Below, piece after piece: positions 1-64,000 of a DNA stretch of 64,000 bases; positions within the stretch are counted from its first letter, which is position 1, and the number at the start of each line of letters is the position of its first letter. The stretch spans positions 7,068,001 through 7,132,000 of the forward strand of contig JAWPMV010000001.1 in assembly GCA_033391075.1 (NCBI GenBank), in the 5' to 3' direction. The notes beneath the pieces were generated by a model. That model was not told where the DNA came from. It made no database searches and worked only from the letters and a program-made list of their open reading frames with translations. The position numbers were made by a program, and so were the translations under genes. Origin of the DNA: Bacteroidia bacterium (GTDB lineage: Bacteria; Bacteroidota; Bacteroidia; J057).

Positions 1-2472
1 CCGGAAGCAGAAATGGAGCTATCGACCCATGCATTCCTGGAGACTGTAGCCATGGGAAGTACGGGGACTGATACGCTCATTATTTATAGCATAGGGACAG
101 ATGAATTGGATTGGTCCATGCAAGGAACTCAATCCTGGCTCAGTACCCAGCCCTCGAGTGGTAGCATCGCAGGAGGCGACTCTACTTTGGTACTCATTCA
201 ATACGATGCAGCCAATCTAACTGATGGAAGCTATAATGATACCCTTTCCCTGCTCAGCAATGATCCCAATCAGCAATTGGTGGAATTGCCGGTGGAAATT
301 TATGCCCAGGCTCAACCGGATATTTATTTTGCCTTTGATACCATAGAGGTTTCCATTCCTAAAGGAGGATCTTTATCCAAATACTATGAGCTGGAAAACA
401 GAGGCTCCGACCCTTTGAGCTGGCAATTGGCAACTCAGGCAGGCATTAGCTGGCTGCATCAGCTTCAGCCCAATTCGGGAAGCATTGATGGGAATTCGAC
501 TGGCCAATTTGGATTGAAATATCAGGATACTTCTTTGGTCGCAGGAGTTTATTATGGTGCGGCATGGATTAGCTCTAATGATCCGGATGAAAGCCAAACC
601 CTTTTTACTATCGAACTGACAGTTACAGAAGATTCTACTGCTGGGAGTGGAGGAAATGACGATAAATTTCCAGATGTGCAGATCAATGTGGATACGCTTT
701 TTGCAGTGCTTCCTCAGGGAGGCAGCCAAAGTCTATCCTTCGATATTTTGAACCAGGGCGATACAACTTTGGATTGGAGCCTTCAAGCCAATGCAAATAT
801 TTTTTGGATCAATCTTTTGCCCCCAACAAGTGGCTCTATCCCGGCAGGCGGACAAGCAAATGTTCAGCTACAGCTAAATGCTGCCAATGTTACCCCTGGA
901 AACTATTATGCTTCCCTTTTCATCAATACCAATGATCCCGCTGAACCACAAGTTGGGCTAGTAGTGAAAATGAAAGTGGAAGACAATGGAGGAGGAAACG
1001 GAGGCAATCCGGAGCTTTTATTTTCTTTAGGAAAAAGCGGATTCTGTCCGGGTGAGCAAATACAGATCAATTATCAGATCAAAAATGCCAGCCCTGGTCC
1101 GAATAATCAATATCAGCTCTTTGCTTCGGCTCCTGACGGAGATTTTAGCGAGCCCTTTATGCTGGCTAATATCACATCGCTGGATAGCCTGGGAAGTTTT
1201 CAGCTTATGATTCCAGAAGATGCGCCTCAAGGCTCAGCCTATAAGTTGAGATTGCATAGTACCCAACCCGCTTTGATATCACAAGAAGTAGGCGGTATCT
1301 CCATTTACAGTTTGCCTTCTGTAAGCCTGGCAGGTTTCGAGGACGTTTGCCAAAACCTAGCCGCCTTCCCATTGACTCAGGGACAACCTGCAGGAGGAGA
1401 GTATCTGGGTAGTGGAATAAGCAATGGAGTATTTGATCCTTCGCAGGTGCAGCCAGGTGTTTACACGGTTATGTATAAGTATATAAACAATGAGGGATGT
1501 GCCGCAGAAAAGGAAGAACTCTTGAAAGTTGTCGCTGCACCTGAAGTGGACTTTCCCCTGAATAATGAAATCATCTGTGATAATCAGGATCCTATTTTAT
1601 TAGATATGGCCAGTCCAGCAGGAGGATTTTATAGTGGAAATGGAGTCGAAAACGATATCATAAATCCTGCATTAGCAGGTGTAGGAAGTCATCCGATTCG
1701 CTATACCGTAGTACAAAACGGCTGTAGAGATAGTGCAGAAGTAATCCTTACGATTAGCGGAGCACCCAGTGTCTCTTTGGCTCCTTTGGAAAACCTTTGT
1801 TATACAGATAATGAAATCAGCCTGCAGGGCAGCCCGGCAGGAGGAACTTATACAGGACCCGGAATCAATAATTCCACTTTCAATCCTATCCTTTCAAATC
1901 CCGGCATTCAAATTCTCAGCTACGAATACTCTGACGGAAGTTGTAGTAATACGGCCAGTATTGAAGTGAATGTAGTGGAAAATCCGGCTATTCCCCGCAT
2001 AGAACAAGTAGGGGATAGTCTCCGAATTTCCGGGACTTATGAAAAAGTAGAATGGTATCGGGATGGACAGTTTTTGGAGGGTGAAAATGGAAATGCAATT
2101 TTCCCCCAACTAGGAGGAAGCTATAAAGTCATCGTTTTTGGTGCGGCTCAATGTAGTTCGCAGTCCGAGGATTTCCTCTGGCAGGCAACTTCTATCGATG
2201 AAGAATTGCAAAAAGCCTGGAGCATGTATCCCAATCCAGCTAGTGATCAATTGACCATAGAGTGGGATAGAAGTCTCTTTGATTTTGAGGAAGAAGTATC
2301 GCTCAGGGTGTTTGATAATATGGGTCGCCTGCTGTATCAATATCAGTTAGGAAGAACGAAATCAAAAATTCGCATTCCTATTGATCAATGGCCTTCAGGG
2401 ATCTACACGGTGGAGATACGAACAGAAAACCGTATGGCGCAGCGGAGACTGGTTGTGGATGGGACAAAGTAA
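1..2472 (+). CDS. Large secreted protein with T9SS sorting domain (5' partial)
   Basis: The reading frame is open to the window edge (P-E-A-E precedes the first ATG at 13), so the true start lies upstream. Three successive modules end in a SNDP/TNDP motif followed by a hydrophobic strand, resembling ASH/HYDIN-type immunoglobulin-like domains. Three later modules share a PAGGxYxGxGI...F.P pattern, a common Bacteroidota Ig-like repeat. The C-terminus (MYPNPASDQ... GIYTVEI... RRLVV) is a type A T9SS sorting domain, so the protein should be exported and anchored or released at the cell surface. Ligand unknown; likely adhesin or surface structural protein. Followed by a strong bidirectional terminator. 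Confidence 0.85.
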   Translation, partial: PEAEMELSTHAFLETVAMGSTGTDTLIIYSIGTDELDWSMQGTQSWLSTQPSSGSIAGGDSTLVLIQYDAANLTDGSYNDTLSLLSNDPNQQLVELPVEIYAQAQPDIYFAFDTIEVSIPKGGSLSKYYELENRGSDPLSWQLATQAGISWLHQLQPNSGSIDGNSTGQFGLKYQDTSLVAGVYYGAAWISSNDPDESQTLFTIELTVTEDSTAGSGGNDDKFPDVQINVDTLFAVLPQGGSQSLSFDILNQGDTTLDWSLQANANIFWINLLPPTSGSIPAGGQANVQLQLNAANVTPGNYYASLFINTNDPAEPQVGLVVKMKVEDNGGGNGGNPELLFSLGKSGFCPGEQIQINYQIKNASPGPNNQYQLFASAPDGDFSEPFMLANITSLDSLGSFQLMIPEDAPQGSAYKLRLHSTQPALISQEVGGISIYSLPSVSLAGFEDVCQNLAAFPLTQGQPAGGEYLGSGISNGVFDPSQVQPGVYTVMYKYINNEGCAAEKEELLKVVAAPEVDFPLNNEIICDNQDPILLDMASPAGGFYSGNGVENDIINPALAGVGSHPIRYTVVQNGCRDSAEVILTISGAPSVSLAPLENLCYTDNEISLQGSPAGGTYTGPGINNSTFNPILSNPGIQILSYEYSDGSCSNTASIEVNVVENPAIPRIEQVGDSLRISGTYEKVEWYRDGQFLEGENGNAIFPQLGGSYKVIVFGAAQCSSQSEDFLWQATSIDEELQKAWSMYPNPASDQLTIEWDRSLFDFEEEVSLRVFDNMGRLLYQYQLGRTKSKIRIPIDQWPSGIYTVEIRTENRMAQRRLVVDGTK

Positions 2473-2488
2473 AAGATGACCTAATGAA

Positions 2489-2519
2489 AAAGCCCCGAAG
2501 AAATGCTCTTCGGGGCTTT
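2489..2519. terminator. Bidirectional rho-independent terminator
   Basis: A perfect 12-bp stem, AAAGCCCCGAAG against CTTCGGGGCTTT, with an 8-nt loop and T-rich tails on both strands. It sits between two convergent genes and can end both transcripts. Confidence 0.9.
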
Positions 2520-2561
2520 GTGTTTTAGTATTAATCAAATTTGTTTCCTTACGATTTTGTA

Positions 2562-3023
2562 TCAAATCTTTTTATAGGTGATTTGTAATGGGAAGGGATC
2601 TTGTCTGAGAAAGCTTCCTGGCATTTGAAGTACTCCCAGGCGACCTCTTTGTCTTCCACCGCTGCTGCTGGATTTGAATAAACCAGTATCTCCTCCTGAG
2701 CTTGCGGTACTAGGATAAGTAAGCACACCTATGCCACCAAATAAAGAATCGCTAGGGGGAGAAGTTGGCCATGCATCCCATATGGAATCACAATAACAAG
2801 AGCACATGCTCAAAAGGCCTATACCTTTAAAAGAATCTTGATTTCCTTGCCCTGTTCCCTGTGTTTCGAATTCAAGAAAGTATTTGAATCCATTGGTGAG
2901 CTGTTCTATTCCAGTGATCTTAAATAAAATGGTATCATTGAAAACGGCCTGACCAAAAGCGCTAGCAGTGCTTAGGCAAATGGAGATCAGGCAAAGGCTG
3001 CATATATTGATTATTTTTTTCAT
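2562..3023 (-). CDS. Small secreted protein of unknown function
   Basis: A 153-residue product with a clear signal peptide (MKKIINICSLCLISICLSTASAFGQ). No T9SS tail and no domain I recognise. A serine/glycine-rich stretch (SSGGDTGLFKSSSSGGRQRGR) is followed by a basic C-terminus. It lies 24 bp downstream of the next minus-strand secreted protein gene, with which it may be co-transcribed, and ends at the shared terminator at 2489-2519. Function cannot be assigned. Confidence 0.7.
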   Translation of the reverse strand: MKKIINICSLCLISICLSTASAFGQAVFNDTILFKITGIEQLTNGFKYFLEFETQGTGQGNQDSFKGIGLLSMCSCYCDSIWDAWPTSPPSDSLFGGIGVLTYPSTASSGGDTGLFKSSSSGGRQRGRLGVLQMPGSFLRQDPFPLQITYKKI

Positions 3024-3047
3024 TGAATTTTGCTTAAAAGTTGGAGA

Positions 3048-4559
3048 TTATTCTCGAATGAGGACCTTGCGTGCATAGCGAATCTCTTGGTTCTCATAAA
3101 TATTGAGGGTGTAAATTCCGGCAGGTAATTTCTTGTTGATGGAGAAATTACTTCCTCCAGGGATGTTTTTATCCACCAACATTCTTCCCTGCATATCGCT
3201 CAGCTTTACTGCATAATTCTTTCCTGCTTCTAGTGCGTCACAGGAAATGGGTGAATATGCGCGATAAGGATTACTCATGTTGCAGCTGAATTGAGGAAGT
3301 TTTGGGCGAATGGAAGTAGCTGTTTCTTCAGACCAGAAATGCTGACAACGTTTACTGTTTGTACTATTTTCCCAGGCTGATCCATTCCAGATTTGCTCTC
3401 CGGCTTCTTCTATGAGGTTGAAATTGGCATCGTAACGGGCCAATGTGCGGAGCTCTTTCACCCAGGCTGAAGAATTTGCATCCCAGCTCTGTCTGACATC
3501 GAGTCGATTTCCTCCATCATTTTCAAAGCCTTGACGATAGCTGTTTACCCAGGCATTATTTACCCAATCCTGTCGATTCCAGCTGATCCAAATTCCCTTG
3601 CGGGTATAATCATAGGATTCGCGGCTTTCATCCTTCCAGGAATTTGCCTGGCTATCCCAGCTTTGTAAGAGCATTTCGGACCAGTATCCTCGATTGTCAT
3701 AGCTGTATTGTTCTCGAAGAACTCTTTCGAAGCCATTGCTTGTTTTTTCCTCATACAGATAACCGTCCCAGCTAAAGCCCTGACTCCCGTAAATGGCCGA
3801 CTCACGACTCAAGGTGTCCCAGGCATTTCCATTCCAGCTTTGCTCATAGATTTGGGTAAAGAAACCTAGATCATTATAGCTAATCTCTTTGCGGGCAGTA
3901 TCTAGCCAGGCATTGTTTTCCCATTTGGCTGTACGTACTTCCCCAATATTCCCGTCCTGATCCAGAATCCTTTCTTCTTTCATCAGGTTTGTCCATTGCC
4001 CACTCATGTCCACTTCCCGGATGGTAAAACTCATTTGTATTCCATCCGAATCATAGGCCGTGAGTTCTTCATAATCATCCTGCCAGGAACTGCTGGCAAC
4101 ATTCCATTTCTGAAAGAGATAGGAAGTGATTTGGCCATTGGTATAGCTAAATACTTTTCGGCTAAAGTTCTCATAGATAGGGCCCGGTCTTTCTTGCTTA
4201 AATACAACCTCAGAGATTTGACCTTCCATGTTGTAGGAATAATAGGCCTTGAACTCCGAGCCGAATTGCTGACCTCCTGCGATTCCTACTCCACATAGGG
4301 AAGAATCGAGCCGGAATGAGCCTAAATCTCCATTCGGATCAAATGCATTTCTCAGGTACACTCCGGACCAGAAATAAGGCGGAGTTTGTCCATTGGGGGC
4401 GAAATTACCACTGCGTAGTAAGTTCAGGCGAAAGGAAGGGCTTTGTCGGTCTGCAAATTCTTCGCCCTGCGCAAAAGTAGCAGGGATCAGAATAAGAAAA
4501 GACAAGATTGCGATCCAACCTATTCGCCACATGCTAGTCATAAGGTTTGGCTGTTTCAT
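3048..4559 (-). CDS. Secreted repeat protein with T9SS sorting domain
   Basis: I place the start at the ATG at 4559 (MKQPNLMTSMW), because the 14 residues upstream are not signal-like; a hydrophobic export segment ending in TFAQG follows. The body has repeats of about 40 residues with the pattern W(N/D)xxxNAWxxxxRxxxxYDxxG, resembling YD/RHS-like beta repeats without the toxin or shell domains. The last 80 residues (ISCDALEAGKNYAVKLSDMQGR... LPAGIYTLNI... RKVLIRE) are a T9SS sorting domain. Probably surface-exposed or secreted; role unknown. Confidence 0.8.
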   Translation of the reverse strand: MKQPNLMTSMWRIGWIAILSFLILIPATFAQGEEFADRQSPSFRLNLLRSGNFAPNGQTPPYFWSGVYLRNAFDPNGDLGSFRLDSSLCGVGIAGGQQFGSEFKAYYSYNMEGQISEVVFKQERPGPIYENFSRKVFSYTNGQITSYLFQKWNVASSSWQDDYEELTAYDSDGIQMSFTIREVDMSGQWTNLMKEERILDQDGNIGEVRTAKWENNAWLDTARKEISYNDLGFFTQIYEQSWNGNAWDTLSRESAIYGSQGFSWDGYLYEEKTSNGFERVLREQYSYDNRGYWSEMLLQSWDSQANSWKDESRESYDYTRKGIWISWNRQDWVNNAWVNSYRQGFENDGGNRLDVRQSWDANSSAWVKELRTLARYDANFNLIEEAGEQIWNGSAWENSTNSKRCQHFWSEETATSIRPKLPQFSCNMSNPYRAYSPISCDALEAGKNYAVKLSDMQGRMLVDKNIPGGSNFSINKKLPAGIYTLNIYENQEIRYARKVLIRE

Positions 4560-4694
4560 AAAGACAGAATTATGCGATGAATTGATAGAATAAGTATACA
4601 ATTTTTCTTTAGTAGCCTGACAAGTGAAAAATGTAATGTTGACATAGGTCTTTTATTTGGGGTCTTATAGAATAGCAGCTTTAGAAAACACAAT

Positions 4695-5792
4695 ATGTTA
4701 GTTAGGACTTTCGGGAGTGCGGTTGAAGGAATTCATGCCTCCCAGATCACGATAGAAGTTAATGTTGCTCCAGGGCAGTTCGGCTTGGTCATTGTCGGTT
4801 TACCTGACAATGCGGTTAAGGAATCCTGGGCTCGGATTCTGACTGCTTTCCGGAACAATGATCTCATTTTCCCCAGAAGTAAAGTGGTTGTGAATATGGC
4901 GCCTGCGGATATTCGGAAGGTAGGTTCGGCTTATGACCTGCCGATTGCACTTGGGGTTTTGGCGGGAGATGGGCAAATCCGTTCAGATATGATCGGGGAT
5001 TATGTGATTATGGGAGAAATGTCGCTAGATGGGAGTTTGCAAAGCCTTAGAGGGGCGCTTCCCATGGCGATTGAGGCTCGAAAAGCAGGTTTCAAAGGAA
5101 TCATTCTTCCCACCCAAAATGCAAGCGAAGCAGCTATTGTAAATAAACTGGAGGTGATCGGGGTTGAGAGTTTTGTGGAGGCTGCACAGTTTTTGAATGA
5201 GGAAATAGCCATTGAACCTACGCAAAGAGATACACGGGAAATCTTTTTTCAGCAACAGAGATCTTTTGAGCATGACTTTGCAGATGTAAAAGGGCAGGAA
5301 AATGTAAAGCGTGCACTCGAAATTGCGGCAGCCGGAGGACATAATGTGATTATGATCGGGCCTCCCGGTGCAGGTAAAACCATGCTTGCCAAAAGATTGC
5401 CGAGTATTTTGCCTCCTTTGAGTCTGGAAGAAGCTTTGGAGACCACCAAAATCCATTCTGTAGTAGGGCTATTGTCAGAAAAGGCTGCTTTGGTTGCTGA
5501 GCGTCCTTTTCGAAGTCCGCATCATACCATCAGTGATGTGGCATTGGTTGGGGGAGGAGGGAATCCGCAGCCGGGTGAAATCAGTCTGGCCCATAATGGC
5601 GTTTTGTTTTTGGATGAATTGCCGGAGTTTAAGCGATCAGTTTTGGAGGTTTTGAGGCAGCCGCTGGAGGAACGAAAGATTACGGTATCCCGAGCAAAAA
5701 GCACCGTAGATTTTCCCTGTTCATTCCTTCTTATCAGTTCCGCTAATCCTTGGGGGTGTGTTGCCATTCTGTCATCAATTCAGAGGAATTGA
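4695..5792 (+). pseudogene. comM: comM/yifB 5' part, interrupted by the mobile element
   Basis: Residues 1-352 match the N-terminal domain and AAA+ core of ComM/YifB Mg-chelatase-like ATPases: the opening [13 protein letters not shown], Walker A GPPGAGKT, Walker [11 protein letters not shown] and SSANP just before the sensor region. At 5748-5752 the gene enters the element core CCTTG and then reads 13 foreign residues to a TGA at 5792. The missing C-terminal third is at 49709-50192 in the matching frame. ComM is known as a branch-migration helicase used in natural transformation; the cut should inactivate it while the element is integrated. The same gene is a known insertion site elsewhere, such as AbaR islands in Acinetobacter. 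Confidence 0.92.
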
Positions 5793-7251
5793 GAAAAAAT
5801 GGGGTGGTAGCCGGAGAATAGAGGAGGATTATCTCTATTTCACCTTCCGGGTCAATCACAATGGAATCGGTTACCGTTTCTACAAATGATCGTTTCTCTT
5901 CAAATGACATCTGGGGCCATTGGTCATAAAACAGCTTCGCGTCAGCGAATACCTGATCGCTTGATTCCAGCTGGACTTTTAGAGCGGTAATCTCTCCTTC
6001 CAATAAAGATATCTGAGTTTTGATTTGTTCAGCTTGTTCATAGACGGGTTGATAGTGTTCTTGGAAGGCGTTTTCCGGGATGTGGTTGTTCACCCGTAGG
6101 TCAATGATGGTGTCGAGTTTCTGTTTGAGCGTCTTGTATTCTTTCTGAAGAAGGTTGAGTTGGTCTTCTCGTTCGGTGATCATCTCAATGGCTTTACTGA
6201 GCCAAACTTGGATTTGTTCATCCGTTACCAGGAAGGATTCCAGGTGATGATGGAAGATGTCTTCTAGGTCTTCTTCTCTGATCTTGTTTCTACACTGGTA
6301 GCAGATGTACTTGGGTGAATTTGATGGTACATACATCTTGTGGCCACAACTACACTGGACAATACTGGTGAAGAGATGAGTTCCCTTTTTGGTTCGTGGT
6401 TTACGGCTAGCAGTTTGCTCATCCATGATGGCATTGACCTTGTCCCACAGTTCTTCTGAGACAATGGCTGGTGAGTCAACGATTATCCACTCTTTAGGAT
6501 CTTTGAGATCCCATTGTAAACCTTTACCCCTACTTTTGGTGTAGTTCATTCTCCGTTTACCTTTGGCTACCGGATCACGCAATAATCTATCGACTGAGCT
6601 ATCAGAGAACTTTCTTCCCTTCCGCGTACGATAGCCTTGTTCGTTGAGCAGTCTGGCAACGGTCTTTTTGCGTTTGTGCTCAGCGTACAACTCAAACATG
6701 AGTTTTCTCACCGGAGCTTCGTTATCATCAATAACGAGTTTCTTATCAACATACTTGTAGCCATAAGGCGCTTGTCCGCCGGTCGTTTTACCAAGTTGTG
6801 CTCTGATCGGAACTGAAGCCGCGACCCTGGCTGAGATTTCTTCACGTTCCCATTGAGCCATGGCTGCAATGATAGTGTAGAACAAACGGCCGGCAGGACT
6901 GGAGGTATCAATCTTTTCTTGGAGCGATACCAGATAAGCATTATAGGATTCAAAGTGCTCAGAGAATGTGAGGAGTTCAGAGGTATTCCTGGCTAATCGA
7001 GCCAATTTAGAGAAGATAAGATGGGTAATGCGACCATGAGCGACATCCGCCAGCATTCTTTTCGCCTCAGGATGATCACTGACTGATTTACCACTGACAC
7101 CTTCTAAGTGATAGACCGTGGTAATCTCCCATCCATTAGCTTTGGCATAGGCTCTTGCACGTTCTTCATGGTGTTCAGGGCTTTCTCCTTTGGCTTGTTC
7201 TTCGGTGGATACACGTATCCATATACCAACGCGGGCTGATTCCTTGTTCAT
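5743..7251 (-). CDS. Large serine recombinase, probable element integrase
   Basis: A 502-residue site-specific recombinase. The resolvase domain begins near residue 8 with the catalytic serine at about 15 (RVSTEEQ) and conserved ARLARN and [11 protein letters not shown] segments; the recombinase domain follows ([10 protein letters not shown]), then a zinc ribbon (CSCG... CYQC, near 320-345), a coiled coil and a C-terminal tail. Its last codons cross attL: the T-P-K codons lie in the element and core, and the final D and TAG stop come from comM. In the excised circle the stop disappears and the frame continues into the HTH gene from the right end. It lies 5 bp after the antitoxin gene, probably in one operon. 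Position at the element end makes it the likely integrase. Confidence 0.93.
5748..5766. other. attL: left attachment site
   Basis: Core CCTTG at 5748-5752 is repeated at the right end (49704-49708). The element-side arm TGTGTTGCCA (5757-5766) is the exact reverse complement of TGGCAACACA at 49693-49702. Small core plus flanking inverted arms fits a serine integrase site. Left of the core is comM; right of it is the integrase 3' end. Confidence 0.85.
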
Positions 7252-7256
7252 ATATT

Positions 7257-7625
7257 TTAATATTCCTTGATGAGAAATTTAGGATCAACCTTGAGGACTT
7301 CGGATAAGGTTCGTACCATACTTAAATTCAGTTTGCGTTTGCCGTCTAGGATGTCAGTTACTCGACCCCGATGACCATTAAAGGCTAGCTTAGCCAGATC
7401 AGCTCGGCTGAGTCCCATCTGTTCCATCCGGTATGTGATCATCTCAATTGGGTTGGCTTCAGTCAGTGGATACTGCTTGCGTTCATACTCTGAAACCAAA
7501 AGCGTTAGGATGTCGAGTTCGTAGTATTCCGGGGTGCCTTCTTCGGCATCCCAAATCTCTTCGATACGCTTGGAGGCTTTATCGACATCAGCATCAGTTA
7601 ATATAGGGTGAATGACGATTTCCAT
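7257..7625 (-). CDS. higA: HigA-like antitoxin with HTH domain
   Basis: A 122-residue protein. Its acidic N-terminal half (ADVDKASKRIEEIWDAEEGTPEYYELDIL) is typical of HigA antitoxins paired with HigB of the YgjN kind. The C-terminal half (about 62-118) is a XRE-type HTH: MGLSRADLAK, RGRVTDILDGKRKLNLSM, LSEVLKVDPKFLI. It should bind and neutralise the toxin and repress the shared promoter. It lies 2 bp after higB and 5 bp before the integrase gene, so antitoxin and integrase are probably made from one transcript, which would couple integrase expression to TA autoregulation. Confidence 0.85.
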   Translation of the reverse strand: MEIVIHPILTDADVDKASKRIEEIWDAEEGTPEYYELDILTLLVSEYERKQYPLTEANPIEMITYRMEQMGLSRADLAKLAFNGHRGRVTDILDGKRKLNLSMVRTLSEVLKVDPKFLIKEY

Positions 7626-7627
7626 AT

Positions 7628-7921
7628 CTACACAGTATTAGGATCAATTTTGTCATAGTCAGCATGGGTACCCACAAAGCGCACATACAATCGGCCACCG
7701 TTGTAGTGAATAACTACCACCAAGCGATAACTTCCTCCGCCCAGGCGAAAGACCGCTCGATTGTTAGGTAGTATGCTGGCTGATGGGTACATGGCGCGTA
7801 AGTCATTGGGTGTTGTCCAGTTTGCTTGTCGGACTTCCTTTATCCATTCGGTAAAGGTTGGTTCAGCATTGGGATGGGATCGAAAGAAATCCCGAATCCG
7901 TTTTTCGGTAATGATTCTCAT
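7628..7921 (-). CDS. higB: HigB-like mRNA interferase toxin
   Basis: The likely start is the ATG at 7921 (MRIITEKRIRDFF), the usual opening for HigB/YgjN toxins; a longer frame begins at 7963 but adds 14 atypical residues. The 97-residue product carries the conserved NWTTPNDLRAMYPSA, RLGGGSYRLVVVIHYN and YVRFVGTHADYDKID blocks of the RelE-like HigB fold, which cleaves ribosome-bound mRNA. The toxin gene precedes the antitoxin gene, as in most hig loci. Probably stabilises the element. Confidence 0.85.
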   Translation of the reverse strand: MRIITEKRIRDFFRSHPNAEPTFTEWIKEVRQANWTTPNDLRAMYPSASILPNNRAVFRLGGGSYRLVVVIHYNGGRLYVRFVGTHADYDKIDPNTV

Positions 7922-7974
7922 GTATACGGAAGGGTTTAAGTTTTGTTCCCATATTGGGCACATTTAATACAAAA

Positions 7975-8006
7975 CACTCCACCGGGACTGGTATCCAGGT
8001 GGAGTG
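7975..8006 (-). terminator. Terminator after the membrane protein gene
   Basis: Perfect 9-bp stem CACTCCACC / GGTGGAGTG with a 14-nt loop. On the minus strand it is followed by TTTTG, 4 bp after the stop of the membrane protein gene and upstream of higB. Confidence 0.8.
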
Positions 8007-8009
8007 AGA

Positions 8010-9080
8010 TTAGGACTGGTATTCGGCTAACATGCCTTGAGCACGCAGAACCGTCTTGAGCTTTTGAATAGTGGTGCCTCTGATTTGACCTTCAGGGCCA
8101 TCGTACTGATCAATGACCTGCCGGTTGGTATGTCCAGCCAGGATGAGATCAACCGCTTCTTTCCATTTGGCCAGAAATTGAGCATCGGAGAGAGACATAG
8201 CGCTATCCTCCTGACTGCCCTGATAGAAACCGATGGGCATGCCGTGCGTGTGGCCATTTGAGGCATAGCTAGGGGTAGCGCTACCCCTAACGCCACCTGA
8301 TTGGGTCGCCAAGGCACGATCCACGTAATGCTGGACAATGAAGCAGATCAAAAAGGCAATCGGATAAGCAAACCAGACCAGTCGGATATGGCTCCGTCGC
8401 TTGACCGCTACTTCCTCTTCAAAGCGTCCCTGATCAGATTGATGCTCTGCCATAGCTGAGTTCATCAACGTGGTTTGTTGCTGTCTAAGCGCAGAAATAT
8501 CTGCCGTAAGCGATTGTTGGTACTTACGACCATCTGCCGTGAGATACCCCTTCCAGCAGTAGCCTTTGATACCACAGGAGGTCAGTTGAGTAAGGATGGT
8601 TTCCCTTTCCTTGATAGACGCTTGAAGCTTATCAAAGACATGTTCACTGCGGTTCTCCGTAATAGCTTCGGTGGTGATGACGGCCACGTAATCTACCCCC
8701 TTGAGATTGGCGTAGATGTCCAGACACAGAAAGCCAATGAGTACTAGGACAACTGCAATAAACATTGGCTCATGGCCTTTGGTCTTGTGATCACGACCAG
8801 CAATGTAGTCGAGGATGGTTCCTGTCAGGGATGACATGAGGAGATAGACAGTGATCGCAATTGCGGAAGTGGTAATGATCGGGAGGGCTGATGAACTCCA
8901 CGGCGTGAATCGTTCCAGAAGCACGCGATAGAAGTTAATCGACATGAAGGCGTTGTAGGCCAGGATCAGTATGGCCATGATAATTCCTGAGCAAAAGACC
9001 CAGAAATATCTCCGAATAGTGAGAGAGTTTTTCAGTTTTCCGGTGAAGGCCAGGAAGATGACTTGGAATTGATCAAACAT
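8010..9080 (-). CDS. Four-helix membrane protein with soluble central and C-terminal parts
   Basis: A 356-residue protein with hydrophobic segments near residues 29-50, 65-88, 105-122 and 231-248. The loop between the last two helices is a charged alpha-helical region of about 110 residues. The C-terminal region (SDAQFLAKWKEAVDLILAGHTNRQVIDQYDGPEGQIRGTTI) looks like a small helical, perhaps HTH-like, domain in the cytoplasm. I do not recognise the family. Flanked by its own terminator at 7975-8006. It could be a mating-pair or sensor component, but nothing in the sequence decides this. Confidence 0.65.
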   Translation of the reverse strand: MFDQFQVIFLAFTGKLKNSLTIRRYFWVFCSGIIMAILILAYNAFMSINFYRVLLERFTPWSSSALPIITTSAIAITVYLLMSSLTGTILDYIAGRDHKTKGHEPMFIAVVLVLIGFLCLDIYANLKGVDYVAVITTEAITENRSEHVFDKLQASIKERETILTQLTSCGIKGYCWKGYLTADGRKYQQSLTADISALRQQQTTLMNSAMAEHQSDQGRFEEEVAVKRRSHIRLVWFAYPIAFLICFIVQHYVDRALATQSGGVRGSATPSYASNGHTHGMPIGFYQGSQEDSAMSLSDAQFLAKWKEAVDLILAGHTNRQVIDQYDGPEGQIRGTTIQKLKTVLRAQGMLAEYQS

Positions 9081-9110
9081 GGGCCACCTCCTTTCTCGTT
9101 AAGACGGGAA

Positions 9111-9127
9111 CCTCTGCCTTGCAGAGG
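9111..9127. other. Short hairpin upstream of the membrane protein gene
   Basis: Perfect 7-bp stem CCTCTGC / GCAGAGG with a 3-nt loop, about 30 bp upstream of the membrane protein start on the minus strand. It may be a leader or operator element; no T-tract is present. Confidence 0.4.
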
Positions 9128-9171
9128 CTATCCCAAATGGTTAGCTTTGTCATTGACTTCGGTCATTAAGG

Positions 9172-9206
9172 CCCCAGTTGTAACGTTTAGCCGACGAGCA
9201 CTGGGG
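9172..9206 (-). terminator. Probable terminator after the excisionase-like gene
   Basis: Stem CCCCAGT / ACTGGGG with a 21-nt loop just beyond the 9216 stop. The hairpin is bordered by a direct repeat GGTCATTAA (9161-9169 and 9205-9213). The T-tract is weak, so it could also be a processing or regulatory structure. Confidence 0.5.
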
Positions 9207-9215
9207 TCATTAATT

Positions 9216-9398
9216 TTACAAATCTGTTGTTGTCTCCTCGATAAAGCGGTCAAAGTCTTCCTTTTTGATTACAATCCGACCTTGTTTTTTCTTAGCTGGT
9301 AATTTCTTGCCCGCTAATCCTCGCCGTATCCAGGTGTAAATAGTTCTCACGCTAACTCCGGCCATTTTTGCTACTTCATTGGGAGTTAGCTCTGTCAT
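9216..9398 (-). CDS. Excisionase-like small DNA-binding protein
   Basis: A 60-residue MerR-type winged-helix protein: LTPNEVAKMAGVSVRTIYTWIRRG is the recognition helix segment and GRIVIKKEDFDRFIEE the wing and C-terminal helix. This is the usual HTH_17/Xis architecture. Within an integrative element it probably steers the integrase towards excision or acts as a local regulator. Its ATG lies directly against a 14-bp perfect palindrome (9399-9412), suggesting autoregulation. Confidence 0.75.
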   Translation of the reverse strand: MTELTPNEVAKMAGVSVRTIYTWIRRGLAGKKLPAKKKQGRIVIKKEDFDRFIEETTTDL

Positions 9399-9446
9399 AC
9401 TAATTAATTAGTCTTACATACTATGAATCATTTGAATCATTTGAAT
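9399..9446. promoter_or_regulatory. Palindrome and tandem 9-bp repeats upstream of the excisionase-like gene
   Basis: A perfect 14-bp palindrome ACTAATTAATTAGT (9399-9412) abuts the start codon. Beyond it TGAATCATT is repeated in tandem at 9424-9432 and 9433-9441, followed by TGAAT. These are good candidates for operator sites, Xis-type arm sites or iterons. The rest of the gap to 9607 is pyrimidine-rich and holds no gene I can support. Confidence 0.55.
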
Positions 9447-9607
9447 AAAGGTAGTCATTTTGTTGCTGGTGTCCAAAGTCATCATTCAATTTCCCCAACC
9501 AATTACCTTTCTTCACCCACATATTCATTCTCTTTTTCTTTTATATATTTTCTTTATATAGCATTCCCTTTTTCCCACTTTTTACGGAAGAAAGTACGCA
9601 GAAATGT

Positions 9608-9997
9608 TTACCGAATGACACAATACTTGTTTCCTTTTTTCACAATCTGGACTGAATGTGTTGAAGATTTTCCCACTAATCCAAAAAAAAGTTTGTGGTG
9701 ATATTTCCGTTGATTTGGTGTCATGAGAGGATTCCCCTTCTCGTCAGTAACTGTGATAATATTACGGTTAATTAAGCCAGTAATGGCCTGAGAAATGGCT
9801 TTGCGTGAGAGACCAGTCAGTTGACTTAATCTCACCTGTGAGAGCCAGACTCGTTTCCGTCTTTGTTTATTTTTTTTATCTATGAGATACCCCAGAGTTT
9901 GGCGAACTACAACCAGGAGAACTTTGAGTTCCCCTGGCTTGAGGTCGCGTAGGTACACATCAAATACCTCATTTGGTACGGGAGTAGTGTAGCGCAT
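9608..9997 (-). CDS. Replication-initiator-like winged-helix protein
   Basis: A 129-residue protein. TPVPNEVFDVYLRDLKPGELKVLLVVVRQTLGY resembles the N-terminal winged-helix domain of phage replication protein O and related plasmid initiators. A second helix-turn-helix-like part (WLSQVRLSQLTGLSRKAISQAITGLINRNII) is followed by a variable basic tail. Such proteins bind origin DNA or act as regulators. On this element it may support replication of the excised form. No origin could be proven; the repeats at 9424-9446 lie downstream of its stop. Confidence 0.6.
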   Translation of the reverse strand: MRYTTPVPNEVFDVYLRDLKPGELKVLLVVVRQTLGYLIDKKNKQRRKRVWLSQVRLSQLTGLSRKAISQAITGLINRNIITVTDEKGNPLMTPNQRKYHHKLFFGLVGKSSTHSVQIVKKGNKYCVIR

Positions 9998-10027
9998 ACG
10001 CTGATTATGTAATTAAGCTGATAAGGT

Positions 10028-10225
10028 TTAGTCAATGACGAGAAGATCGTCGCTGGTATCATTTTGTTCTGGAAGAACAATGAAATCCGTATTGGGAAGG
10101 AAGAAAAGCTTGAGATACTTTCCCCCATTATCCGTTACCTTAATTTCACCAATTTTGAACCAACGGGTTTTATCTTCGCCGTTATGACGGTATTCTTTTT
10201 TGGAAAAGACTTGATAGAACTTCAT
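10028..10225 (-). CDS. Small hypothetical protein
   Basis: A 65-residue product (MKFYQVFSKKEYRHNGEDKT... acidic end DTSDDLLVID). The pattern of short beta strands, a basic patch and an acidic C-terminus recalls single-stranded-DNA-associated accessory proteins, but this is only a resemblance. The conserved motif shared with other element promoters lies just upstream (10233-10255). Confidence 0.55.
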   Translation of the reverse strand: MKFYQVFSKKEYRHNGEDKTRWFKIGEIKVTDNGGKYLKLFFLPNTDFIVLPEQNDTSDDLLVID

Positions 10226-10232
10226 GGTTTTG

Positions 10233-10255
10233 TGAGCACACCCTATAGTTGATAG
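10233..10255 (-). promoter_or_regulatory. Shared GCACACCC motif, copy 1
   Basis: TGAGCACACCCTATAGTTGAT on the plus strand, 8 bp upstream of the start codon at 10225. It matches copy 3 (40837-40855) except for a 2-nt insertion. Probably an operator for an element-encoded regulator. Confidence 0.5.
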
Positions 10256-10263
10256 CGTATTAA

Positions 10264-10413
10264 TTAGTTAGTAATTTCAGCACGCTGAAAAATGGCAAAG
10301 AGTCTCATCAGAGAAGCAACCTCTTCCCGTGCCGTAGTTTCGTCAAGGTTCTCATTAAAATCTTCACTCATAATCCGTATATATTCCTCAATGGTTTCAT
10401 CGGATGGAGTCAT
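10264..10413 (-). CDS. Very small acidic hypothetical protein
   Basis: I take the ATG at 10413, giving 49 residues (MTPSDETIEEYIRIMSEDFN...). A longer frame to 10524 would add 37 residues that cross the terminator at 10507-10531 and are unlikely to be coding. The product is acidic and helical; similar short acidic proteins occur beside replication and mobilisation genes, but no function is known to me. Confidence 0.5.
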   Translation of the reverse strand: MTPSDETIEEYIRIMSEDFNENLDETTAREEVASLMRLFAIFQRAEITN

Positions 10414-10506
10414 CGTAATGAAAATTAGTGTAGTAATCTGCTTGGCCAAGCATGATTTGAGTATGAGAGTTGGAAGCCTTCCAAGACATGGTTTACCCAC
10501 AAGTAA

Positions 10507-10531
10507 AAAGCCCTTATCAGGCAAGGGCTTT
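10507..10531 (-). terminator. Terminator after the 419-residue gene
   Basis: Perfect 9-bp stem AAAGCCCTT / AAGGGCTTT with a 7-nt loop. On the minus strand it runs into TTTTTAC, about 65 bp after the stop at 10595. Confidence 0.85.
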
Positions 10532-10594
10532 GATTGTATTCCCCAATTACTCCGTACTTTCAGACTCTTCCCTTTTTCCTACTCCACGTTCTGA

Positions 10595-11854
10595 TTAGCT
10601 CAAGTCCTCCCGCAGCCGTACCGTTACACCCGAAATAGGAATGACATATCCATCTTCATCCAATTCAAGTAAACGACTAAACGAATACTTAGTCTTTGCA
10701 AAGAATTTGAAACGTTTATCCAAAGTAATATAGCGGTAGGTGCTACGGAAGTCAGATATAGGAGCAAAACCATCTTTAGCCAGGGCATACCAGAGCTTGC
10801 CGGATTTCGTCCTTCTGCTCATCACTAATGGCTCATTGTATTGCTCATTTAAGAAGACATACATATGATCCTGGTCTGATGGCTCAATTTCAATAACACT
10901 AATACTTTTGTTCCAGAACATGAGGTTATTTTTTGGCTTAGGTGGCACTAGGGTAAATCTCAGATGAGCATCAAGTTCGAGTTGGTCATAACCCCACCAG
11001 TGCATGATTTCTGTCTCAGAGCTTTCTGAATCAGGTTTAGGTGGAGCCACCTCAAAACCATCGAGAGTTAATTCTTCCTTTAGCGCCATGGTAATGAGAT
11101 GTTCAAAGAATGGTAGTTGGTATTCTCCTTTACGCCAAAGATCATATTCATACTTGAATTGCTTGCGAAAGACGTCAGTCAATTGATCTTGTAATTTACC
11201 AGAGTTGGTGGTTCGTGAACCCAGGGTATACGCCAAGTGCTTACCTTGTCTGAAGGTGAGGGTTTTGAAAAACTTCTCCAGTAATCGGTTAGTGAATGCA
11301 TAACCAAAGACACTTTTCCTTCCATTAAGACGTCCAGCTTTGTAGTCTCGGCAATAGGTAGTCAGTGTCTTTCTAAGTTTTCTTTTCTCAACATCTATGA
11401 GGCAATGAAAAAATCCAGGTGCTCGCAAAGCATTCTGGATTGAGATGGGTAGTGGTTTTTTGATCAGAATAAATTCTCCATTTCCCTCCTTATTTATGTG
11501 ATCAGCAAAAGGGCCAGAGATAATGGTATAGACATCTTCAGGAGAAAAATCGGTTGGTACCTCATGGAGATTCCATCTGGTATCAAAGTCTCCGTGAGCG
11601 TAAAAGAGCGGATCAAGAATAACCTTTTTGATAGTGATGCCAATGTCAGTCAAGTTGAGCAAACAGATGAAGGTGCGGTAGGCTTCCCATGAATGAGTGA
11701 TAACCGTATGCGGATACTTAATGGGATAGATGAGATCCGATAAAGGAATGCTCTGCTTGGGATTTTGGCGTAAAAGATGATACGCAATCAGGAGTTTTCT
11801 ACCCGACCAGAATGGATTTATGGTGCTGTTAAGGATGGCAACCATAAGTTTCAA
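10595..11854 (-). CDS. Unrecognised 419-residue protein
   Basis: A soluble protein with no signal peptide or membrane segment. The N-terminal third is mixed hydrophobic and could be a winged-helix domain (GRKLLIAYHLLRQNPKQSIPLSDLIYP). The middle is basic (DVEKRKLRKTLTTYCRDYKAGRLNGRKSVFGYAF), compatible with nucleic-acid binding. The C-terminal part has repeated short strands. It is transcribed divergently from the second serine recombinase and shares an upstream region with it. It could be an element-specific replication or regulatory protein; this is speculation. Confidence 0.65.
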   Translation of the reverse strand: MKLMVAILNSTINPFWSGRKLLIAYHLLRQNPKQSIPLSDLIYPIKYPHTVITHSWEAYRTFICLLNLTDIGITIKKVILDPLFYAHGDFDTRWNLHEVPTDFSPEDVYTIISGPFADHINKEGNGEFILIKKPLPISIQNALRAPGFFHCLIDVEKRKLRKTLTTYCRDYKAGRLNGRKSVFGYAFTNRLLEKFFKTLTFRQGKHLAYTLGSRTTNSGKLQDQLTDVFRKQFKYEYDLWRKGEYQLPFFEHLITMALKEELTLDGFEVAPPKPDSESSETEIMHWWGYDQLELDAHLRFTLVPPKPKNNLMFWNKSISVIEIEPSDQDHMYVFLNEQYNEPLVMSRRTKSGKLWYALAKDGFAPISDFRSTYRYITLDKRFKFFAKTKYSFSRLLELDEDGYVIPISGVTVRLREDLS

Positions 11855-11918
11855 CCAAGACTTTAAGTATATCCCACAATCCCCAAAAAGATCATTGCAA
11901 ACTGGGAATAGTGACGGT

Positions 11919-11941
11919 ATAACGTGACAGCGTATCGTTAT
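11919..11941. promoter_or_regulatory. Inverted repeat between divergent genes
   Basis: ATAACG (11919-11924) and CGTTAT (11936-11941) form an inverted repeat in the 132-bp region between the 419-residue gene and the second recombinase. Imperfect direct copies of a TAACGTGACA-like word overlap it. It is a plausible shared operator. Confidence 0.4.
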
Positions 11942-11957
11942 GTGATATGCTTAATTA

Positions 11958-11975
11958 TGAGCACAACCCGATAGC
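11958..11975 (-). promoter_or_regulatory. Shared GCACACCC motif, copy 2 (degenerate)
   Basis: TGAGCACAACCCGATAGC, 11 bp upstream of the second recombinase ATG. It keeps the TGAGCACA half of copies 1 and 3 and an ATAG end. Confidence 0.4.
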
Positions 11976-11986
11976 ACTTCAAGCAT

Positions 11987-13708
11987 ATGCAAACATATGA
12001 AAGTGTACGGTATTTCCTCTATGCCAGGAAATCCAGCGATTCAGAAGATCGCCAAATGGCTTCTATCCCCGATCAAATTGAAGTCATGACCCAACTTGCC
12101 AAACAACGTGGCATTACTATTACTGACATCATAACCGAATCAAAATCAGCCAAGCAGCCAGGACGTCCTGCGTTTAATGACATGATGAACCGGATTAAGT
12201 GCGGTGAAGCTGATGGCCTTTTGTGTTGGAAACTTAATCGACTAGCTCGTAATCCTATTGACGCAGGTGAAGTAAGTTGGCTCCTTCAACGAAGCGTCAT
12301 TAAGCATATCCAAACTCATGGCCAGGATTACAAACCTACGGATAACGTCCTGATGATGCAGGTCGAGTTTGGGATTGCCAATGAATATGTCAAGAACCTT
12401 AGCGCTGACGTTATTCGGGGGTTATCTATGAAAGCGAAGCGAGGCTGGTACCCTAACAACAAAGTTGCTTTGGGATATATCCATAATGCGGGGTATAAGT
12501 TGGGAGAACCAGAAATTATCCCTGATCCGAAAAAATATGACCTGGTCAAACATTTGTGGGAACTCATGCTCTCCGGTCAGTGGAGTATTCGTGAACTACA
12601 AAAAGAAGCCTATCGGATTGGATTGGTTAACTCAATGGGTAAACCACTTAGTAAAAGTGTCTTTTACCGGATGTTTAATAGCCAGTTTTATGCCGGGTAT
12701 TTTGACTGGAATCATGGTGAAGAAGGGGTGATTCGCCATAAGGGGAAACATAAGCGTATGATTACCCTGGAAGAGTATGAGCGTGTTCAGATTCTGCTCG
12801 GCAAACGTGGTAATCGCATTCGTGGCTCACAGAAGTATGAATTTCGGTACAGAGGACCGTTTAGCTGTGGTGAGTGTGGTGGACATATTACTGCTGAACA
12901 CAAATTTCAGGTCATTTGTACCCGGTGTAAGAAGAAATTCTCTGCCAAGACTGAATCAAACTGCCCTGTATGTCAGACTAATATTTCTGAGATGATAAAT
13001 CCCAGTGTAGTGGATAAAACATACTATCGCTGCACCAAAAACGTGGGTCCATGTTCTCAGCCCTGTATAGAAGAAAAGGACCTTGAAGAAAAGATAACTA
13101 AAGAACTCAGAAAAATCTCTATCCCTAAGCGGGTTGCCGTTCTCATACAGAAATCGATTGAAAACGTAAAAGGTTCACCAAACCTAAAAATCAAGGAAAC
13201 CCTTCATCAGAAGCATACCCAGGATAAAAAGAGCCTAGCCAATCTCATCAAGATGAGAATCGAAGGAGAGATTGACCAACGAACCTTCCTTCAGTATAAG
13301 GCTGATCTGGAAGTATCACTGATAAAAACTGAAGATAGCCTTCAGTCTGAAGATAAAAAGCAAGCATGGAAAGGTAAGGTGTTTCGCGATCTCTCTATAG
13401 CTTCCAATATCCCTAATGATCTATCAAAATTGAATAATTCGGAGGTAAAGTCAGTAATTTCTGAAGTTGCTTCGAACCTAGTGATTGTAGACCGAAAACC
13501 CTTATTTTACTTCAAAAAACCGTATTTAGTGTTCCGAGAACTGTATGAGAAGAATAGGGCCAAAATTGATAGCTTCGAACCTAAAAAAGCCCTTGAAAAA
13601 CAAGGGCTTTCAGGGATGAAGTACTGCTACTTTCCCATAGGGCGGGCTGAACGGGACATTCTTCGAACCCTATACTTAGATTCAAATGATATAAACCCCT
13701 TAACTTAA
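11987..13708 (+). CDS. Second large serine recombinase with an extra zinc ribbon
   Basis: 573 residues. The resolvase domain has its catalytic serine at about 16 (YARKSSDSEDRQ), then CWKLNRLARN and the recombinase domain (KRGWYPNNKVALGYIHN). The zinc-ribbon region is unusual: CGECGGHI, then CTRCKKKFSAKTESNCPVC inserted, then a later YYRCTKN... CSQPC pair, so more cysteine pairs than normal. A coiled coil and a C-terminal domain follow. It could belong to a second element nested in the first, or act in resolution or inversion. The last 120 nt also encode a minus-strand terminator for gajB (13586-13610). Confidence 0.9.
   Translation: MQTYESVRYFLYARKSSDSEDRQMASIPDQIEVMTQLAKQRGITITDIITESKSAKQPGRPAFNDMMNRIKCGEADGLLCWKLNRLARNPIDAGEVSWLLQRSVIKHIQTHGQDYKPTDNVLMMQVEFGIANEYVKNLSADVIRGLSMKAKRGWYPNNKVALGYIHNAGYKLGEPEIIPDPKKYDLVKHLWELMLSGQWSIRELQKEAYRIGLVNSMGKPLSKSVFYRMFNSQFYAGYFDWNHGEEGVIRHKGKHKRMITLEEYERVQILLGKRGNRIRGSQKYEFRYRGPFSCGECGGHITAEHKFQVICTRCKKKFSAKTESNCPVCQTNISEMINPSVVDKTYYRCTKNVGPCSQPCIEEKDLEEKITKELRKISIPKRVAVLIQKSIENVKGSPNLKIKETLHQKHTQDKKSLANLIKMRIEGEIDQRTFLQYKADLEVSLIKTEDSLQSEDKKQAWKGKVFRDLSIASNIPNDLSKLNNSEVKSVISEVASNLVIVDRKPLFYFKKPYLVFRELYEKNRAKIDSFEPKKALEKQGLSGMKYCYFPIGRAERDILRTLYLDSNDINPLT
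13586..13610 (-). terminator. gajB terminator embedded in the recombinase gene
   Basis: Perfect 10-bp stem AAAGCCCTTG / CAAGGGCTTT with a 5-nt loop. On the minus strand it is followed by a run of T (TTTTTTAGG), about 185 bp after the gajB stop. It lies wholly inside the convergent recombinase coding region. Confidence 0.8.
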
Positions 13709-13795
13709 TTATTACGCTTAACCAGTTACTTTTATACACTAGATACACTTATGACTGATATGACCTAGCCCCCAACTCTGATCTTGAATAAGTGC

Positions 13796-15475
13796 TTAAA
13801 ATGGGCTATCATTCCTCATTTCTTGAAGTTCAGGGTCTCGTCGCCACCATAAAAACTCTGAAGGCCTTCCATCCTTAACTTCAATCTCTGTGCTTTGATA
13901 CTTTTTCTTATGCCGTTTTGTGCTGGTGCAAAGTACAACGCACTGTTTAGCTCTTGTAATTCCTACGAAATGTAAGGAACCGTCTTGCTGTAGGCGAATA
14001 AATTCCGTAGTCCAGGGATTAGTAGATTTATCTACAACTTTTTTTGCAGGAAGACCCCATTCATACAGATCCAAGTGAAAGACGATCTCAAACTCAAGCC
14101 CCTTTGATTTATGGAGGGTCATAATATTCACCTGATCCTTCTTAGCGGACATATATCTTTCCAATTCTGGATCGTCATTCAGGCTAACCTTTAGTATTTC
14201 TATGGCTTCAAGGGGATCTTCATGTGGTAAAAGTTGCTCGCCAACCTCTTTAAAAAGGTCAATATGATTGAGCAGATTTTCACCACCATCAAATTTTTCC
14301 TTAAGATCCTTAATAAGTTTATCTGCCTTATGGGCTCTTACCGGCTGATGATCCCGCCAGATAAACTCTTCAATTGTTCCATACCGAGACACTTGACCGG
14401 ATACAAGATGCTCCAGTATGCGATTGAATAATCCGGCTGGAGCATCTGCTCTTTCCGAAAGAGGAGTTTTCCTTGAAACCTTGAATTTGATTTCCAGCCC
14501 TGAAGCCAAAACATCAAATTTGATGTTTTGATGCACCAACACTGCTACTTGGTTTCTGTCTTGCACACCGAACTTTCCCATGTATTGCGGTATTGCGTCA
14601 TTGAGCCATTTGGCAATATCGACTTCAGATCCTGTTACCTGTTTTTCAAAAACTCGGATATCAGCATCTTCTTTCGGATGCTCTCCACGCAAGTCCTGAC
14701 CAGTAAAAAAATACCACGCGTAGTTATTGATTGATCTATGACACCTATGATTTAGCGATAGGTTGAATCCAGCGAAATCATCATGTTCATTAAGTTCCTT
14801 AATACATTCGGGCAGACTGAAAATTGCTTGCTTAATATCGCCAACAGCGATTGCCTTGATTCCTAGTTGATGAAGTTCAAGGAACAGTTCATGTTGATCA
14901 CGCTTTGAATCCTGATATTCATCCACAAAAATGTGGGAGTATCGAGCTTTGATGTAGTTTCTACAAGCGGCTGAACTTTTGAAGACATGGAGGGCCAAGA
15001 ATCCAATAGACTCAAGTACAAGAACACCTTCTTGGTACAGACCTTTAAACGCCTCAACGTGTCCCTCTAATATGTCTTCATCTTTCTGGATTTCCGGTAG
15101 TGCATTTAATTTCTCTTTCCATTCGTCACCTAAGGCCTTCCTTTCAACTATTTCAAACTCATTTGCGGGAGGGCCGAAAATCATTTTTCCAAAAGGGATA
15201 ATGATTTCAGAAATGAAGAATTTATGAATAGTCCCGAAGAATGAACCCTTCTTATCAAGGCCGTCCCCAATACAACGGTGTTGTAGTTCTGCGCTAGCTT
15301 TGTTAGTGTATGATATGGCGATTACCCCCATATAATGAGGAAGATCCTTGAGGATGCCGCGGATTTTCTCTGAAATCGTATAGGTTTTACCGCTCCCAGG
15401 GGCCGCCACGACAACACAACTGCTGTCATGGTTGATTACGTTGGATTGTTCATCGGTTGGTGTCTTTTTCTTCAT
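13796..15475 (-). CDS. gajB: Gabija protein GajB, UvrD-like helicase
   Basis: 559 residues with superfamily 1 helicase motifs in order: Walker A APGSGKT (25-31), GTIHKF near 81, DEYQD (185-189), a VNIMTLHKSKGLEFEIVF motif V and VGITRAK motif VI near the C-terminus. In Gabija, GajB joins GajA in a large complex that senses phage attack and nicks or degrades DNA. Its start overlaps the gajA stop by 4 bp (ATGA), so the two are translationally coupled. The length is somewhat above the Bacillus prototype. Confidence 0.93.
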   Translation of the reverse strand: MKKKTPTDEQSNVINHDSSCVVVAAPGSGKTYTISEKIRGILKDLPHYMGVIAISYTNKASAELQHRCIGDGLDKKGSFFGTIHKFFISEIIIPFGKMIFGPPANEFEIVERKALGDEWKEKLNALPEIQKDEDILEGHVEAFKGLYQEGVLVLESIGFLALHVFKSSAACRNYIKARYSHIFVDEYQDSKRDQHELFLELHQLGIKAIAVGDIKQAIFSLPECIKELNEHDDFAGFNLSLNHRCHRSINNYAWYFFTGQDLRGEHPKEDADIRVFEKQVTGSEVDIAKWLNDAIPQYMGKFGVQDRNQVAVLVHQNIKFDVLASGLEIKFKVSRKTPLSERADAPAGLFNRILEHLVSGQVSRYGTIEEFIWRDHQPVRAHKADKLIKDLKEKFDGGENLLNHIDLFKEVGEQLLPHEDPLEAIEILKVSLNDDPELERYMSAKKDQVNIMTLHKSKGLEFEIVFHLDLYEWGLPAKKVVDKSTNPWTTEFIRLQQDGSLHFVGITRAKQCVVLCTSTKRHKKKYQSTEIEVKDGRPSEFLWWRRDPELQEMRNDSPF

Positions 15476-17217
15476 TGCGCTTCAACAATTTCCTTACAAC
15501 GCTTTAATGGCTCTACAACTTTTTCGGTTTCAAGCGCGTTTAACTCCCCAGATTTTGCGCTGAGGAACCCAAACATATTTACACCCTTCTTGGCTGACAT
15601 CAGCTTAACGTATTGATCATCAGTTTTACCTGTACCATAATGATTTTCAATAGCTTGTTTCAGTGGCGAATTAACTAAATCTGATTCCAGGTCTTTGTTT
15701 GCCAGATAGAAGTCAATTTTACAAAAGGCATCCCTAAAACCATTTATTGCGGTTTCCACTGTAGGATCATCCGGGTTATCAATGTCATTAACAGTCTGGA
15801 AAGCAGAATCAATTTGGTTCTTGATTTCCTCAACTTCTACACCATTGGCATTGTAAATATTTTTTCCAACAGAAATACCCCTTGCGTACTGATTCCCATT
15901 ATTCTTTTTAATTACATCTAGATCTGTTCTAATCACCCAAGGTATATTTAACGAATTGAATAGCTTTATGTATGCCTCGAATCCAATTCCTTCAACGCTC
16001 AGCACGCTGATATTATAGAAATCTAAGTCAATCCCTATTTGGCTACCTAATGCCTTGTAAAACATAACTTCAGAAACACCCTCAACCAGTAATACAGCAC
16101 TACAAAAGAAGGCTTCTGCTGGAAGGATATTCATCCGGTGGGCAAAATCAATGACTGCACCTCCGATATTTTGACCACACCCATCACTCGCAGCCTTTGT
16201 ATCGGGTTTATTGTTGTATAGCTTTACAATCGAGTCAGGAGAAAACTCACTTGCTATTTGAGGAGAATGGCTTGAGATGAAAAGTTGACTCGAAGTATTG
16301 TTAACGAAATAACTGGCAAGCTTCCTCTGTTGGTGAGGGTGAAGGTGGGCTTCGGGTTCTTCTATACAGTAAATGGTTACCTCTTTATCAAAGTCCTCCT
16401 GGATCTTATTCTTCGTAGCCCACAAAGCAAAGTAGATCTGATTATTTCTACCAGCCCCTCCAATCGATAATTGGTTATCATTAACCGAGTTGGCCAACTT
16501 AATATTCTCAATGAAGTCCTTTGCCTCAGCTTCAACCACCTCGAATACTACTTTATTCCCATGATGGTGGTAAGCGAGCTTCTCCAATTCAGTGTTGAGA
16601 TGGTCAGTTGAATTTTGAATGTAGGAGAGTTCTTTTACCAAGCTATTTATTTCTCCTAGCTTATTTTTAAGCTCAGCTTGTTTGGTGTCGTCGGCATCGA
16701 CTACCGCCTGATCGGTCCGTAAAGTCTTTGCATCTTCTAAGAGGTTTTTCTTTTCTCGGCGAATGTAATCGAATAGATCCCGGTTACTATCAATGTACCT
16801 CAAGTTAAGAACACGTAGATAATCAGGACGACTGATCGGAGTGAAATTAGTACCATCAGGAGACGCGCTGATTCGAAATGGTTCGTCATTGTTGCCCCGG
16901 AATCCTTCATATCTCAGAAATACTTCGTGAGTATCGCTACAATACTTACCTAACTTTGCTACAAGGCAGTCTTCCGTAACATCAATTAGTTTTAGTGTTA
17001 TCTCGATGGCGTCTGTTTGCTCATGCACGTAAAAGTCAGAATCATCAGGTTTGAGATCTTGATAGGATAATCCAGGATCAAGCAACAAGCGAAATGCCCG
17101 AATAAAGTTTGTTTTTCCAATATCATTTGGACCTATGATCAGGGCCTGTTGTGCAAGGTTAATAGTTGCATCCTTAAAATTGCGGAAGCCTTTAATGGTA
17201 ATTTTTGAAATCTTCAT
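15472..17217 (-). CDS. gajA: Gabija protein GajA, OLD-family ATPase-nuclease
   Basis: I set the start at the ATG at 17217 (MKISKITIKGFRNF), the normal beginning of OLD/SMC-like ATPases, giving 581 residues, close to the known GajA length; the 78 residues upstream in frame are not conserved in character. Walker A is GPNDIGKT (29-36). The signature and Walker B region is CIEEPEAHLHPHQQ. The Toprim nuclease domain follows with LLVEGVSEVMFY and RTDLDVI. GajA nicks DNA when nucleotide pools fall during infection. With gajB it forms a complete two-gene Gabija operon on the minus strand. Confidence 0.94.
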   Translation of the reverse strand: MKISKITIKGFRNFKDATINLAQQALIIGPNDIGKTNFIRAFRLLLDPGLSYQDLKPDDSDFYVHEQTDAIEITLKLIDVTEDCLVAKLGKYCSDTHEVFLRYEGFRGNNDEPFRISASPDGTNFTPISRPDYLRVLNLRYIDSNRDLFDYIRREKKNLLEDAKTLRTDQAVVDADDTKQAELKNKLGEINSLVKELSYIQNSTDHLNTELEKLAYHHHGNKVVFEVVEAEAKDFIENIKLANSVNDNQLSIGGAGRNNQIYFALWATKNKIQEDFDKEVTIYCIEEPEAHLHPHQQRKLASYFVNNTSSQLFISSHSPQIASEFSPDSIVKLYNNKPDTKAASDGCGQNIGGAVIDFAHRMNILPAEAFFCSAVLLVEGVSEVMFYKALGSQIGIDLDFYNISVLSVEGIGFEAYIKLFNSLNIPWVIRTDLDVIKKNNGNQYARGISVGKNIYNANGVEVEEIKNQIDSAFQTVNDIDNPDDPTVETAINGFRDAFCKIDFYLANKDLESDLVNSPLKQAIENHYGTGKTDDQYVKLMSAKKGVNMFGFLSAKSGELNALETEKVVEPLKRCKEIVEAQ

Positions 17218-17417
17218 AGGCACGACTACACTCGGTGTTGACTCTTTTGAGAAAAAGGAAATTAATTTCTTATAAGGTATAATTCGGCTCAATAAAGAAA
17301 AGGTTCGATCCACCCACCTATACCTAGCTCTAATCGAAACAAAATATTCACATATTGATCTGAAACTGGGCTTCATCTTAAGGTATACTGAAAAGCAAGT
17401 GAAGCGTTCGGCGACTA

Positions 17418-17443
17418 AACGAGGATTCTGAAGATTCCTCGTT
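17418..17443 (+). promoter_or_regulatory. Leader hairpin upstream of ardC
   Basis: Perfect 8-bp stem AACGAGGA / TCCTCGTT with a 10-nt loop followed by CTTTTCATTT, 53 bp before the ardC ATG. It resembles a weak intrinsic terminator and could attenuate ardC. The intergenic region 17218-17496 should also hold the gajA promoter. Confidence 0.45.
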
Positions 17444-17496
17444 CTTTTCATTTGTCAGAAAGCTGATCTCCATTTTTTCACCAAAAATTTATCGTC

Positions 17497-18393
17497 ATGA
17501 GACAGCAAAGACAAGCTGGCCAGAAGACTGGTCAGACCGTAGACGTGTATCAGTTTATTACTGATCAGATTGTGAAAGCCTTGGAACAAGGACGGATTCC
17601 CTGGAGAAAGACCTGGCAAGGGGTAGGTTATGCCAGAAACTACGTTACCAAGCATATCTATACCGGTATTAACGCCATTCTGACTAATCTTAGTCCGTAT
17701 GAAGTCCCCTACTTTATCACCCTCAAACAAGCCAATGCTTTGGGCGGTAAAGTCAGACGTGAAGCCAAGAGTCTTCCGATAGTGTACTGGAAGATTTCCT
17801 ACAAGGACCAGGAAGGCAATATTGTGGTAGATGAAGATAGGTTTGGTCAGGACGATCTGACCAAGCTCTTCTTTGCCCGGTATTATCGGGTCTTCAATAT
17901 CTCAGATATTGAAGGGATAGACTTTCAGTTACCAGAGACTCCTCATACTCACGATCAGCTTGATCAGTGTGAACGGATCATTGCCAGCATCCCTAATCCA
18001 CCTACAATCAGATTCGGTGGTAGCGAGCCCTACTATGCTCCACCCATTGATACCGTGCAGATGCCGGTACTCAATCAATTTGAGAGTCCTGAAGCCTACT
18101 ATGCGACCTTCTTTCATGAGCTGGTACACAGTACTGGGCATGTATCGAGGCTGATGCGCGAAGAAGTGATGGGAACAGTGAAATTTGGTTCACTGATCTA
18201 CTCCCAGGAAGAGCTGACGGCTGAGATCGGAGCGGCCTTTCTCTGTCGGGTGGTTGGGATTGATAATCCCGCCACCTTCACCAACTCTACCGCCTACATC
18301 CAAGGCTGGTTGAGCAAGCTCAAAGATGACAAGAAGTTCATCTTTCAGGCGGCGAGTAAGGCGAAGCGAGCTGTAGAATACATTTTGCCATAA
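17497..18393 (+). CDS. ardC: ArdC-like antirestriction protein
   Basis: 298 residues. An N-terminal single-stranded-DNA-binding domain (DVYQFITDQIVKALEQGRIPW... YTGINAILT) is followed by a zincin metallopeptidase-like domain with HELVHSTGH (His207, Glu208, His211) and a downstream EELTAEIGAAFL helix. ArdC proteins on mobile elements protect incoming DNA from restriction. It is divergent from gajA and followed by its own terminator. Its presence beside a type I system, an Mrr-like enzyme and Gabija means the element carries both attack and counter-defence functions. Confidence 0.9.
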   Translation: MRQQRQAGQKTGQTVDVYQFITDQIVKALEQGRIPWRKTWQGVGYARNYVTKHIYTGINAILTNLSPYEVPYFITLKQANALGGKVRREAKSLPIVYWKISYKDQEGNIVVDEDRFGQDDLTKLFFARYYRVFNISDIEGIDFQLPETPHTHDQLDQCERIIASIPNPPTIRFGGSEPYYAPPIDTVQMPVLNQFESPEAYYATFFHELVHSTGHVSRLMREEVMGTVKFGSLIYSQEELTAEIGAAFLCRVVGIDNPATFTNSTAYIQGWLSKLKDDKKFIFQAASKAKRAVEYILP

Positions 18394-18402
18394 ACCTCAC
18401 AT

Positions 18403-18426
18403 ACCCTGGATTCTTGAGTCCAGGGT
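18403..18426 (+). terminator. ardC terminator
   Basis: Perfect 8-bp stem ACCCTGGA / TCCAGGGT, 8-nt loop, then TTTCTTTG, 9 bp after the ardC stop. Confidence 0.85.
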
Positions 18427-18515
18427 TTTCTTTGTGTGAACTGAAGATATTGAAGTCCGGGAATTTCCTCTTAACTTTTCTTGCAGCATGAAGGACTTGA
18501 AACAACACTGACATT

Positions 18516-19349
18516 ATGAACTGGGAAGAATATGAAGACGTAACCAAATACATCTACGAGACCCTAGGCCATAAAAAGGGAGTTAAGATCGTTGGGCATG
18601 GGAAAGATTGTAAAGTAAAAGGCACATCAGGCGTTTTCCATCAAATAGATGTGCTGATCAGTTACAATGATGGAGATAATGACTACTTGATAGCCATAGA
18701 ATGTAAACACTGGAAAAAAACGGTAAACAAAGACGTCGTTATGAAATTGGTCTGTGTTATTGAAGACGCCAGAATCCATAAGGGTGTAGTCGTTTCTCAA
18801 AAGGGTTTTACCAAGGATGCAAGGTTGTTTGCTAAGTATAAAAACATAGACCTGACGGTGCTCAGCGAGCTAGATGAAAAGGATCAAAAGAAAGAGGCGC
18901 AAGAACCGAGCTTTGAAATCGGGACGCTCATCGTTATGAACAAGGTTGAACGAAGTCGCCCCGAGATATTGAGTATAACGTTTGATCCACGAAAACCAGA
19001 GCTCTCATCTCTACCACCACATCTTTTAATCTTAAGGCAAAAAGATGGCAAAGACACCCCACTTAATCATTACATCGCGACTTTTAAAAAGCAGCTGCAT
19101 AAGTTAGAGGCGGAGAAAATACTTCAGGAGTATTATGATCTCAAAGAGGGTCATTTGATTAATAAAGCAACCAAAGAGATAGTGCCAATTAGAGGCTTCA
19201 CCTTGAAAGGCAAACTAACCGTAAAGAACATAAGTGGAAACCGGCAGATAGACATTGTGGATGAAGTTTGGATGAAAATGAAAGTACTGTTTGAAGGCAA
19301 ATCTTATACTATTTCTAAGACGGGTATGATTAAAGAAGATAGGAAGTAG
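18516..19349 (+). CDS. Mrr-like restriction endonuclease (type IV-like)
   Basis: 277 residues. The N-terminal domain has the Mrr-type PD-(D/E)XK pattern: HQIDVLISY (Asp45) and IAIECKHWKKTV (Glu62, Lys64), then a KGVVVSQKGFTKDARLFAKYKNIDL segment typical of this fold. The C-terminal 150 residues are not recognised and may sense substrate. Mrr-like enzymes cut modified or foreign DNA; the exact target cannot be read from sequence. It stands alone between ardC and a lipoprotein gene, so it may be a single-protein defence function. Confidence 0.75.
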   Translation: MNWEEYEDVTKYIYETLGHKKGVKIVGHGKDCKVKGTSGVFHQIDVLISYNDGDNDYLIAIECKHWKKTVNKDVVMKLVCVIEDARIHKGVVVSQKGFTKDARLFAKYKNIDLTVLSELDEKDQKKEAQEPSFEIGTLIVMNKVERSRPEILSITFDPRKPELSSLPPHLLILRQKDGKDTPLNHYIATFKKQLHKLEAEKILQEYYDLKEGHLINKATKEIVPIRGFTLKGKLTVKNISGNRQIDIVDEVWMKMKVLFEGKSYTISKTGMIKEDRK

Positions 19350-19488
19350 GGTAGCCTAATTTTTAATGATACCAATTCTAATCTGCCTATTCTTTATCCT
19401 CCATTTGTGAATATTTTTCATAGACCGATATAAAATCATTCTATTTATAGTCCCGGTAAAAATATTTTTTCATTAATAATATATTTTA

Positions 19489-19496
19489 TACATTTG
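19489..19496 (+). promoter_or_regulatory. Bacteroidota-type -7 promoter element
   Basis: TACATTTG matches the Bacteroidota -7 consensus TAnnTTTG, 17 bp before the lipoprotein ATG, in a very A+T-rich region. The -33 region is only T-rich, without a clear TTTG. Confidence 0.5.
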
Positions 19497-19513
19497 GACA
19501 AAATATAGACAAA

Positions 19514-20137
19514 ATGAATAAGATACGTTTCAGTGCCATCCTTTTAATAGCTTTATTGCCTTCATCTATATTGTATATCTCAGGGTGTGCTCCAACTTCT
19601 CAAAAAATAAGTACACAAACTCTTTTAGTTGAAAGAAATAGCTTGACAATGAGCGCGTTAGAGGGTGATTGCGATGATATTAACGCGGATGTGTGGAAAG
19701 AAGATTTGAATTCATTCCTTGATAGCTACAGAAGAGATATAGTTCAATTTCAAAATCAGGCAAAGAAAAAGAAGAATAACTCAAATATACTGACGATCAT
19801 TGGGACTGCCATAGGATTAACTGGCGGAGTCGTCGGAATTGCAGACTCAGATAGCGAAGCCAAGGTAGCTGAAATTACAAGCCTAACGACAGCCGCTCTT
19901 ACATCAACTGTGGGGATTGTTGATAGTGGAGTTAAATCTGAAAAACTTAGTGATTGTGCTCAAGAGATAAAAACGGCATTAGACGAGTTTGTAGCAAAAT
20001 GGCCAATTACTGCAGTACCACGAAATTGTAAGGAGGCTGATGAATATAAAGAAGATAGAGTTAATTTAGCTAAGAGGATTACTGAGGCGAATGATTGTAC
20101 AACCCCTAGTGCCCAGAAGGTTTTTTCATCTCAGTAA
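19514..20137 (+). CDS. Lipoprotein of unknown function
   Basis: 207 residues with a lipoprotein signal peptide ending in YISGC (lipobox Cys25). The middle contains a glycine/threonine-rich hydrophobic stretch (ILTIIGTAIGLTGGVVGIA) that could be a membrane or amyloid-like segment. Four further cysteines could form disulfides. No family recognised. It might be a surface exclusion-type protein, but there is no direct evidence. A promoter-like TACATTTG lies upstream and hairpins follow the stop. Confidence 0.65.
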   Translation: MNKIRFSAILLIALLPSSILYISGCAPTSQKISTQTLLVERNSLTMSALEGDCDDINADVWKEDLNSFLDSYRRDIVQFQNQAKKKKNNSNILTIIGTAIGLTGGVVGIADSDSEAKVAEITSLTTAALTSTVGIVDSGVKSEKLSDCAQEIKTALDEFVAKWPITAVPRNCKEADEYKEDRVNLAKRITEANDCTTPSAQKVFSSQ

Positions 20138-20179
20138 AATTCTCTAAAACTCTTTTTGAGGATTAGTCTTGCCTGGTTG

Positions 20180-20270
20180 AGCATAGCCAACCCTTTGGCT
20201 ATGCTGTTAACCTACTGTGAGCATTAGTTAAAAATAGGTGTAATAGCCCCCATTTCTGGTGGGGGCTATT
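20180..20270. terminator. Two hairpins between convergent genes
   Basis: An 11-bp stem AGCATAGCCAA / TTGGCTATGCT (20180-20205, 4-nt loop) and a 10-bp stem AATAGCCCCC / GGGGGCTATT (20242-20270, 9-nt loop). Both lie in the 194-bp gap between the lipoprotein gene and the next minus-strand gene. T-tracts are short, so termination strength is uncertain. Confidence 0.6.
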
Positions 20271-20331
20271 ATTGTACTAAAAACCTGGACTACTACATCC
20301 AGGCTTTCAAGTGGGGTGGTTATCAGATGTA

Positions 20332-20778
20332 TTAATCTGTAACTAGCTCAAGTGTTCTACGCTTGAGCGCCATAGTAATCCGCAAAGCAATATATTGCTC
20401 AATAGACTCTTTCTGTATAACGACTGCATCTTCACCTTCAGGTATATTCAAATTAACTTTATCTTCTGAATTTAGAATATGTCCCTGGACATAATAATCT
20501 CCAGCACTATTTTGTGAGATAGGTGAAATAAAATTAGTGTCTTCACAAGTTGGGTAAGTAGTTTTGCACACCATATGAATCCGGTTGGCGATATATCGCT
20601 CCATGAATCCTTTCGGGACAACTACAGCATCTTCGCCCTCAGGTATGTCTAGAGCTAGTTTGACTTTTGTGTCCAAAATAAAACCCTGGATGAGATAATC
20701 TTCCAGGTCATTTTGGTAAATCGTAGGGCATGAAGAATCTTCGCAGCCCAACGTCGCATGAATAATTTTAACTTTCAT
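20332..20778 (-). CDS. Hypothetical protein made of two tandem repeats
   Basis: 148 residues formed by a duplication: each half has a (D)YxxQGxIL segment, then N/DIPEGEDAVV, then a (R/Q)YIAxRI segment. Cysteine pairs occur in both halves. Single-copy proteins of similar layout (CPTxY... VVQGY... LPxGE) occur, as I recall, in actinobacteria, often beside HTH genes; that is memory, not a search. Here its ATG overlaps the 3' end of the upstream membrane protein gene by 11 bp, so the two are coupled. Function unknown. Confidence 0.6.
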   Translation of the reverse strand: MKVKIIHATLGCEDSSCPTIYQNDLEDYLIQGFILDTKVKLALDIPEGEDAVVVPKGFMERYIANRIHMVCKTTYPTCEDTNFISPISQNSAGDYYVQGHILNSEDKVNLNIPEGEDAVVIQKESIEQYIALRITMALKRRTLELVTD

Positions 20779-21235
20779 CTGTTTGATCTTTTCTTGTTGT
20801 TTTTACTTTATGTTGAATTATCTCTTCAATAAATGCTTGGAAGTCTGTTGAGTGAACTTGCTTAACTTCTTCCCAACGCTCTAGAATTGACTCATTGGTG
20901 AATAATCGATAAATATCTTTTTTATCTCGCTCCCATAACTCACCCTCGATATGTCCTTTCTTGTGTAGATAATAGTTCTCGAAGGCTTTATTAATCCGAA
21001 AAGTATTGATTGATCGCATCAAGTAGTCATCTTTTGGGATACCTTTTTCCTCAGCAAGCAGAGTGAGAATACGCGGATTATCAAGCATAGCTTGGCGATC
21101 ACGTTGAAAACCTTCAAATTTTCTCACCAGAAAATCAGCTAAGCGTAGCTTTGTATTTCGTCTCAATTCTACTAACCCCAAGACAATAGGGATTATCAGT
21201 AGTATTATTTCAATGTTGATCCCGAGTAATTCCAT
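20768..21235 (-). CDS. Small membrane-anchored hypothetical protein
   Basis: 155 residues. One N-terminal hydrophobic helix (IEIILLIIPIVLGLVEL) is followed by a charged, helical cytoplasmic part. The layout resembles small inner-membrane proteins with a helical cytosolic tail (DUF4760-like), but the family is not certain. Translationally coupled to the repeat protein gene downstream (11-bp overlap). Confidence 0.55.
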   Translation of the reverse strand: MELLGINIEIILLIIPIVLGLVELRRNTKLRLADFLVRKFEGFQRDRQAMLDNPRILTLLAEEKGIPKDDYLMRSINTFRINKAFENYYLHKKGHIEGELWERDKKDIYRLFTNESILERWEEVKQVHSTDFQAFIEEIIQHKVKTTRKDQTDES

Positions 21236-21310
21236 AAAATCACTCTAATTATTCCATACCGCAAAGAACTCGACTAACTTTCCTGTGAATATAGTTAAAT
21301 CAATTTTTTG

Positions 21311-21324
21311 CGACAAATATGTCG
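21311..21324 (+). promoter_or_regulatory. Inverted repeat upstream of the XRE gene
   Basis: CGACA-AATA-TGTCG, 27 bp before the XRE ATG. Position and symmetry suggest the autoregulatory operator of that regulator. Confidence 0.5.
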
Positions 21325-21351
21325 TATTTTTAATTTTATATTTCCCTCATC

Positions 21352-21627
21352 TTGCCCTGCATGGGCCCTCAGGATGAAATACAGCTATTTTTAGATACTT
21401 TTGGGAAAAGAGTGAAGGAGCTAAGAAACCAAAAAGGGCTAACGCAACATGATTTGGCAGACCGCTCTTATATGGATATTAGGCAGATTCAACGAATAGA
21501 AGCTGGAGATATTAATACGTCGATTTGGAATGCACATCTAATTGCAGAAGGTCTGGAGGTACCCATAGATAAGCTATTCCTAAATAAGCTAGAGGATAGC
21601 CAAAGTACCCCTCCTCAATCAGACTGA
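21352..21627 (+). CDS. XRE-family HTH regulator
   Basis: 91 residues. A single HTH_3 domain covers about 15-72: FGKRVKELRNQKGLTQHDLAD, MDIRQIQRIEAGDINTSIWNAHLIAEGLEVPIDKLF. This is the common Bacteroidota cro/CI-like form. Start could also be the second ATG-like codon three residues later; the first is used because the frame is open and the spacing is similar. Likely represses its own promoter through the CGACA/TGTCG repeat. Confidence 0.8.
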   Translation: MPCMGPQDEIQLFLDTFGKRVKELRNQKGLTQHDLADRSYMDIRQIQRIEAGDINTSIWNAHLIAEGLEVPIDKLFLNKLEDSQSTPPQSD

Positions 21628-22095
21628 AACCTGGTAGAAATTTCTAATGGAGTTTACTAGATCTATTACCCTTACAGAAATTCGTTCTTTCTTTTTGTCT
21701 GAAGAACTGATATCACATCTACTTCAAATCATTTGTAATGAAACAGTCTCAAGACATGTATCAGTTAGTAAATGCTGACATTTAATTTCTTTGCCCATTT
21801 CAATGAATAGGTAAAAAGCCTCCCTCCTTTTTAGGTAAATATTTCCCAGTCACAATCTGTTGTAGAAACTCCTTGTGATAAGAAGATTATAGGAGATCTT
21901 TGATTTAGGTAAGATCGTGGGCCCTTCGGATAGAGGAGTTGATCGAATGATTTCAGCAATGAAGAATAACCTTATTTGGATTAATACTCTTGGACTACAC
22001 ATTTTTTTAATTTCTTTCACTTAGTTATATAGAAAAAGCCGACCCCTAAAGGTCGACTTTTGATTTCCCTTGATGAGCTAGTCATCTAAAAGAAT
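21628..22095. other. 468-bp region without a convincing gene
   Basis: A+T-rich. A 43-codon frame begins at 21648 but has no recognisable features. The only clear element is the terminator at 22036-22059. Confidence 0.6.
22036..22059 (-). terminator. Terminator of the M43 protease gene
   Basis: 9-bp stem AAGCCGACC / GGTCGACTT with one mismatch and a 6-nt loop; on the minus strand it is followed by TTTCTAT. It lies 36 bp after the protease stop. Confidence 0.75.
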
Positions 22096-25000
22096 TTAAT
22101 GCTCGACTACAAACTTCATATGATGACGATCTTTATCATTACTCAATACGATGAGATATATTCCTTCGGGAAATGATTGTGTATCAATTGAGAATGATTC
22201 TGCCCCGCTATGATTAGAGATCTGACTCTTCTGGGACACTAATTGTCCAACCATGTTGTATACACTCACTACTGTTCGGCGTTTATTCTCCTGAGTGTAG
22301 TGAATATTAATTTGATCATGAGCAGGATTAGGAAATATATTAAGAAGAGAAAACTCATTGTATTTCCAGTAGACCTCAACTTTGGGGGTATAGTTAAAGT
22401 TTCCATCTTGATCGGTTCCTCTTCCACGATATATTGCATAGTTAGTGCCTACCGCTGCATCATAGTGTATAAAAGTAACTGGATATGCAATGCCAATGTC
22501 TGGTGAAATAGTCTTTTGTTCTATCTCTTTCCAGATGATTCCGTCTCTAGAGTATTCCAATGTTACTTCTTCATTGTCTTGGTCGAATACGCCTACCAAT
22601 TCGACTTCAGCATCCGTAGTATTAATAGCATTTGCGGTGATGGAGAGCCAGGAGACGGGAAAAGTTGTTGAGTTAACAGTAAAAGAATCAATAGATGAGC
22701 AACCAACTTGGTCGCTGACAGAAACGATATATATTCCGTTTGTTAGACTATCAAGATCTTCAGTGGTTTCCCCATTACTCCAATCATAGATAAATGGCGC
22801 ATAACCACCATTGACGATTAAATCAATCTCGCCATCAGCGCTACCAGCTCCAGTGTTTGGAATCGTTATCGCGCTCAATCCAATATCTGATACAACTGTA
22901 ATAAATACCGCGGTATCCTCTACCCCACAAGCATCAGAGGCTGTGAGCATCAAGGTATACGTTCCCGGTGTTGAGTACGTTGGATAAATCCCAGGAAAGC
23001 TGGTAGTCGTTACATTACCTTGTCCATCATCCCAAATATATGGGCTGCTAGACGGCGTATTGGTAAAGACGGTATCCATCAGACCAACACAACGTATCAG
23101 AGGCAGCGAAAACTCCGGTACCGGACGCGGCGTCACCTTGACCACTATCGTGGTATCAAAGGTCGCCGCTTCACAACCATTGTTATCACTGACCAGCAAT
23201 GACACATCATAGGTACCTGGATCAGTGTAGGTATGCGTAGCACTGGCTGTGGTAGCAAAGGTACCATCATTCCAGTCCCACAGATAGTCAATCCCTGCCA
23301 CACTCGAAGCCGCAACCGACAATGTTGTACCAAGGCACAATTCACTATCAGATACATTGGTCAGACTGACCTGGCTAGCCGCGGATGGATTGACGTTAAT
23401 ACTATGGGTAATTACTGTTCCCGCACTATTACACTGTCCGCCATTGATCGTCACGGTTACCGTATACGTTCCGGCTGTAGCGTAGGTATGCTGACGCGAG
23501 ATGGCATTGCCACTCGATAGCACAGTCCCATCGCCAAAGTCCCAGACGGTATTGGTCGGCGTATTGACGAGATAATCACTGCTCACTGCCAGATCTACCG
23601 GCGCTCCCACACAGGTTGTGGTCGGGGCCAAGGTAAAGACAGTTGCACTGGTCGGCGTGTAGGTAGGATCAACGACCCATTCTACAAAGCCATCATTGTC
23701 AACCTCGTCTATTTCGACTTCATCATTGTTGGGATCAAGCGCCAGACGCATAAAGTAAATGTCACCTGGCACAAAATTGCATGGTACCGCAAAGGGCACA
23801 CTCGATGCATTGGGCGGAGGTGATTGTCCCACAGCTAGCGGAGCAAATTTCTTGGTACCGACCAATTGCTGGGTACCAGCGACGGTCGGCTGTGTTCCAA
23901 GATAAATACTCACTACCAGACTATCAGACGCATCCGCAATCCCATTGTTGATCGCCGTAAAGGTAATCCCAAAGGATTCACCCGGCTCGATCACTCCTGG
24001 ACCAGCTCCCGAGGTACCTGCTCCTACCGCAGTAAGGGCATAGTTAGCTCGGGTTGGACTCGAGACAATGTTGTAATTGACTGCCGCACCGTTATTCCAA
24101 TCATCCGGAGCTTCAGGGATCACATCTTCGTGATCGACCATCAGCCAGAGCTTGCCTTGATTGGCGGCTCCATTGGCGCCTGGTATCACACCATACGTCG
24201 CCAGCTGAGCTTGCGTCGGTAGGGTAAAATTGAGCGTACTGGATTGGCTAGAGCCGGTGGTCATGTTGGACAGTTGCGTGGTCGCAACCAACAAGTCACT
24301 GGTCGAATCAGGCGTCGAACTATTGATTGAGTAATATACTCTCACATTAGGATCAACGGCCATCATTTTCCTCGTGCTTGTTACTGGCTTGCCTCCCCCG
24401 GTATTACCTTGGAAGTTTGAACCAGCGCCATAATCAACGGTAAAATCCATGGCCACGGCTTCGCCTGGTGTGTATGAGCTCTTGTCGAGCGACACATCAG
24501 ACACAAACAAATCCCCTTCCGGAGATGTCTGGCTTGTCACCGTTACCACTTCAATCACAGTCGAAGCCGCCTGAGTAATCACGGACCAATTGTTGGTCTC
24601 GTTACTCTCGGTGACTTGTCCCGAGGCATCAGTCGATACGTGGACCACATAGGATCCCACTGGCAGATTAAAGGCGGTCATGTCTACTCCCGTAAAGGCA
24701 TAATTGTAATTGCCTGAAGGAGCTAGACCTGGTACCTGAACGTGCCATACGCGGATCGCCTGATCGCGAGGAAAGACACCCGGCGTCGTAAACGTACTGG
24801 GTACGAACCACACATCGGTGTAATGGGCTCCGGCTGCACCGGTAGCGCCATTGACATCCAGTATGGTCAGACCATTGGCTGTACTGGCACTGGGCAACGT
24901 CGTCACTGTGAGTGCCCCTACTGACGTCAGGTCAGGTAGTGGACCTGGTGCAACTGTTGTCTGTGCGGTCACACTAATCACCACATCGGCATTGGCATTG

Positions 25001-27315
25001 TCCCAAGCACGCACCCAGATTTTGTCTCCGGCATTGGCTGCCAGAGTCGCTGTCGAGGTATTGCCCGCATTGGTAAAATTGCATGATTGCAACGTCAGTG
25101 CATTAGCATTGGGACCAGTATAGATCGCCATTCGTAGATCATTGCTGGGTGTATTGCCTACTTCCGCCGCCGTAATGGTATACGTCTCGGTCGTAGCGAC
25201 ATCACCCACAAACCATACGTCCTTGGCATTGGCCTGACACGCAGGTCGCGCTGGAGCGGTGGTAACGGTAGCACAGGTAATCCCGGCTATGCCCGCTACA
25301 TTGCTCGTAGCTGTTCCTGGTGTAAATGAGGCCGCCGTGGCTGGCTCATCATGAGGATTACCACTGGCGCAGGTTGCAATCGTTCCACCCACAACATTGA
25401 CGAGCTGTGAGCTGGTCTTTTGACATCCGGTCGCATCAGTCGCGGTGACATAGTATCTGGTTGTTACGGATGGGCTAACGGTCTGGTTGGCACCAGTAGC
25501 CGTGTTGTTGCCCAGCCATTCCCACTGATACGTGATTGGCGCATTACCACCCACTACTCCAGCATCAATTGTGGTGCTGTTACCAGACTGTATTGTCCTG
25601 GTACTACCAGGAAAGAGTGTCATGGTATTGGGGTTGAGGGTAATGGTTACCGATTCTTCGTCACAGTTGGTGTTATCGGCTGATACTTTGTAGGTTGCCG
25701 AGCTACCGCTAGAGGGCAAATCTACCGTTTGCGGGCTCGGACACCCTGCACACCAGACCGCTCCGTTCGCATCTTTCCAGTCATAACTGGCAGCGCCCGT
25801 CGCGGTCAGCACAATCTGCCCACCGGGACATGACGTCAACGAACTCGCCGACAAGGTCACAGGCGCACCCGCTCCCCCACCGGAGGTGTTGGTTGCAGTA
25901 CAGGTTGCATTGGGTGACCAATAGTAGCGCAGCGTATAGGGCTGAGCCGAAGTCGATCCACCAAAGTTTCCCGTCTCTACTACCTGAATGATCAAGCCAT
26001 TACATGTAGCCAAAGCTGCATCAAGACAATAGTCTATCAGCTTGCCACCACTCGTCTGACGTGAGGACAAAACATTGCCATTGAGATCAGTAACCACTAC
26101 ATCAAGATCTGGCTCGCCAAGTAATTTGACGGTCAGCTTTCCATCGGTAGTCGCACCATAGAGGTCAATGTAATAGAAATCCTTATCACCATTCGTCCAG
26201 TCAACGTAAGCACGCAGTTCATTAATCCCAGAATTCGCAGTACCAACAGCAGGATGAGTAATATTGGCCTGATGACCTGCCATCTCTACTGCAGCAGCAG
26301 ATTCGTTGGGTTCGAACATTACATCTGTATATTCCAACAACGGTCGATAAGCTCTAATTGACTCACGTACTCTAGTTACCTGTCCATTGGTGAACATACT
26401 CAAACAATTATCACTAGCATAGGACATGTAGTTCATAGCCATTGCTGGATAAATTTTTGGAAGAGGAAAACCCACCGATGACAGTGGCCATGGCTCACTA
26501 GAGTTAGCACAATTGTAGCCATCTGAAATAGACTTCCCCCCTAACCAACCTTCTGGTGTTGTATCATCAACATGATCACTATTTTGAAGACCATTCTTAC
26601 CAAAGGTATGTAACAGTCCCAACCAATGTCCTACCTCATGAGTTGGAGTTGAAGTGAGCTGTAACACTGATTGATAATTAATGACCACACCATCCAGAGA
26701 TGAGTTGGTTGAGCCACACCAAGGGAATTCAGCGTAACCACCGATGGACGGGTAATCATTGATATCAGGATCAATCTGACAACCTCTTAAATCACAAACC
26801 CAAATATTGAGCAATTGATCAGGCTCAACAACATCACTACCGCCTGTGGTAGACGATTTAACATTATCTGCACTAGGATTCACACAACCAGCTGTACCAT
26901 CGGGGGCACGGTAGATCTGAGTGGAAGGGACTGTCATTACACCTCCTCCACCTGGAAATGAAGAGACTGCCGCCATCACGAATTCAATATTCATGTTGCC
27001 ATTTAATGCAGCGTTTTTTTGAGAGGTGTAATATGGCGTCGTTATAATATCAGTGGGATCAATATCATTGTATTGTTGGTTCATTTTAGCCAACAAATCT
27101 TGACATTTGACCACCCAATTATTGGCAGCAATATCACCCGGAGGTAGCACCACATGAAAAGCTACCGGTATGGTAATCTTTTGTGATCCAGGTATTGCTA
27201 TCGCAGCGATTGACGAGGGTGGATTAATTCCACATCCCGTCTGCGCAGATGAAGTATTGATATCAAGACAGAAACCAACCAATACCATGAATAACCATAA
27301 AGTTACTTTCTTCAT
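22096..27315 (-). CDS. Giant M43-type metalloprotease with PKD, CARDB-like and T9SS domains
   Basis: 1739 residues. A signal peptide (1-25) precedes a pappalysin-type M43 zinc protease with HEVGHWLGLLH at 226-236 and a downstream MNYMSYASD Met-turn. After this come Ig-like and pre-peptidase C-terminal-like parts, CARDB-like modules (DLTSVGALTV..., SNETNNW, VDHEDVIPEAPDDWNNG), PKD repeats (WDFGDGTVLSSGN, WDWNDGTF), an SprB-like repeat (GSADGEIDLIVNGGYAPFIYDWSNG) and a T9SS type A sorting domain (IFPNPAHDQ... GIYLIVLSNDKD). It should be secreted and cut host or environmental proteins. It is the largest cargo gene of the element. Confidence 0.88.
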   Translation of the reverse strand: MKKVTLWLFMVLVGFCLDINTSSAQTGCGINPPSSIAAIAIPGSQKITIPVAFHVVLPPGDIAANNWVVKCQDLLAKMNQQYNDIDPTDIITTPYYTSQKNAALNGNMNIEFVMAAVSSFPGGGGVMTVPSTQIYRAPDGTAGCVNPSADNVKSSTTGGSDVVEPDQLLNIWVCDLRGCQIDPDINDYPSIGGYAEFPWCGSTNSSLDGVVINYQSVLQLTSTPTHEVGHWLGLLHTFGKNGLQNSDHVDDTTPEGWLGGKSISDGYNCANSSEPWPLSSVGFPLPKIYPAMAMNYMSYASDNCLSMFTNGQVTRVRESIRAYRPLLEYTDVMFEPNESAAAVEMAGHQANITHPAVGTANSGINELRAYVDWTNGDKDFYYIDLYGATTDGKLTVKLLGEPDLDVVVTDLNGNVLSSRQTSGGKLIDYCLDAALATCNGLIIQVVETGNFGGSTSAQPYTLRYYWSPNATCTATNTSGGGAGAPVTLSASSLTSCPGGQIVLTATGAASYDWKDANGAVWCAGCPSPQTVDLPSSGSSATYKVSADNTNCDEESVTITLNPNTMTLFPGSTRTIQSGNSTTIDAGVVGGNAPITYQWEWLGNNTATGANQTVSPSVTTRYYVTATDATGCQKTSSQLVNVVGGTIATCASGNPHDEPATAASFTPGTATSNVAGIAGITCATVTTAPARPACQANAKDVWFVGDVATTETYTITAAEVGNTPSNDLRMAIYTGPNANALTLQSCNFTNAGNTSTATLAANAGDKIWVRAWDNANADVVISVTAQTTVAPGPLPDLTSVGALTVTTLPSASTANGLTILDVNGATGAAGAHYTDVWFVPSTFTTPGVFPRDQAIRVWHVQVPGLAPSGNYNYAFTGVDMTAFNLPVGSYVVHVSTDASGQVTESNETNNWSVITQAASTVIEVVTVTSQTSPEGDLFVSDVSLDKSSYTPGEAVAMDFTVDYGAGSNFQGNTGGGKPVTSTRKMMAVDPNVRVYYSINSSTPDSTSDLLVATTQLSNMTTGSSQSSTLNFTLPTQAQLATYGVIPGANGAANQGKLWLMVDHEDVIPEAPDDWNNGAAVNYNIVSSPTRANYALTAVGAGTSGAGPGVIEPGESFGITFTAINNGIADASDSLVVSIYLGTQPTVAGTQQLVGTKKFAPLAVGQSPPPNASSVPFAVPCNFVPGDIYFMRLALDPNNDEVEIDEVDNDGFVEWVVDPTYTPTSATVFTLAPTTTCVGAPVDLAVSSDYLVNTPTNTVWDFGDGTVLSSGNAISRQHTYATAGTYTVTVTINGGQCNSAGTVITHSINVNPSAASQVSLTNVSDSELCLGTTLSVAASSVAGIDYLWDWNDGTFATTASATHTYTDPGTYDVSLLVSDNNGCEAATFDTTIVVKVTPRPVPEFSLPLIRCVGLMDTVFTNTPSSSPYIWDDGQGNVTTTSFPGIYPTYSTPGTYTLMLTASDACGVEDTAVFITVVSDIGLSAITIPNTGAGSADGEIDLIVNGGYAPFIYDWSNGETTEDLDSLTNGIYIVSVSDQVGCSSIDSFTVNSTTFPVSWLSITANAINTTDAEVELVGVFDQDNEEVTLEYSRDGIIWKEIEQKTISPDIGIAYPVTFIHYDAAVGTNYAIYRGRGTDQDGNFNYTPKVEVYWKYNEFSLLNIFPNPAHDQINIHYTQENKRRTVVSVYNMVGQLVSQKSQISNHSGAESFSIDTQSFPEGIYLIVLSNDKDRHHMKFVVEH

Positions 27316-27405
27316 AAGACCAAATATTTTCTTTTATATGAGAGAACAAAAAATGCTCCGCAGAGGAGCTTTACTTTGAAATATATTTATCATAAAATAT
27401 ACTGC

Positions 27406-28092
27406 ATGTCAAAAAAAACACTGTTCGCATTTTTATTATTTATCCTAATAATTCCTCTCACACCCGTAACTACTTATGCACTGAGCCCTCTACAATCATG
27501 CGAACCACCTGGTATTTCTACCACTGAATCCTCTTCAGGCCAGTGGATATATGAATACGCTCATGGCGGTCTGCTACTTAATTTAGACTTAGATTTGGGT
27601 GAAGAAATCCATCAACAGCCTGCAAATAATAACTCTCTATCACCACGCAATCTTAATACAATAAAGGCTCAATACGTAGTTGCGCTTTGGGGCGGGCCAC
27701 AAGATGTTAAGCTTTACAAAAAGATGAAAACTTCATCTTTTAAGAATGAATCAAAGTATACTGATTTCAATAAAGTTGTTTCCGTTAAGGATGGACAGAG
27801 TTTTATTTTTCCTACTACTTTCAACAACCAAAAGATTCAAACTTATCAATGTGGAAAATACTCTGTAGATGACTACCTATACCATCTCCTTAGCTCTGAC
27901 ACCACACCTCACCTTGCCCCTCACGTAACTCAAGCAGAGTTTACCGAACTAATGACCGAATTCGTCACAGCTTATGAGACGAAGAATGATATTACTAATA
28001 GCGAAATCGATATGACCTTCCCTGCCATCGAAACTGAGTTTCCATTTTTCTATAGAATTTGGCAACAGATAAAAAGTGCATTGAGATTTTAA
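27406..28092 (+). CDS. Secreted hypothetical protein
   Basis: The ATG at 27406 (MSKKTLFAFLLFILIIPL) gives a good signal peptide cleaved near TYA-LSP; the ten residues upstream in frame would spoil it. The mature part of about 205 residues has two cysteines and no recognised domain. Divergent from the M43 protease, sharing a 90-bp upstream region, so co-regulation is possible. Confidence 0.6.
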   Translation: MSKKTLFAFLLFILIIPLTPVTTYALSPLQSCEPPGISTTESSSGQWIYEYAHGGLLLNLDLDLGEEIHQQPANNNSLSPRNLNTIKAQYVVALWGGPQDVKLYKKMKTSSFKNESKYTDFNKVVSVKDGQSFIFPTTFNNQKIQTYQCGKYSVDDYLYHLLSSDTTPHLAPHVTQAEFTELMTEFVTAYETKNDITNSEIDMTFPAIETEFPFFYRIWQQIKSALRF

Positions 28093-28216
28093 TAGAAATT
28101 ACGAACGGCAAAGAACAAAAAGCTGTTGAATTGTTTTTTTTTCTACTTCTAAAAACCGAATCAACATTCTTTACTTACGCCATCAATGAGAATAGTTACC
28201 AGAATGATTTTCTTTT

Positions 28217-28236
28217 CAGAATATTCTGAGAATATT
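28217..28236 (+). promoter_or_regulatory. Palindrome and direct repeat upstream of a 258-residue gene
   Basis: CAGAATATTCTG (28217-28228) is a 12-bp perfect palindrome. AGAATATT recurs at 28218-28225 and 28229-28236, 11 bp apart, one helical turn. Located 34 bp before the next ATG; a good operator candidate. Confidence 0.5.
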
Positions 28237-28270
28237 TTGAAAAACTGCCTTTTTACCTATCTTAATTACA

Positions 28271-29047
28271 ATGGGAAAGCAGCATCAAAACTTACAGAAT
28301 CTCACGTTGGAAGAAGCCTCCCGGCTCATTGATAAAAGTATTAAAAGTCTTAAGGATAAACATCGCATCTATATGGGTGAGATTGGAGAAGCAATCAATT
28401 ATCGTTATTTATCCAAAGCTCGAAACATTAAATATCATCAGAACAAAGGAACTGAAAGAGTTGGTGGAAAAGACCTTCGACAAGTATTGACAGATATATT
28501 TAAGACATACAATCTGACATATGATGAAGTCAATGACGACATTCTTTTTGATGACACAGGAAATTCTCAAATGAATGGTACCAATATACGAGAACCAGTA
28601 GCATGGTATGTTTTTAATTACTTTACGCAATCAGTAAATAATCTCAATCGAGGGCTTATCATCTTCTATCCTCGAAAAGTAGAATTAATTGTAATTACCC
28701 CTAATGATTTTAATTTTAGAATAGCGTGGACAGGTGAGTATAGTTTTCGTGAGCCTTATCTTTTTCTTCATCTACAGATGGCGGATAAGCCTCATATCAA
28801 ATCAATGTTTACCCTTTACTCTGGCATTACGAAACATTGGCATTCATATTTTATTGGAAATTTCTGTGGTATTCGTGGAGATGGAGCAATGATTGCCGGA
28901 AAAGGGTTGTTGGAAAAAGTTGCTGATGAAGAAGCCGCTATGAAAAAAATCAAAGAGGAAGTTGATCCTCGAATTGTACGTTTTGTTGACAATTCAGTAA
29001 TCACCACAGAAGGTAAGATGATTACGTCCTTGGAGATGCTATCTTAA
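28271..29047 (+). CDS. Hypothetical 258-residue cytoplasmic protein
   Basis: No signal peptide or membrane segment. The N-terminal part is helical and charged (TLEEASRLIDKSIKSLKDKHRIYMGEIGEAINYRYLSKARN). The middle alternates short strands rich in aromatic residues (YPRKVELIVITPNDFNFRIAWTG). No family recognised. Its 3' end overlaps the convergent hydrolase gene by 9 bp. The nearby palindrome suggests its own regulated promoter. Confidence 0.6.
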   Translation: MGKQHQNLQNLTLEEASRLIDKSIKSLKDKHRIYMGEIGEAINYRYLSKARNIKYHQNKGTERVGGKDLRQVLTDIFKTYNLTYDEVNDDILFDDTGNSQMNGTNIREPVAWYVFNYFTQSVNNLNRGLIIFYPRKVELIVITPNDFNFRIAWTGEYSFREPYLFLHLQMADKPHIKSMFTLYSGITKHWHSYFIGNFCGIRGDGAMIAGKGLLEKVADEEAAMKKIKEEVDPRIVRFVDNSVITTEGKMITSLEMLS

Positions 29048-29737
29048 GAACTGTTCTTTCAATTTCCTTCTCGCATCTTCCCATATCGGTTTACCATGAC
29101 CGAAACAAGCTTTATGAAAATCAAACTGAGTTACTTTATAAATAGATTGTATAGCTATTTCGGGATCTTCGTTCACTGGGGAGAGACCCAACTTCATGAC
29201 GTTAGCGCATATGTCTCCGGCAATTAGTATACCTTCTTCTTTAAATAAGAGTGAAATATGGCCTAATGAATGACCAGGTGTATGAACTATATAGATACCA
29301 CCCAACAGAGAAATTTCATCACCGCTATTGAGTTTTTCTTCAACGGGGGTTGGAGCGATATTTATAGGCACTCTTTGTATTTTTGTAAGGTATACCAATC
29401 GATTTATTATTCCTGGTGTAACTACATAAGGCACTCTTCCAGCCCGACCCTCTTCTACCAATTCAGCATCATTGGTATGCATAAATACCGGGGCATTAAA
29501 GTATACTTTCGCTTGATGTAGTTCCCCAGTATGATCAGGATGACAATGGGTAACAATAATTCGATTCACATTTTTTCCAGAAAATCCCAATTGATCTATT
29601 CCTTTGAGAAGTGTTTTAAAGCTACCACTATAGCCAGTATCGACTATGGTTAATCCATTATCTTCCAAGAGAATGAAGGCATTCACATACTTTAATTTTA
29701 CCTGGAAAATTCGATCAGAGATTTTCAGAATTGACAT
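29039..29737 (-). CDS. Metallo-beta-lactamase-fold hydrolase
   Basis: 232 residues with the metal-binding motif THCHPDHTGE, a later HTPGHSLGHISL and GDICAN, and the final FGHGKPI histidine, all in the right order for a class B-like MBL hydrolase of the glyoxalase II group. Substrate unknown; the family includes thioesterases, lactonases and phosphodiesterases. No signal peptide, so cytoplasmic. On a mobile element it could be a detoxifying or lactone-degrading function, but the sequence does not decide. Confidence 0.85.
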   Translation of the reverse strand: MSILKISDRIFQVKLKYVNAFILLEDNGLTIVDTGYSGSFKTLLKGIDQLGFSGKNVNRIIVTHCHPDHTGELHQAKVYFNAPVFMHTNDAELVEEGRAGRVPYVVTPGIINRLVYLTKIQRVPINIAPTPVEEKLNSGDEISLLGGIYIVHTPGHSLGHISLLFKEEGILIAGDICANVMKLGLSPVNEDPEIAIQSIYKVTQFDFHKACFGHGKPIWEDARRKLKEQFLR

Positions 29738-29942
29738 GAAATGAGTAAAGCGTTATTCCCAAAGCTGAATTTACCGCTTTTTCTGATCTCTCTATTAATT
29801 CTCGAACTTTATCAATAATTTCTATCAGCTATTATTCTCACTCCTTTGAATTTCCATGTGATTTTCGCTGTTTTACTGACAGCCATTGGCTTAGGTTTTG
29901 TGGGATAGGGGTAGTATTCTAATTTCACTTCAGTTTTTCTGT

Positions 29943-30764
29943 ATGCGAATTCTATATTCTCTTGGTATTATAGCGATTGTCATCATAGCTTTAAATTTTG
30001 CCTACACACGGTTTATACAAGATGAGGATAGTTCTTCTAATGGCAAAGCTGTTGTGCAGAATGTTGCCGATAAAGGTGGTAGGACTATTACCCTTCGTTA
30101 CCTGAACAAAGCTGAGAATAGATATATCCACGAACCGATTCTGATTCCTTTTGCCCAGGATAAAGAGATAACCCTTGATTTTCGGAAAATAAATATGTAT
30201 ACGATTCACTTTGCTAATTCGGATGCTTCAAAAAGTAATAGTGAAAAAATAGGACGTTATGCTGAGATCCTATCAGGTGATGCGTTAGTGACTTCAAAGT
30301 ATCATGGTAATAAGGTGCTCTGTAAGCAAGGCTGTACACTGTATGGAAAAAGTGTATCCTTTTTTCGTTCTCAGCATGATGTCGTAAAGGTTCGCGTTGC
30401 CTATTGGAGAAAATCAGATAATTTCATACCAAATACCAAGCATAATGTATGGATTAACTGTAATAGTAAGAGTTGTGAAGAAAGCACTACTATCAGATCA
30501 CGAGAACCGCGATCATTTGATTTTACCTTTCCATCTAATTCACGGAAGAAGTATGAGCACAACATTGTATTTCCCAAGTATTTTCGTAAAGTAAAAGTAA
30601 CTGGAGTAAAAGGTACCCTAAAAGTATATTGTTGCTCCCGAATACATACTCTATCTCCTGGACAATCAGCTTGGATTAGGAATTCAACTGGTTCACTTAT
30701 TTTGAAGCTTGCTTCAGACGACCCTCAGGCTACACTCAGTATAGATGTCGCAAAGGTTCAATAA
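29943..30764 (+). CDS. Membrane-anchored hypothetical protein
   Basis: Start at the ATG at 29943 (MRILYSLGIIAIVIIALNFAYTRF), which gives a clean N-terminal anchor; a longer frame from 29898 is less likely. The 250-residue outside part is basic, beta-rich and carries several cysteines in CKQGC-, NCNSKSC- and CC-type pairs. No family recognised. Ends 13 bp from the convergent TPR gene. Confidence 0.6.
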   Translation: MRILYSLGIIAIVIIALNFAYTRFIQDEDSSSNGKAVVQNVADKGGRTITLRYLNKAENRYIHEPILIPFAQDKEITLDFRKINMYTIHFANSDASKSNSEKIGRYAEILSGDALVTSKYHGNKVLCKQGCTLYGKSVSFFRSQHDVVKVRVAYWRKSDNFIPNTKHNVWINCNSKSCEESTTIRSREPRSFDFTFPSNSRKKYEHNIVFPKYFRKVKVTGVKGTLKVYCCSRIHTLSPGQSAWIRNSTGSLILKLASDDPQATLSIDVAKVQ

Positions 30765-30777
30765 CATCCTGCTCTGA

Positions 30778-32412
30778 TTACTTGCGAGATCTTCCGTTAC
30801 CTTGTTTGAGGGTTGGATTTTTGGCAGTAAAGAAATCATAGATCTGCACAGCTAATAGAATAAGAGCAATAATGAATACGAGATTGAAGGCGTAATCAAA
30901 GATTTTCCAACCAAACAGTATCCATTTGAGGAGTTGTAAGGCCCAGTACACGACAAAGAGGATAATGGCTCCAACGACAGAACCCCAGAACATATCTTTA
31001 AGGTGATGAGTGGGAATATTTTTTACCAAGTGGCTAAAGGTCGCTTCACGTGCTTGGCGCAAGTTATTGGTCATTGAAGAGAGGTGACGATGAGCGTCTC
31101 GTTCTTGTTGGATAAAAGGAAAGATTGAAGTGGTAATGGTTTTTTCCTTCCAGATCGGCCCTGAAGCTATATGTTGGGTAAATTGGTTAATATCAGCTCC
31201 ATAGCTATCCCCCTCTATATCGGCAGTGAAGTTTTTGAAATGTAGTTTTACAGCTGGACCAAAGTCAGGATCATTAGGAAAAACCGGGTAATGAAGGATT
31301 GTCCATTTTAGTTTTTGACTAGCTAATTTGTGTGCATCAAAAGAATCAAGAAGAGTATTCGTCGCTAAAAGCTGTCCGAGATTATGAAAGGTCTGTTTGG
31401 CCTTTGATTGAGGAATAATGACCTGTTTCGCTTTTTCATATTCTTTCAATACGGGCACACGATATTTGTCTTTACGAGCAATGAGACGGCCCTGGATAGT
31501 TGGATTGTTCCCCAGAGTTTTATCGTTTGCAATCAAGATGCAATACTCTAATTTTTGATTGAGGAGCTTATCTACAGTATTAGCAGCTTCATTATCTTTT
31601 CTTAGTCTCACTTCAAGTCTAGCTTTTTCAAATAGGGTGTCGATTCTTTTAGGGAAATATCTGACGGTGGTAGTACAGATATTTAAAGCTTTACTCACGT
31701 TGCCCAAAAGAAACTGACACCGGGCTTGCATATTGAAAGCATCTCCAGCGTGTTCTTTGATGATATTTAATGCAATTTCTCCTCCTAATGCCGTCTGGCT
31801 ACGTCTAGAGGTATCACTGGACTCAGCCAGGGCATATTCCCCTGCCCGTCTGAAGTAGTTTTCAGCCTTGGTGAGATTGGCATGGTGGGGTGAGAAGAAG
31901 TGGATTATGCCCATACGATAAAGAGCAAAGTAATCCGCCGGTTCGATCTCGATAGCTTGACTGAAGTTACGATACGCATCATGGAACCGGTCTGGGAATT
32001 TGGTGCTGTTATGGAGATGTTTGAAGCCTTCTTTGAGTTTATATTCTCGTTCTTTTTGACTATCAGGAATCGCAAGTCTTTGGATAACGGATTCCAAATA
32101 TTGATTGGTTCTTTTTGTTTCTTCAACCAGAGCAGCACTGTCGCCCATGATCTGTGAAAGCAGCTCAATCATCACCTCCTGATTATTCCCTAGTCTAGTA
32201 AAACCAGCTTGAAGATTTTTCGCGACTACCTCGGTACTTCTAGTAGTGGCGTGGAGCTGTGCCCGAGTGCTTTGGGCGATAAGTTCAGATTGATCATTGA
32301 TAGCACGCTCTAATTGTTCTTGCCCGCGAGTGAGGTCTTTGAGGTACCGTCCATTTTTGATTTGCTGTTCCCATTGATCAGATGAGGTTAAATCGGGCCA
32401 AAATGTTGACAT
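30778..32412 (-). CDS. TPR and coiled-coil protein with C-terminal membrane helices
   Basis: 544 residues. Residues 15-120 form a coiled coil (LKDLTRGQEQLERAINDQSELIAQSTRAQ...). TPR-like repeats follow (FHDAYRNFSQAIEIEPADYFALYRMGIIHF, AGDAFNMQARCQFLLGN). Two hydrophobic helices sit near the C-terminus (VVGAIILFVVYWALQLLKWI and FNLVFIIALILLAVQIY), then a basic tail. Likely an inner-membrane scaffold with its bulk in the cytoplasm. The coiled-coil plus TPR plus membrane layout recalls abortive-infection effectors but also ordinary scaffolds; unassigned. Confidence 0.6.
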   Translation of the reverse strand: MSTFWPDLTSSDQWEQQIKNGRYLKDLTRGQEQLERAINDQSELIAQSTRAQLHATTRSTEVVAKNLQAGFTRLGNNQEVMIELLSQIMGDSAALVEETKRTNQYLESVIQRLAIPDSQKEREYKLKEGFKHLHNSTKFPDRFHDAYRNFSQAIEIEPADYFALYRMGIIHFFSPHHANLTKAENYFRRAGEYALAESSDTSRRSQTALGGEIALNIIKEHAGDAFNMQARCQFLLGNVSKALNICTTTVRYFPKRIDTLFEKARLEVRLRKDNEAANTVDKLLNQKLEYCILIANDKTLGNNPTIQGRLIARKDKYRVPVLKEYEKAKQVIIPQSKAKQTFHNLGQLLATNTLLDSFDAHKLASQKLKWTILHYPVFPNDPDFGPAVKLHFKNFTADIEGDSYGADINQFTQHIASGPIWKEKTITTSIFPFIQQERDAHRHLSSMTNNLRQAREATFSHLVKNIPTHHLKDMFWGSVVGAIILFVVYWALQLLKWILFGWKIFDYAFNLVFIIALILLAVQIYDFFTAKNPTLKQGNGRSRK

Positions 32413-32608
32413 GTGTGCAATGGTTTATATGACGGAGTGGAAAGACCGTTAACTTACATATTTTGAGTTAACGAACCAACAATAATCACCCACAAAGATC
32501 ATGCAAATCATTCTTTTCCTTTAGATGCCACATGTTTTTACGAACTCGCCCGAATTCGGATAAATAACAGAATACTAGATTCATTGTATTGTTGTAGGAA
32601 GGCGATAT

Positions 32609-33301
32609 ATGCTACTATCATACTTAATGATAGAAGGTTCTCTACAAAACGGCGATATAGAGTTTAAGGCTTTAAACAATAGTTATGAATTACTTGAAGG
32701 ACACACATTCCCTGAAGTTGATCCGGGGATTAGAAGTGAGCAGAGGGATCTTCGGGATGAAGGTATTCGTTCAAATCTAAAAAATCAACGAATTGACGAG
32801 CAAATGAAAGCCTATATTGATGCAGGCATAGCTACTGAGGTTGATTTCCTTGAACGAGATTCTAATGACGTACACTCTTCAAAAATTGGAGACAAGATAT
32901 TTAGCCTTAAAATGAAATATCGTGAGCAAGGTCTTGATTTTCAGACTGCCTCAGTATGGAATGAAACTGGTGATGTAACTGGTTATCGATGCTTTACTAT
33001 CAATAGGGAGCTATCGCAAGAACAGATTGAACGTCAAGAAGAAATCGAATTTATTGCAGAAAAAAGATATCAAAGAGGTTGGCAATATGAAATTGAAGAG
33101 AGAGAACGCGGCTATCAGGGCGAAGTAGAAGCTGGAAATATGGTCTATTTAGGACAGCTCAGCGACGCTGAATATTTTTCAATTAGACGTGAGCTTGCTA
33201 TTCCATTTGGTGATATTGAGACTTTGCCAACTTTTGATGAATTAGGAAATCCAGAATCAGATCAACAAAAAGTTTTTGTCTATGTAAACCCTCAAAACTA
33301 A
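32609..33301 (+). CDS. Hypothetical acidic protein
   Basis: 230 residues, strongly acidic with a charged helical middle (REQRDLRDEGIRSNLKNQRIDEQMKAYIDAG and QEEIEFIAEKRYQRGWQYEIEERERGYQGEVE). No membrane segment or known domain. Ends before a strong bidirectional terminator. The acidic character is like some DNA-mimic inhibitors, but that is only a compositional remark. Confidence 0.55.
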   Translation: MLLSYLMIEGSLQNGDIEFKALNNSYELLEGHTFPEVDPGIRSEQRDLRDEGIRSNLKNQRIDEQMKAYIDAGIATEVDFLERDSNDVHSSKIGDKIFSLKMKYREQGLDFQTASVWNETGDVTGYRCFTINRELSQEQIERQEEIEFIAEKRYQRGWQYEIEERERGYQGEVEAGNMVYLGQLSDAEYFSIRRELAIPFGDIETLPTFDELGNPESDQQKVFVYVNPQN

Positions 33302-33390
33302 TCTATGTTTGCTAGTCAAACTTTTAGTAACTCACTAATGAGCTGATCGAAATATTCGTGGATAATGTATAATCAAAGGACTAATCAAAA

Positions 33391-33420
33391 ACAAGCCTGT
33401 CAACACTTTGACAGGCTTGT
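33391..33420. terminator. Bidirectional terminator
   Basis: Perfect 12-bp stem ACAAGCCTGTCA / TGACAGGCTTGT with a 6-nt loop and T-tracts on both sides (TTTGTTTTT on plus, TTTTTGA on minus). Confidence 0.9.
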
Positions 33421-33443
33421 TTTGTTTTTCTTGAGAAACGTAG

Positions 33444-33622
33444 ACATGAAAGACTTGCCCTGCACACATCTGCTATTGATTGGTGTGCCTCTGGCTTGAG
33501 ATCCATCTGTTGTTGGGTAAGATGATCTCAGCCACCCCGGCGCCTTTCATGTGCAAGATAGCCACCTGACAACACATTGATGTCGTGTCGGTGTCTGGTG
33601 GCATCTTGGCGGGGAATTCCCC
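33444..33622. ncRNA. Candidate structured RNA or oriT-like region
   Basis: No gene fits here, but pairing is dense. A closing stem (ACATGAAAG 33444-33452 with CTTTCATGT 33544-33552) encloses GCACAC/GTGTGC (33462-33467, 33483-33488) and a 15-bp stem with two single-nt bulges (33492-33508 with 33520-33534), giving a three-way junction. A second long hairpin follows (33554-33571 with 33592-33608), then a 12-bp palindrome GGGGAATTCCCC (33611-33622). It could be a folded RNA on either strand, or DNA structure for transfer or replication. Strand and role are unknown. Confidence 0.5.
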
Positions 33623-33630
33623 CTGCACCC

Positions 33631-33936
33631 CTAAGATTTTATTGTTTTTACCTTCAAGAATCTTTCTGCCTCTTCATAATCTCCCAAATGTGCACGCATT
33701 AAGCTCTTCCAAAGGCGACCATGGTTTGGGACAAAACAATGAAGTATTTCGTGCACAATAACATAATCCACCACATCATTGGAGTATGAGAGCAACTCGT
33801 GGTTGAAGGTGAGATGTTTTCGAGTAGAACAAGAGGCCCATTTCCTCTTCATCGGACGCACTGTCGTAGAATTGATATCTGCATCAAGTTTCTCAGCCCA
33901 GTGATATACTCTTTCTTTAAAATCAGCTTTAGTCAC
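33631..33936 (-). CDS. YgjP-like metallopeptidase (DUF45)
   Basis: 101 residues. The conserved KRKWASCSTRKHLTFNHELLSYSNDVVDYVIVHEILHC run with HEILHC...NHG is the zinc site of the YgjP/SprT-like family. It is shorter than free-standing YgjP, keeping only the catalytic C-terminal part. It lies 5 bp after hsdR on the same strand; such proteins are frequent companions of type I restriction operons, with unproven role. Confidence 0.85.
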   Translation of the reverse strand: MTKADFKERVYHWAEKLDADINSTTVRPMKRKWASCSTRKHLTFNHELLSYSNDVVDYVIVHEILHCFVPNHGRLWKSLMRAHLGDYEEAERFLKVKTIKS

Positions 33937-33941
33937 AAGTC

Positions 33942-36866
33942 TTAAATCTTATGCGCTTTCTTAATGATGGTGAATAGATGCTCCACAATATCGGTCGCTA
34001 TATTTGGATCATCTACCTGCGACAACACTGCAAAGGTGACCTTCCGACGTAATTCCCTATAATCCCGCTCACTACTTACCCAGTTCACATGCTCAGTAAA
34101 GGCTCCCTTTATTCTTTTGCCTACTTCTTCGGCTTCTCCCACACCCACATCAAGTAACGTTCGATAGAAAAAGAAAGTAAGTCCATCAAAGCCTTTTTTA
34201 GACTGCTCCCTTCTGCGGCGGTTATCTTCTTCGATTTGTTTGAATAACTCTTGAAGGGCTTCAGAAGTGGTCATTTGCCGATTCTCAAAGCTTTCTTTAA
34301 CTGTCTGTGCTCTGTCTGACATGGCAATAAGGAAGGGATCACCACTTTGTTCTTCTGCATTCTTTTCAATACTCTTTACCAAGTTAATGACCTTGGTATT
34401 ATCGCCACCGGTTTTCTTTTGGATCTGCGAAATGGTGTCTTCATTTATTTCATAAAATTCATTGACCATTTCAATATCCGTAGCCCCTATTTTCTCTTGA
34501 ACAAGCTCACTGGTCTTTTTTTGGAAATCCCTATCAACGTATACCCGTTTGGCATAAGCCCGGCTTACAACCTGGTAAATTGCACTCAGCGTTCCATAAT
34601 CATCAATGTATGACCGTAAAAAGGCATCAGGAGAAATAATTTCGTAGAGCATTTCAATCTCTTTGTACTCTTTGAAAAATTCTTTTCGTCGGTCTTTATC
34701 ACGGAAGTATTCGATCAGACTATCAACATCTTTATCATTAAAATTCTGTTCAATTAATGCCAGGTACTGAGGAGCTTTATCCCGCATTTTCGAGGCGAAC
34801 AGTGTTTTGAGTAGTTTGATGTCTTTTACAATGGCGTTGATCTCTTCACTATCGAAGGCCAGGGCAGCTTCCAACTTGTCAAAGATCCCGACAAAATCTA
34901 ATACGAATCCATGAGGTTTGACCATTTCCTGATCCTCATTTTCGTACGGCCTATTAACGCGGGCAATTGCCTGGAGAAGGGTGTGGTCACGCATGGGTTT
35001 ATCAAGGTACATGGCGTAGAGAATGGGGGCGTCAAAACCAGTAAGAAGTTTTTCGGTCACGATGAGGATTTTCGGTTGCTCTCCATGTTTGGTGAATTCC
35101 CGGCGAATACGCCGCTCTTCTCGTTCGTCTATATGAAACTCCTTGAGAAGTTCTTTATCGTTGTTATTTCCAGTATAGACGACAGCTGAATAGTCTCCGG
35201 GCAGGTATTTATCAATCGCCTTTTTATACAAAGCACAAGCTTCTCGGTCTACTGCAACCAGAAATGCCTTATACCCTAATGGCTCAACATTCAGCTGATA
35301 GTGCTCGGCAACATACTTAGCCACCTTTTCAATTCGATTTCTCCCTTTGAGGAAATTCTTAATATTGACAGCACGATCCAGAATTTTGTTTAGCTCCTCA
35401 ATGTCTGCCACCCCTTCTGATTCTGCCAAGGCCAAAAATTCATTTTCAAGGTCTTCTACTGGGACCAACATTTCATTGGGAGCCAGATTGTAGTACAGCG
35501 GAAGTGTTGTTCCATCAGCAATACTGTCTTTGATTGTGTATTTATGGAGATAGCCCTGGGCGTCATCAACGCCAAAGGTTTTGAATGTACCTTTCCCGTA
35601 GGCAGTTTTATCAATTGGTGTCCCGGTAAAGCCAATATATGTGGCATTGGGGATACCAGCCATGAGATAGTTACCCAAGTCGCCTCCAGTAGTACGGTGA
35701 GCTTCATCAACCAGTACATAAATATTGGACCGGGTGTTAACGTTAGGCTTGAGATCACGGAATTTATGAATCATAGTCACGACGACACCGCGATAGTCAT
35801 CACGTAATATCTTCTGAAGCTCTTTAATGTTGTAAGCATGTCTAACATTATTCAACCCCAAAGATGTCAGATTTTTAAGCATCTGGTCTTCTAACTCATT
35901 GCGATCAATCAAAAGAAGAATGGTAGGCTTTTCAGATTCAGGAGCCTTGAATAGTAATTCTGCTGCCTTGATCATCGTAAATGTCTTTCCACTACCCTGA
36001 GTATGCCACACCAAGCCTCTTGTTTTCTTGGCATCATGCGAACGCTCAACGACGGCCTCAACCGCCTCAGTTTGATGCTGGCGAAGAATGTACTTTTGCA
36101 TCATCTCATCCTTTTCGGCGAAGATCACGTAATCCTTAACCATTTTAAGGAGTCGTGTCGGTTCACAAAATGATTTTACTTTAGATTCAAGATGTCCGAT
36201 TTGCTCATCCTTCCAGTTAAAGATATTTCGGCGTACCAAATTCCAGGTTACACCATATGCAAAGCCTATTGATTCTGTTGCAGTAAACAACATTTGAGGA
36301 ACGAACAATTCTGGAGTCTCACGGTGGTAGCGACGAATTTGATCAACCCCAAGTGCAATGGCTTCGTCTTTGTTGGCATTTTTACACTCGATGACTAAAA
36401 TCGGCATACCATTAACCAGGAATACTACATCTTCTCGTGTTCCATATCGTCCATTGTTCCAATAGAATTCTTCGGTTACATGAAGTGTATTGTTTTCAAA
36501 ATTGTCATAATCGATGAGTTTGAGATCGTATTCACGATTTTCTCCAGGATGAAAAAATGTAGCCTCATTACGGAGGTATTGGTGAAAATTTTGATTGCCC
36601 CAGATATCGTGATGGAGCCGAGAAAAATCTCCAATCAATGCTCCTTTTGACTCAGTATACTCTGGATTTAGTTGTATAACTTTTTCATATAGGTGATCAG
36701 TAAAAAAGGCTGAAGCGTTTTTGGCTTTTTCTGCTGGAGAAGTTTTTGACTGATCAAAACCGCGAAAGGATTCTGCTTCAGAGCGAGGGACAAATGTCCA
36801 CCCAATTTCCTTGGCATATTTCAAGATGCGAGCTTGGACAGTTTTATGTTCTCCTGGTTTAGGCAT
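33942..36866 (-). CDS. hsdR: Type I restriction enzyme R subunit (HsdR)
   Basis: 974 residues. The N-terminal nuclease domain has the PD-(D/E)XK residues Asp146 and Glu160-x-Lys162 (ILVIECKNANKDEA). The motor follows: LVWHTQGSGKT Walker A (about 286-295), DEAH (387-390), FTGTPI, and a TGFDAPILYAMYLDKP / QAIARVNRP helicase end. The C-terminal helical domain binds the methylase core. It translocates DNA and cuts unmethylated DNA away from the recognition site. Its start overlaps the hsdS stop by 8 bp, so expression follows HsdS. Confidence 0.95.
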   Translation of the reverse strand: MPKPGEHKTVQARILKYAKEIGWTFVPRSEAESFRGFDQSKTSPAEKAKNASAFFTDHLYEKVIQLNPEYTESKGALIGDFSRLHHDIWGNQNFHQYLRNEATFFHPGENREYDLKLIDYDNFENNTLHVTEEFYWNNGRYGTREDVVFLVNGMPILVIECKNANKDEAIALGVDQIRRYHRETPELFVPQMLFTATESIGFAYGVTWNLVRRNIFNWKDEQIGHLESKVKSFCEPTRLLKMVKDYVIFAEKDEMMQKYILRQHQTEAVEAVVERSHDAKKTRGLVWHTQGSGKTFTMIKAAELLFKAPESEKPTILLLIDRNELEDQMLKNLTSLGLNNVRHAYNIKELQKILRDDYRGVVVTMIHKFRDLKPNVNTRSNIYVLVDEAHRTTGGDLGNYLMAGIPNATYIGFTGTPIDKTAYGKGTFKTFGVDDAQGYLHKYTIKDSIADGTTLPLYYNLAPNEMLVPVEDLENEFLALAESEGVADIEELNKILDRAVNIKNFLKGRNRIEKVAKYVAEHYQLNVEPLGYKAFLVAVDREACALYKKAIDKYLPGDYSAVVYTGNNNDKELLKEFHIDEREERRIRREFTKHGEQPKILIVTEKLLTGFDAPILYAMYLDKPMRDHTLLQAIARVNRPYENEDQEMVKPHGFVLDFVGIFDKLEAALAFDSEEINAIVKDIKLLKTLFASKMRDKAPQYLALIEQNFNDKDVDSLIEYFRDKDRRKEFFKEYKEIEMLYEIISPDAFLRSYIDDYGTLSAIYQVVSRAYAKRVYVDRDFQKKTSELVQEKIGATDIEMVNEFYEINEDTISQIQKKTGGDNTKVINLVKSIEKNAEEQSGDPFLIAMSDRAQTVKESFENRQMTTSEALQELFKQIEEDNRRRREQSKKGFDGLTFFFYRTLLDVGVGEAEEVGKRIKGAFTEHVNWVSSERDYRELRRKVTFAVLSQVDDPNIATDIVEHLFTIIKKAHKI

Positions 36867-38037
36867 AGGCTTCAGACTTTTCTAGTGTATCAAAATCTAA
36901 ATTACTTACCGAAATTTCTGCGGTCATTAGTTTGTGGAGAAGAGTGCGAAATAAGGATTCAAGAGATTTCTTTTTTTTCTTGTGAACAGATAATTTATCA
37001 TCAATGGAATCTAAAATTTTAGTCATTTTTATTTGCTCTTCTAGACTTGGAACTGGCACTAAAATACTTCTAAAAGTGTTCCGATTTAATGTTGGGACTG
37101 CAACCCCAGATTTGTACTTTTCCAGCTTCAAATTGTTAAGCTGATAATAGCAAAATTTAGGATGGTTCCCGTGAAAATCCTTCACATATAAAACAACATT
37201 ATGGGCCCAAAAGTCATTAGAATAAAAAGTGGCTTTCCCAGCAGAAGAACCACTCCTTGTAACTGTAACTCCTGGCCCTGTTACATTGGCCTCGTTATGG
37301 TATCCAATTATTGAGATTGCTCCAGCAACTGGTATTTCTCCCTTTATAAATTCTTTTTTCGTCAGATCTTTCCCCCTTTGGAGGGTGGTAAATTTATCAA
37401 ACATTACCAAAGTCCAGCTCTCAGGTATTGGGCCAATCTCTGTCATCTTCTTTGGCTCACTCTTTATTCCCTCTGTGAACAATTTATGCACCAAAGCTTT
37501 TTTCAACTCTGATGTTAATTCAATCAGTTGATCTTGCAACTCAATAGCTTGCTGAACTGTAGAAAGGACATATGCTATTCTTCTTTGTTCAAAAATACCT
37601 GGAGTGGGAAGCTCTATTTCTTGAAAGTTACTTTTATTCAAGATCGGAAGCGTGGTCTTAACTGAAGCTTGGACCAAAATAGGTCGGTTATAGAGAACTA
37701 AATAGTAAATAAAATCAGGATCATAATTTTCATTACATATAATAGCGTTAATCTGTTGGTTAAACGCTGAAACTTCATCAGTTGTCATGCCAATCTTTCC
37801 AATATTTCCAATGCATCCCACAAGAACAGCGTTTTTTGGTAAAGTCCTAGCCACTTTTATTCCTTCTTCCGTCAGTAGTTTGTGTGAGGTTTTAATAGAT
37901 TTCCCTCGATCCAAATCTTTGGGAGAAATAAGTTTATACGAACCACCATAGAATTCCTTTTTTTTGCTACTAGGGGTTGTACCAGTAAGAATTCTCCCGA
38001 AATCTTTGATCTTATGCTTGACCCATTTATCTTTCAT
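36859..38037 (-). CDS. hsdS: Type I restriction specificity subunit (HsdS)
   Basis: 392 residues with two target-recognition domains, each followed by a helical spacer: the first opens KIKDFGRILTGTTPSS and ends TPGIFEQRRIAYVLSTVQQAIELQDQ; the second opens SWTLVMFDKFTTLQRGKDL and ends VPSLEEQIKMTKILDSIDDKL. This is a complete HsdS that should read a bipartite site; the site cannot be predicted. No second or truncated hsdS or inverted repeats for shuffling were seen nearby. Overlaps hsdM by 4 bp. Confidence 0.93.
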   Translation of the reverse strand: MKDKWVKHKIKDFGRILTGTTPSSKKKEFYGGSYKLISPKDLDRGKSIKTSHKLLTEEGIKVARTLPKNAVLVGCIGNIGKIGMTTDEVSAFNQQINAIICNENYDPDFIYYLVLYNRPILVQASVKTTLPILNKSNFQEIELPTPGIFEQRRIAYVLSTVQQAIELQDQLIELTSELKKALVHKLFTEGIKSEPKKMTEIGPIPESWTLVMFDKFTTLQRGKDLTKKEFIKGEIPVAGAISIIGYHNEANVTGPGVTVTRSGSSAGKATFYSNDFWAHNVVLYVKDFHGNHPKFCYYQLNNLKLEKYKSGVAVPTLNRNTFRSILVPVPSLEEQIKMTKILDSIDDKLSVHKKKKKSLESLFRTLLHKLMTAEISVSNLDFDTLEKSEAYA

Positions 38038-39602
38038 ATACCTAGCTTTTCCAAAATTGAAAATATTTGTCTATTCACATCCTCAGCATCTTCTTCAAGA
38101 GTATTTATTTCATCTATTATCTCTCTAATTGGTCTATACTCCTCTGTCTCCCTGGCATGTATATACCGGCTCGGTGAAATATTATAGTCGTTTTTTGCAA
38201 TTTCTTCTTTGTGTACTATTCGACTTAATTTCTCTTCCTCATCTTTCCAGTTTGTGAAAATGCTACTGATGAGTTTGATTCCTTCATCAGTGATAAAGTT
38301 TTTAGGATCTCCTTTTTCGAAGACTTTACTTGCATTAAGTAGGAAGATTTTATCCTTTCGCTCAGCCGGTTTATCCTTTTGAATGAAGACAATAATCCCC
38401 GGCGCTGAAGTGTTGTAAAAGAGGTTTTCCGGTAGGTAAATTACCCCCTCGACCAGATCATTATCTACAAACCACTTACGGGCATCTTTTTCTTTGTTCG
38501 TGTTGGCATTACCTGATCCACGAGATGCCGCCCCGGTATCAAGGACTACAGCAGCCCGACCATTTTCCTTCAAGCTAGCATAAATATGTTGCATCCAAGC
38601 CCAATCAGCATTACCTCCAGGATTTTGACTAAAGCGGTCATAGGGATCATTTTCAAAGAATTCTTCTCCAAGATATGGTAATGAATCCCTATTTTGATTC
38701 CACATGGGATTAGCAACTACTCGATCAAATTTCTTAATTCTGTTTCGGTCGATTAATTTTGGATTCTTCATCGTATCTCCCAATTCGATCTCTCCCTCCA
38801 TATCGTGAACGATCATGTTCATTTGAGCCATTGCCCAGGTCTCGGGGGTAAATTCTTGCCCATACAATTTTAGTGGCGATATTTTGCCTTTACCAGCAAA
38901 CTTTTCACCCAGGACAATCTGATTTTTAATAAGGAGCCCACCCGACCCACAAGTGGGATCATAAATTTCCATTCCGGGCTCAGGGTCCATTATTTTCGCC
39001 ATAATAATCCCAACCTCGGTGGGAGTATAAAACTCACCCGCACTCTTTCCGCTGTTTTCTGCGAACTTACGGATAAGGTACTCGTAACTTCGGCCGATAA
39101 CATCAGGCTCAACATCCTTGATACCCAGCTTCTTTTCGCTAATTTTTTCAATAAGATTTGAAAGGCGATCATCATCAATATCACGCTGCCCATGCGTGGT
39201 AGCATTGAAGTCCACACGATCAATTATTCCTTGGAGGGTTGGGTTTTCTTTGGCAATATCACGGAGAATGGTAGTGAGTTGCTCGCCAATTTTACTCGCC
39301 AATTTTCTAATCACTGACCACACTGGATCGTCATGATTATCTGGGGTCAAAGGTAGGTAAAAACGAACAAGATCATTATCAAGTTTTACCAAAGCAAATG
39401 CCTTTTTCCTGGAACCAACTTCTTTTGCAATACGGTCTAGTTCGTCATCAAATACATCACAGAGACGTTTAGTAAATATAAGAGGAAGAATGTAGTCCTT
39501 AAACTTGGGGGCATCTTTCGCTCCTCTGATACTACAGGCTGCACCCCAAATCCATGATTCGAGTGATTTTTGTTCCGTTCCGTTCTTAGTTGTATTCGCC
39601 AT
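38034..39602 (-). CDS. hsdM: Type I restriction methylase subunit (HsdM)
   Basis: 522 residues. SAM-binding motif I is DPTCGSGGLL (215-224). The catalytic motif is NPMW (298-301) in place of the common NPPF; the N-P pair is retained, and this variant exists among HsdM proteins as I recall. HsdM_N helices (LESWIWGAACSIRG... YILPLIFTKRLCDVFDDEL) precede. Adds methyl groups to adenine with HsdS. First gene of hsdMSR; the GxxExxY gene stops 2 bp upstream, so the operon may begin further up. Confidence 0.94.
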   Translation of the reverse strand: MANTTKNGTEQKSLESWIWGAACSIRGAKDAPKFKDYILPLIFTKRLCDVFDDELDRIAKEVGSRKKAFALVKLDNDLVRFYLPLTPDNHDDPVWSVIRKLASKIGEQLTTILRDIAKENPTLQGIIDRVDFNATTHGQRDIDDDRLSNLIEKISEKKLGIKDVEPDVIGRSYEYLIRKFAENSGKSAGEFYTPTEVGIIMAKIMDPEPGMEIYDPTCGSGGLLIKNQIVLGEKFAGKGKISPLKLYGQEFTPETWAMAQMNMIVHDMEGEIELGDTMKNPKLIDRNRIKKFDRVVANPMWNQNRDSLPYLGEEFFENDPYDRFSQNPGGNADWAWMQHIYASLKENGRAAVVLDTGAASRGSGNANTNKEKDARKWFVDNDLVEGVIYLPENLFYNTSAPGIIVFIQKDKPAERKDKIFLLNASKVFEKGDPKNFITDEGIKLISSIFTNWKDEEEKLSRIVHKEEIAKNDYNISPSRYIHARETEEYRPIREIIDEINTLEEDAEDVNRQIFSILEKLGI

Positions 39603-39604
39603 AT

Positions 39605-39997
39605 CTATTTCATAATCACTTCAAACACCAGATCGTGCTGATCTGGATTCGAGTTTTTTCCTGGCTGTTCAAAATTGATCAACGCACCAGCCTGAGCCTC
39701 TAATAGCTCCATGTAATTTCTCAGCTGTTGTACTTCTAGTTTGCCGACATTTCCAACCGCCTTCAATTCCAAAACTACAATCTTTTTGCTAGCTTTTATC
39801 ACAATGTCCGAAAATCCCTCGCCGACATAGTATTTTTTGTAGGTCATCTCCAGAACCTTCTCTCGTTCATGCTTGTATCCGGCCAAACGGAGACCAACTT
39901 CCATGGCTCTTTGATCCACCACTTCACGATGACCAGAGCTTTACTTTTTATATGCATCACAGGCAATTTTCTCCACATCTTTGAGCACCTTATCCAT
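39605..39997 (-). pseudogene. GxxExxY-family protein broken by an in-frame TAA
   Basis: The C-terminal 105 codons (39605-39922) encode VDQRAMEVGLRLAGYKHERE... FSDIVIKASKKIVVLELKAV, the PD-(D/E)XK-like core of the GxxExxY family. In the same frame upstream, ATG at 39997 reads MDKVLKDVEKIACDAYKK and then meets TAA at 39943-39941, followed by SSGHREV. The upstream helix fits the family N-terminus, so a single nonsense change seems to have cut the gene. Translation from the GTG at 39922 may still make a shortened protein. Lies just upstream of hsdM. Confidence 0.65.
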
Positions 39998-40037
39998 ACC
40001 AGAAAGTATCTCACGCAACTAATCCCTGGATAGTGCA

Positions 40038-40820
40038 CTACCGGATGGTCTCAATCTCTAATGCTTTCTTTTTGTCGAAAGAATCAAGCTGTATTCCAAG
40101 CCGCCTCAGGCGATACTTCCTCCCATCAACTACCACTCCCTGAAATTTTCCCTTCCGGTGATACGAATCAAGTCCGTCAGCTTTAAGTTTTTCCTCAAAG
40201 TCAGCGATTGACTTGGATTGTTCTAAGACAGTCTGGACTCGCTGAAAGACTTTTTCCTTGGTGGTCTGCTGGCCGGTATTTAGTTTGTACCAATACTCCC
40301 GGTCAGAGAGTTGGGGCGAAGTAGCTCGACCATGAGCAACTACTGACTTACTCAGTTCTGGGTAATATTCCTGCTGGTAGTCCTGGGTGTGTTGTTTGAG
40401 CTCACCAAAAGCCTGCTTAGACAACCGCATAGCTTTACCAGATTTATACTCCACGCCACTGACACAGAGATGGACATGATAATGATCTTGGGACAGGTGA
40501 ATAACACCCATATATAAGCCATTGGGATTGCGCTTGGCTATGTACTCCCTGGTCATGTCTTCTATCCCTTCCAGAGTGAGGTAAGGCGTATCTTCAGGGT
40601 GCCAGGAAAGAATTTCATGGGTAAGGATGACACTATTTTTGCGGCGGTGTTGCCGGTAGCTTTCATTGACTTCAAATTCATGAACCCAGGTCTGAATATC
40701 ATTACCTGAGAGATTATGGAGCATGATCCGGCTATCAGGTACTCGTTCTTCGCTGTGGATCATGTAATTGAGTAATTGACGGAAGGCTTTGTTCTTCCGT
40801 GATTTAACTTTGATGATCAT
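40038..40820 (-). CDS. MOBP-like relaxase
   Basis: 260 residues. Catalytic tyrosine candidate Tyr19 (LLNYMIHSEER), a second motif with VILTHEILSW (His68) and the metal-binding triad HYHVH at 113-117. This is a short relaxase domain without a helicase or primase extension; the C-terminal part (FQGVVVDGRKYRLRRLGI) is a conserved end of such short relaxases. It nicks oriT and is carried to the recipient. Third gene of coupling protein, MobC, relaxase cassette. Confidence 0.88.
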   Translation of the reverse strand: MIIKVKSRKNKAFRQLLNYMIHSEERVPDSRIMLHNLSGNDIQTWVHEFEVNESYRQHRRKNSVILTHEILSWHPEDTPYLTLEGIEDMTREYIAKRNPNGLYMGVIHLSQDHYHVHLCVSGVEYKSGKAMRLSKQAFGELKQHTQDYQQEYYPELSKSVVAHGRATSPQLSDREYWYKLNTGQQTTKEKVFQRVQTVLEQSKSIADFEEKLKADGLDSYHRKGKFQGVVVDGRKYRLRRLGIQLDSFDKKKALEIETIR

Positions 40821-40836
40821 GATGATGGTCTATGCC

Positions 40837-40855
40837 ATCAACTAGGGTGTGCTCA
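40837..40855 (+). promoter_or_regulatory. Shared GCACACCC motif, copy 3
   Basis: ATCAACTAGGGTGTGCTCA between the MobC stop and relaxase start; the reverse complement TGAGCACACCCTAGTTGAT matches copy 1 with a 2-nt deletion. Given its place between mobilisation genes it could also be a nick region. Confidence 0.5.
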
Positions 40856-41338
40856 TTATGATAGTTTTGGTGGGTGGTGGAAAGCATCGTGAATGATGGT
40901 TTCCATGTGATTGATCCTCTCAGCCAGATCCAGGTAAGCCTGGTTGAGTTCTGGTAGATTTCGCTTGTGAACATGCCGGGCAATCATGCGAATGTCGGTC
41001 TGACACAGACGCAGGCGTTGCTCCAAGCGACTGACTGGTTCACGGTCAGGTACCAGGTAGGTCTGATTGAGATAGGATAAGGCTGCGTGTTTGATGAACG
41101 ATGGTAGTGAGTAATGATGTTGCTGGGCGGCGTGAGTCAGTTTCAACCAGTCTGGTTTAGCCAAAGTAATGGTTACCTCTGGTCGTTCTTTGCGTTTTTG
41201 TTTGCGGTACTTACGTTGATATTGACGTTTGTATTCTTTTTTGACAGCTTCGATAGCTTCTTCATTCCCTGATTCTAAAACTCCTGATTGCTCCAAATAT
41301 TCCCACATACCGGTATTCCGGCGAATAGGTTTAGGCAT
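40856..41338 (-). CDS. MobC-like relaxosome accessory protein
   Basis: 160 residues. A basic N-terminal region (KKEYKRQYQRKYRKQKRKERPEVTITLAKPDWLKL) with an RHH-like start is followed by a helical stretch (RLEQRLRLCQTDIRMIARHVHKRNLPELNQAYLDLAERI) with the NQIAR-type MobC pattern, here in the form TDIRMIARHVH. MobC proteins help open oriT for the relaxase. Lies between coupling protein and relaxase genes, 12 and 35 bp from each. Confidence 0.78.
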   Translation of the reverse strand: MPKPIRRNTGMWEYLEQSGVLESGNEEAIEAVKKEYKRQYQRKYRKQKRKERPEVTITLAKPDWLKLTHAAQQHHYSLPSFIKHAALSYLNQTYLVPDREPVSRLEQRLRLCQTDIRMIARHVHKRNLPELNQAYLDLAERINHMETIIHDAFHHPPKLS

Positions 41339-41350
41339 AGAAGGATATGA

Positions 41351-42736
41351 TTAGGTGTTGGATAATTGAGTAAGGGCTAACAGTCCTCGTTGTTGGTAGT
41401 AGGGTTTGAGGTTTAGTAACATGGGCGGATAGTTTCCCGCCATGAGTAAGCCTTGATTCTGCTTCATGGTGCGGACTTCATCGCGGGTGATCAGTGGTCT
41501 GGTCTGAGTGCGTCCCTGGTTATCCTCATACTGGTAGCGTCCTAGTCTCTGCTCCAACTCTTCCGACGATCTCCCAGATTGTCCGGTGAAATAGAGCTTA
41601 GCAAAACAGTTACCTGCAATCGTGCTGGCCTCGTATGGCCCGAAATTGTGAACGAGCTGGCTCATCTGCTGTATCCCAAGCAAGATTCCGGCTCGGTACT
41701 TTCTCACATTACTGATCACATTGCCCAGTGAAGGCAAATACAACACCCCTGCTTCATCAATCAAACAAAAGACATCCTGGTGCCAGGGTTGTGGCATTCG
41801 TACCAGCAATTCCCCGAATAGTTGCTCAAAGAAGAGCGATGATAGCATTGCGTAGTAAGCTTGATCGGTAACGGGATTCTGGATGAACAGTACTGTTTTC
41901 TTTAGACGAAATTCGTGCAGAGCAATCGTGTCATGATTGGTTACCTCAGCCACGGCCTCATCGGTGAAGATGTGTAATGCGCTAGATACAGTTGCGATAA
42001 TGCCCGCTTTGACTTTGTTATCATAGGCTTGGAAAGTCTTGAACTCAGCGCGGAGCGACAAATTATCTGAAGCTTCAACTTTCCTGGTGAAGAAGGCTTC
42101 ATCACCACTGAGTTGATTGAGATAATGACGCACCTGGCGGAAGGTCTGGCGTTCACGGACTTCAGCTTTGACTAGGGTAATCAGGAGAGTAAGTAAGGCC
42201 GTGGCTTGCAGGTTCCAAAAGGGATCACCCTTAACCCCACCTAATGCCGTCCGAATCACCAGACTGGATACCTTGTTAATATCACTGGATGACCTGGCCC
42301 GGTAAAGAGGATTGAAACGGTCTGAATGTTTTGGATCGGCGAAGTTTAAAGTCTTGATGATATATCCTCTTCGCTTGAGAGCTGGGGTGGTCAGTTGTGC
42401 CAATTCACCACTGGGGTCATGGCAGATATATGAAGCATTCATTCGTAATAGGGATGGAACAAAGACCACTGATGATTTACCAGATCCGGTTGATCCGATC
42501 AGGAGGGAATTTTTGTAGGAATCTTCCACTGACAGACTCTTTTCACCCGTCAGACAGAAGCCTTTAAGGTTGCGTTTCAGTAAACTCTTGGGACTACCAA
42601 ATGAAGCTCCGTAGCCTTGTTTTTTCTTTGGGAGACCATTGGGAAATATCCAGGTAAACAGTGCTTCAAAAAATTTTTCAACGAAAAAGAAGGCCGTATC
42701 TACAATGCCTTCAATAAGTCTCAGAATATGGTGCAT
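41351..42736 (-). CDS. TraG/VirD4-like coupling protein
   Basis: 461 residues. Walker A IGSTGSGKSS at about 80-89 and Walker B VFCLIDEAGVL, with the VRKYRAGILLGIQQMSQL helix and TRDEVRTMKQNQGLLMAGNYPP ending typical of TraG/VirD4 ATPases. The N-terminal region (1-32) is hydrophobic and amphipathic but shorter than the normal two-helix anchor. It should link the relaxosome to a secretion channel encoded elsewhere. Confidence 0.88.
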   Translation of the reverse strand: MHHILRLIEGIVDTAFFFVEKFFEALFTWIFPNGLPKKKQGYGASFGSPKSLLKRNLKGFCLTGEKSLSVEDSYKNSLLIGSTGSGKSSVVFVPSLLRMNASYICHDPSGELAQLTTPALKRRGYIIKTLNFADPKHSDRFNPLYRARSSSDINKVSSLVIRTALGGVKGDPFWNLQATALLTLLITLVKAEVRERQTFRQVRHYLNQLSGDEAFFTRKVEASDNLSLRAEFKTFQAYDNKVKAGIIATVSSALHIFTDEAVAEVTNHDTIALHEFRLKKTVLFIQNPVTDQAYYAMLSSLFFEQLFGELLVRMPQPWHQDVFCLIDEAGVLYLPSLGNVISNVRKYRAGILLGIQQMSQLVHNFGPYEASTIAGNCFAKLYFTGQSGRSSEELEQRLGRYQYEDNQGRTQTRPLITRDEVRTMKQNQGLLMAGNYPPMLLNLKPYYQQRGLLALTQLSNT

Positions 42737-42744
42737 AAGCCTTG

Positions 42745-42766
42745 CGCTATGCTTGGGTGTGCAGTA
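42745..42766 (+). promoter_or_regulatory. Shared GCACACCC motif, copy 4 (degenerate)
   Basis: Contains CTTGGGTGTGCAGTA just upstream of the coupling protein start; shares GGGTGTGC with copies 1 and 3 but not the TCA end. Confidence 0.35.
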
Positions 42767-42785
42767 TTTATTATATCATAGTAAC

Positions 42786-43886
42786 CTATTCAGGTAGTAG
42801 GCCCATTAATCCTCTTATTCCATTTTCCGAAAATTCTTTAGGAATTTTTGTGCTTTGTACTAAATACTCCAGCGTTGCAATAGCAAAATTCACCAGCATT
42901 GCATTAGTTGAGACGAGATGATTGCTATATGACCAATCAGTGTTAGTATCAAAATTCATAAATGCTTGTTCTTTAAGGATTATTGGAACTTTGTGTGCGA
43001 AATTCGGCTTACTCAAAATTTTTCGTACCAATTCGAGAAACTTTGGCCAATTAGGCAATGAAAGATCCTTTGGTAAATATTCGTCATCTCCCGATTGCTG
43101 TGAAAATGCTCGTTTACGTAGCTGATCCCAGTAGGCGTAATTCTCCACTCCACCCCAAATAATAGCTTTTAAATCAGCATCCAATTCATCTTTTGAAAAT
43201 GAAGTTAAGCTTTGGTTGAAAAGCATCACCACAATTTGGTTCAAGCTAATTGCAAACATCGAAGCACTATCAAGTATGAGGAGTCTATGGTCAGGATTAT
43301 CTGGATTTAATTCTCTCCACATAGACCGTAAGTTGCTCACTAAAGTTCTCAACTGGACATTGGACTCAGTTTCATTCCAAAAACCAGTTTGGAGATAGTC
43401 GATGAGGGTTTCTAGCCTAGGATACTTCCTTCTCAATGCAAAGTATTTATCCCAGTGATCTCCCATTGCCAGAGCACTATTATGCACATTCAGGTAATCA
43501 GCTGTCGCCTTGGAGAAAGTTTCAAAATCTGTAACACTAAATAAGTGAATTCCTAGTTCTTCGGCTACAAGTTTATGGTCTTTTTCTAAATTATCCTTTC
43601 CCAAGATAATTGTACCCTTTTTTGCATTATAAAAATCCATTACTCCCTTAATCCAAAAAACACGAGTAATAGCAGATATTTTTTTGCTTGATTTACAATC
43701 GTAAATGAAAGAAAATAGCTTCCCGTCAGTGTTTGGTACCAAACCGAGCACATCGAGATCGGTCAATTCCTTACGAGAAGTGGAAATCTCTTTTCTTGAT
43801 TGGAGTTTTACCTCCATCTGAGGGTACCACTCTTTCTGGATCAAGTAACGAACAACATCTTCTTTTATAAATTTATCTTTAATCAT
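42786..43886 (-). CDS. PD-(D/E)XK nuclease-like protein of unknown family
   Basis: 366 residues. Near the N-terminus: ELTDLDVLGLVPN (Asp45) and FSFIYDCKSSKK (Asp63-x-Lys65), spaced as in PD-(D/E)XK restriction-type nucleases, with a preceding basic region and a helix IKGVMDFYNAKKGTIILG. The remaining 250 residues are helical with no known domain. Its start overlaps the 465-residue gene by 4 bp (ATGA), so the proteins should be made together and may form a complex. I infer a DNA-targeting, possibly defence, function. Confidence 0.6.
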   Translation of the reverse strand: MIKDKFIKEDVVRYLIQKEWYPQMEVKLQSRKEISTSRKELTDLDVLGLVPNTDGKLFSFIYDCKSSKKISAITRVFWIKGVMDFYNAKKGTIILGKDNLEKDHKLVAEELGIHLFSVTDFETFSKATADYLNVHNSALAMGDHWDKYFALRRKYPRLETLIDYLQTGFWNETESNVQLRTLVSNLRSMWRELNPDNPDHRLLILDSASMFAISLNQIVVMLFNQSLTSFSKDELDADLKAIIWGGVENYAYWDQLRKRAFSQQSGDDEYLPKDLSLPNWPKFLELVRKILSKPNFAHKVPIILKEQAFMNFDTNTDWSYSNHLVSTNAMLVNFAIATLEYLVQSTKIPKEFSENGIRGLMGLLPE

Positions 43887-45280
43887 GCATTTGCTGCTTT
43901 AATAAACAAATTTTCCAATTCTTCCTTATGCTCTTCTGAGAGTGGGACTGTCTCGGTTTGACGCAATTTAGCGGCTGAAATTATTGACTCAATATACGTT
44001 TGCTCTTTTTGCAGAGCAATTTGTGCCTCTTCGTTAATCTCAAGTGAAGAAAATCCCCCAGTGTCGAGCATCTCTATAGCTGTGTCTAATGCTTGACGAT
44101 TCTCTTCGTTTTTAATGAGTTGAAATTGATATCGGTTACCACTTGTCTGAACTAATTTGCCCACTTTCATGACACTAAGGTTTCGATATTGCTCCATAGC
44201 TTCAGAATTTGACCCAATAAACCCTCTGCTTCTCAAAGCGTTAAGAATGGCTCTTGGATTACGGATTCGATATTCCTTTGGCAAAAGCTGCCCTTGCCTA
44301 ACAGCAGCAATCAACGCCATAGCTCGTTCATATATAACCCTATTAGCAGGATTGAGCTTTGTTGATCCAGGTGCCGGAGTAAAGAGAAAGAAATTTTCCC
44401 CTTTGTGTTTAGTAGTAATTGAAGGTGGTTTTACTTGTCCATCTTGTGCTAAGCGCTTAAGAAGATTTATTTCATCCTGTGTAACTTTTACGCCATTAAT
44501 TTCTTCCCTAGTTTCAATTAAGGCTAAAGGCCATCCTTGGGCCTCTTCAATAAGTTTAAGAATCTTTTGAATCTGACTTGAACCTGATTTTGCTACCAAA
44601 TCGGCATAGAGATCTGCATTTTGAGCAAAAAATATTGGAGACAATAAGACATCTTTGCCACGAGCACGTTTGGTTAGAAGGTATCCTCCCTGTTGACCAA
44701 TATCAAGCCCACGTTTTACGAGATTTTTCTCTGCGCCTAGATCATACAACGTATCGGAAAAAGTCGGCGCTTGAGAGAGTTTAGTGAGAATAACTAAAGC
44801 TAAGTCTTCCGATTCATTATATTGAGTCTCATTTTCGGCATACTCACCCACACGATCATAAATATCTTCAAAAAAAGGAACATCCGGAATTACTGTTTTA
44901 ATACGAGTTCCTTCAGTATCTAATTTCACAAATTCTATTTCGGCCAGAGCATACAGCAAATTGGGTAATATTATGCCGGGGATGTTGAAGTAATAGGGAG
45001 CCGCAAGCTTAAGAATTTCAAACTTGATGGGAGGTAAATCACGGATATGCAAGGAAAGGTTTACCAGCATTCCCACTTTTGTGAGTTCATCATATTCTGG
45101 AACTTGTGTTCTACCGAGCGAGGTTGTTATATCATAAGAAACTGATGCTTTTTCTGAACGGTTCATTTGGTTTTGGGAAACATGTTGTTTGTTGTTTGTG
45201 AAGGCGCAAGTGTATAATTTTCCAAAATTAGACAAATAATTAATCAAGCCCATGAGTGAACTAGTAAATATATTGACCAT
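43883..45280 (-). CDS. Hypothetical 465-residue partner protein
   Basis: Start is uncertain: GTG-TAATG overlap at 45280 supports MVNIFTSS, while the ATG at 45166 (MNRSEKASVSYDIT) looks more conserved. The rest contains two winged-helix-like stretches (ILKLAAPYYFNIPGIILPNLLYALAEIEFVKL and INLLKRLAQDGQVKPPS), an ALALIETREE region and a TPAPGSTKLNPANRVIYERAMALIAAVRQGQLLP block. No ATPase or nuclease motif is visible. Middle gene of a coupled trio with the HTH and the nuclease-like protein. Not recognised. Confidence 0.6.
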   Translation of the reverse strand: MVNIFTSSLMGLINYLSNFGKLYTCAFTNNKQHVSQNQMNRSEKASVSYDITTSLGRTQVPEYDELTKVGMLVNLSLHIRDLPPIKFEILKLAAPYYFNIPGIILPNLLYALAEIEFVKLDTEGTRIKTVIPDVPFFEDIYDRVGEYAENETQYNESEDLALVILTKLSQAPTFSDTLYDLGAEKNLVKRGLDIGQQGGYLLTKRARGKDVLLSPIFFAQNADLYADLVAKSGSSQIQKILKLIEEAQGWPLALIETREEINGVKVTQDEINLLKRLAQDGQVKPPSITTKHKGENFFLFTPAPGSTKLNPANRVIYERAMALIAAVRQGQLLPKEYRIRNPRAILNALRSRGFIGSNSEAMEQYRNLSVMKVGKLVQTSGNRYQFQLIKNEENRQALDTAIEMLDTGGFSSLEINEEAQIALQKEQTYIESIISAAKLRQTETVPLSEEHKEELENLFIKAANA

Positions 45281-45561
45281 TACCGCACGATTTGAATCAC
45301 AGGCAATGAGTTAAGTACCTCAGACCTTTTAAAAAGCACCCTTCCCCCAAAACGGATAAAGGGAATCTTTCCTTCTCGTTTCTTCGCATGAATATTTTGC
45401 GGAGTGGTCTGGAGAAGTTCAGCCACCTGCTTTACGTTGAGCAATTCCTCTAGTGGTAGTTGTCCCGGTATGGGATGATCCTCAAAGTATCTTTCGATCT
45501 CTTGGCGGAAGATGTCTCTGAGTTCTTGTTCACTGAATTGGGTGAAAGATACTTTTTCCAT
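45280..45561 (-). CDS. HTH_17-type DNA-binding protein
   Basis: 93 residues. A helical N-terminus (ELRDIFRQEIERYFEDHP) is followed by LEELLNVKQVAELLQTTPQNIHAKKREGKIPFIRFGGRVLFKRSEVL, a MerR-like excisionase-type winged helix frequent in Bacteroidota. The TAATG at its end overlaps the start of the next gene. In an operon with a nuclease-like protein it is probably a regulator or DNA-targeting subunit rather than an excisionase. Confidence 0.8.
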   Translation of the reverse strand: MEKVSFTQFSEQELRDIFRQEIERYFEDHPIPGQLPLEELLNVKQVAELLQTTPQNIHAKKREGKIPFIRFGGRVLFKRSEVLNSLPVIQIVR

Positions 45562-45676
45562 AGTGTTTAGTTTTTTGGCAATTACTCAATCTAATGAGGC
45601 AGTAGAAACCATCCGCCTTCCTCCCTGCTCCTTTTTTTCATATCTTCCAGACCTCTTTACGCCCTGAAACAACCCT

Positions 45677-46180
45677 ATGGCCAAATACATCTCATCCTGG
45701 AATCAATTAGTCGAAGGAATTCCTTACACTCCAGGTGAGTTTTTAACTGCCACAGAGCGTCTCATTGTGTCCCGACAATTGCCCAATGTCAGCATGAGGC
45801 GCGTTACGCATGGCAGAGGCAGTTTAGGTAGACGACAGTACCTTCGGGTAAAACACCGGTCTACCTATATTGATATTGGTGCTATGCCCTATGGTGATGG
45901 CTTTGCCGTGTCATGGGTACATGAATCAGATCGCAGTGGAGACTTTTACGCGAGGATTTTCAATTTCTTTATCTGGCTATGGGGACTTATCCCCGAAATA
46001 GGCAGACGTGCCAATCCAATTATCAAAACCGCTAGGGATTTTGCTCAAAAGGATAAGCGGACACTTTATCACATTGATGATGAAATCATGTTTCAGAAGA
46101 TGGTGCATGACTGTGTCGTGAAAACCTTAAATGATATTACCGACGGTCGTGGCAGTCGTGGCCAGCGTCCAATATATTAA
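45677..46180 (+). CDS. Hypothetical protein co-transcribed with a TraD-like ATPase
   Basis: 167 residues. Basic N-terminal half (VSMRRVTHGRGSLGRRQYLRVKHRSTYIDIGAMPYGDGFAVSWV), then a hydrophobic stretch (FFIWLWGLIPEIG) and a C-terminal helix. No family recognised. It ends 2 bp before the TraD-like ATPase and must be its partner, perhaps a small membrane-associated subunit. Confidence 0.65.
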   Translation: MAKYISSWNQLVEGIPYTPGEFLTATERLIVSRQLPNVSMRRVTHGRGSLGRRQYLRVKHRSTYIDIGAMPYGDGFAVSWVHESDRSGDFYARIFNFFIWLWGLIPEIGRRANPIIKTARDFAQKDKRTLYHIDDEIMFQKMVHDCVVKTLNDITDGRGSRGQRPIY

Positions 46181-46182
46181 CT

Positions 46183-49100
46183 ATGTCTACTCACCATAGC
46201 GACATACTATCCAAACGATTCTATGACTGGGAAGTCTGGGGACGAGGCTGGTTTGTCCATGGTGAACCGATCTTCCCTGAACCCCCGTTTACCCCTTTCC
46301 CTGGTCATAGTATTGTCGCTACTAAACCTAAAGACGATACTTTCCGGCACAGTATCAGTAGCTACATTCTCTCTGCTATCAAGAATAGGATAGTAGGTAA
46401 GCCGGGAGATAATAGTGAAGAGGAACAATCCGTGGCTTTACCGAAGATATTTCCCGTTGTTGAAGAGTTGACAGAACTGGTCATGGCCATACCGCCAGAC
46501 TTTACGGTATCTCCATCGGTCATGGAGCAGTTCTTGGTGATGATTGCGAGTACCAAGTCTCCTGTTTCCTTTGAGATCGTTGGTACCCATCAGCATATAT
46601 TCTTTCAGTTTACCTGTCGGCTGTCTGAGGCAGGCTATGTCAGAAGTCAGCTCAAAGCCTTCTTTCCGCAAGTAGTGGTACAAGTTGCTGATGGTTCGTT
46701 GTATGGGGCTTTAGCCAGAGAAGAGTGTCTCAGTGTTACCTTAGAACTAGGACTGACGGAAGAGTTCATGCGTCCTATCAATATGCCAACCCAATTGGAC
46801 GTTGATCCCTACACCGCTATTGTTGGTATATTGGATGACTTGGACGAACATGAGGTAGCTGCTATTCAGATCCTGTTTCATGGAACAGAACGTCCCTGGG
46901 CTGATAGTGTGATCCGGTCAGTAACCACCAGCCGGGGAGAACCGTTCTTTCTCGATGCACCTGAGATGACCACGCTTGCCAAGGAGAAAGTAAGTCAACC
47001 ACTGATGGCCGTCAATGTACGTTTGATTGCCCAATCAAGAGATGAAGCGGCCTATGATCTGGCCGCATTACTAGGGAATGCTCTGGTGGCAGGTACGGAA
47101 CGAGTGGGATCAAATGCTCTGCAAGCCTTAGAAGCTGACGGCTTGGAGCATGTTAAATTCCTAACGTCATTGATCGAGCGTACCACCTATCGCACTGGAA
47201 TGATTCTTAACGTCAGGGAATTGATGGGCTTGGTCCATTTGTCCGGGAATCTGCCGTCGAATAAGCTGGTACAGTTTAGTAAGAGTAAACGAGCACCAGA
47301 GATAACAAATATTGAGGAATATGTTATTGGCTACAATCCTCATCAGGGAGAAGCTCATACTGTAGGGCTACCGTTGCCGGTACGACTTCGTCATATTCAC
47401 CTCGTTGGTGCTACGGGGACGGGTAAATCTACCTTACTCGTCAATCTCATCCTTCAGAACATCCTCAATGAACCTTATGGCGGAGCCGTCCTTGATCCCC
47501 ATGGTGATCTCATTGACGACATTGTCGCTCAAATTCCAGAACACTTACAGCATAAATTTATCCTGATTGATCCCAGTGATGATCTCTACTCCATTGGGTT
47601 TAATCTGTTATCCGCTAACAGTGAACATGAGAAAGTTATGTTGGCCTCTGACTTGGCCGCTAGCTTTAAGGCCCAGACGACCAGTTGGGGTGATCAGATG
47701 GATACCGTCCTTCAAAATGCCATTGCAGCTTTCCTTGAGAGTAGTCGCGGCGGCACTCTGATTGATCTGCGACGATTTCTGGTAGATGAGAAATTCAGGA
47801 AGCAGTTTCTCACCACGGTTACCGATCCCTTGATCGTCTCCTACTGGGAGAAAGAGTTTCCCAAGTTACGTTCTGGCTCAGTGTCATCACTGTTGTCCCG
47901 GATGCAGTTGTTTCTGCGGCCCAAGCCCGTCCGCTACATGCTCATGCAAAAAGAGGGGCTGGACTTTAATCAGGTAATGAATGACGGGTTAATCTTGTTA
48001 GTCAAACTCTCACAGGGTCTCATTGGTGAAGAGAATAGTCATCTATTAGGATCAATGATCCTCACCAAACTCTATCAGTCAGCCTTAGGCCGACAAGTCT
48101 ACGACAAACACGAACGGGTGCCTTTCTTTGTTTACCTGGATGAGTTTCAAAACTTCATTACCCCTACCCTGGAGGGGATACTCTCAGGCGCAAGAAAGTA
48201 CGGCTTAGGTCTCGTCTTAGCCCATCAGTCGATGGATCAATTGTATCGCCGCAGTCCGGCCGTAGCCAATTCCGTGATTGCTAACGCAGGTACCCGGATA
48301 TGTTTTCGTCTCGGGGACAATGATGCCAGTAGTTTGCAGAATAGCTTTGCTGACTTTGATGCCAATGATCTGTTGTCGCTCAAGATCGGTGATGCCATAG
48401 TTCGTGTGGGTACCAAAGATCAGGATTTTAATCTCAAGACGCTGTTACCGGACAAGGTACCCCTGGCCACTGCCAGAGGGCGGTATCTGTCAGCTCTCCA
48501 TATATCCAGTCTCACCTTTGGCACACCAATTCGGGAACTGGAAGAGATCCTTCAGCGAGAGTATGCGGGTGATAAAGCTGACAAGTCATCTATCTTTGAA
48601 GAGGTAGATTTTACCGAAGTACCCGACGAACCAGAGGTAAAACCAACCAGCAAGCCAAAGCCACCCAAGGAACCCCGATTTCTGTCTGCGCCACCACAGA
48701 CCAAGACCAAACCAGTTGAGACCACCACTGATCCTGAAACAGCGCGGGAGGAGATCATTAAACGTGCCAAGCAAAAGGCGGAAGAAACTGAGCATCGGAG
48801 CCTTCAGATGCACATCAAAAAGGTGGCCGAAGGAATGGGATATTTGTCTGTCATGGAAGCCCCCACACCTGACAGAAAAGGTCGAGTTGATGTCCTGTTA
48901 ACCAAAGACAAACACACCATTGCCTGTGAGGTAGCCGTAACCACCACCAACCAGCATGAACTGGGTAATATTCAAAAGTGTCTGACAGCGAAGTATTCCC
49001 TGGTGGTGGTCGTCTCAGAAAAGCCTAAGCGATTGGAGAACATAAAATCCTTGGTGGCGAAGTCAGTCTCCAAGACCGCCCAGAAGCGGATTCACTATGT

Positions 49101-49287
49101 GAATAAGGATGGTTTCTTTCAGTTACTCATGGAGTTGAAAGTTAAGTCGAAGAGTACGGAAAAGACGATTAAGGGTTATCGCGTGAAGTCTTCATATAAG
49201 GCGGTATCTGGGAAAGATGCACAACGGATGCAGGAACAATTGGCAGATATTTACATGAAGTCCAAAAAGTCAAAGCCCAAAAAATGA
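46183..49287 (+). CDS. TraD/HerA-like ATPase with nuclease-fold C-terminal domain
   Basis: 1034 residues. The N-terminal 370 residues are not recognised. ATPase motifs: GATGTGKSTLL near 408-418, VLDPHGDLIDDI, VYLDEFQNF near 648-656, and ARKYGLGLVLAHQSMDQL. These are type IV coupling or HerA-like DNA-pump motifs. A Pro/Lys-rich linker (VKPTSKPKPPKEPR) leads to a C-terminal domain (about 870-990) with GRVDVLL (Asp903) and IACEVAVTT (Glu916) where the catalytic lysine of PD-(D/E)XK is replaced by Ala918. It probably moves DNA during transfer, with the tail binding DNA. Its end overlaps the convergent HTH gene by 18 bp. Confidence 0.82.
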   Translation: MSTHHSDILSKRFYDWEVWGRGWFVHGEPIFPEPPFTPFPGHSIVATKPKDDTFRHSISSYILSAIKNRIVGKPGDNSEEEQSVALPKIFPVVEELTELVMAIPPDFTVSPSVMEQFLVMIASTKSPVSFEIVGTHQHIFFQFTCRLSEAGYVRSQLKAFFPQVVVQVADGSLYGALAREECLSVTLELGLTEEFMRPINMPTQLDVDPYTAIVGILDDLDEHEVAAIQILFHGTERPWADSVIRSVTTSRGEPFFLDAPEMTTLAKEKVSQPLMAVNVRLIAQSRDEAAYDLAALLGNALVAGTERVGSNALQALEADGLEHVKFLTSLIERTTYRTGMILNVRELMGLVHLSGNLPSNKLVQFSKSKRAPEITNIEEYVIGYNPHQGEAHTVGLPLPVRLRHIHLVGATGTGKSTLLVNLILQNILNEPYGGAVLDPHGDLIDDIVAQIPEHLQHKFILIDPSDDLYSIGFNLLSANSEHEKVMLASDLAASFKAQTTSWGDQMDTVLQNAIAAFLESSRGGTLIDLRRFLVDEKFRKQFLTTVTDPLIVSYWEKEFPKLRSGSVSSLLSRMQLFLRPKPVRYMLMQKEGLDFNQVMNDGLILLVKLSQGLIGEENSHLLGSMILTKLYQSALGRQVYDKHERVPFFVYLDEFQNFITPTLEGILSGARKYGLGLVLAHQSMDQLYRRSPAVANSVIANAGTRICFRLGDNDASSLQNSFADFDANDLLSLKIGDAIVRVGTKDQDFNLKTLLPDKVPLATARGRYLSALHISSLTFGTPIRELEEILQREYAGDKADKSSIFEEVDFTEVPDEPEVKPTSKPKPPKEPRFLSAPPQTKTKPVETTTDPETAREEIIKRAKQKAEETEHRSLQMHIKKVAEGMGYLSVMEAPTPDRKGRVDVLLTKDKHTIACEVAVTTTNQHELGNIQKCLTAKYSLVVVVSEKPKRLENIKSLVAKSVSKTAQKRIHYVNKDGFFQLLMELKVKSKSTEKTIKGYRVKSSYKAVSGKDAQRMQEQLADIYMKSKKSKPKK

Positions 49288-49701
49288 GTTGAGCTTGCTG
49301 AGCGTTTTGGTAAACGGTGGCTTCTTCCCAAGATTCCGTTCAAGTCGCCACAAGGTATATTCATCTACCCCAATCCGCCTAGCTACTACCTTCTGAGCTA
49401 CACCTTCATATCGCCTATATCTTCTAATTTTATACCCCCATGATTCGTCATCCGACTCAGGATAATACCCTAAAAAGTTAATGATCTTTGGCCAGTTATG
49501 AATATGTGGTTCATTGTGATTTAACTCCCAATTAACCAGACAATCAGGGGTAATACTGAGTTGTTTAGCTACTTGTGTTTGATACAATCCCCGATCCATT
49601 CGCACTTTTCGCAAATGATCACCAACGGTATGTAAACTGGCTGGATAGCCGTATGGAGGCGGTTTTTGAGCTTTAATAGACAAGTGGCATTTTGGCAACA
49701 C
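49270..49701 (-). CDS. Double-HTH protein at the element right end
   Basis: 143 residues from a GTG at 49701, inside the attR arm. Two HTH modules: TVGDHLRKVRMDRGLYQTQVAKQLSITPDCLVNWELN (about 26-62) and KIRRYRRYEGVAQKVVARRIGVDEYTLWRLERN (about 91-123). It sits at the attachment site, and in the circular form the integrase frame enters it directly. In the integrated state only GTG or TTG codons are available before a TGA upstream. A separate regulator with a GTG start is possible, since similar proteins, as I recall, often begin near an LPxC motif as here. Confidence 0.8.
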   Translation of the reverse strand: MLPKCHLSIKAQKPPPYGYPASLHTVGDHLRKVRMDRGLYQTQVAKQLSITPDCLVNWELNHNEPHIHNWPKIINFLGYYPESDDESWGYKIRRYRRYEGVAQKVVARRIGVDEYTLWRLERNLGKKPPFTKTLSKLNSFFGL

Positions 49702-50192
49702 AACCTTGTCTCTGCGGATATTTCAACCATCCGACCCGAGACTGTATTTGCAATCCCATGCAAATCCAAAAATACATGGGGAAGATATCCGGTCCACTTA
49801 TGGATCGCATCGATATGCACATTGAAGTTACTCCCGTTCCTTTTGAAGACCTTTCTTCCATGAGCAAAGGAGAAAGCAGCAAAGTTGTCCGGCAAAGGGT
49901 GATTGCTGCTCGTGAAATCCAGCAAGAACGCTTCAAAGATTATCCCGGCATCTATGCCAATGCCATGATGCCTAATCCCATGTTACGCACCTATTGTAAG
50001 ATCAATAAACAGGGCGAAGCGCTATTGAAACTTGCGATGCAAAAGCTTGATCTTTCAGCCCGAGCCTTTGATCGGATTTTAAAGGTGGCGAGAAGCATAG
50101 CGGATTTGGCTGCGGCCAAGGATATTTCTCCTACGCATATTGCGGAGGCGATTCAGTACCGGTCGCTGGATCGGGAGGGGTGGGGGAAATAG
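49692..50192 (+). pseudogene. comM: comM/yifB 3' part
   Basis: Encodes the ComM C-terminal region from CLCGYFNHPTRDC onward: the zinc-ribbon-like cysteines (CLCGY... CIC), KISGPLMDRIDMHIEV with the DR arginine finger, and the C-terminal Mg-chelatase helices (LKVARSIADLAAAKDISPTHIAEAIQYRSLDR). A TTG at 49692 in element DNA can start it in frame, but without the ATP-binding half it should not be a working helicase. Excision restores the full gene. Confidence 0.92.
49693..49708. other. attR: right attachment site
   Basis: Arm TGGCAACACA (49693-49702), one spacer base, then core CCTTG (49704-49708). The arm is the reverse complement of the left arm. To the right of the core is the comM 3' part. 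Confidence 0.85.
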
Positions 50193-50346
50193 GGAAGTTT
50201 TTGAAAGGCCTGCTAAAGCCTGTACTGATGAAAAAATGGATAGAGTTGTTTCTCGAATCTAAAGATTGATGTAGCCAAAATTGGCAAATTGCTATCTGTT
50301 TATTAAGTATCTTTGACCAAGTTTTAATCAGAAAAACTGGCAAAAT

Positions 50347-50781
50347 ATGAAGTCTTTTCTAGATGAATCAACGGGATACCTAACCCACATTACAGCACTT
50401 TTATTGAAAAGAGAATTATTTGAAGCCATCAAAAAGTTCAAAATTAATATCACTCCAGAACAGTGGGCCATACTCAATAGATTAAATGAACATCAAGGAC
50501 TTACGCAAAATGAAGTCGCCAAAATTTCTTTTAAAGACAATGCCAACATCACCCGAATTATTGATAGGCTTGAAGCTAAGGGTTTGGTAGAAAGGAGAGC
50601 AAATCCCAAGGATCGAAGAATCTGGAAAATCTATATTACAGATGAAGGGCGAAAAGTTCGAGATTTAATCGAACCCCTGGCCATAGAAGTTCTTAAGAAA
50701 GCTACCAAAAATATAGACTCAAAAGAGGTAAAACTATACAATGAGGTGGCCAAAAGAATCGTGGCAAATTTGGAGAGATAA
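50347..50781 (+). CDS. MarR-family transcriptional regulator
   Basis: 144 residues with a winged helix: ITPEQWAILNRLNEHQGLTQNEVAKISFKDNANITRIIDRLEAKGLVERRANPKDRRIWKIYITDEGRKV. This is a standard MarR dimer-forming regulator. Just downstream of it, the two TTGTC-N2-GACAA palindromes at 50799-50825 sit on the promoter of the cytochrome b561 gene and are the likely operator. Confidence 0.9.
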   Translation: MKSFLDESTGYLTHITALLLKRELFEAIKKFKINITPEQWAILNRLNEHQGLTQNEVAKISFKDNANITRIIDRLEAKGLVERRANPKDRRIWKIYITDEGRKVRDLIEPLAIEVLKKATKNIDSKEVKLYNEVAKRIVANLER

Positions 50782-50830
50782 TTTTTTTATCTATATATTT
50801 GTCACGACAAACATTGTCTAGACAATGTTT
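50769..50830 (+). promoter_or_regulatory. Promoter with tandem MarR-type operators
   Basis: TTTG (50769-50772), 21-nt spacer, TATATTTG (50794-50801) fit the Bacteroidota -33/-7 pattern. TTGTC-AC-GACAA (50799-50810) overlaps the -7 box; TTGTC-TA-GACAA (50814-50825) lies at the core of a 22-bp perfect palindrome (50809-50830). Centres are 15 bp apart. MarR binding would block polymerase. Confidence 0.75.
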
Positions 50831-50865
50831 TTGGTATCAAGAACTATCTCTTAAACATTGGGTTA

Positions 50866-51405
50866 ATGTCTCGAATACCAATTAAAAATGACATAACTGA
50901 AAAGCACTCCAAAGGGGTAATAACTATTCATTGGATAACGGCAAGCTTAATTTTTGTCTTATTCCCACTGGGTAAATACATGGCGGATTTGGCTCCAGAA
51001 AACAAACTGGATCTTATCAAAATACATGCAATTTTGGGGATACTAATCTTTAGCCTGACAATCGCCAGAGCGGTTTTGTTTTTTACAGTTAAGCGTCCGA
51101 AACACTTAGATACAGGATCAAAATTCAACGACTTATTAGCTGTGTTGATTCACTATTCCTTCTATTCATTGCTGCTGATCCTTGGGACTTCAGGGATTGC
51201 AACTATGATATCAGGGGGCTATATCGATGCATTAACAGCTGAACCCGTGATTACAGATCTTATTCGACCAAGAACTGAAATAAGCGCTTTGAAGTATCAC
51301 AACATTTTAGCCGGGACGCTGATCATTCTTGTTTTCATGCACATCGCTGGTGTAATCAGATTTAATATCAAACATAAAACCAACGCTCTAAAACGAATTA
51401 CTTGA
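50866..51405 (+). CDS. Cytochrome b561-family membrane protein
   Basis: 179 residues, four membrane helices. Opening TIHWITASLIFVLFPLGKY with a histidine ligand, IHAILGILIFSLTIARAV, a third helix near YSFYSLLLILGTSGIATMI and KYHNILAGTLIILVFMHIAGVIRF are the two-haem b561/DUF pattern of bacterial YodB/CybB proteins. Moves electrons from quinol to a periplasmic acceptor such as superoxide or a reductase. Under the MarR-type operator, suggesting an oxidative or quinone signal. Confidence 0.85.
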   Translation: MSRIPIKNDITEKHSKGVITIHWITASLIFVLFPLGKYMADLAPENKLDLIKIHAILGILIFSLTIARAVLFFTVKRPKHLDTGSKFNDLLAVLIHYSFYSLLLILGTSGIATMISGGYIDALTAEPVITDLIRPRTEISALKYHNILAGTLIILVFMHIAGVIRFNIKHKTNALKRIT

Positions 51406-51440
51406 AAAGAAAGCTGGCAATTGGCCTGAACATTCTTCCT

Positions 51441-51920
51441 ATGAAAAGATTAATATTTTCCATCCAATTATTAGGGATTATCAGCATCGCGGCCTTTGCA
51501 GGAGCCATGATTATGCTATACACATCCCTCGTGTCTTTTTGGGAGCAAATACCAGCGGAAGATTTTTTCAACTGGTATTCGAATTACTCCTCAGGAATTG
51601 AAGCTACTACAGGCCCCCTGGTAATGCTAAGTTTATTCCTGCCTTTGCTTGCCATCCTCCTGGTAAGGAAGATTCCTCAAAGCAGAATCTATTGGCTTAT
51701 TTCATTCTTGTTATGCATCGGAATTATGGCAATTACCCTGAGTTACTTTGTTGAGGCAAACACCTCTTTTGCCACAAGATCAATTGAAGCTGCTCATCTA
51801 AATGAAAGTATACATAGATGGGGGGATTTGCATCTCCTTAGAATTTCCATGGCCTTGATTTCTGCCGTATTTGCGGGTATTGGGCTTCTAAAATATTTGT
51901 CTAATAGCAATGAGGATTAG
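51441..51920 (+). CDS. Membrane protein, DUF1772-like
   Basis: ATG at 51441 (MKRLIFSIQLLG) gives 159 residues; a TTG frame from 51402 overlaps the upstream stop and is less likely. Four hydrophobic helices (IISIAAFAGAMIMLYTSL, LVMLSLFLPLLAILL, WLISFLLCIGIMAI, ISMALISAVFAGIGLL) with loop NxxIHRWGDLH resemble the DUF1772 anthrone-oxygenase-like group. Likely in the same operon as cytochrome b561. Confidence 0.7.
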   Translation: MKRLIFSIQLLGIISIAAFAGAMIMLYTSLVSFWEQIPAEDFFNWYSNYSSGIEATTGPLVMLSLFLPLLAILLVRKIPQSRIYWLISFLLCIGIMAITLSYFVEANTSFATRSIEAAHLNESIHRWGDLHLLRISMALISAVFAGIGLLKYLSNSNED

Positions 51921-52140
51921 CATATCTCAGGCTAAGAGAAAAGCATAAATAGGTTTACAGCTACTATGAAAATTGAAAAAATATGGCCCTTTGCTCCTGG
52001 AAAATCAACTAAATCATGGAATTGGCAGCAATTCTACTCAAACAGCAATTTCAGCATCTATGTAGTTTCGCAAATTTGAGGGAGTAGCCTGCAGATTGAT
52101 CAATACTAAGCTAAAAGAAACATGCGTAAATCTATTTCAT

Positions 52141-52560
52141 ATGAAAAATATCAAAACAATATCAAGGATTAACCTGATTGCTTTTTTCATTGTTTTAATT
52201 TCTTGTAGCGATGGAAAAAATACAGAATCACTAAGTGAAAACAAGTCAATTATGGAAAAGGAAAAATCAGAATTTATCACTCTAATTAACTCTTTTGAAG
52301 TACCAAGTGGGAAATTAGAAGAGTCAGTGAAATATTGGGAAGCTTGTCGGGACTTTCTGAAAGTTCAGCCAGGATATGTCTCTACAAAACTTCATCAATC
52401 CCTAAAAAATGATGCTAAATTTCAATTGGTAAATGTCGCAATGTGGACCAGTCCTCAGGCTTTTATCAATGCCTCTGATAAAATGAGAAAGGAACTAGGA
52501 GTTGCAGCTGTGGAGGGGCTGAAACCTAATGCATCTCTTTACACAGTTATAAGGGAATAG
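52141..52560 (+). CDS. Lipoprotein with monooxygenase-like (ABM) domain
   Basis: 139 residues from the ATG at 52141 (MKNIKTISRINLIAFFIVLISC), a lipoprotein signal ending at the ISC lipobox. After a short linker the body (FITLINSFEVPSGKLEESVKYWEACRDFLKVQPGYVSTKLHQS... FQLVNVAMWTSPQAFINA) is the ferredoxin-like dimeric alpha-beta barrel of antibiotic biosynthesis monooxygenases. Located outside the cytoplasmic membrane by the lipid anchor, which is unusual for this fold. Confidence 0.78.
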   Translation: MKNIKTISRINLIAFFIVLISCSDGKNTESLSENKSIMEKEKSEFITLINSFEVPSGKLEESVKYWEACRDFLKVQPGYVSTKLHQSLKNDAKFQLVNVAMWTSPQAFINASDKMRKELGVAAVEGLKPNASLYTVIRE

Positions 52561-52781
52561 TAACGGGATATAACAGAAGGAAGACTTCGGCCTCTCACTG
52601 AAATTGCTTCACAGAAATTCAATTCGCCTTGTTCAGTGCTATACTGTTGGATTATTCCTTTTCCTTCTTCCTCATTCCCCCTTTGTCAAGTCTTTATCTA
52701 GTGAAAAATACAGGCAGATCGACAAAGAAGCTGTAAATTATAGGCCATTGCTATAAGAATTCCTCAAAAATCTACAGCTAT

Positions 52782-54398
52782 ATGAAGTCTCTTGCTTCTA
52801 TCATTATTGCGTGCAGAAAACTCTGCCTTTTTCTCCTGACTTCCTTCTGTCTCTTTCTCATGCCACTACAGGCACAGGATAAAAAACCCAACATCATTTT
52901 TATCATGTCTGACGACCATACGACTCAGGCAGTGGGCGCCTATGGAAGTCGCTTGGCGCGCCTGAATCCCACGCCTGTCCTAGATAAATTGGCAGCAGAA
53001 GGCATGCTCTTCGAACGGGTATTTTGTACAAATTCAATTTGCACACCTAGCCGTGCGACCATTATCAGCGGACAATACCCACAAACCAATGGAGTGCTCG
53101 ACCTTGATCACCAACTTCCCATCGAAAAACAATATTTGCCCATCGAGATGAAGAAGCTGGGCTATACGACTGCCATGGTTGGCAAATGGCATTTGAAAAA
53201 TGAGCCCGCCAATTTTGATTACTACAATGTGCTGGTCGGCAAAGGAGGACAGGGAAGCTATTTTGATCCCGTTTTGGCAGATAAGAATAAAGGCAATTGG
53301 CCGGATAACAAAGTCGCGCATACAGGCCATTCCACAGACATCATTACAGATCTTAGCCTGAATTATCTCGAGAACAGGGATCGATCCAAGCCCTTTTTTC
53401 TCATGCATCACTACAAGGCGCCTCACGATAATTTTGAATATGCCCCCCGCTATGAAGACTACCTGGCCGATGTCGAAATCCCTTAACCCAGCAGCCTATA
53501 TTCACAGCCCTTTTGGGGTTCGCTGGCTACCCGAGGAGAAGAAGATGCCCTCCGACATTTGATTGGTACTTCGGTATCTCCCAGACATAAGCGCCGCAAC
53601 TACGTCAACTTTTACAAATACCAGGACCTGGCTGAGAAAGAAGCAACGCATAAGGCGTATCAAACTTATCTGAAACACTACCTCCGTTGCGTAAAAGGGG
53701 TGGATGATAATTTGGGCCGACTTTTTGACTACCTGAAAAAAGAAGGTTTGTGGGAAAATACCATCATTATTTATACCGGAGACCAGGGCTTTATGCTGGG
53801 AGAGCATGACCTGATTGATAAACGTTGGATGTACGAAGAGTCTATGCGTATGCCTTTCCTTGTGCATTATCCGGAAAAGGTTAAGGCAGGTGCTCGATCA
53901 AAACTTCTAATTAACAATGCAGACTTTGCCCCGACTATGCTGGAATTGGCGGGAGGGAAAGTTCCGGACTATATGCAAGGCATGAGTTTCAAGCAGGAAT
54001 TGCTTGGTCAGGAAATATCCAATTGGCGAGATGCGACCTATTACCGCTATTGGATGCACATGATTCATCATGAAGTGCCCGCTCATTTTGGCATCAGAAC
54101 GGATCGATACAAACTGATTTTCTACTACAGCTCCCATTATCGATCAGATGAGGAATCGCAGAAGTTTTACTGGTGGAAACAGTATTCACCTGTGAAATCG
54201 ACAGCTCCTATTGCCTGGGAATTTTACGACCTGGAAAATGATCCGGACGAATTGCACAATCGCTACGATGATCCGGCTTATCAGGACATTATTGCTCGCT
54301 TGAAAGTTCAACTAGCCAGGGAGCGTGAAGATTTGAAAGAAGGCGATGAGAATTTTCCCAAGATCAGGGAGGTTGTGGAGAGGAATTGGGAGAACTGA
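52782..54398 (+). pseudogene. Sulfatase interrupted by one in-frame TAA
   Basis: An N-terminal signal peptide precedes a type I sulfatase domain: NIIFIMSDDH metal residues and the formylglycine motif CTPSR at 87-91, then VGKWHL. At 53484-53486 a TAA follows DVEIP; the same frame continues PSSLYSQPFWGS... straight into the rest (YTGDQGFMLGEHDLIDK, RTDRYKLIFYY, EFYDLENDPDELHN). GAA to TAA would explain it exactly. No frameshift is needed; the total would be 538 codons. Either a young pseudogene, a sequencing error or a read-through case. Confidence 0.88.
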
Positions 54399-54486
54399 AT
54401 CGGAGGGTAATCAATATCCCAAATATTCTTAAGGATTAGATGTATAAGAAAGTATATTGGGGAATGAGCTACTCCTAAACCAAGCT

Positions 54487-56031
54487 ATGGATACCAAGAT
54501 TATTTATGGATTACTCTTTTGCCTGTTTTTCTCGGATATACTCTTTGGACAAGAAGTTAGACTGGATTCTACTTTTGGAACAGGAGGGAAGGTAAGCTAT
54601 GATTTTGGTAATGCTTATAGTAATGCAAGGGATGTTCTGATTCAGCATGAAGGGAAGATCGTGGTAGGTGGGTATACATTAACGGCGAATAATTCAGACT
54701 TTTCTATCCTTAGATTATTGACAAATGGACAGATTGATTCCTCATTTGCCACAAATGGTTATAGGCTTTCAAACTCCCAATTTGATGGGAATGATTATGG
54801 CTTCTCCTTTACTCAGCTGTCTGATAGTAGTTTTATTTTGACAGGAGCGTCTCAGACTACTCCAAGTAGGCCTTCCAGTGGAGTTGTCCGATATGATACC
54901 AGTGGCGTTCAAAAAATGTTTGTGAATTTTAACGTTGGACCATTAGCTGACTCAACATTCAAAGCAGTAGTTCTTCCAAACGGGAATATTTTAATCGGAG
55001 GCTGGGATGGGCTGAATATAGACTTTTGCTTACTAGGGATTTTACCAAACTTATTAGGACCAGATCCCATCTTCGGCACAGAAGCTAAAGTATGTATAAG
55101 TGATTCAGAAATGTCGAGAATGTACGACATGGCTTTACAAAGTGATGGTAAAATCCTTGCTGTTGGGGAAAGTAAATTTAGAGGAGAAAAAGACTTTATT
55201 ATAGCCAGATTTAACTCTGACGGTTCATTAGATTCGAGTTTTGCTGTTCATGGAATTTTTAGACAAGACTTCAATTCAAATAAGGAATCAGCTTTTGTTG
55301 TTCTCCCTACTTTCGGAAGTAAAACACTAATAGCTGGCACAGGTAGTTTTAAGGACAGTTTAGGATTCAATATGATTCGTCTGAATTCCTCTGGGCAGCT
55401 TGATACGACCTTTGGGGATTCTGGAATAGTTCGAGAAAGTTTTACTCTATATCCCGGAGGTAAATCACTGATCAAATTACCTGATGGGAAGCTTATTGCA
55501 GTTGGCTCAAGGTATAACGGAGCAAGCGAAGATTTTGTGTTGGCCGGATTTACTATTGATGGGATTATCGATTCCACTTTCGGCCAAAACGGAATGCTCC
55601 TAACTGATTTCGAAGGGACAGATGATAGAGCTTATTCTGTAACCTATGATTCTTCGTCCCATTCCCTTTTTGTAGTAGGGGAAAGTGTAGATGATACGAG
55701 TGCAGTATTTGCCATTGCTAAGTACAACTTGGGAGCTCGAGTCGGGCTTGAAACATTCCCTTCGATTATTCAGGAAGCGAAACTGTATCCCAATCCAAGC
55801 AAGAGCGGTAGCCAGTTGAAATTTTCACTTCAAAATTCATCTTCTCTCACAATAGATATCCTTGACCTTCAGGGACGATCCCTTCGCAATATTATAAGAG
55901 ATCAGTTTTTTTACTCAGGAGCTCATGAGGTAGATGTAGCGATGGATGAAATCCCTGCAGGTGTGTATACGCTTCGAATGCTGAGTCGAGCGGGTTTTTC
56001 GCAAATAGTTCGCTTTGTTAAATTGCCTTAA
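54487..56031 (+). CDS. Delta-60 repeat protein with T9SS tail, copy 1
   Basis: 514 residues from the ATG at 54487 (signal peptide MDTKIIYGLLFCLFFSDILFG). The body is a set of delta-60 repeats (LDSTFGTGGKV... DGKILAVGES... DFIIARFNSDGSLDSSF), which fold as a beta propeller-like solenoid. The C-terminus (EAKLYPNPSKSGS... IPAGVYTLRML) is a T9SS sorting domain. It is the first of two tandem paralogues. Confidence 0.87.
   Translation: MDTKIIYGLLFCLFFSDILFGQEVRLDSTFGTGGKVSYDFGNAYSNARDVLIQHEGKIVVGGYTLTANNSDFSILRLLTNGQIDSSFATNGYRLSNSQFDGNDYGFSFTQLSDSSFILTGASQTTPSRPSSGVVRYDTSGVQKMFVNFNVGPLADSTFKAVVLPNGNILIGGWDGLNIDFCLLGILPNLLGPDPIFGTEAKVCISDSEMSRMYDMALQSDGKILAVGESKFRGEKDFIIARFNSDGSLDSSFAVHGIFRQDFNSNKESAFVVLPTFGSKTLIAGTGSFKDSLGFNMIRLNSSGQLDTTFGDSGIVRESFTLYPGGKSLIKLPDGKLIAVGSRYNGASEDFVLAGFTIDGIIDSTFGQNGMLLTDFEGTDDRAYSVTYDSSSHSLFVVGESVDDTSAVFAIAKYNLGARVGLETFPSIIQEAKLYPNPSKSGSQLKFSLQNSSSLTIDILDLQGRSLRNIIRDQFFYSGAHEVDVAMDEIPAGVYTLRMLSRAGFSQIVRFVKLP
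55570..55712 (+). repeat. 143-bp perfect repeat in delta-60 copy 1
   Basis: Identical to 57137-57279 (offset 1567), with high similarity on to about 55795. Flanking middle regions are much less alike, so this block was probably homogenised by gene conversion. Confidence 0.85.
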
Positions 56032-56053
56032 CCAGCTAATCCCAATCCAAGCT

Positions 56054-57598
56054 ATGAGTACAAAGACTATTTATGGATTACTCATTTTCCTGTTATACTC
56101 GGATATACTCTTTGGACAAGAAGTTAGACTGGATTCTACTTTTGGAATAGGAGGGAAGGTAACTTTTGATTTTGGTAATGCCTATAGTTACGCAAGGGAT
56201 GTTCGTATGCAGTATGCAGGGAAGATAGTGGTAGGCGGATACACCGAAAATCCAGCCAATGATGACTTTGCACTAGTACGATTTGATCAAAATGGAAGTA
56301 TCGATACGACTTTTGGAATAGGTGGATCTACCACTACTAATTTCCAATTTAATGAGGATGATCAAGCTATGTCCCTTGACATAGCTTCTGATTCAAGTAT
56401 AATTTTAGTAGGGCCATCTTCCAGAACTTTATCGAACAGCCTGGGATTTTCTTGGTACTATTCTGATGGGAGTATGCGATTCCAAGGAAATATTTCTGCT
56501 GGGCCAATATTTGATACTACTTATCAAGTGCTAATCCAGCCAGATGGAAAGATTATTCTTGGAGGCTTTTCATTGTTTAATTCTTTTTTGATTTCAAGAA
56601 GATTAGTTAATCCCTTGCAGATAGATTTCTCTTTCGGGGATGAGGGGATTGCACAGATAGATTGTTGCGGGATTAATACAAGTTTAGATTTATTACTTCA
56701 ACCGGACGGTAAAATACTAAGTATTGGAGTGAATAAAGGCTTCAGTTCTGGAAATAGAAACTTCTCAGTAGGAAGATTTAACTCAGATGGCAGTACCGAT
56801 TCAAGCTTTAATTCTGTAGGGGTATTTACCCAGGATTTTGGATTCAATTATGAATTGGCCTTCGCTGGGGCTTTAACTTCAAATGGAAAAATCGTTTTGG
56901 GCGGATTAGGTGAGTATGATGGGGCATTTGGATTTAATATGATCCAGTTATCGTCCCATGGACAATTAGATACTACTTTTGGAAATTCTGGGATCCTGAG
57001 AGCTGATTTTGTGCCTCATTTAGGAGGTGAGTCCTTAGTAATACTTCCTGGGGGAAAAATCATAGCGGTTGGGACCTATACACAAGGCCCTGATGAGGAT
57101 TTTGCTCTATTGCGTTTCATGCCAAATGGGATAGTAGATTCCACTTTCGGCCAAAACGGAATGCTCCTAACTGATTTCGAAGGGACAGATGATAGAGCTT
57201 ATTCTGTAACCTATGATTCTTCGTCCCATTCCCTTTTTGTAGTAGGGGAAAGTGTAGATGATACGAGTGCAGTATTTGCTATTGCCAAGTACAACTTAGG
57301 AGCTCGAGTCGGGCTTGAAAAATTCCCTTCGATTATTCAGGAAGCGAAACTGTATCCCAATCCCAGCAGGAGTGATAGCCAGTTGAAATTTTCTCTTCAT
57401 AATTCAGCCTCTCTCACAATAGATATACTTGATCTTCAGGGGCGATCTTTTCGCAATATTACAAGAGATCAGTTTTTTCACTCAGGAGCTCATGAGGTTG
57501 ATGTAGTGATGGATGAAATCCCTGCAGGTGTGTACTCGCTTCGAATACTGAGTCGAGTGGGTTTTTCGCAAATAGTTCGCTTTGTTAAATTGCCTTAG
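56054..57598 (+). CDS. Delta-60 repeat protein with T9SS tail, copy 2
   Basis: Also 514 residues from the ATG at 56054 (MSTKTIYGLLIFLLYSDILFG). Same design as copy 1: signal peptide, LDSTFGIGGKV repeats and T9SS tail. The N-terminal 25 and C-terminal 130 residues are nearly identical to copy 1 while the middle has diverged, including a DCCG segment not in copy 1. Stop lies 18 bp from the convergent DinB gene. Confidence 0.87.
   Translation: MSTKTIYGLLIFLLYSDILFGQEVRLDSTFGIGGKVTFDFGNAYSYARDVRMQYAGKIVVGGYTENPANDDFALVRFDQNGSIDTTFGIGGSTTTNFQFNEDDQAMSLDIASDSSIILVGPSSRTLSNSLGFSWYYSDGSMRFQGNISAGPIFDTTYQVLIQPDGKIILGGFSLFNSFLISRRLVNPLQIDFSFGDEGIAQIDCCGINTSLDLLLQPDGKILSIGVNKGFSSGNRNFSVGRFNSDGSTDSSFNSVGVFTQDFGFNYELAFAGALTSNGKIVLGGLGEYDGAFGFNMIQLSSHGQLDTTFGNSGILRADFVPHLGGESLVILPGGKIIAVGTYTQGPDEDFALLRFMPNGIVDSTFGQNGMLLTDFEGTDDRAYSVTYDSSSHSLFVVGESVDDTSAVFAIAKYNLGARVGLEKFPSIIQEAKLYPNPSRSDSQLKFSLHNSASLTIDILDLQGRSFRNITRDQFFHSGAHEVDVVMDEIPAGVYSLRILSRVGFSQIVRFVKLP
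57137..57279 (+). repeat. 143-bp perfect repeat in delta-60 copy 2
   Basis: Partner of 55570-55712; the first mismatch is C/T at 55713 and 57280. Confidence 0.85.
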
Positions 57599-57616
57599 CC
57601 AGCTAATCCTTTTCCC

Positions 57617-58093
57617 CTACAAAAATCCATCTTCCGTCAGCCACAGCTGCTCAATCCGATACATGTGAAAGTGATCGTGCATGTGCAGGTGGCGCAAAAG
57701 AATATAAGCAGTGTATAGTTTGTACTCGGGATGTTTTGCCTGCTTTTTCCAAATGTGCGTGTCAAAGCCGGAAACGACTTCTATCAGGGAAGTTCTGAGT
57801 TGCTGAAAGCGGGCGATTTCTTCCTCCATGTTCAGGCGCATGAGTTCGTCAACCGGGGTAGTGGTGCCCGGTAAATAATGCTCGAACTCAATATTCTCCT
57901 CTTCTTTGAAGGTTTTGAATCGATTCAGGATCATGGCTTCTGCCTGTGAGAAATGACAGACGTGTTCGTGGATGCTCCACTTGCCGGGAATTCGCTGAAC
58001 TTTCAGGGATTCTTCCGGAATATCTTTCAGGAGGTTTTCCAGAATGAGGGGTGTTTTCCTGAGGCCATCAATCAGGATGTCTATGTCGGTCAT
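57617..58093 (-). CDS. DinB-family protein
   Basis: 158 residues of the DinB_2 four-helix fold: GKWSIHEHVCHFSQAEAMILNRF, with metal ligands from His47-type HVCH and the C-terminal HMHDHFHMYRIEQLW. Often a thiol-dependent transferase or of unknown role in Bacteroidota. Single gene between convergent delta-60 gene and the molybdoenzyme gene. Confidence 0.85.
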   Translation of the reverse strand: MTDIDILIDGLRKTPLILENLLKDIPEESLKVQRIPGKWSIHEHVCHFSQAEAMILNRFKTFKEEENIEFEHYLPGTTTPVDELMRLNMEEEIARFQQLRTSLIEVVSGFDTHIWKKQAKHPEYKLYTAYILLRHLHMHDHFHMYRIEQLWLTEDGFL

Positions 58094-58120
58094 GGGTCGA
58101 AGTGATTTTGTAGGCGAAAT

Positions 58121-60304
58121 TTAGCTTTTATTTGGATCGGCAAGCTTCTTAATCGGCAGATTTCTGATACGTTCTCCCTGCAATTGATAGAGCGCATTGC
58201 ACAAGGCAGGGGCTGCAGAAGGCAAGGTAATCTCTCCCAATCCCTGTGGAGAGATCTTGCTATCAACTATCTCAACGATAATCTCTGGACATTCTGCCAT
58301 GCGCATCATGCGATAGGTATCAAAGTTTTGATCCACAGCCCTGCCTTTGTCGATCCGCACTTCTCCATACAAGGCATTATTGATGCCGTCTATGATACCT
58401 CCTTCTATTTGGGCCAAAGCTCCGGAGCGATTTACCACGATGCCGCAGTCTACAGCTACATATACTTTATCGATGCTAAATCCATTTGCTGTCTTGCTGA
58501 CTTCCGTAATCTGGCCGACGTAGGAGCCAAACATGAATTGAGCTGCAAATCCGAGATACCTATTTGTGCTTTTTCGATCGTCCCAGGAAGAAAGTTTTCG
58601 CACCCTTTTGATGACTTCGCGTAATCGCCCCGTTTCATAGCTTTCATCTCCTTCATCATTCATGGGCAATTCCTGGCTTTCTTCTCCCATCATCTTCAAA
58701 CGATATTCTATAGGATCTGCCTCAGCTAGTTCTGCCATTTCGTCCAAAAATCCCTGAACTACAAAACAAAAGGCATTGTGTCCGGGACCTCTCCAGGCAC
58801 CCGTCGAAATGGCCGTATCGATAGGCGTATATTCCACCTTGAAATTCGGAACAAATGAAGCCGGGAATACATAGGGAAAGACTTCACTCAAATGAGGCGA
58901 CACATTCGATTTTCGATACAAATAGCGGGAGGTGGAAGAGGCATTTAAGTACCAGGCGGACAAATTCCCTTCCTCATCTAGCGCTCCTTTCAATCGATAC
59001 CTGCCCATCTGACGGTAATAATCATGGGCAATATCATCTTCCCTAGTCCAGAGTATCTGAACCGGATGCTTCAATTGTTGGGACACATAAAGGGCTTCGG
59101 CGATATTATCAATCAACAACCTTCGCCCAAATCCTCCTCCATTTCTTTGCTGATGGATGATGTATTGTTCAGGGGAAATGCCTGTGCTTTCCTGCAAGGT
59201 TTTGGATCGGGGAAAACCCGGCTGTTGAGTAGCTCCCCAACACTCGGTTTTTTCTTCGCCCACATCGGCCGTATAGTTATGGGGTTCCATAGCCACATGT
59301 GCTAAAAAAGGGACCGAATAAGTCGCTTCAATTTGTCTGGAATGCTGACGAAAAGCTCTATTTACATTTCCATCATTACGCACCTTGATTTCTCCCGGTC
59401 GATTGATGTTTGCTTCCATCTCTTCTGTCAACTCTTCTGTGCCTCTCAAAAGCTCAGGCGCTTCTTCCCACTCGACCTTCAGGAGTTTTCGAGCTTTGAT
59501 GGCTGTCCAGCTATCCTTCGCAACTACGGCGATCCCATTTCTCATGCGTGTGGGATTATCGTCTGCCGGTATTTCCAGGACATCAATGACGCCTTCCATA
59601 TTCTTGCATTCCGTGGCATCAAAGGATTTGACCTTCCCTCCGAAAACGGGAGATTTAGCAATAACGGCCACATAAGCTCCCGGAGGTTTTGCATCTATCC
59701 CATACAAGGCTTTGCCGGATACAATTTCATGCGCATCGACAGTAGGAATACTTTTTCCGATGAGTTTGAACTCAGCCGGATCTTTTAGGGGAACTTCCTC
59801 AGGAGCTTCAAAAGTAGCCGCCAGCTCTGCCACGTCTCCATAGCTAATGGATCGGCCGGATACTTCATGGAAAATCTTGCCTTCTGAAGTGGTACAACTT
59901 TCAGCTTCTACCTGCCAGGTTGAGGCTGCTGCTTTGATAAGCAAATGTCGGGCAGTCGCGCCTACTTTCCGCAAATTCTCCCAATTAGAGCTGATGGCTG
60001 TACTTCCCCCAGCAAATTGACCACCTAAATCAGTATTATAACCGGCATGCTCTACTTTAACATCCTCCCAGGCGACATCCAGTTCTTCCGCTATGATCAT
60101 GGGAAGGGAGGTCATGACTCCCTGCCCGATTTCTGGATTTTTGGCGAGTATGGTAAATGAATTGTCAGAACCGATGCGCAAAAAGGCATTGATCGCATAT
60201 TCCGAAACGGCTGCTGCTTTGGCTGGCGTACAGGATAATTGAAATTCCAACAAGAGGCCGGTCGAAAGGAGCCCACTGATTTTAATAAAGTTCCGTCTTT
60301 GCAT
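58121..60304 (-). CDS. Xanthine dehydrogenase-type molybdopterin subunit
   Basis: 727 residues from the ATG at 60304 (MQRRNFIKISGLLSTG), a twin-arginine signal. A longer frame upstream to 60430 adds non-conserved residues overlapping the PAP2 gene. Motifs: EIGQGVMTSLPMIIAEELD, GGSTAISS, QRNGGGFGRRL, STGAWRGPGHNAF, and a final GLGEITLPSAAPA with the likely glutamate. This is the isoquinoline 1-oxidoreductase beta-subunit type, periplasmic. The iron-sulfur partner subunit is not in the window, so it must be elsewhere or absent. Confidence 0.88.
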   Translation of the reverse strand: MQRRNFIKISGLLSTGLLLEFQLSCTPAKAAAVSEYAINAFLRIGSDNSFTILAKNPEIGQGVMTSLPMIIAEELDVAWEDVKVEHAGYNTDLGGQFAGGSTAISSNWENLRKVGATARHLLIKAAASTWQVEAESCTTSEGKIFHEVSGRSISYGDVAELAATFEAPEEVPLKDPAEFKLIGKSIPTVDAHEIVSGKALYGIDAKPPGAYVAVIAKSPVFGGKVKSFDATECKNMEGVIDVLEIPADDNPTRMRNGIAVVAKDSWTAIKARKLLKVEWEEAPELLRGTEELTEEMEANINRPGEIKVRNDGNVNRAFRQHSRQIEATYSVPFLAHVAMEPHNYTADVGEEKTECWGATQQPGFPRSKTLQESTGISPEQYIIHQQRNGGGFGRRLLIDNIAEALYVSQQLKHPVQILWTREDDIAHDYYRQMGRYRLKGALDEEGNLSAWYLNASSTSRYLYRKSNVSPHLSEVFPYVFPASFVPNFKVEYTPIDTAISTGAWRGPGHNAFCFVVQGFLDEMAELAEADPIEYRLKMMGEESQELPMNDEGDESYETGRLREVIKRVRKLSSWDDRKSTNRYLGFAAQFMFGSYVGQITEVSKTANGFSIDKVYVAVDCGIVVNRSGALAQIEGGIIDGINNALYGEVRIDKGRAVDQNFDTYRMMRMAECPEIIVEIVDSKISPQGLGEITLPSAAPALCNALYQLQGERIRNLPIKKLADPNKS

Positions 60305-60323
60305 AGCGTGTAGGGTAATAGCT

Positions 60324-61199
60324 TTATTTCCATTCAGATTTCGCTGCGGCAAAATCTTTTTTAAATGCGGGGTTTTCCCACATAAGGCTGAGCATTTTAT
60401 GGGCAAGGATTCGAGAAGCCTCTTCATCACTGGGGTAATGAATGCCCATAATTTCTCTGGATTCTCCTACTTCATACGCAATATTTAGAAAGTCGATTCT
60501 TTTTTCCGGAATTAGTTCGCTCCAAACATAGGCTTGAATGTAGGCCCAGAGGGTATGACCACTGGCAAATGAAGGAGAGGACATATTGGCTAAAGGTTGG
60601 AGCCGCTTGTCTAAATGATAGGGCCTGGGGCGGAGTAAATGAAATTTTACTGCAAACTCCATGACGCGCATATCTTTGGTAACTCCTGCCAGTAAACGAG
60701 CCGTTGCGGGATAGTTATTAGCTGTGACCTGAGATCCCATAACTGCCCTGCCTTCATAAAATAAATGCTCTCTATTCTTTTCGTAACGCTCATGATTTTC
60801 CAGAATATCGATATGGGGCCAGTAGCCAATAGGAGCCAGGAATTCTTTAGATCTTTTTATCTGTGCCTCGGTCCGTTTGTTTTGCCATTCCAGGAGAAAC
60901 TCCAATTCTGCCTGGGTTTGTTCAGAGCTATTTGCGGGATATTTCATGGACTTCTTCAGCTGGTCTACCTGCTCATCTGTCAGGTATTCAGGAGCAACCA
61001 TTACATAAATAAGGGCATAACTATAAAGACTACTGGGGAAACTGATTTCATCAAAATGAGCTTTTGCAGGATTGGGTTCTGCGCTTAAAGCAAGCAAATC
61101 TTTGTAGTGATTTTTGGCAGCTTCTAAGGGATGAATACCCTGAGCTGAAAGCACATAAAATGATAGGATAAACAAGAGGTATAGCGTGAATTTTTTCAT
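60324..61199 (-). CDS. PAP2-family acid phosphatase
   Basis: 291 residues with a signal peptide (MKKFTLYLLFILSFYVLSAQG). All three PAP2 motifs are present: KFHLLRPRP (KX6RP), SPSFASGH (PSGH) and SREIMGIHYPSD (SRX5HX3D). Periplasmic class A-like acid phosphatase. Start lies 19 bp from the molybdoenzyme gene in the same direction; the ArsR-type gene lies upstream with a symmetric site between. Confidence 0.88.
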   Translation of the reverse strand: MKKFTLYLLFILSFYVLSAQGIHPLEAAKNHYKDLLALSAEPNPAKAHFDEISFPSSLYSYALIYVMVAPEYLTDEQVDQLKKSMKYPANSSEQTQAELEFLLEWQNKRTEAQIKRSKEFLAPIGYWPHIDILENHERYEKNREHLFYEGRAVMGSQVTANNYPATARLLAGVTKDMRVMEFAVKFHLLRPRPYHLDKRLQPLANMSSPSFASGHTLWAYIQAYVWSELIPEKRIDFLNIAYEVGESREIMGIHYPSDEEASRILAHKMLSLMWENPAFKKDFAAAKSEWK

Positions 61200-61207
61200 G
61201 ATAAAAA

Positions 61208-61254
61208 GATATTAAATCGTATATCGTTAATAGGCGATATGTAAATGTAATATC
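61208..61254 (-). promoter_or_regulatory. Nested inverted repeats before the PAP2 gene
   Basis: ATATCG (61221-61226) and CGATAT (61235-61240) form a symmetric site, bracketed by GATATTA (61208-61214) and TAATATC (61248-61254). It lies between the ArsR-type regulator gene and the PAP2 start, as an ArsR operator would. Confidence 0.5.
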
Positions 61255-61293
61255 TTTTATTACAAATCAAAAGGGGAGGAGTTGAAAGCTGGT

Positions 61294-61617
61294 TTAGCTA
61301 ACTAATGAATCTTTAAACTGCTGCAGGAGCTCTCGATTGAGGTGGTAGAAAGTAAATTTGTCCTGTATACGGGTGGTGAAGAGGCCGCAGTCTTTCAAAA
61401 TTTTGACATGCTGGGAAAGGGTGGATTGGGAATAATCAAACATTTCCCTGAGATATTTATTGCAGGTAACATTATCGAGTCCGGTTTCCTGGTCTTTCTC
61501 ACTTAGAAAGCGAACCAAAGCAACCCGAAGAGGATGGGATAATGCATTCGCGATTTTTGCGATCTCATGATCTTGTTCTGTAATGTAGTCGCTTTTGATT
61601 TTAGACCGTATCCTCAT
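61294..61617 (-). CDS. ArsR-family HTH regulator
   Basis: 107 residues. Winged helix: IAKIANALSHPLRVALVRFL, then CNKYLREMFDYSQSTLSQHVKILKDCGLFTTRIQDKFTFYHLN. Cysteines are few and not arranged as in the metal-sensing forms, so the signal is unknown. Co-directional with the SRPBCC gene (9 bp upstream); the symmetric repeat at 61208-61254 is a likely target. Confidence 0.87.
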   Translation of the reverse strand: MRIRSKIKSDYITEQDHEIAKIANALSHPLRVALVRFLSEKDQETGLDNVTCNKYLREMFDYSQSTLSQHVKILKDCGLFTTRIQDKFTFYHLNRELLQQFKDSLVS

Positions 61618-61626
61618 GCTGTAAAG

Positions 61627-62067
61627 CTACTGTTTTTCCACAAACTCTTTAAACTGCTGCATCCATTTTTCTCCTTGTTTGCGATACACACTGGGAAATA
61701 ATATGGCTATCAATTTGGGCATAAACCATTCCATGCGAACGTACTCATATTCATAATCATAGCGTGTCCGATTCCTGTCTAAAGCAGTGAATTGGCATTT
61801 CATGGTATTGTCCATGTGTTTGTGAGAGTAAAATGCTTCGAAGGAGTGCGGAAGCTTATTGGAAGTAATGGTTTCCGTCAGCAGCATTTCCCTCCCTCCA
61901 TGTTCATAAAACATCTGGGAAACTGCCCCTTCTTTACCCGCCTTACCACTCACTAATTCTTTTTTGACAAAGCCATCCTGGTATTCCGCCAAATAAGCAG
62001 GGTCGGCAAAGAATTTTGTAACCACTTCCAGGGGTTTATTGATTTCTTTAGAGCCTTTGTACTTCAT
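61627..62067 (-). CDS. SRPBCC-family protein
   Basis: 146 residues. Fold pattern of START/Bet v1-like proteins: INKPLEVVTKFFADPAYLAEYQDGF, MLLTETITSNKLPHSF, a long C-terminal helix (YRKQGEKWMQQFKEFVE). The ligand is unknown. Pairing of SRPBCC and ArsR genes is common. Confidence 0.82.
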   Translation of the reverse strand: MKYKGSKEINKPLEVVTKFFADPAYLAEYQDGFVKKELVSGKAGKEGAVSQMFYEHGGREMLLTETITSNKLPHSFEAFYSHKHMDNTMKCQFTALDRNRTRYDYEYEYVRMEWFMPKLIAILFPSVYRKQGEKWMQQFKEFVEKQ

Positions 62068-62181
62068 AGCTTAAGTCTATTTGGTTAAAAGCAGTCTATA
62101 GTACTACCTAATATATGGAAAAGTGTTGAATGCCGACAAATCTCAAAGATCTGCCGGCACTTCTCAGATAGTTATTCTGTA

Positions 62182-62730
62182 CTAAAATAATTTTGCTTTG
62201 GGAGGCTCAATACCTTTCACCCGAAAATAGATTGCACACTGACCTCTATGGTGAGTTTGGTGTTCGAAGGCTTTATTCAACCAGGCTTGACGACTGATTT
62301 TGAAGGGACCTCTTTCGATCACCTCATCCAATTTCGAAGCATCCATTTCTTCGATGCTTTTTATGACATAATCATAGCATTCGGTCACGATTTTCTTTAG
62401 GGCTTCTTTTTCGTGGTATTGTTCTGATTTTTCCAGATTCACATCGGCATAAATCCGTTCCGCTCCAGTACCATTAGAGGCTAAACCGACATTGCCCTGA
62501 GAGATGTGTAGCATCTGCACTGAAAAGGAACGTATGCCTTCAACGGGTCGATAAGACATAGCATCTGCCGGCATAGCATCCACATATTCCAGTGTATAGG
62601 TTTTAGCGCGCTCCCAATCTTCGATCATCAATTGTTTTGTCGCTTCCTCAGGAATGGATTCCTGGGCAAAAGTGGGATTCGAAATACCAAAAAAGGGGAT
62701 TAGCAGGAGAAATAGGGATAGTCTTTTCAT
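62182..62730 (-). CDS. Exported DinB-family protein
   Basis: 182 residues with a signal peptide (MKRLSLFLLLIPFFGISNPTFAQ). The DinB fold shows in MLHISQGNV and the AFEHQTHHRGQCAIYFRVKGI metal site. Differs from the cytosolic 57617 gene in being exported. First gene of a minus-strand run of DinB, SRPBCC, ArsR, PAP2, molybdoenzyme. Confidence 0.85.
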   Translation of the reverse strand: MKRLSLFLLLIPFFGISNPTFAQESIPEEATKQLMIEDWERAKTYTLEYVDAMPADAMSYRPVEGIRSFSVQMLHISQGNVGLASNGTGAERIYADVNLEKSEQYHEKEALKKIVTECYDYVIKSIEEMDASKLDEVIERGPFKISRQAWLNKAFEHQTHHRGQCAIYFRVKGIEPPKAKLF

Positions 62731-62809
62731 CGTAATGAATTATAGGTTAATGAAAATATCTCCTCCTGATGTTACAACATTAATTTACGCATTATTTCTG
62801 GATTAGGCC

Positions 62810-63301
62810 TTAAAACCTCTTTTGGAAACGAAAGCTATTCAGAATTTTCCCATTCCCATCTTTCAACAAAAGCATATAGGTTCCCACTGCGTAGTTGCTT
62901 ACATCAAAGGTATGCTCGCTATTGCTTCCTATTTCTATAGGCAAAGCTTTGCTAACTTTTCGTCCCCTCATATCTATGAACTCAACAGCGATTTTTCTTC
63001 TCTCTTCACTCTCTATTTCCAGGATCAGTTTTTCTCGTGTAGGATTGGGATAAAGCCTGAAAGTCGCTTTCCCTAATAAAGGATCAACAGAAGTTGCCCA
63101 AAGTTCATCGGGCTGCTGAAATCCTTGTGCGAGGATCAGATCACTTCCACTTGCTGTAGCAATGACACTTTCTCCCAGGGTAGAACTGAGTTGATCATTA
63201 TTCGAACCTCCTGAGCTGATGACGGATCGGCTGATGCTTTGGCCCTGACAAAGATGAAGACTCAGGAGCAAAGCCATGCTAAGCATTGATTTGAAAAACA
63301 T
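62810..63301 (-). CDS. Short secreted protein with T9SS sorting domain
   Basis: 163 residues: signal peptide, a short segment (SVISSGGSNNDQLSSTLGESVIATASGSDLILAQGFQQPD) found at the start of many Bacteroidota fimbrial-like partners, then a T9SS sorting domain (RLYPNPTREKL... VGTYMLLLKDGNGK). Its start lies 4 bp from the stop of the S74-type gene, so the two are co-transcribed and likely exported together. Confidence 0.82.
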   Translation of the reverse strand: MFFKSMLSMALLLSLHLCQGQSISRSVISSGGSNNDQLSSTLGESVIATASGSDLILAQGFQQPDELWATSVDPLLGKATFRLYPNPTREKLILEIESEERRKIAVEFIDMRGRKVSKALPIEIGSNSEHTFDVSNYAVGTYMLLLKDGNGKILNSFRFQKRF

Positions 63302-63305
63302 AGGA

Positions 63306-64000
63306 TTATTTTTTTAGGAGTGCTTCTAATTGAGTTAAACGGTCTTCCAGACTTTTGATTCGGGCTTCTTGCGTTTCTATGACATCCTGTTGCTCTTGCA
63401 TGGCAGAAACCATGATCGGAATCAGGCCGGTATAGTTTAAAGCTTTGAAATGGAATCCCTGTCCTTCTTCGGTATCCGATTTCGCTTTATCATAAGCCTG
63501 AAAAGAATCATTCACCAATTCTGGCAAGAGATTTTCAATATCCTGAGCTAAAAATCCATGCTGAATGCCTTCGGGGAGGTTCATAAAATCATACTCCTCT
63601 CGTTTATACTCATAGCTTTTTGGCCTCAATTTCATGATTGTTCCCAGGCCATTTTGTACCTCGATGATATTCGACTTTAAACGAGCATCAGAAGTTTGAT
63701 AAGCACCTGTTGCATAGGTATTCCCACTAAAATACCCAGCATATCCATTGGAAGTAGGGGCATAGGCATATACTCCGTAGTTCGCATTGGAAGCATTGTT
63801 AGCATAGCCATAGAGGCCATAGCTTAAGTATGAATCAGCATCTGAACTTCTGCCATACACATTATAGAGTCTGGGGAAACCAGAATTGGACTGTTGAGAA
63901 AGACCGACCCTGAGCCCATAGTTGTAAGTAGTAGAGGTTGTAGTTCCAAGGTTGTTGTAGAGGTTCATAACCCGGGTACTTTGTTTCCCATTTATTTCCA
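63306..64000 (-). CDS. S74 endosialidase-type autoprocessing protein (5' partial)
   Basis: The frame is open to the window edge beyond the ATG at 63968, so the start is outside. The visible part has repeated YG(L/V)YGYA-like strands and a peptidase S74 intramolecular chaperone domain: TSDARLKSNI with the catalytic serine, LGTIMKLRPKSYEYK and HGFLAQDIENLLPELV. A coiled coil ends it (MQEQQDVIETQEARIKSLEDRLTQLEALL). Such domains trimerise and cleave themselves from fibre-like proteins. Probably a surface fibre. Confidence 0.85.
   Translation of the reverse strand, partial: EINGKQSTRVMNLYNNLGTTTSTTYNYGLRVGLSQQSNSGFPRLYNVYGRSSDADSYLSYGLYGYANNASNANYGVYAYAPTSNGYAGYFSGNTYATGAYQTSDARLKSNIIEVQNGLGTIMKLRPKSYEYKREEYDFMNLPEGIQHGFLAQDIENLLPELVNDSFQAYDKAKSDTEEGQGFHFKALNYTGLIPIMVSAMQEQQDVIETQEARIKSLEDRLTQLEALLKK

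Follow-up and report, generated by a model that had tools for sequence, protein, structure and literature searches.

The window, by which we mean the whole stretch of 64,000 nucleotides analyzed here, contains a comM gene that is interrupted by a 44-kb element. The 5' part of comM (positions 4695 to 5752, plus strand) and its 3' part (49704 to 50192, plus strand) form the left and right halves of attB, and when we rejoined the flanks at the core, the in silico empty site carried one continuous comM frame of 513 aa (...SSANPCLCGYFNHPTRDCICNP...). Comparison of the two junctions gave a 5-bp core, CCTTG, common to both ends of the element (left end, 5748 to 5752; right end, 49704 to 49708; both plus strand), within which the inferred crossover dinucleotide is TG (5751-5752, plus strand; CA on the integrase strand), a placement that fits the comM codons in relatives. 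Joining the element ends in silico gave the plus-strand attP TGGCAACACAACCTTGGGGGTGTGTTGCCA. It has 10-bp inverted arms that match perfectly: the right-hand arm, TGTGTTGCCA (5757 to 5766, plus strand), lies within the integrase open reading frame (ORF), and the left-hand arm, TGGCAACACA (49693 to 49702, plus strand), overlaps the beginning of the HTH frame described below. The predicted site has the form expected for a large serine recombinase (LSR), namely, a short attP in which inverted arms flank a central dinucleotide, and a single crossover into attB. Its assignment as attP draws on the 10-bp arms, the repair of comM in the empty site, and a CA (TG in genome G126) that fits the comM codons in 45 genomes.

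The element is probably mobilizable and defense carrying. Its cargo includes a Gabija pair (GajB/GajA, 13796-17451), a type I restriction-modification operon (33942-39602), an Mrr-like nuclease (18516-19349), an ArdC-like protein (17497-18393), a relaxase, two coupling-protein genes, and a second large serine recombinase of 573 aa (11987-13708), which possibly marks a nested or former element. A coupling-protein-like ATPase of 1034 aa (46183-49287) adjoins the HTH end, and a HigB-type toxin gene with an antitoxin-like gene (HTH_3 slightly below the cut-off) lies directly upstream of the integrase (7257-7963).

The integrase gene is read on the minus strand (5743 to 7251) and in its integrated-state form encodes 502 aa. 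Its PF00239 (1.5e-32) and PF07508 (5.3e-22) domains, both above the cut-off, and the matches of a natural homologue to LSR-att complexes in the PDB place it among the large serine recombinases; its zinc ribbon is weak (23 bits versus a cut-off of 25.3). At the opposite end of the element, also on the minus strand, 143 codons counted from a GTG (49270 to 49701) encode a two-HTH tail (PF12844, PF01381, and PF13560) that ends in SFFGL and is in phase with the integrase once the ends are joined. An earlier note on this DNA had read the integrase as W-Q-H-T-P-K followed by a D codon and TAG from comM, and this proved exact at the codon level, the 502-aa ORF ending W-Q-H-T-P-K-D-TAG with its last two codons supplied by comM. 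The same note had predicted that joining the ends would carry the frame without a stop into the HTH protein. We rebuilt the junction and confirmed the prediction: the D codon becomes GTT and is followed by the GTG and the entire 143-residue HTH frame, giving 645 aa. Any one join would be in frame about one time in three, even before stop codons are considered; we therefore searched for relatives.

Among 395 genomes sampled from the phylum, HTH relatives (31 to 44% identity, some with weak E-values) were present in 15 beyond the window's own. The HTH adjoined one comM half in 8 of these 15 genomes, and a related integrase stood at the opposite comM half in 4 of the 8 (in one case on a separate contig); all 4, together with the window, rebuild open fusions of 636 to 646 aa. 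A first scan of genome_contigs with a single HTH query gave no match. A scan with an alignment of the fusion gave 353 relatives, and among the best 80 of these, which are not a census, 58 integrases read into the 5' half of comM, 1 read into the 3' half, 8 were fused to an HTH, and 13 had neither comM nor an HTH in the available stretch. An HTH match was found in 36/48 and 26/33 entries of the searched genomes (two genomes being common to both sets), and its absence from the other 19 of 81 entries (12/48 and 7/33) is perhaps explained by most of them being incomplete MAGs.

We paired an integrase end with an HTH end of the same genome when the comM halves that they adjoined were complementary. 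The crossover was placed from the comM codons alone, blind to the frames, at the CA (integrase strand) that corresponds to the TG of a conserved cysteine codon; G126 was the sole case in which the core was placed by hand. No row was dropped for its frame. The set leaves out HTH loci without an adjoining comM (L163, L176, L177, L179, L180, L184, L192, L200, L211, L226, L232, and others), integrases that lack comM, entries in which no HTH was matched, the second HTH copies of two genomes (L210 and L191), and G047, which has the same junction sequences as G713, and it keeps L174 and L175, in which the comM core motif was found though BLAST gave no adjoining comM. The resulting 45 genomes, the window included, fall into 11 named phyla (16 Bacteroidota, 9 Pseudomonadota, 4 Acidobacteriota, 2 Ignavibacteriota, and one in each of seven others), with 7 rows lacking a phylum name; most are MAG contigs, and their host labels are uncertain.

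All 45 rebuilt attP sites joined the integrase and the HTH in phase; a first count of 41 pairs, also in phase without exception, is contained in the later 47 pairs. The tails of the rebuilt fusions were 82 to 211 residues long (>100 in 42/45). By the position of the core in the codon at the two ends, the pairs formed three frame classes, (1,2) with 31 members, (2,1) with 12, and (0,0) with 2. When the HTH ends were shuffled, a mean of 24.6 pairs were in phase, and 45 was reached in 0 of 200,000 shuffles. A maximum-likelihood tree of the 45 integrases had six frame-class changes, the number forced by its well-supported branches, and each of the six had a matching change at the HTH end. The integrase and HTH distances were likewise correlated (Mantel r = 0.58, reached in 0 of 5,000 permutations). 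In G126, where the element is inserted the opposite way and the core is TG, the fusion is also in frame. Judged from the frames, chance is excluded as the source of the window's open integrase-HTH frame, because 45 of 45 pairs are in phase across three coordinated classes, compared with a shuffled mean of 24.6, and such coordinated conservation is, in sequence terms, the signature of selection on one uncut gene. We also considered, and rejected, an arrangement in which attP merely lies beside the integrase gene.

Several other arrangements came to light in the same genomes. A 523-aa frame (G254) and a 520-aa frame (G425) looked like further fusions and turned out to be the 5' half of comM joined to the HTH; in these inverted insertions (L011/L045, G254:C285; G425:C2), comM and the HTH form an in-frame chimera. 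L037 (G228:C14) and L044 (G004:C35) have a whole comM plus an additional comM 3' fragment beside the HTH end, and these fragments are either remnants or belong to elements that restore comM. G039 has a whole comM and nine HTH matches (L020, L022-L027, and L032-L034, on C3, C19, and C26), several of them beside attP-like arms outside comM and including a head-to-head HTH pair with one common palindrome (L023), a possible accretion array.

Next, we looked at contigs in which the integrase, attP, and HTH follow one another unbroken. There were 11, of which 9 were in frame (L074, L075, L076, L077, L079, L084, L096, L139, and L214, with core phases of 1, 1, 2, 1, 1, 0, 1, 2, and 1, respectively, so that all three frames occur) and 2 were not (L122 and L225, both with integrase phase 1 and HTH phase 1); hybrid junctions between two tandem elements of different frame classes would explain the latter. 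L084 (659 aa) and L139 (641 aa) are single ORFs that start with ATG and contain Resolvase, Recombinase, and two HTH domains by Pfam. Among the remaining in-frame copies, L079 has a stop 41 codons past the integrase match, only one HTH domain is present in each of L076 and L077, and L096 and L214 have arms that match poorly as palindromes (6 and 5 of 9). Five of the fusions (L074, L076, L077, L084, and L139) come from MAGs of candidate phyla, all of the Patescibacteria kind, and in these MAGs comM matched over nearly its whole length as one open frame. The genomes of L075, L079, L096, and L214 have comM in pieces. The L096 fusion, from a Mucilaginibacter MAG, lies between comM pieces on one contig, a position that would fit an internal junction within a tandem array. 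At a distance of 7.5 kb from the L084 fusion lies another large serine recombinase, which could have inserted that element elsewhere.

The contigs with natural fusions that were tested for circularity (4/4 contig-end pairs and the L075 contig) had no end overlap. No fusion turned up among plasmid or phage records: the HTH protein gave no match there, and the 67 plasmid records matched by the natural fusion L074 each matched over no more than 80% of the query. In viral contigs, the HTH alone found nothing and the attP pattern had no exact match; query A1 gave two integrase-only loci and query A2 one other LSR (L234). The last, at 2080-4319 of L234, is a large serine recombinase that differs from the integrases described here, and the 3' end of its gene overlaps with an HTH ORF that is of the same kind but is read in another frame. 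At L163, an uninterrupted attP-like palindrome and an HTH stand without an integrase in front. Relatives of the 1034-aa ATPase share a stretch with the natural fusions in L076, L077, L084, L096, L139, and L214 and are absent from the stretches of L074 and L075.

The earlier note had placed attP inside an integrase-HTH ORF that integration cuts, and it had suggested comparing related elements; that comparison gave in-frame fusions at 45 of 45 rebuilt sites, and the claim is supported by these genomes and by the natural uncut fusions. The plain alternative named in the note was a separate HTH gene started from its own GTG. In a broader form, this alternative states that the HTH is an ordinary gene with a GTG or TTG start and that the frame match across attP is incidental. 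A GTG does stand at the first listed codon of the window's HTH, and a TTG lies between the core and the HTH domain in 42/45 HTH frames, so a TTG start is possible. However, 31 of the 45 HTH ORFs have neither ATG nor GTG from the core to the HTH domain, integration places antisense comM upstream of the HTH frame, all 45 pairs are in phase in three frame classes, and single-ORF fusions exist in nature. We regard a separate gene as extremely unlikely. The same start codons bear on a dual use of the tail, in which it would be fused to the integrase in the circle and, after integration, be released as a free HTH regulator from an internal TTG or GTG. This possibility agrees with the HTH frames being open in integrated copies, with tails of >100 residues in 42/45 and TTG common upstream of the HTH domain, but it too is set against the 31/45 without ATG or GTG and the antisense comM that becomes the upstream sequence. 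We consider dual use rather improbable. A gene fused across attP, by comparison of sequences, is well supported.

We modeled the natural fusion L074 with AlphaFold2 (42-row alignment, mean pLDDT of 86.6, pTM of 0.58). The serine-integrase fold was ordered to residue 478 and included long helices at 347-446; it was followed by a linker with pLDDT under 50 (482-508) and by two four-helix HTH domains (helices at 530-646), whose placement relative to the integrase is unreliable at a pTM of 0.58. As attP codes for residues 498-507, the crossover in the model falls in the flexible linker and leaves both sides whole. The 10 best PDB matches to the whole model were serine integrases with DNA (att complexes), with low whole-chain TM-scores (0.17-0.25 by query), as expected of a jointed protein. 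The HTH region matched domains of P22 c2-type repressors, with weak E-values of 0.02-0.05. Since the integrase fold is complete without the tail, the tail might be a passive extension whose frame is maintained for no other purpose than to give the circular integrase a proper end. That purpose could be served more simply by a stop codon close to attP, yet an HTH tail is kept (median 36% identity), and we find a passive tail very unlikely.

After integration, the catalytic and Recombinase domains remain together in the 502-aa form, and across the 45 genomes the integrated integrases gain a median of 8 antisense-comM residues (range, 2 to 326). The position of attP, the open frame across it, its conservation with coordinated frame shifts, and the natural uncut copies are established at the level of sequence. 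The reading that we prefer, to which we assign a probability of about 0.82, is that these elements have one int-hth gene, with attP inside it, that is cut by integration and encodes an HTH-tailed integrase in the circle. The product of int-hth in the circle would begin with an entire large serine recombinase and continue through a flexible linker, for which attP supplies the codons, into two XRE-like HTH domains; in the case of the window, we infer that the 645-aa protein is made in the circle. Recombination of attP with attB in comM would cut the gene in the linker. The integrated element would retain a catalytically complete integrase, its reading frame closing after a few codons of antisense comM, and the HTH part would be stranded at the other end without the integrase promoter and mostly without an ATG or GTG start. 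Excision would restore the long gene.

What the tail does in this cycle is the last step of the proposed mechanism. The tailed form would carry out integration of attP into attB, possibly with repression of its own promoter as well, and the tail-less chromosomal form would have a different activity, such that the structure of the gene would record whether the element is in or out and would bias the direction of recombination. The HTH tail would in this way make the integrase state dependent. Alternatively, the fusion may be real and the tail purely autoregulatory, binding the int promoter in the circle and limiting int expression until integration cuts the tail off, with no direct effect on recombination. 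HTH_3/HTH_19-type domains and the weak matches to P22 c2-type repressor domains (E-values of 0.02-0.05) point toward such a role; against it, the tail is covalently joined to the recombinase and is not a separate product. We would place state dependence and directionality first and pure autoregulation second, and on its own terms we think autoregulation unlikely, with a chance that is nonetheless appreciable. For the family as a whole, we tentatively suggest, at a little under even odds, that these cross-phylum, comM-specific serine integrases use the split gene as a memory of state and that a covalently attached HTH tail, which only the circular form possesses, determines direction (and int expression) in place of, or in addition to, a separate directionality factor.

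The integrases of the Myxococcus phages Mx8 and Mx9 are tyrosine integrases. In Mx8, attP lies within the coding sequence of int, and integration gives the protein a new 3'-encoded end with which it is still active, with changed specificity (PMC6070905). The family described here resembles Mx8 int in that attP lies in the int coding sequence of a bacterial element and the integrated form has a host-derived 3' end; unlike in Mx8, the enzyme is a large serine recombinase, a conserved HTH unit is removed, and the arrangement is kept in many phyla. The archaeal "suicidal" SSV-type integrases (SSV1, pTN3, and pT26-2) have an att site in the integrase gene, which is partitioned by integration, and the review describing them calls self-disrupting recombinases exclusively archaeal (PMC8371274). 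Here, too, the att site is inside the integrase gene and the gene is cut by integration. In contrast to those tyrosine enzymes, which lose their catalytic part, our family has serine recombinase domains, keeps its catalytic part intact, and loses no more than the HTH tail.

The earlier note had drawn a parallel with mycobacteriophages. In the integration-dependent immunity of Clusters G, N, and P, attP lies in the repressor gene and integration removes the C terminus and changes the activity of the protein (PMC9262239); at the internal junctions of tandem mycobacteriophage prophages, frame-dependent fusions are described (PMC9934374). The parallel is apt in that attP is in a regulatory coding sequence whose C terminus is removed by integration. 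The immunity systems differ in that attP is in a repressor, the tyrosine integrase is a separate protein, and what integration removes is an ssrA-like degradation tag, whereas here attP is in the int-hth ORF and the tail consists of two HTH domains, so our family stands outside that group. The mycobacteriophages are also not the closest case: the nearest bacterial precedent is Mx8 int, and the archaeal suicidal integrases are the nearest widespread kind.

As for the target, comM presumably belongs among the magnesium chelatase-like genes used by LSRs. A magnesium chelatase-like gene is described as a favorite target of large serine integrases in a paper whose available parts mention neither an attP inside the LSR gene nor an HTH tail (PMC10083194). 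Our searches of the open-licence full-text literature gave no case of a serine-integrase gene with attP inside it.

These results carry a warning for annotation, as an integrated integrase and an "orphan" HTH gene at the far end of the element can be two pieces of one gene; LSRs of this family that are taken from integrated elements therefore lack their native C terminus. A natural integrase with two forms would be useful for the question of how serine integrases choose direction and for recombination tools. More broadly, the comparison points to a family of bacterial serine integrases, spread over many phyla, whose gene would be cut by its own product, and the frame is conserved strongly enough to reveal selection acting on the gene in its uncut form.

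Follow-up and report, generated by a model that had tools for sequence, protein, structure and literature searches.

Three neighbouring minus-strand reading frames in a Bacteroidia genome raise the question of whether they form one functional unit and, if so, what this unit does. They lie in a stretch of 64,000 nucleotides, hereafter called the window. According to the original prediction they constitute a translationally coupled operon of a helix-turn-helix (HTH) gene, a gene for a 465-residue protein and a nuclease-like gene, situated on an element full of defence genes. All three reading frames were found where predicted (Table 1); the second and third are named MID and NUC here, and individual loci of the family are designated by L numbers.

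Gene calls and composition of the unit

The first gene indeed encodes an HTH protein, of the excisionase type. No other MID locus has a comparable neighbour, and no homologue was found in the plasmid collection. The HTH gene was therefore rejected as a component; it probably belongs to the host element and not to the MID-NUC unit. Thus, the three genes do not hold together as one unit in other genomes, where the pair recurs and the HTH gene does not.

The start of MID was chosen by homology. In an alignment of 44 sequences the MID homologues start at the equivalent of M39, 38 codons downstream of the start of the 465-aa reading frame, and the profile match ends at the same position (45166). 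In-frame stop codons are located just upstream of this conserved start in L006, L015, L016, L017 and L030. Since the homologues begin at M39 and these five relatives have upstream stops, the gap between the HTH gene and MID, as read from the sequence, is probably about 114 nt. Nevertheless, a longer MID product may be made in the organism of the window, the frame being open there. The TAATG overlap between the HTH gene and the longer frame exists in the DNA, but it was rejected as a sign of coupling because the MID start used there is not conserved. The second overlap is real: the ATG of NUC overlaps the stop codon of MID (ATGA), and an overlap of exactly 4 nt recurs at 18 of the 47 other loci. 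Coupling of all three genes can therefore not be upheld, with the HTH gene outside the unit and the MID start at TAATG not conserved, and a fixed ratio of the products does not follow from overlapping codons.

Table 1 Features in the window (positions refer to the 64,000-nucleotide stretch)
Feature	Position	Strand	Description and basis
ORF, 419 aa	10595..11854	minus	near defence genes; no Pfam or PADLOC match
Large serine recombinase	11987..13708	plus	Resolvase and Recombinase domains
GajB (Gabija pair)	13796..15475	minus	PADLOC E 3.5e-165
GajA (Gabija pair)	15472..17451	minus	PADLOC E 2.7e-199
ORF, 544 aa	30778..32412	minus	near defence genes; no Pfam or PADLOC match
Type I restriction-modification set HsdR, HsdS, HsdM	33942..39602	minus	PADLOC
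ORF, 105 aa	39605..39922	minus	just upstream of hsdM
Relaxase, MobC-like and T4SS coupling-protein genes	40038..42736	minus	between type I set and NUC; Pfam; MobC label by position and look only
NUC	42786..43886	minus	366 aa; PD-(D/E)XK nuclease domain (predicted) and helical C-terminal domain
NUC all-helical C-terminal domain, residues ~140-366	42789..43469	minus	AF2 model, alignment
NUC nuclease domain (predicted), residues 1-130	43497..43886	minus	AF2 model, VIA matches, residue table
MID	43883..45166	minus	~427 aa; four tandem winged-helix domains (predicted); start M39 of longer ORF
Second winged helix of MID, residues 99-175	44642..44872	minus	secondary structure and conservation
Longer MID ORF	43883..45280	minus	465 aa
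HTH_17/excisionase-type gene	45280..45561	minus	93 aa; directly upstream of MID; Pfam E 1.5e-8; NCBIfam TIGR01764
HerA/TraG-type ATPase	46183..49287	plus	1034 aa; divergent from HTH gene

Family and database searches

No sequence-level relative of MID or NUC was found in Pfam, PHROGs, NCBIfam or the PDB, and neither protein matched any model of PADLOC-DB 2.0.0 (2023) at E values up to 1, in agreement with the earlier view that no known defence system is represented. Scanning the homologues one by one against Pfam gave nothing consistent; lone weak matches to TS_C and Mrr_cat (E 0.06) were not trusted. MID had no match in the phage collection, although contigs of IMG/VR carry it. In the open-licence literature neither the accessions nor a defence pair of a winged-helix protein and a nuclease came up, and a description outside this literature or later than the 2023 PADLOC release may exist. 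Every piece is of known type (winged helix, PD-(D/E)XK, two-gene cassette), and the combination appears to be new to the sources searched.

NUC contains a predicted PD-(D/E)XK nuclease domain

NUC was modelled with high confidence by AF2 (mean pLDDT 92.9); the alignments used for the models of NUC and MID were made without rows of the plasmid collection. The N-terminal part shows the core order alpha-beta-beta-beta-alpha-beta (H5-17, E21-29, E40-51, E57-65, H72-86, E90-95) that is expected for PD-(D/E)XK enzymes, with a conserved acidic residue on strand 2 and a (D/E)-x-K motif on strand 3. The two motifs noticed in the original prediction, TDLDVLG and YDCKSS, are present and contain these residues: D43, D45, D63 and C64 are found in all 45 NUC homologues and K65 in 44 of them. 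E25 is kept throughout, as D in the rows of Actinomycetota, and R75, W78, G81 and H104 were noted as further residues of this domain. In the remaining homologue, on a phage contig (L053:3469-4569), the predicted catalytic K65 is replaced by R, and this protein is possibly inactive.

The structural comparison with VIA gave AF1548 as the best match (Z 12.8, rmsd 3.0, 117 residues), followed by VC1899 (Z 12.0, rmsd 2.5, 116 residues), Can2 (Z 11.6, rmsd 2.8, 112 residues) and Cdn1 (Z 11.1, rmsd 2.6, 113 residues), with EndoMS and Card1 next. Among the matches listed, those with Z ≥8 comprise AF1548, VC1899, Can2, Cdn1, Card1, NucS/EndoMS and the EcoT38I and AspBHI types. Foldseek gave no match for NUC with E < 0.001. 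Mutation of the pair E276/D278 inactivates Can2 (PMC7969007). D43-x-D45 of NUC has the same spacing, and by analogy D43 and D45 may be equivalent to the Can2 pair.

Residues ~140-366 are all helical in the model and were barely covered by the fold comparison; R180, H200, G245-G246, W280 and Y341 are conserved in this part. A Rossmann-like or CARF domain was not seen in the rest of NUC. Taken from the model and the residue pattern, the assignment of the N-terminal part as a PD-(D/E)XK nuclease domain is supported as a prediction, and NUC would be expected to cut DNA in a metal-dependent manner.

MID is modelled as an array of winged helices

The AF2 model of MID has a mean pLDDT of 83 and a pTM of 0.73 and comprises four winged-helix units (residues 26-94, 99-175, 177-261 and 273-350), units 3 and 4 being delimited from secondary structure only. 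Residues 18-190 gave structural matches to winged-helix proteins, and VIA retrieved single winged helices, RsrR and BigR among them (Z 6-7). The winged-helix type of the first two units is thus supported at the level of the model, and the earlier description of MID as winged-helix-like and free of known domains agrees with these results.

RPC62 (RPC3, RNA polymerase III) was the best Foldseek match (E 4.8e-4). Like other tandem winged-helix proteins it is a string of winged helices, and this building plan is shared with MID, but the whole-chain TM score is only 0.16-0.20 and does not establish kinship or a common function. Kinship to RPC62, or to any other one family, was accordingly not assumed. 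The wing tip of the second winged helix reads R167-A-R169-G170-K171, with R169 invariant. Such a basic tip (R167, R169, K171) would suit a contact to DNA, which is suggestive, and we infer from the modelled fold that MID probably binds DNA.

MID and NUC are conserved side by side and inherited together

At 47 of 48 homologous loci, from at least ten phyla, MID and NUC are immediate neighbours; this count leaves out two duplicate loci. Scanning genome contigs with the MID profile yielded 38 loci, to which IMG/VR added three, and in each of these 41 NUC follows MID directly; the spacing ranges from -59 to +11 nt by mechanical starts in these loci and up to +31 nt in plasmids. A tblastn search of plasmids gave nine records with adjoining MID and NUC, from Priestia, Burkholderia glumae, Komagataeibacter, Roseomonas, Streptomyces and Mycolicibacterium, and one with MID alone. 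The host phyla are Bacteroidota, Bacillota, Pseudomonadota, Actinomycetota, Cyanobacteriota, Acidobacteriota, Armatimonadota, Chloroflexota, Verrucomicrobiota and Myxococcota. No gene family other than MID and NUC themselves is common to more than four loci, so that no third constant partner emerged.

The trees of MID and NUC agree in their main clades, and the pairwise distances of the two proteins are strongly correlated (Mantel r 0.90, a value not reached in any of 2000 permutations). The two genes are conserved and inherited as a pair. The distribution of the pair is sparse: within its own phylum MID occurs in one of 395 sampled genomes, that of the window, and the contig scan added two further Bacteroidota genomes (L015, L030). 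L029 and L052, from different families, encode identical proteins, and the copy of Nodosilinea groups with copies of Pseudomonas and Halomonas, which argues for horizontal movement of the pair. In Pseudomonas sp. FEN (L034) a segment of 4.77 kb with the pair and one more gene takes the place of 255 bp in a relative (G483), while the flanks are 93% identical; the additional gene (L034:12798-14261, minus strand) encodes a 487-aa protein of unknown kind.

Some loci deviate from the common arrangement. MID is split into two ORFs at L047:10031-11316 and L050:9923-11264, which may reflect decay, programmed events or errors of sequencing. On one 158-kb contig of Jeotgalibacillus the pair occurs twice (L017, L018), 83 kb apart and with the same match score; this is possibly a circular element that was assembled twice. 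The sole lone MID (L013:9704-10978) stems from a member of the Streptomycetaceae, and no remnant of NUC was found beside it, as tblastn gave weak matches only.

These data bear on the possibility that the pair is a toxin-antitoxin or abortive infection module, in which a toxic NUC would be held in check by MID, which would also repress the operon, so that loss or inactivation of MID would free NUC. Such a pair would stabilise plasmids and bring about the death of infected cells. The two genes overlap and lie on plasmids and prophages, the first encoding a DNA-binding-type protein and the second a predicted nuclease, which would suit this explanation, as would the locus with MID but without NUC. 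Type II antitoxins are small proteins of low stability. With about 427 aa, as compared to 366 aa for NUC, MID is large, and it is better conserved than NUC, which is the reverse of a typical antitoxin. Furthermore, no NUC homologue without MID was found: all NUC matches in 29 carrier genomes, one of which has two copies, were NUC genes already known beside MID. We consider this explanation unlikely.

Genomic context of the pair

In the window the pair adjoins the relaxase, MobC-like and coupling-protein genes, suggesting a mobilisable element, and the large serine recombinase is a possible integrase of the element. The claim of an element full of defence genes held in so far as a Gabija pair, the type I set and mobilisation genes are present in the window; they may reside together on one element. 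Two side observations concern the neighbourhood: a C-terminal stretch of the HerA/TraG-type ATPase (GRVDVLL...ACEVA) looks nuclease-like by eye, and nearby proteins carry T9SS sorting tails, which together with the MID tree point to a host among the Bacteroidota.

The carriers at other loci are chromosomes, plasmids (conjugative, non-mobilisable or, in Streptomyces, linear), contigs of temperate phages and type I operons. The pair is flanked by a portal gene and a scaffold-like gene in L053; it is located beside an integrase gene in L054 and L055, whose contigs also contain terminase and primase-helicase genes, just downstream of integrase genes in L022, L024 and L025, and directly after the MobF relaxase gene on the Roseomonas plasmid. 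The neighbours among the matches listed include YhcG/DUF1016, AbiL, GmrSD, IetA, Lamassu and MADS component models as well as integrases and RepB, a tally without background control. A type III CRISPR gene was not among the neighbour families listed.

Some of these positions would fit a role in the maintenance or transfer of mobile elements, with NUC as a Holliday-junction or relaxosome-type nuclease that acts together with a DNA-binding partner in replication, excision or conjugation. This applies to the mobilisation genes in the window, to the Roseomonas plasmid and to the three loci with upstream integrase genes. But the carriers, with two kinds of phage position among them, have nothing in common, and genes for integrase, relaxase or replication are found at a few loci each at most. 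Likewise, no relaxase, coupling-protein or mating-pair gene recurs across the loci, and no match to a known transfer or housekeeping operon, which would have spoken against the original prediction, was found across the 48 loci. A role in maintenance or transfer is therefore regarded as quite improbable.

The type I genes deserve separate consideration. MID-NUC could work with or guard HsdRMS, much as PrrC is associated with type Ic enzymes. Two distant hosts (L019, L020) possess an operon of the order HsdR-HsdS-MID-NUC-HsdM, although in L019 the contig ends within hsdM, and in the window the type I genes are 3.2 kb away from the pair. N6_Mtase matches lie within 20 kb of the pair in 5 of 30 genomes versus 0.25 expected (P ~5e-6), a value that assumes uniform placement and does not correct for shared islands; proximity to defence genes can result from shared mobile islands and not from shared function. 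There is precedent for a defence system embedded in a type I operon, namely DarTG2 in EPEC (PMC12255303). But 10 of the 30 carrier genomes lack an N6_Mtase match and most copies of the pair have none nearby, so that a link to type I systems cannot be obligatory; constant linkage to hsdR, hsdM or hsdS was not seen. An accessory function for type I enzymes thus seems very unlikely. Relaxase, integrase and type I restriction genes were all rejected as constant partners, since none recurs constantly across the loci.

Comparison with known systems

The CARF effectors Can2, Card1 and Cdn1 and the protein VC1899 share the PD-(D/E)XK domain with NUC (VIA Z 8.8-12.0, rmsd 2.5-3.0 over 110-117 residues), and the acidic-x-acidic pair of Can2 is likewise found in NUC. 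In contrast to these proteins, the nuclease domain of NUC is N-terminal, its C-terminal domain is all-helical with no CARF domain (for binding cyclic oligoadenylate) seen, the identity is 13-17%, and NUC comes with MID, itself built of modelled winged helices, and not with a CRISPR system. AF1548 and the archaeal nucleases of the EndoMS/NucS type have the same core fold, but no MID partner is known for them and the identity is about 14%.

Two cassettes resemble the pair in their organisation. PARIS (AriA-AriB) is a two-gene cassette on phages, satellites and chromosomes (PMC9122126), and MID-NUC also occurs on phages as well as chromosomes. However, neither AriA, an ATPase, nor AriB, which belongs to DUF4435, resembles MID or NUC, and no PADLOC model matched the latter two. 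In the RRDM island of EPEC, DarTG2 sits between hsdS and hsdR (PMC12255303), which resembles L019 and L020 in that a two-gene defence module lies between hsd genes; DarTG2 consists of different proteins and is a toxin-antitoxin system.

A candidate two-component defence system

With a probability of roughly 0.6, MID-NUC is a two-component system, so far undescribed, that defends cells against phages or other mobile DNA. This explanation is favoured because of the sparse spread, the behaviour as a cassette, the carriage on phages and plasmids, the embedding in restriction operons and the conserved nuclease site. The last of these also answers the objection that the proposed catalytic residues might vary among homologues, as they are conserved. 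The genomic context, with N6_Mtase genes more often nearby than expected, neighbours that match defence models, and Gabija and type I genes in the window, likewise points to defence. MID would be the DNA-reading part, would bind to some feature of foreign DNA as it enters or replicates, and would recruit or license NUC, a metal-dependent nuclease of the PD-(D/E)XK type. NUC would then cut the foreign DNA or, less likely, act on DNA broadly and thereby halt the infected cell. On this basis the two proteins would be expected to form a complex and the pair to protect against phages or plasmids.

Several observations weigh against defence. The position after MobF in Roseomonas would also suit a transfer role, the higher conservation of MID is unlike the situation in many systems where the sensor varies faster, the whole-fold match of MID to RPC62 is weak, no member of the MID-NUC family has a named defence function, and the nearness to defence genes may stem from shared mobile islands. 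A more specific version assumes a system of the restriction kind that lacks a modification enzyme, in which the winged helices would distinguish foreign from own DNA by structural or replication-linked features, and not by sequence methylation, and position NUC on it. It takes into account that neither a methyltransferase nor an ATPase accompanies the pair, and we regard it as rather doubtful.

If the defence explanation is true, MID-NUC would be a compact system that works without an ATPase, helicase, methylase or CRISPR partner, is distributed over at least ten phyla and is not represented in the family libraries searched. Since temperate phages carry it, it would also be a candidate weapon in the competition between phages.
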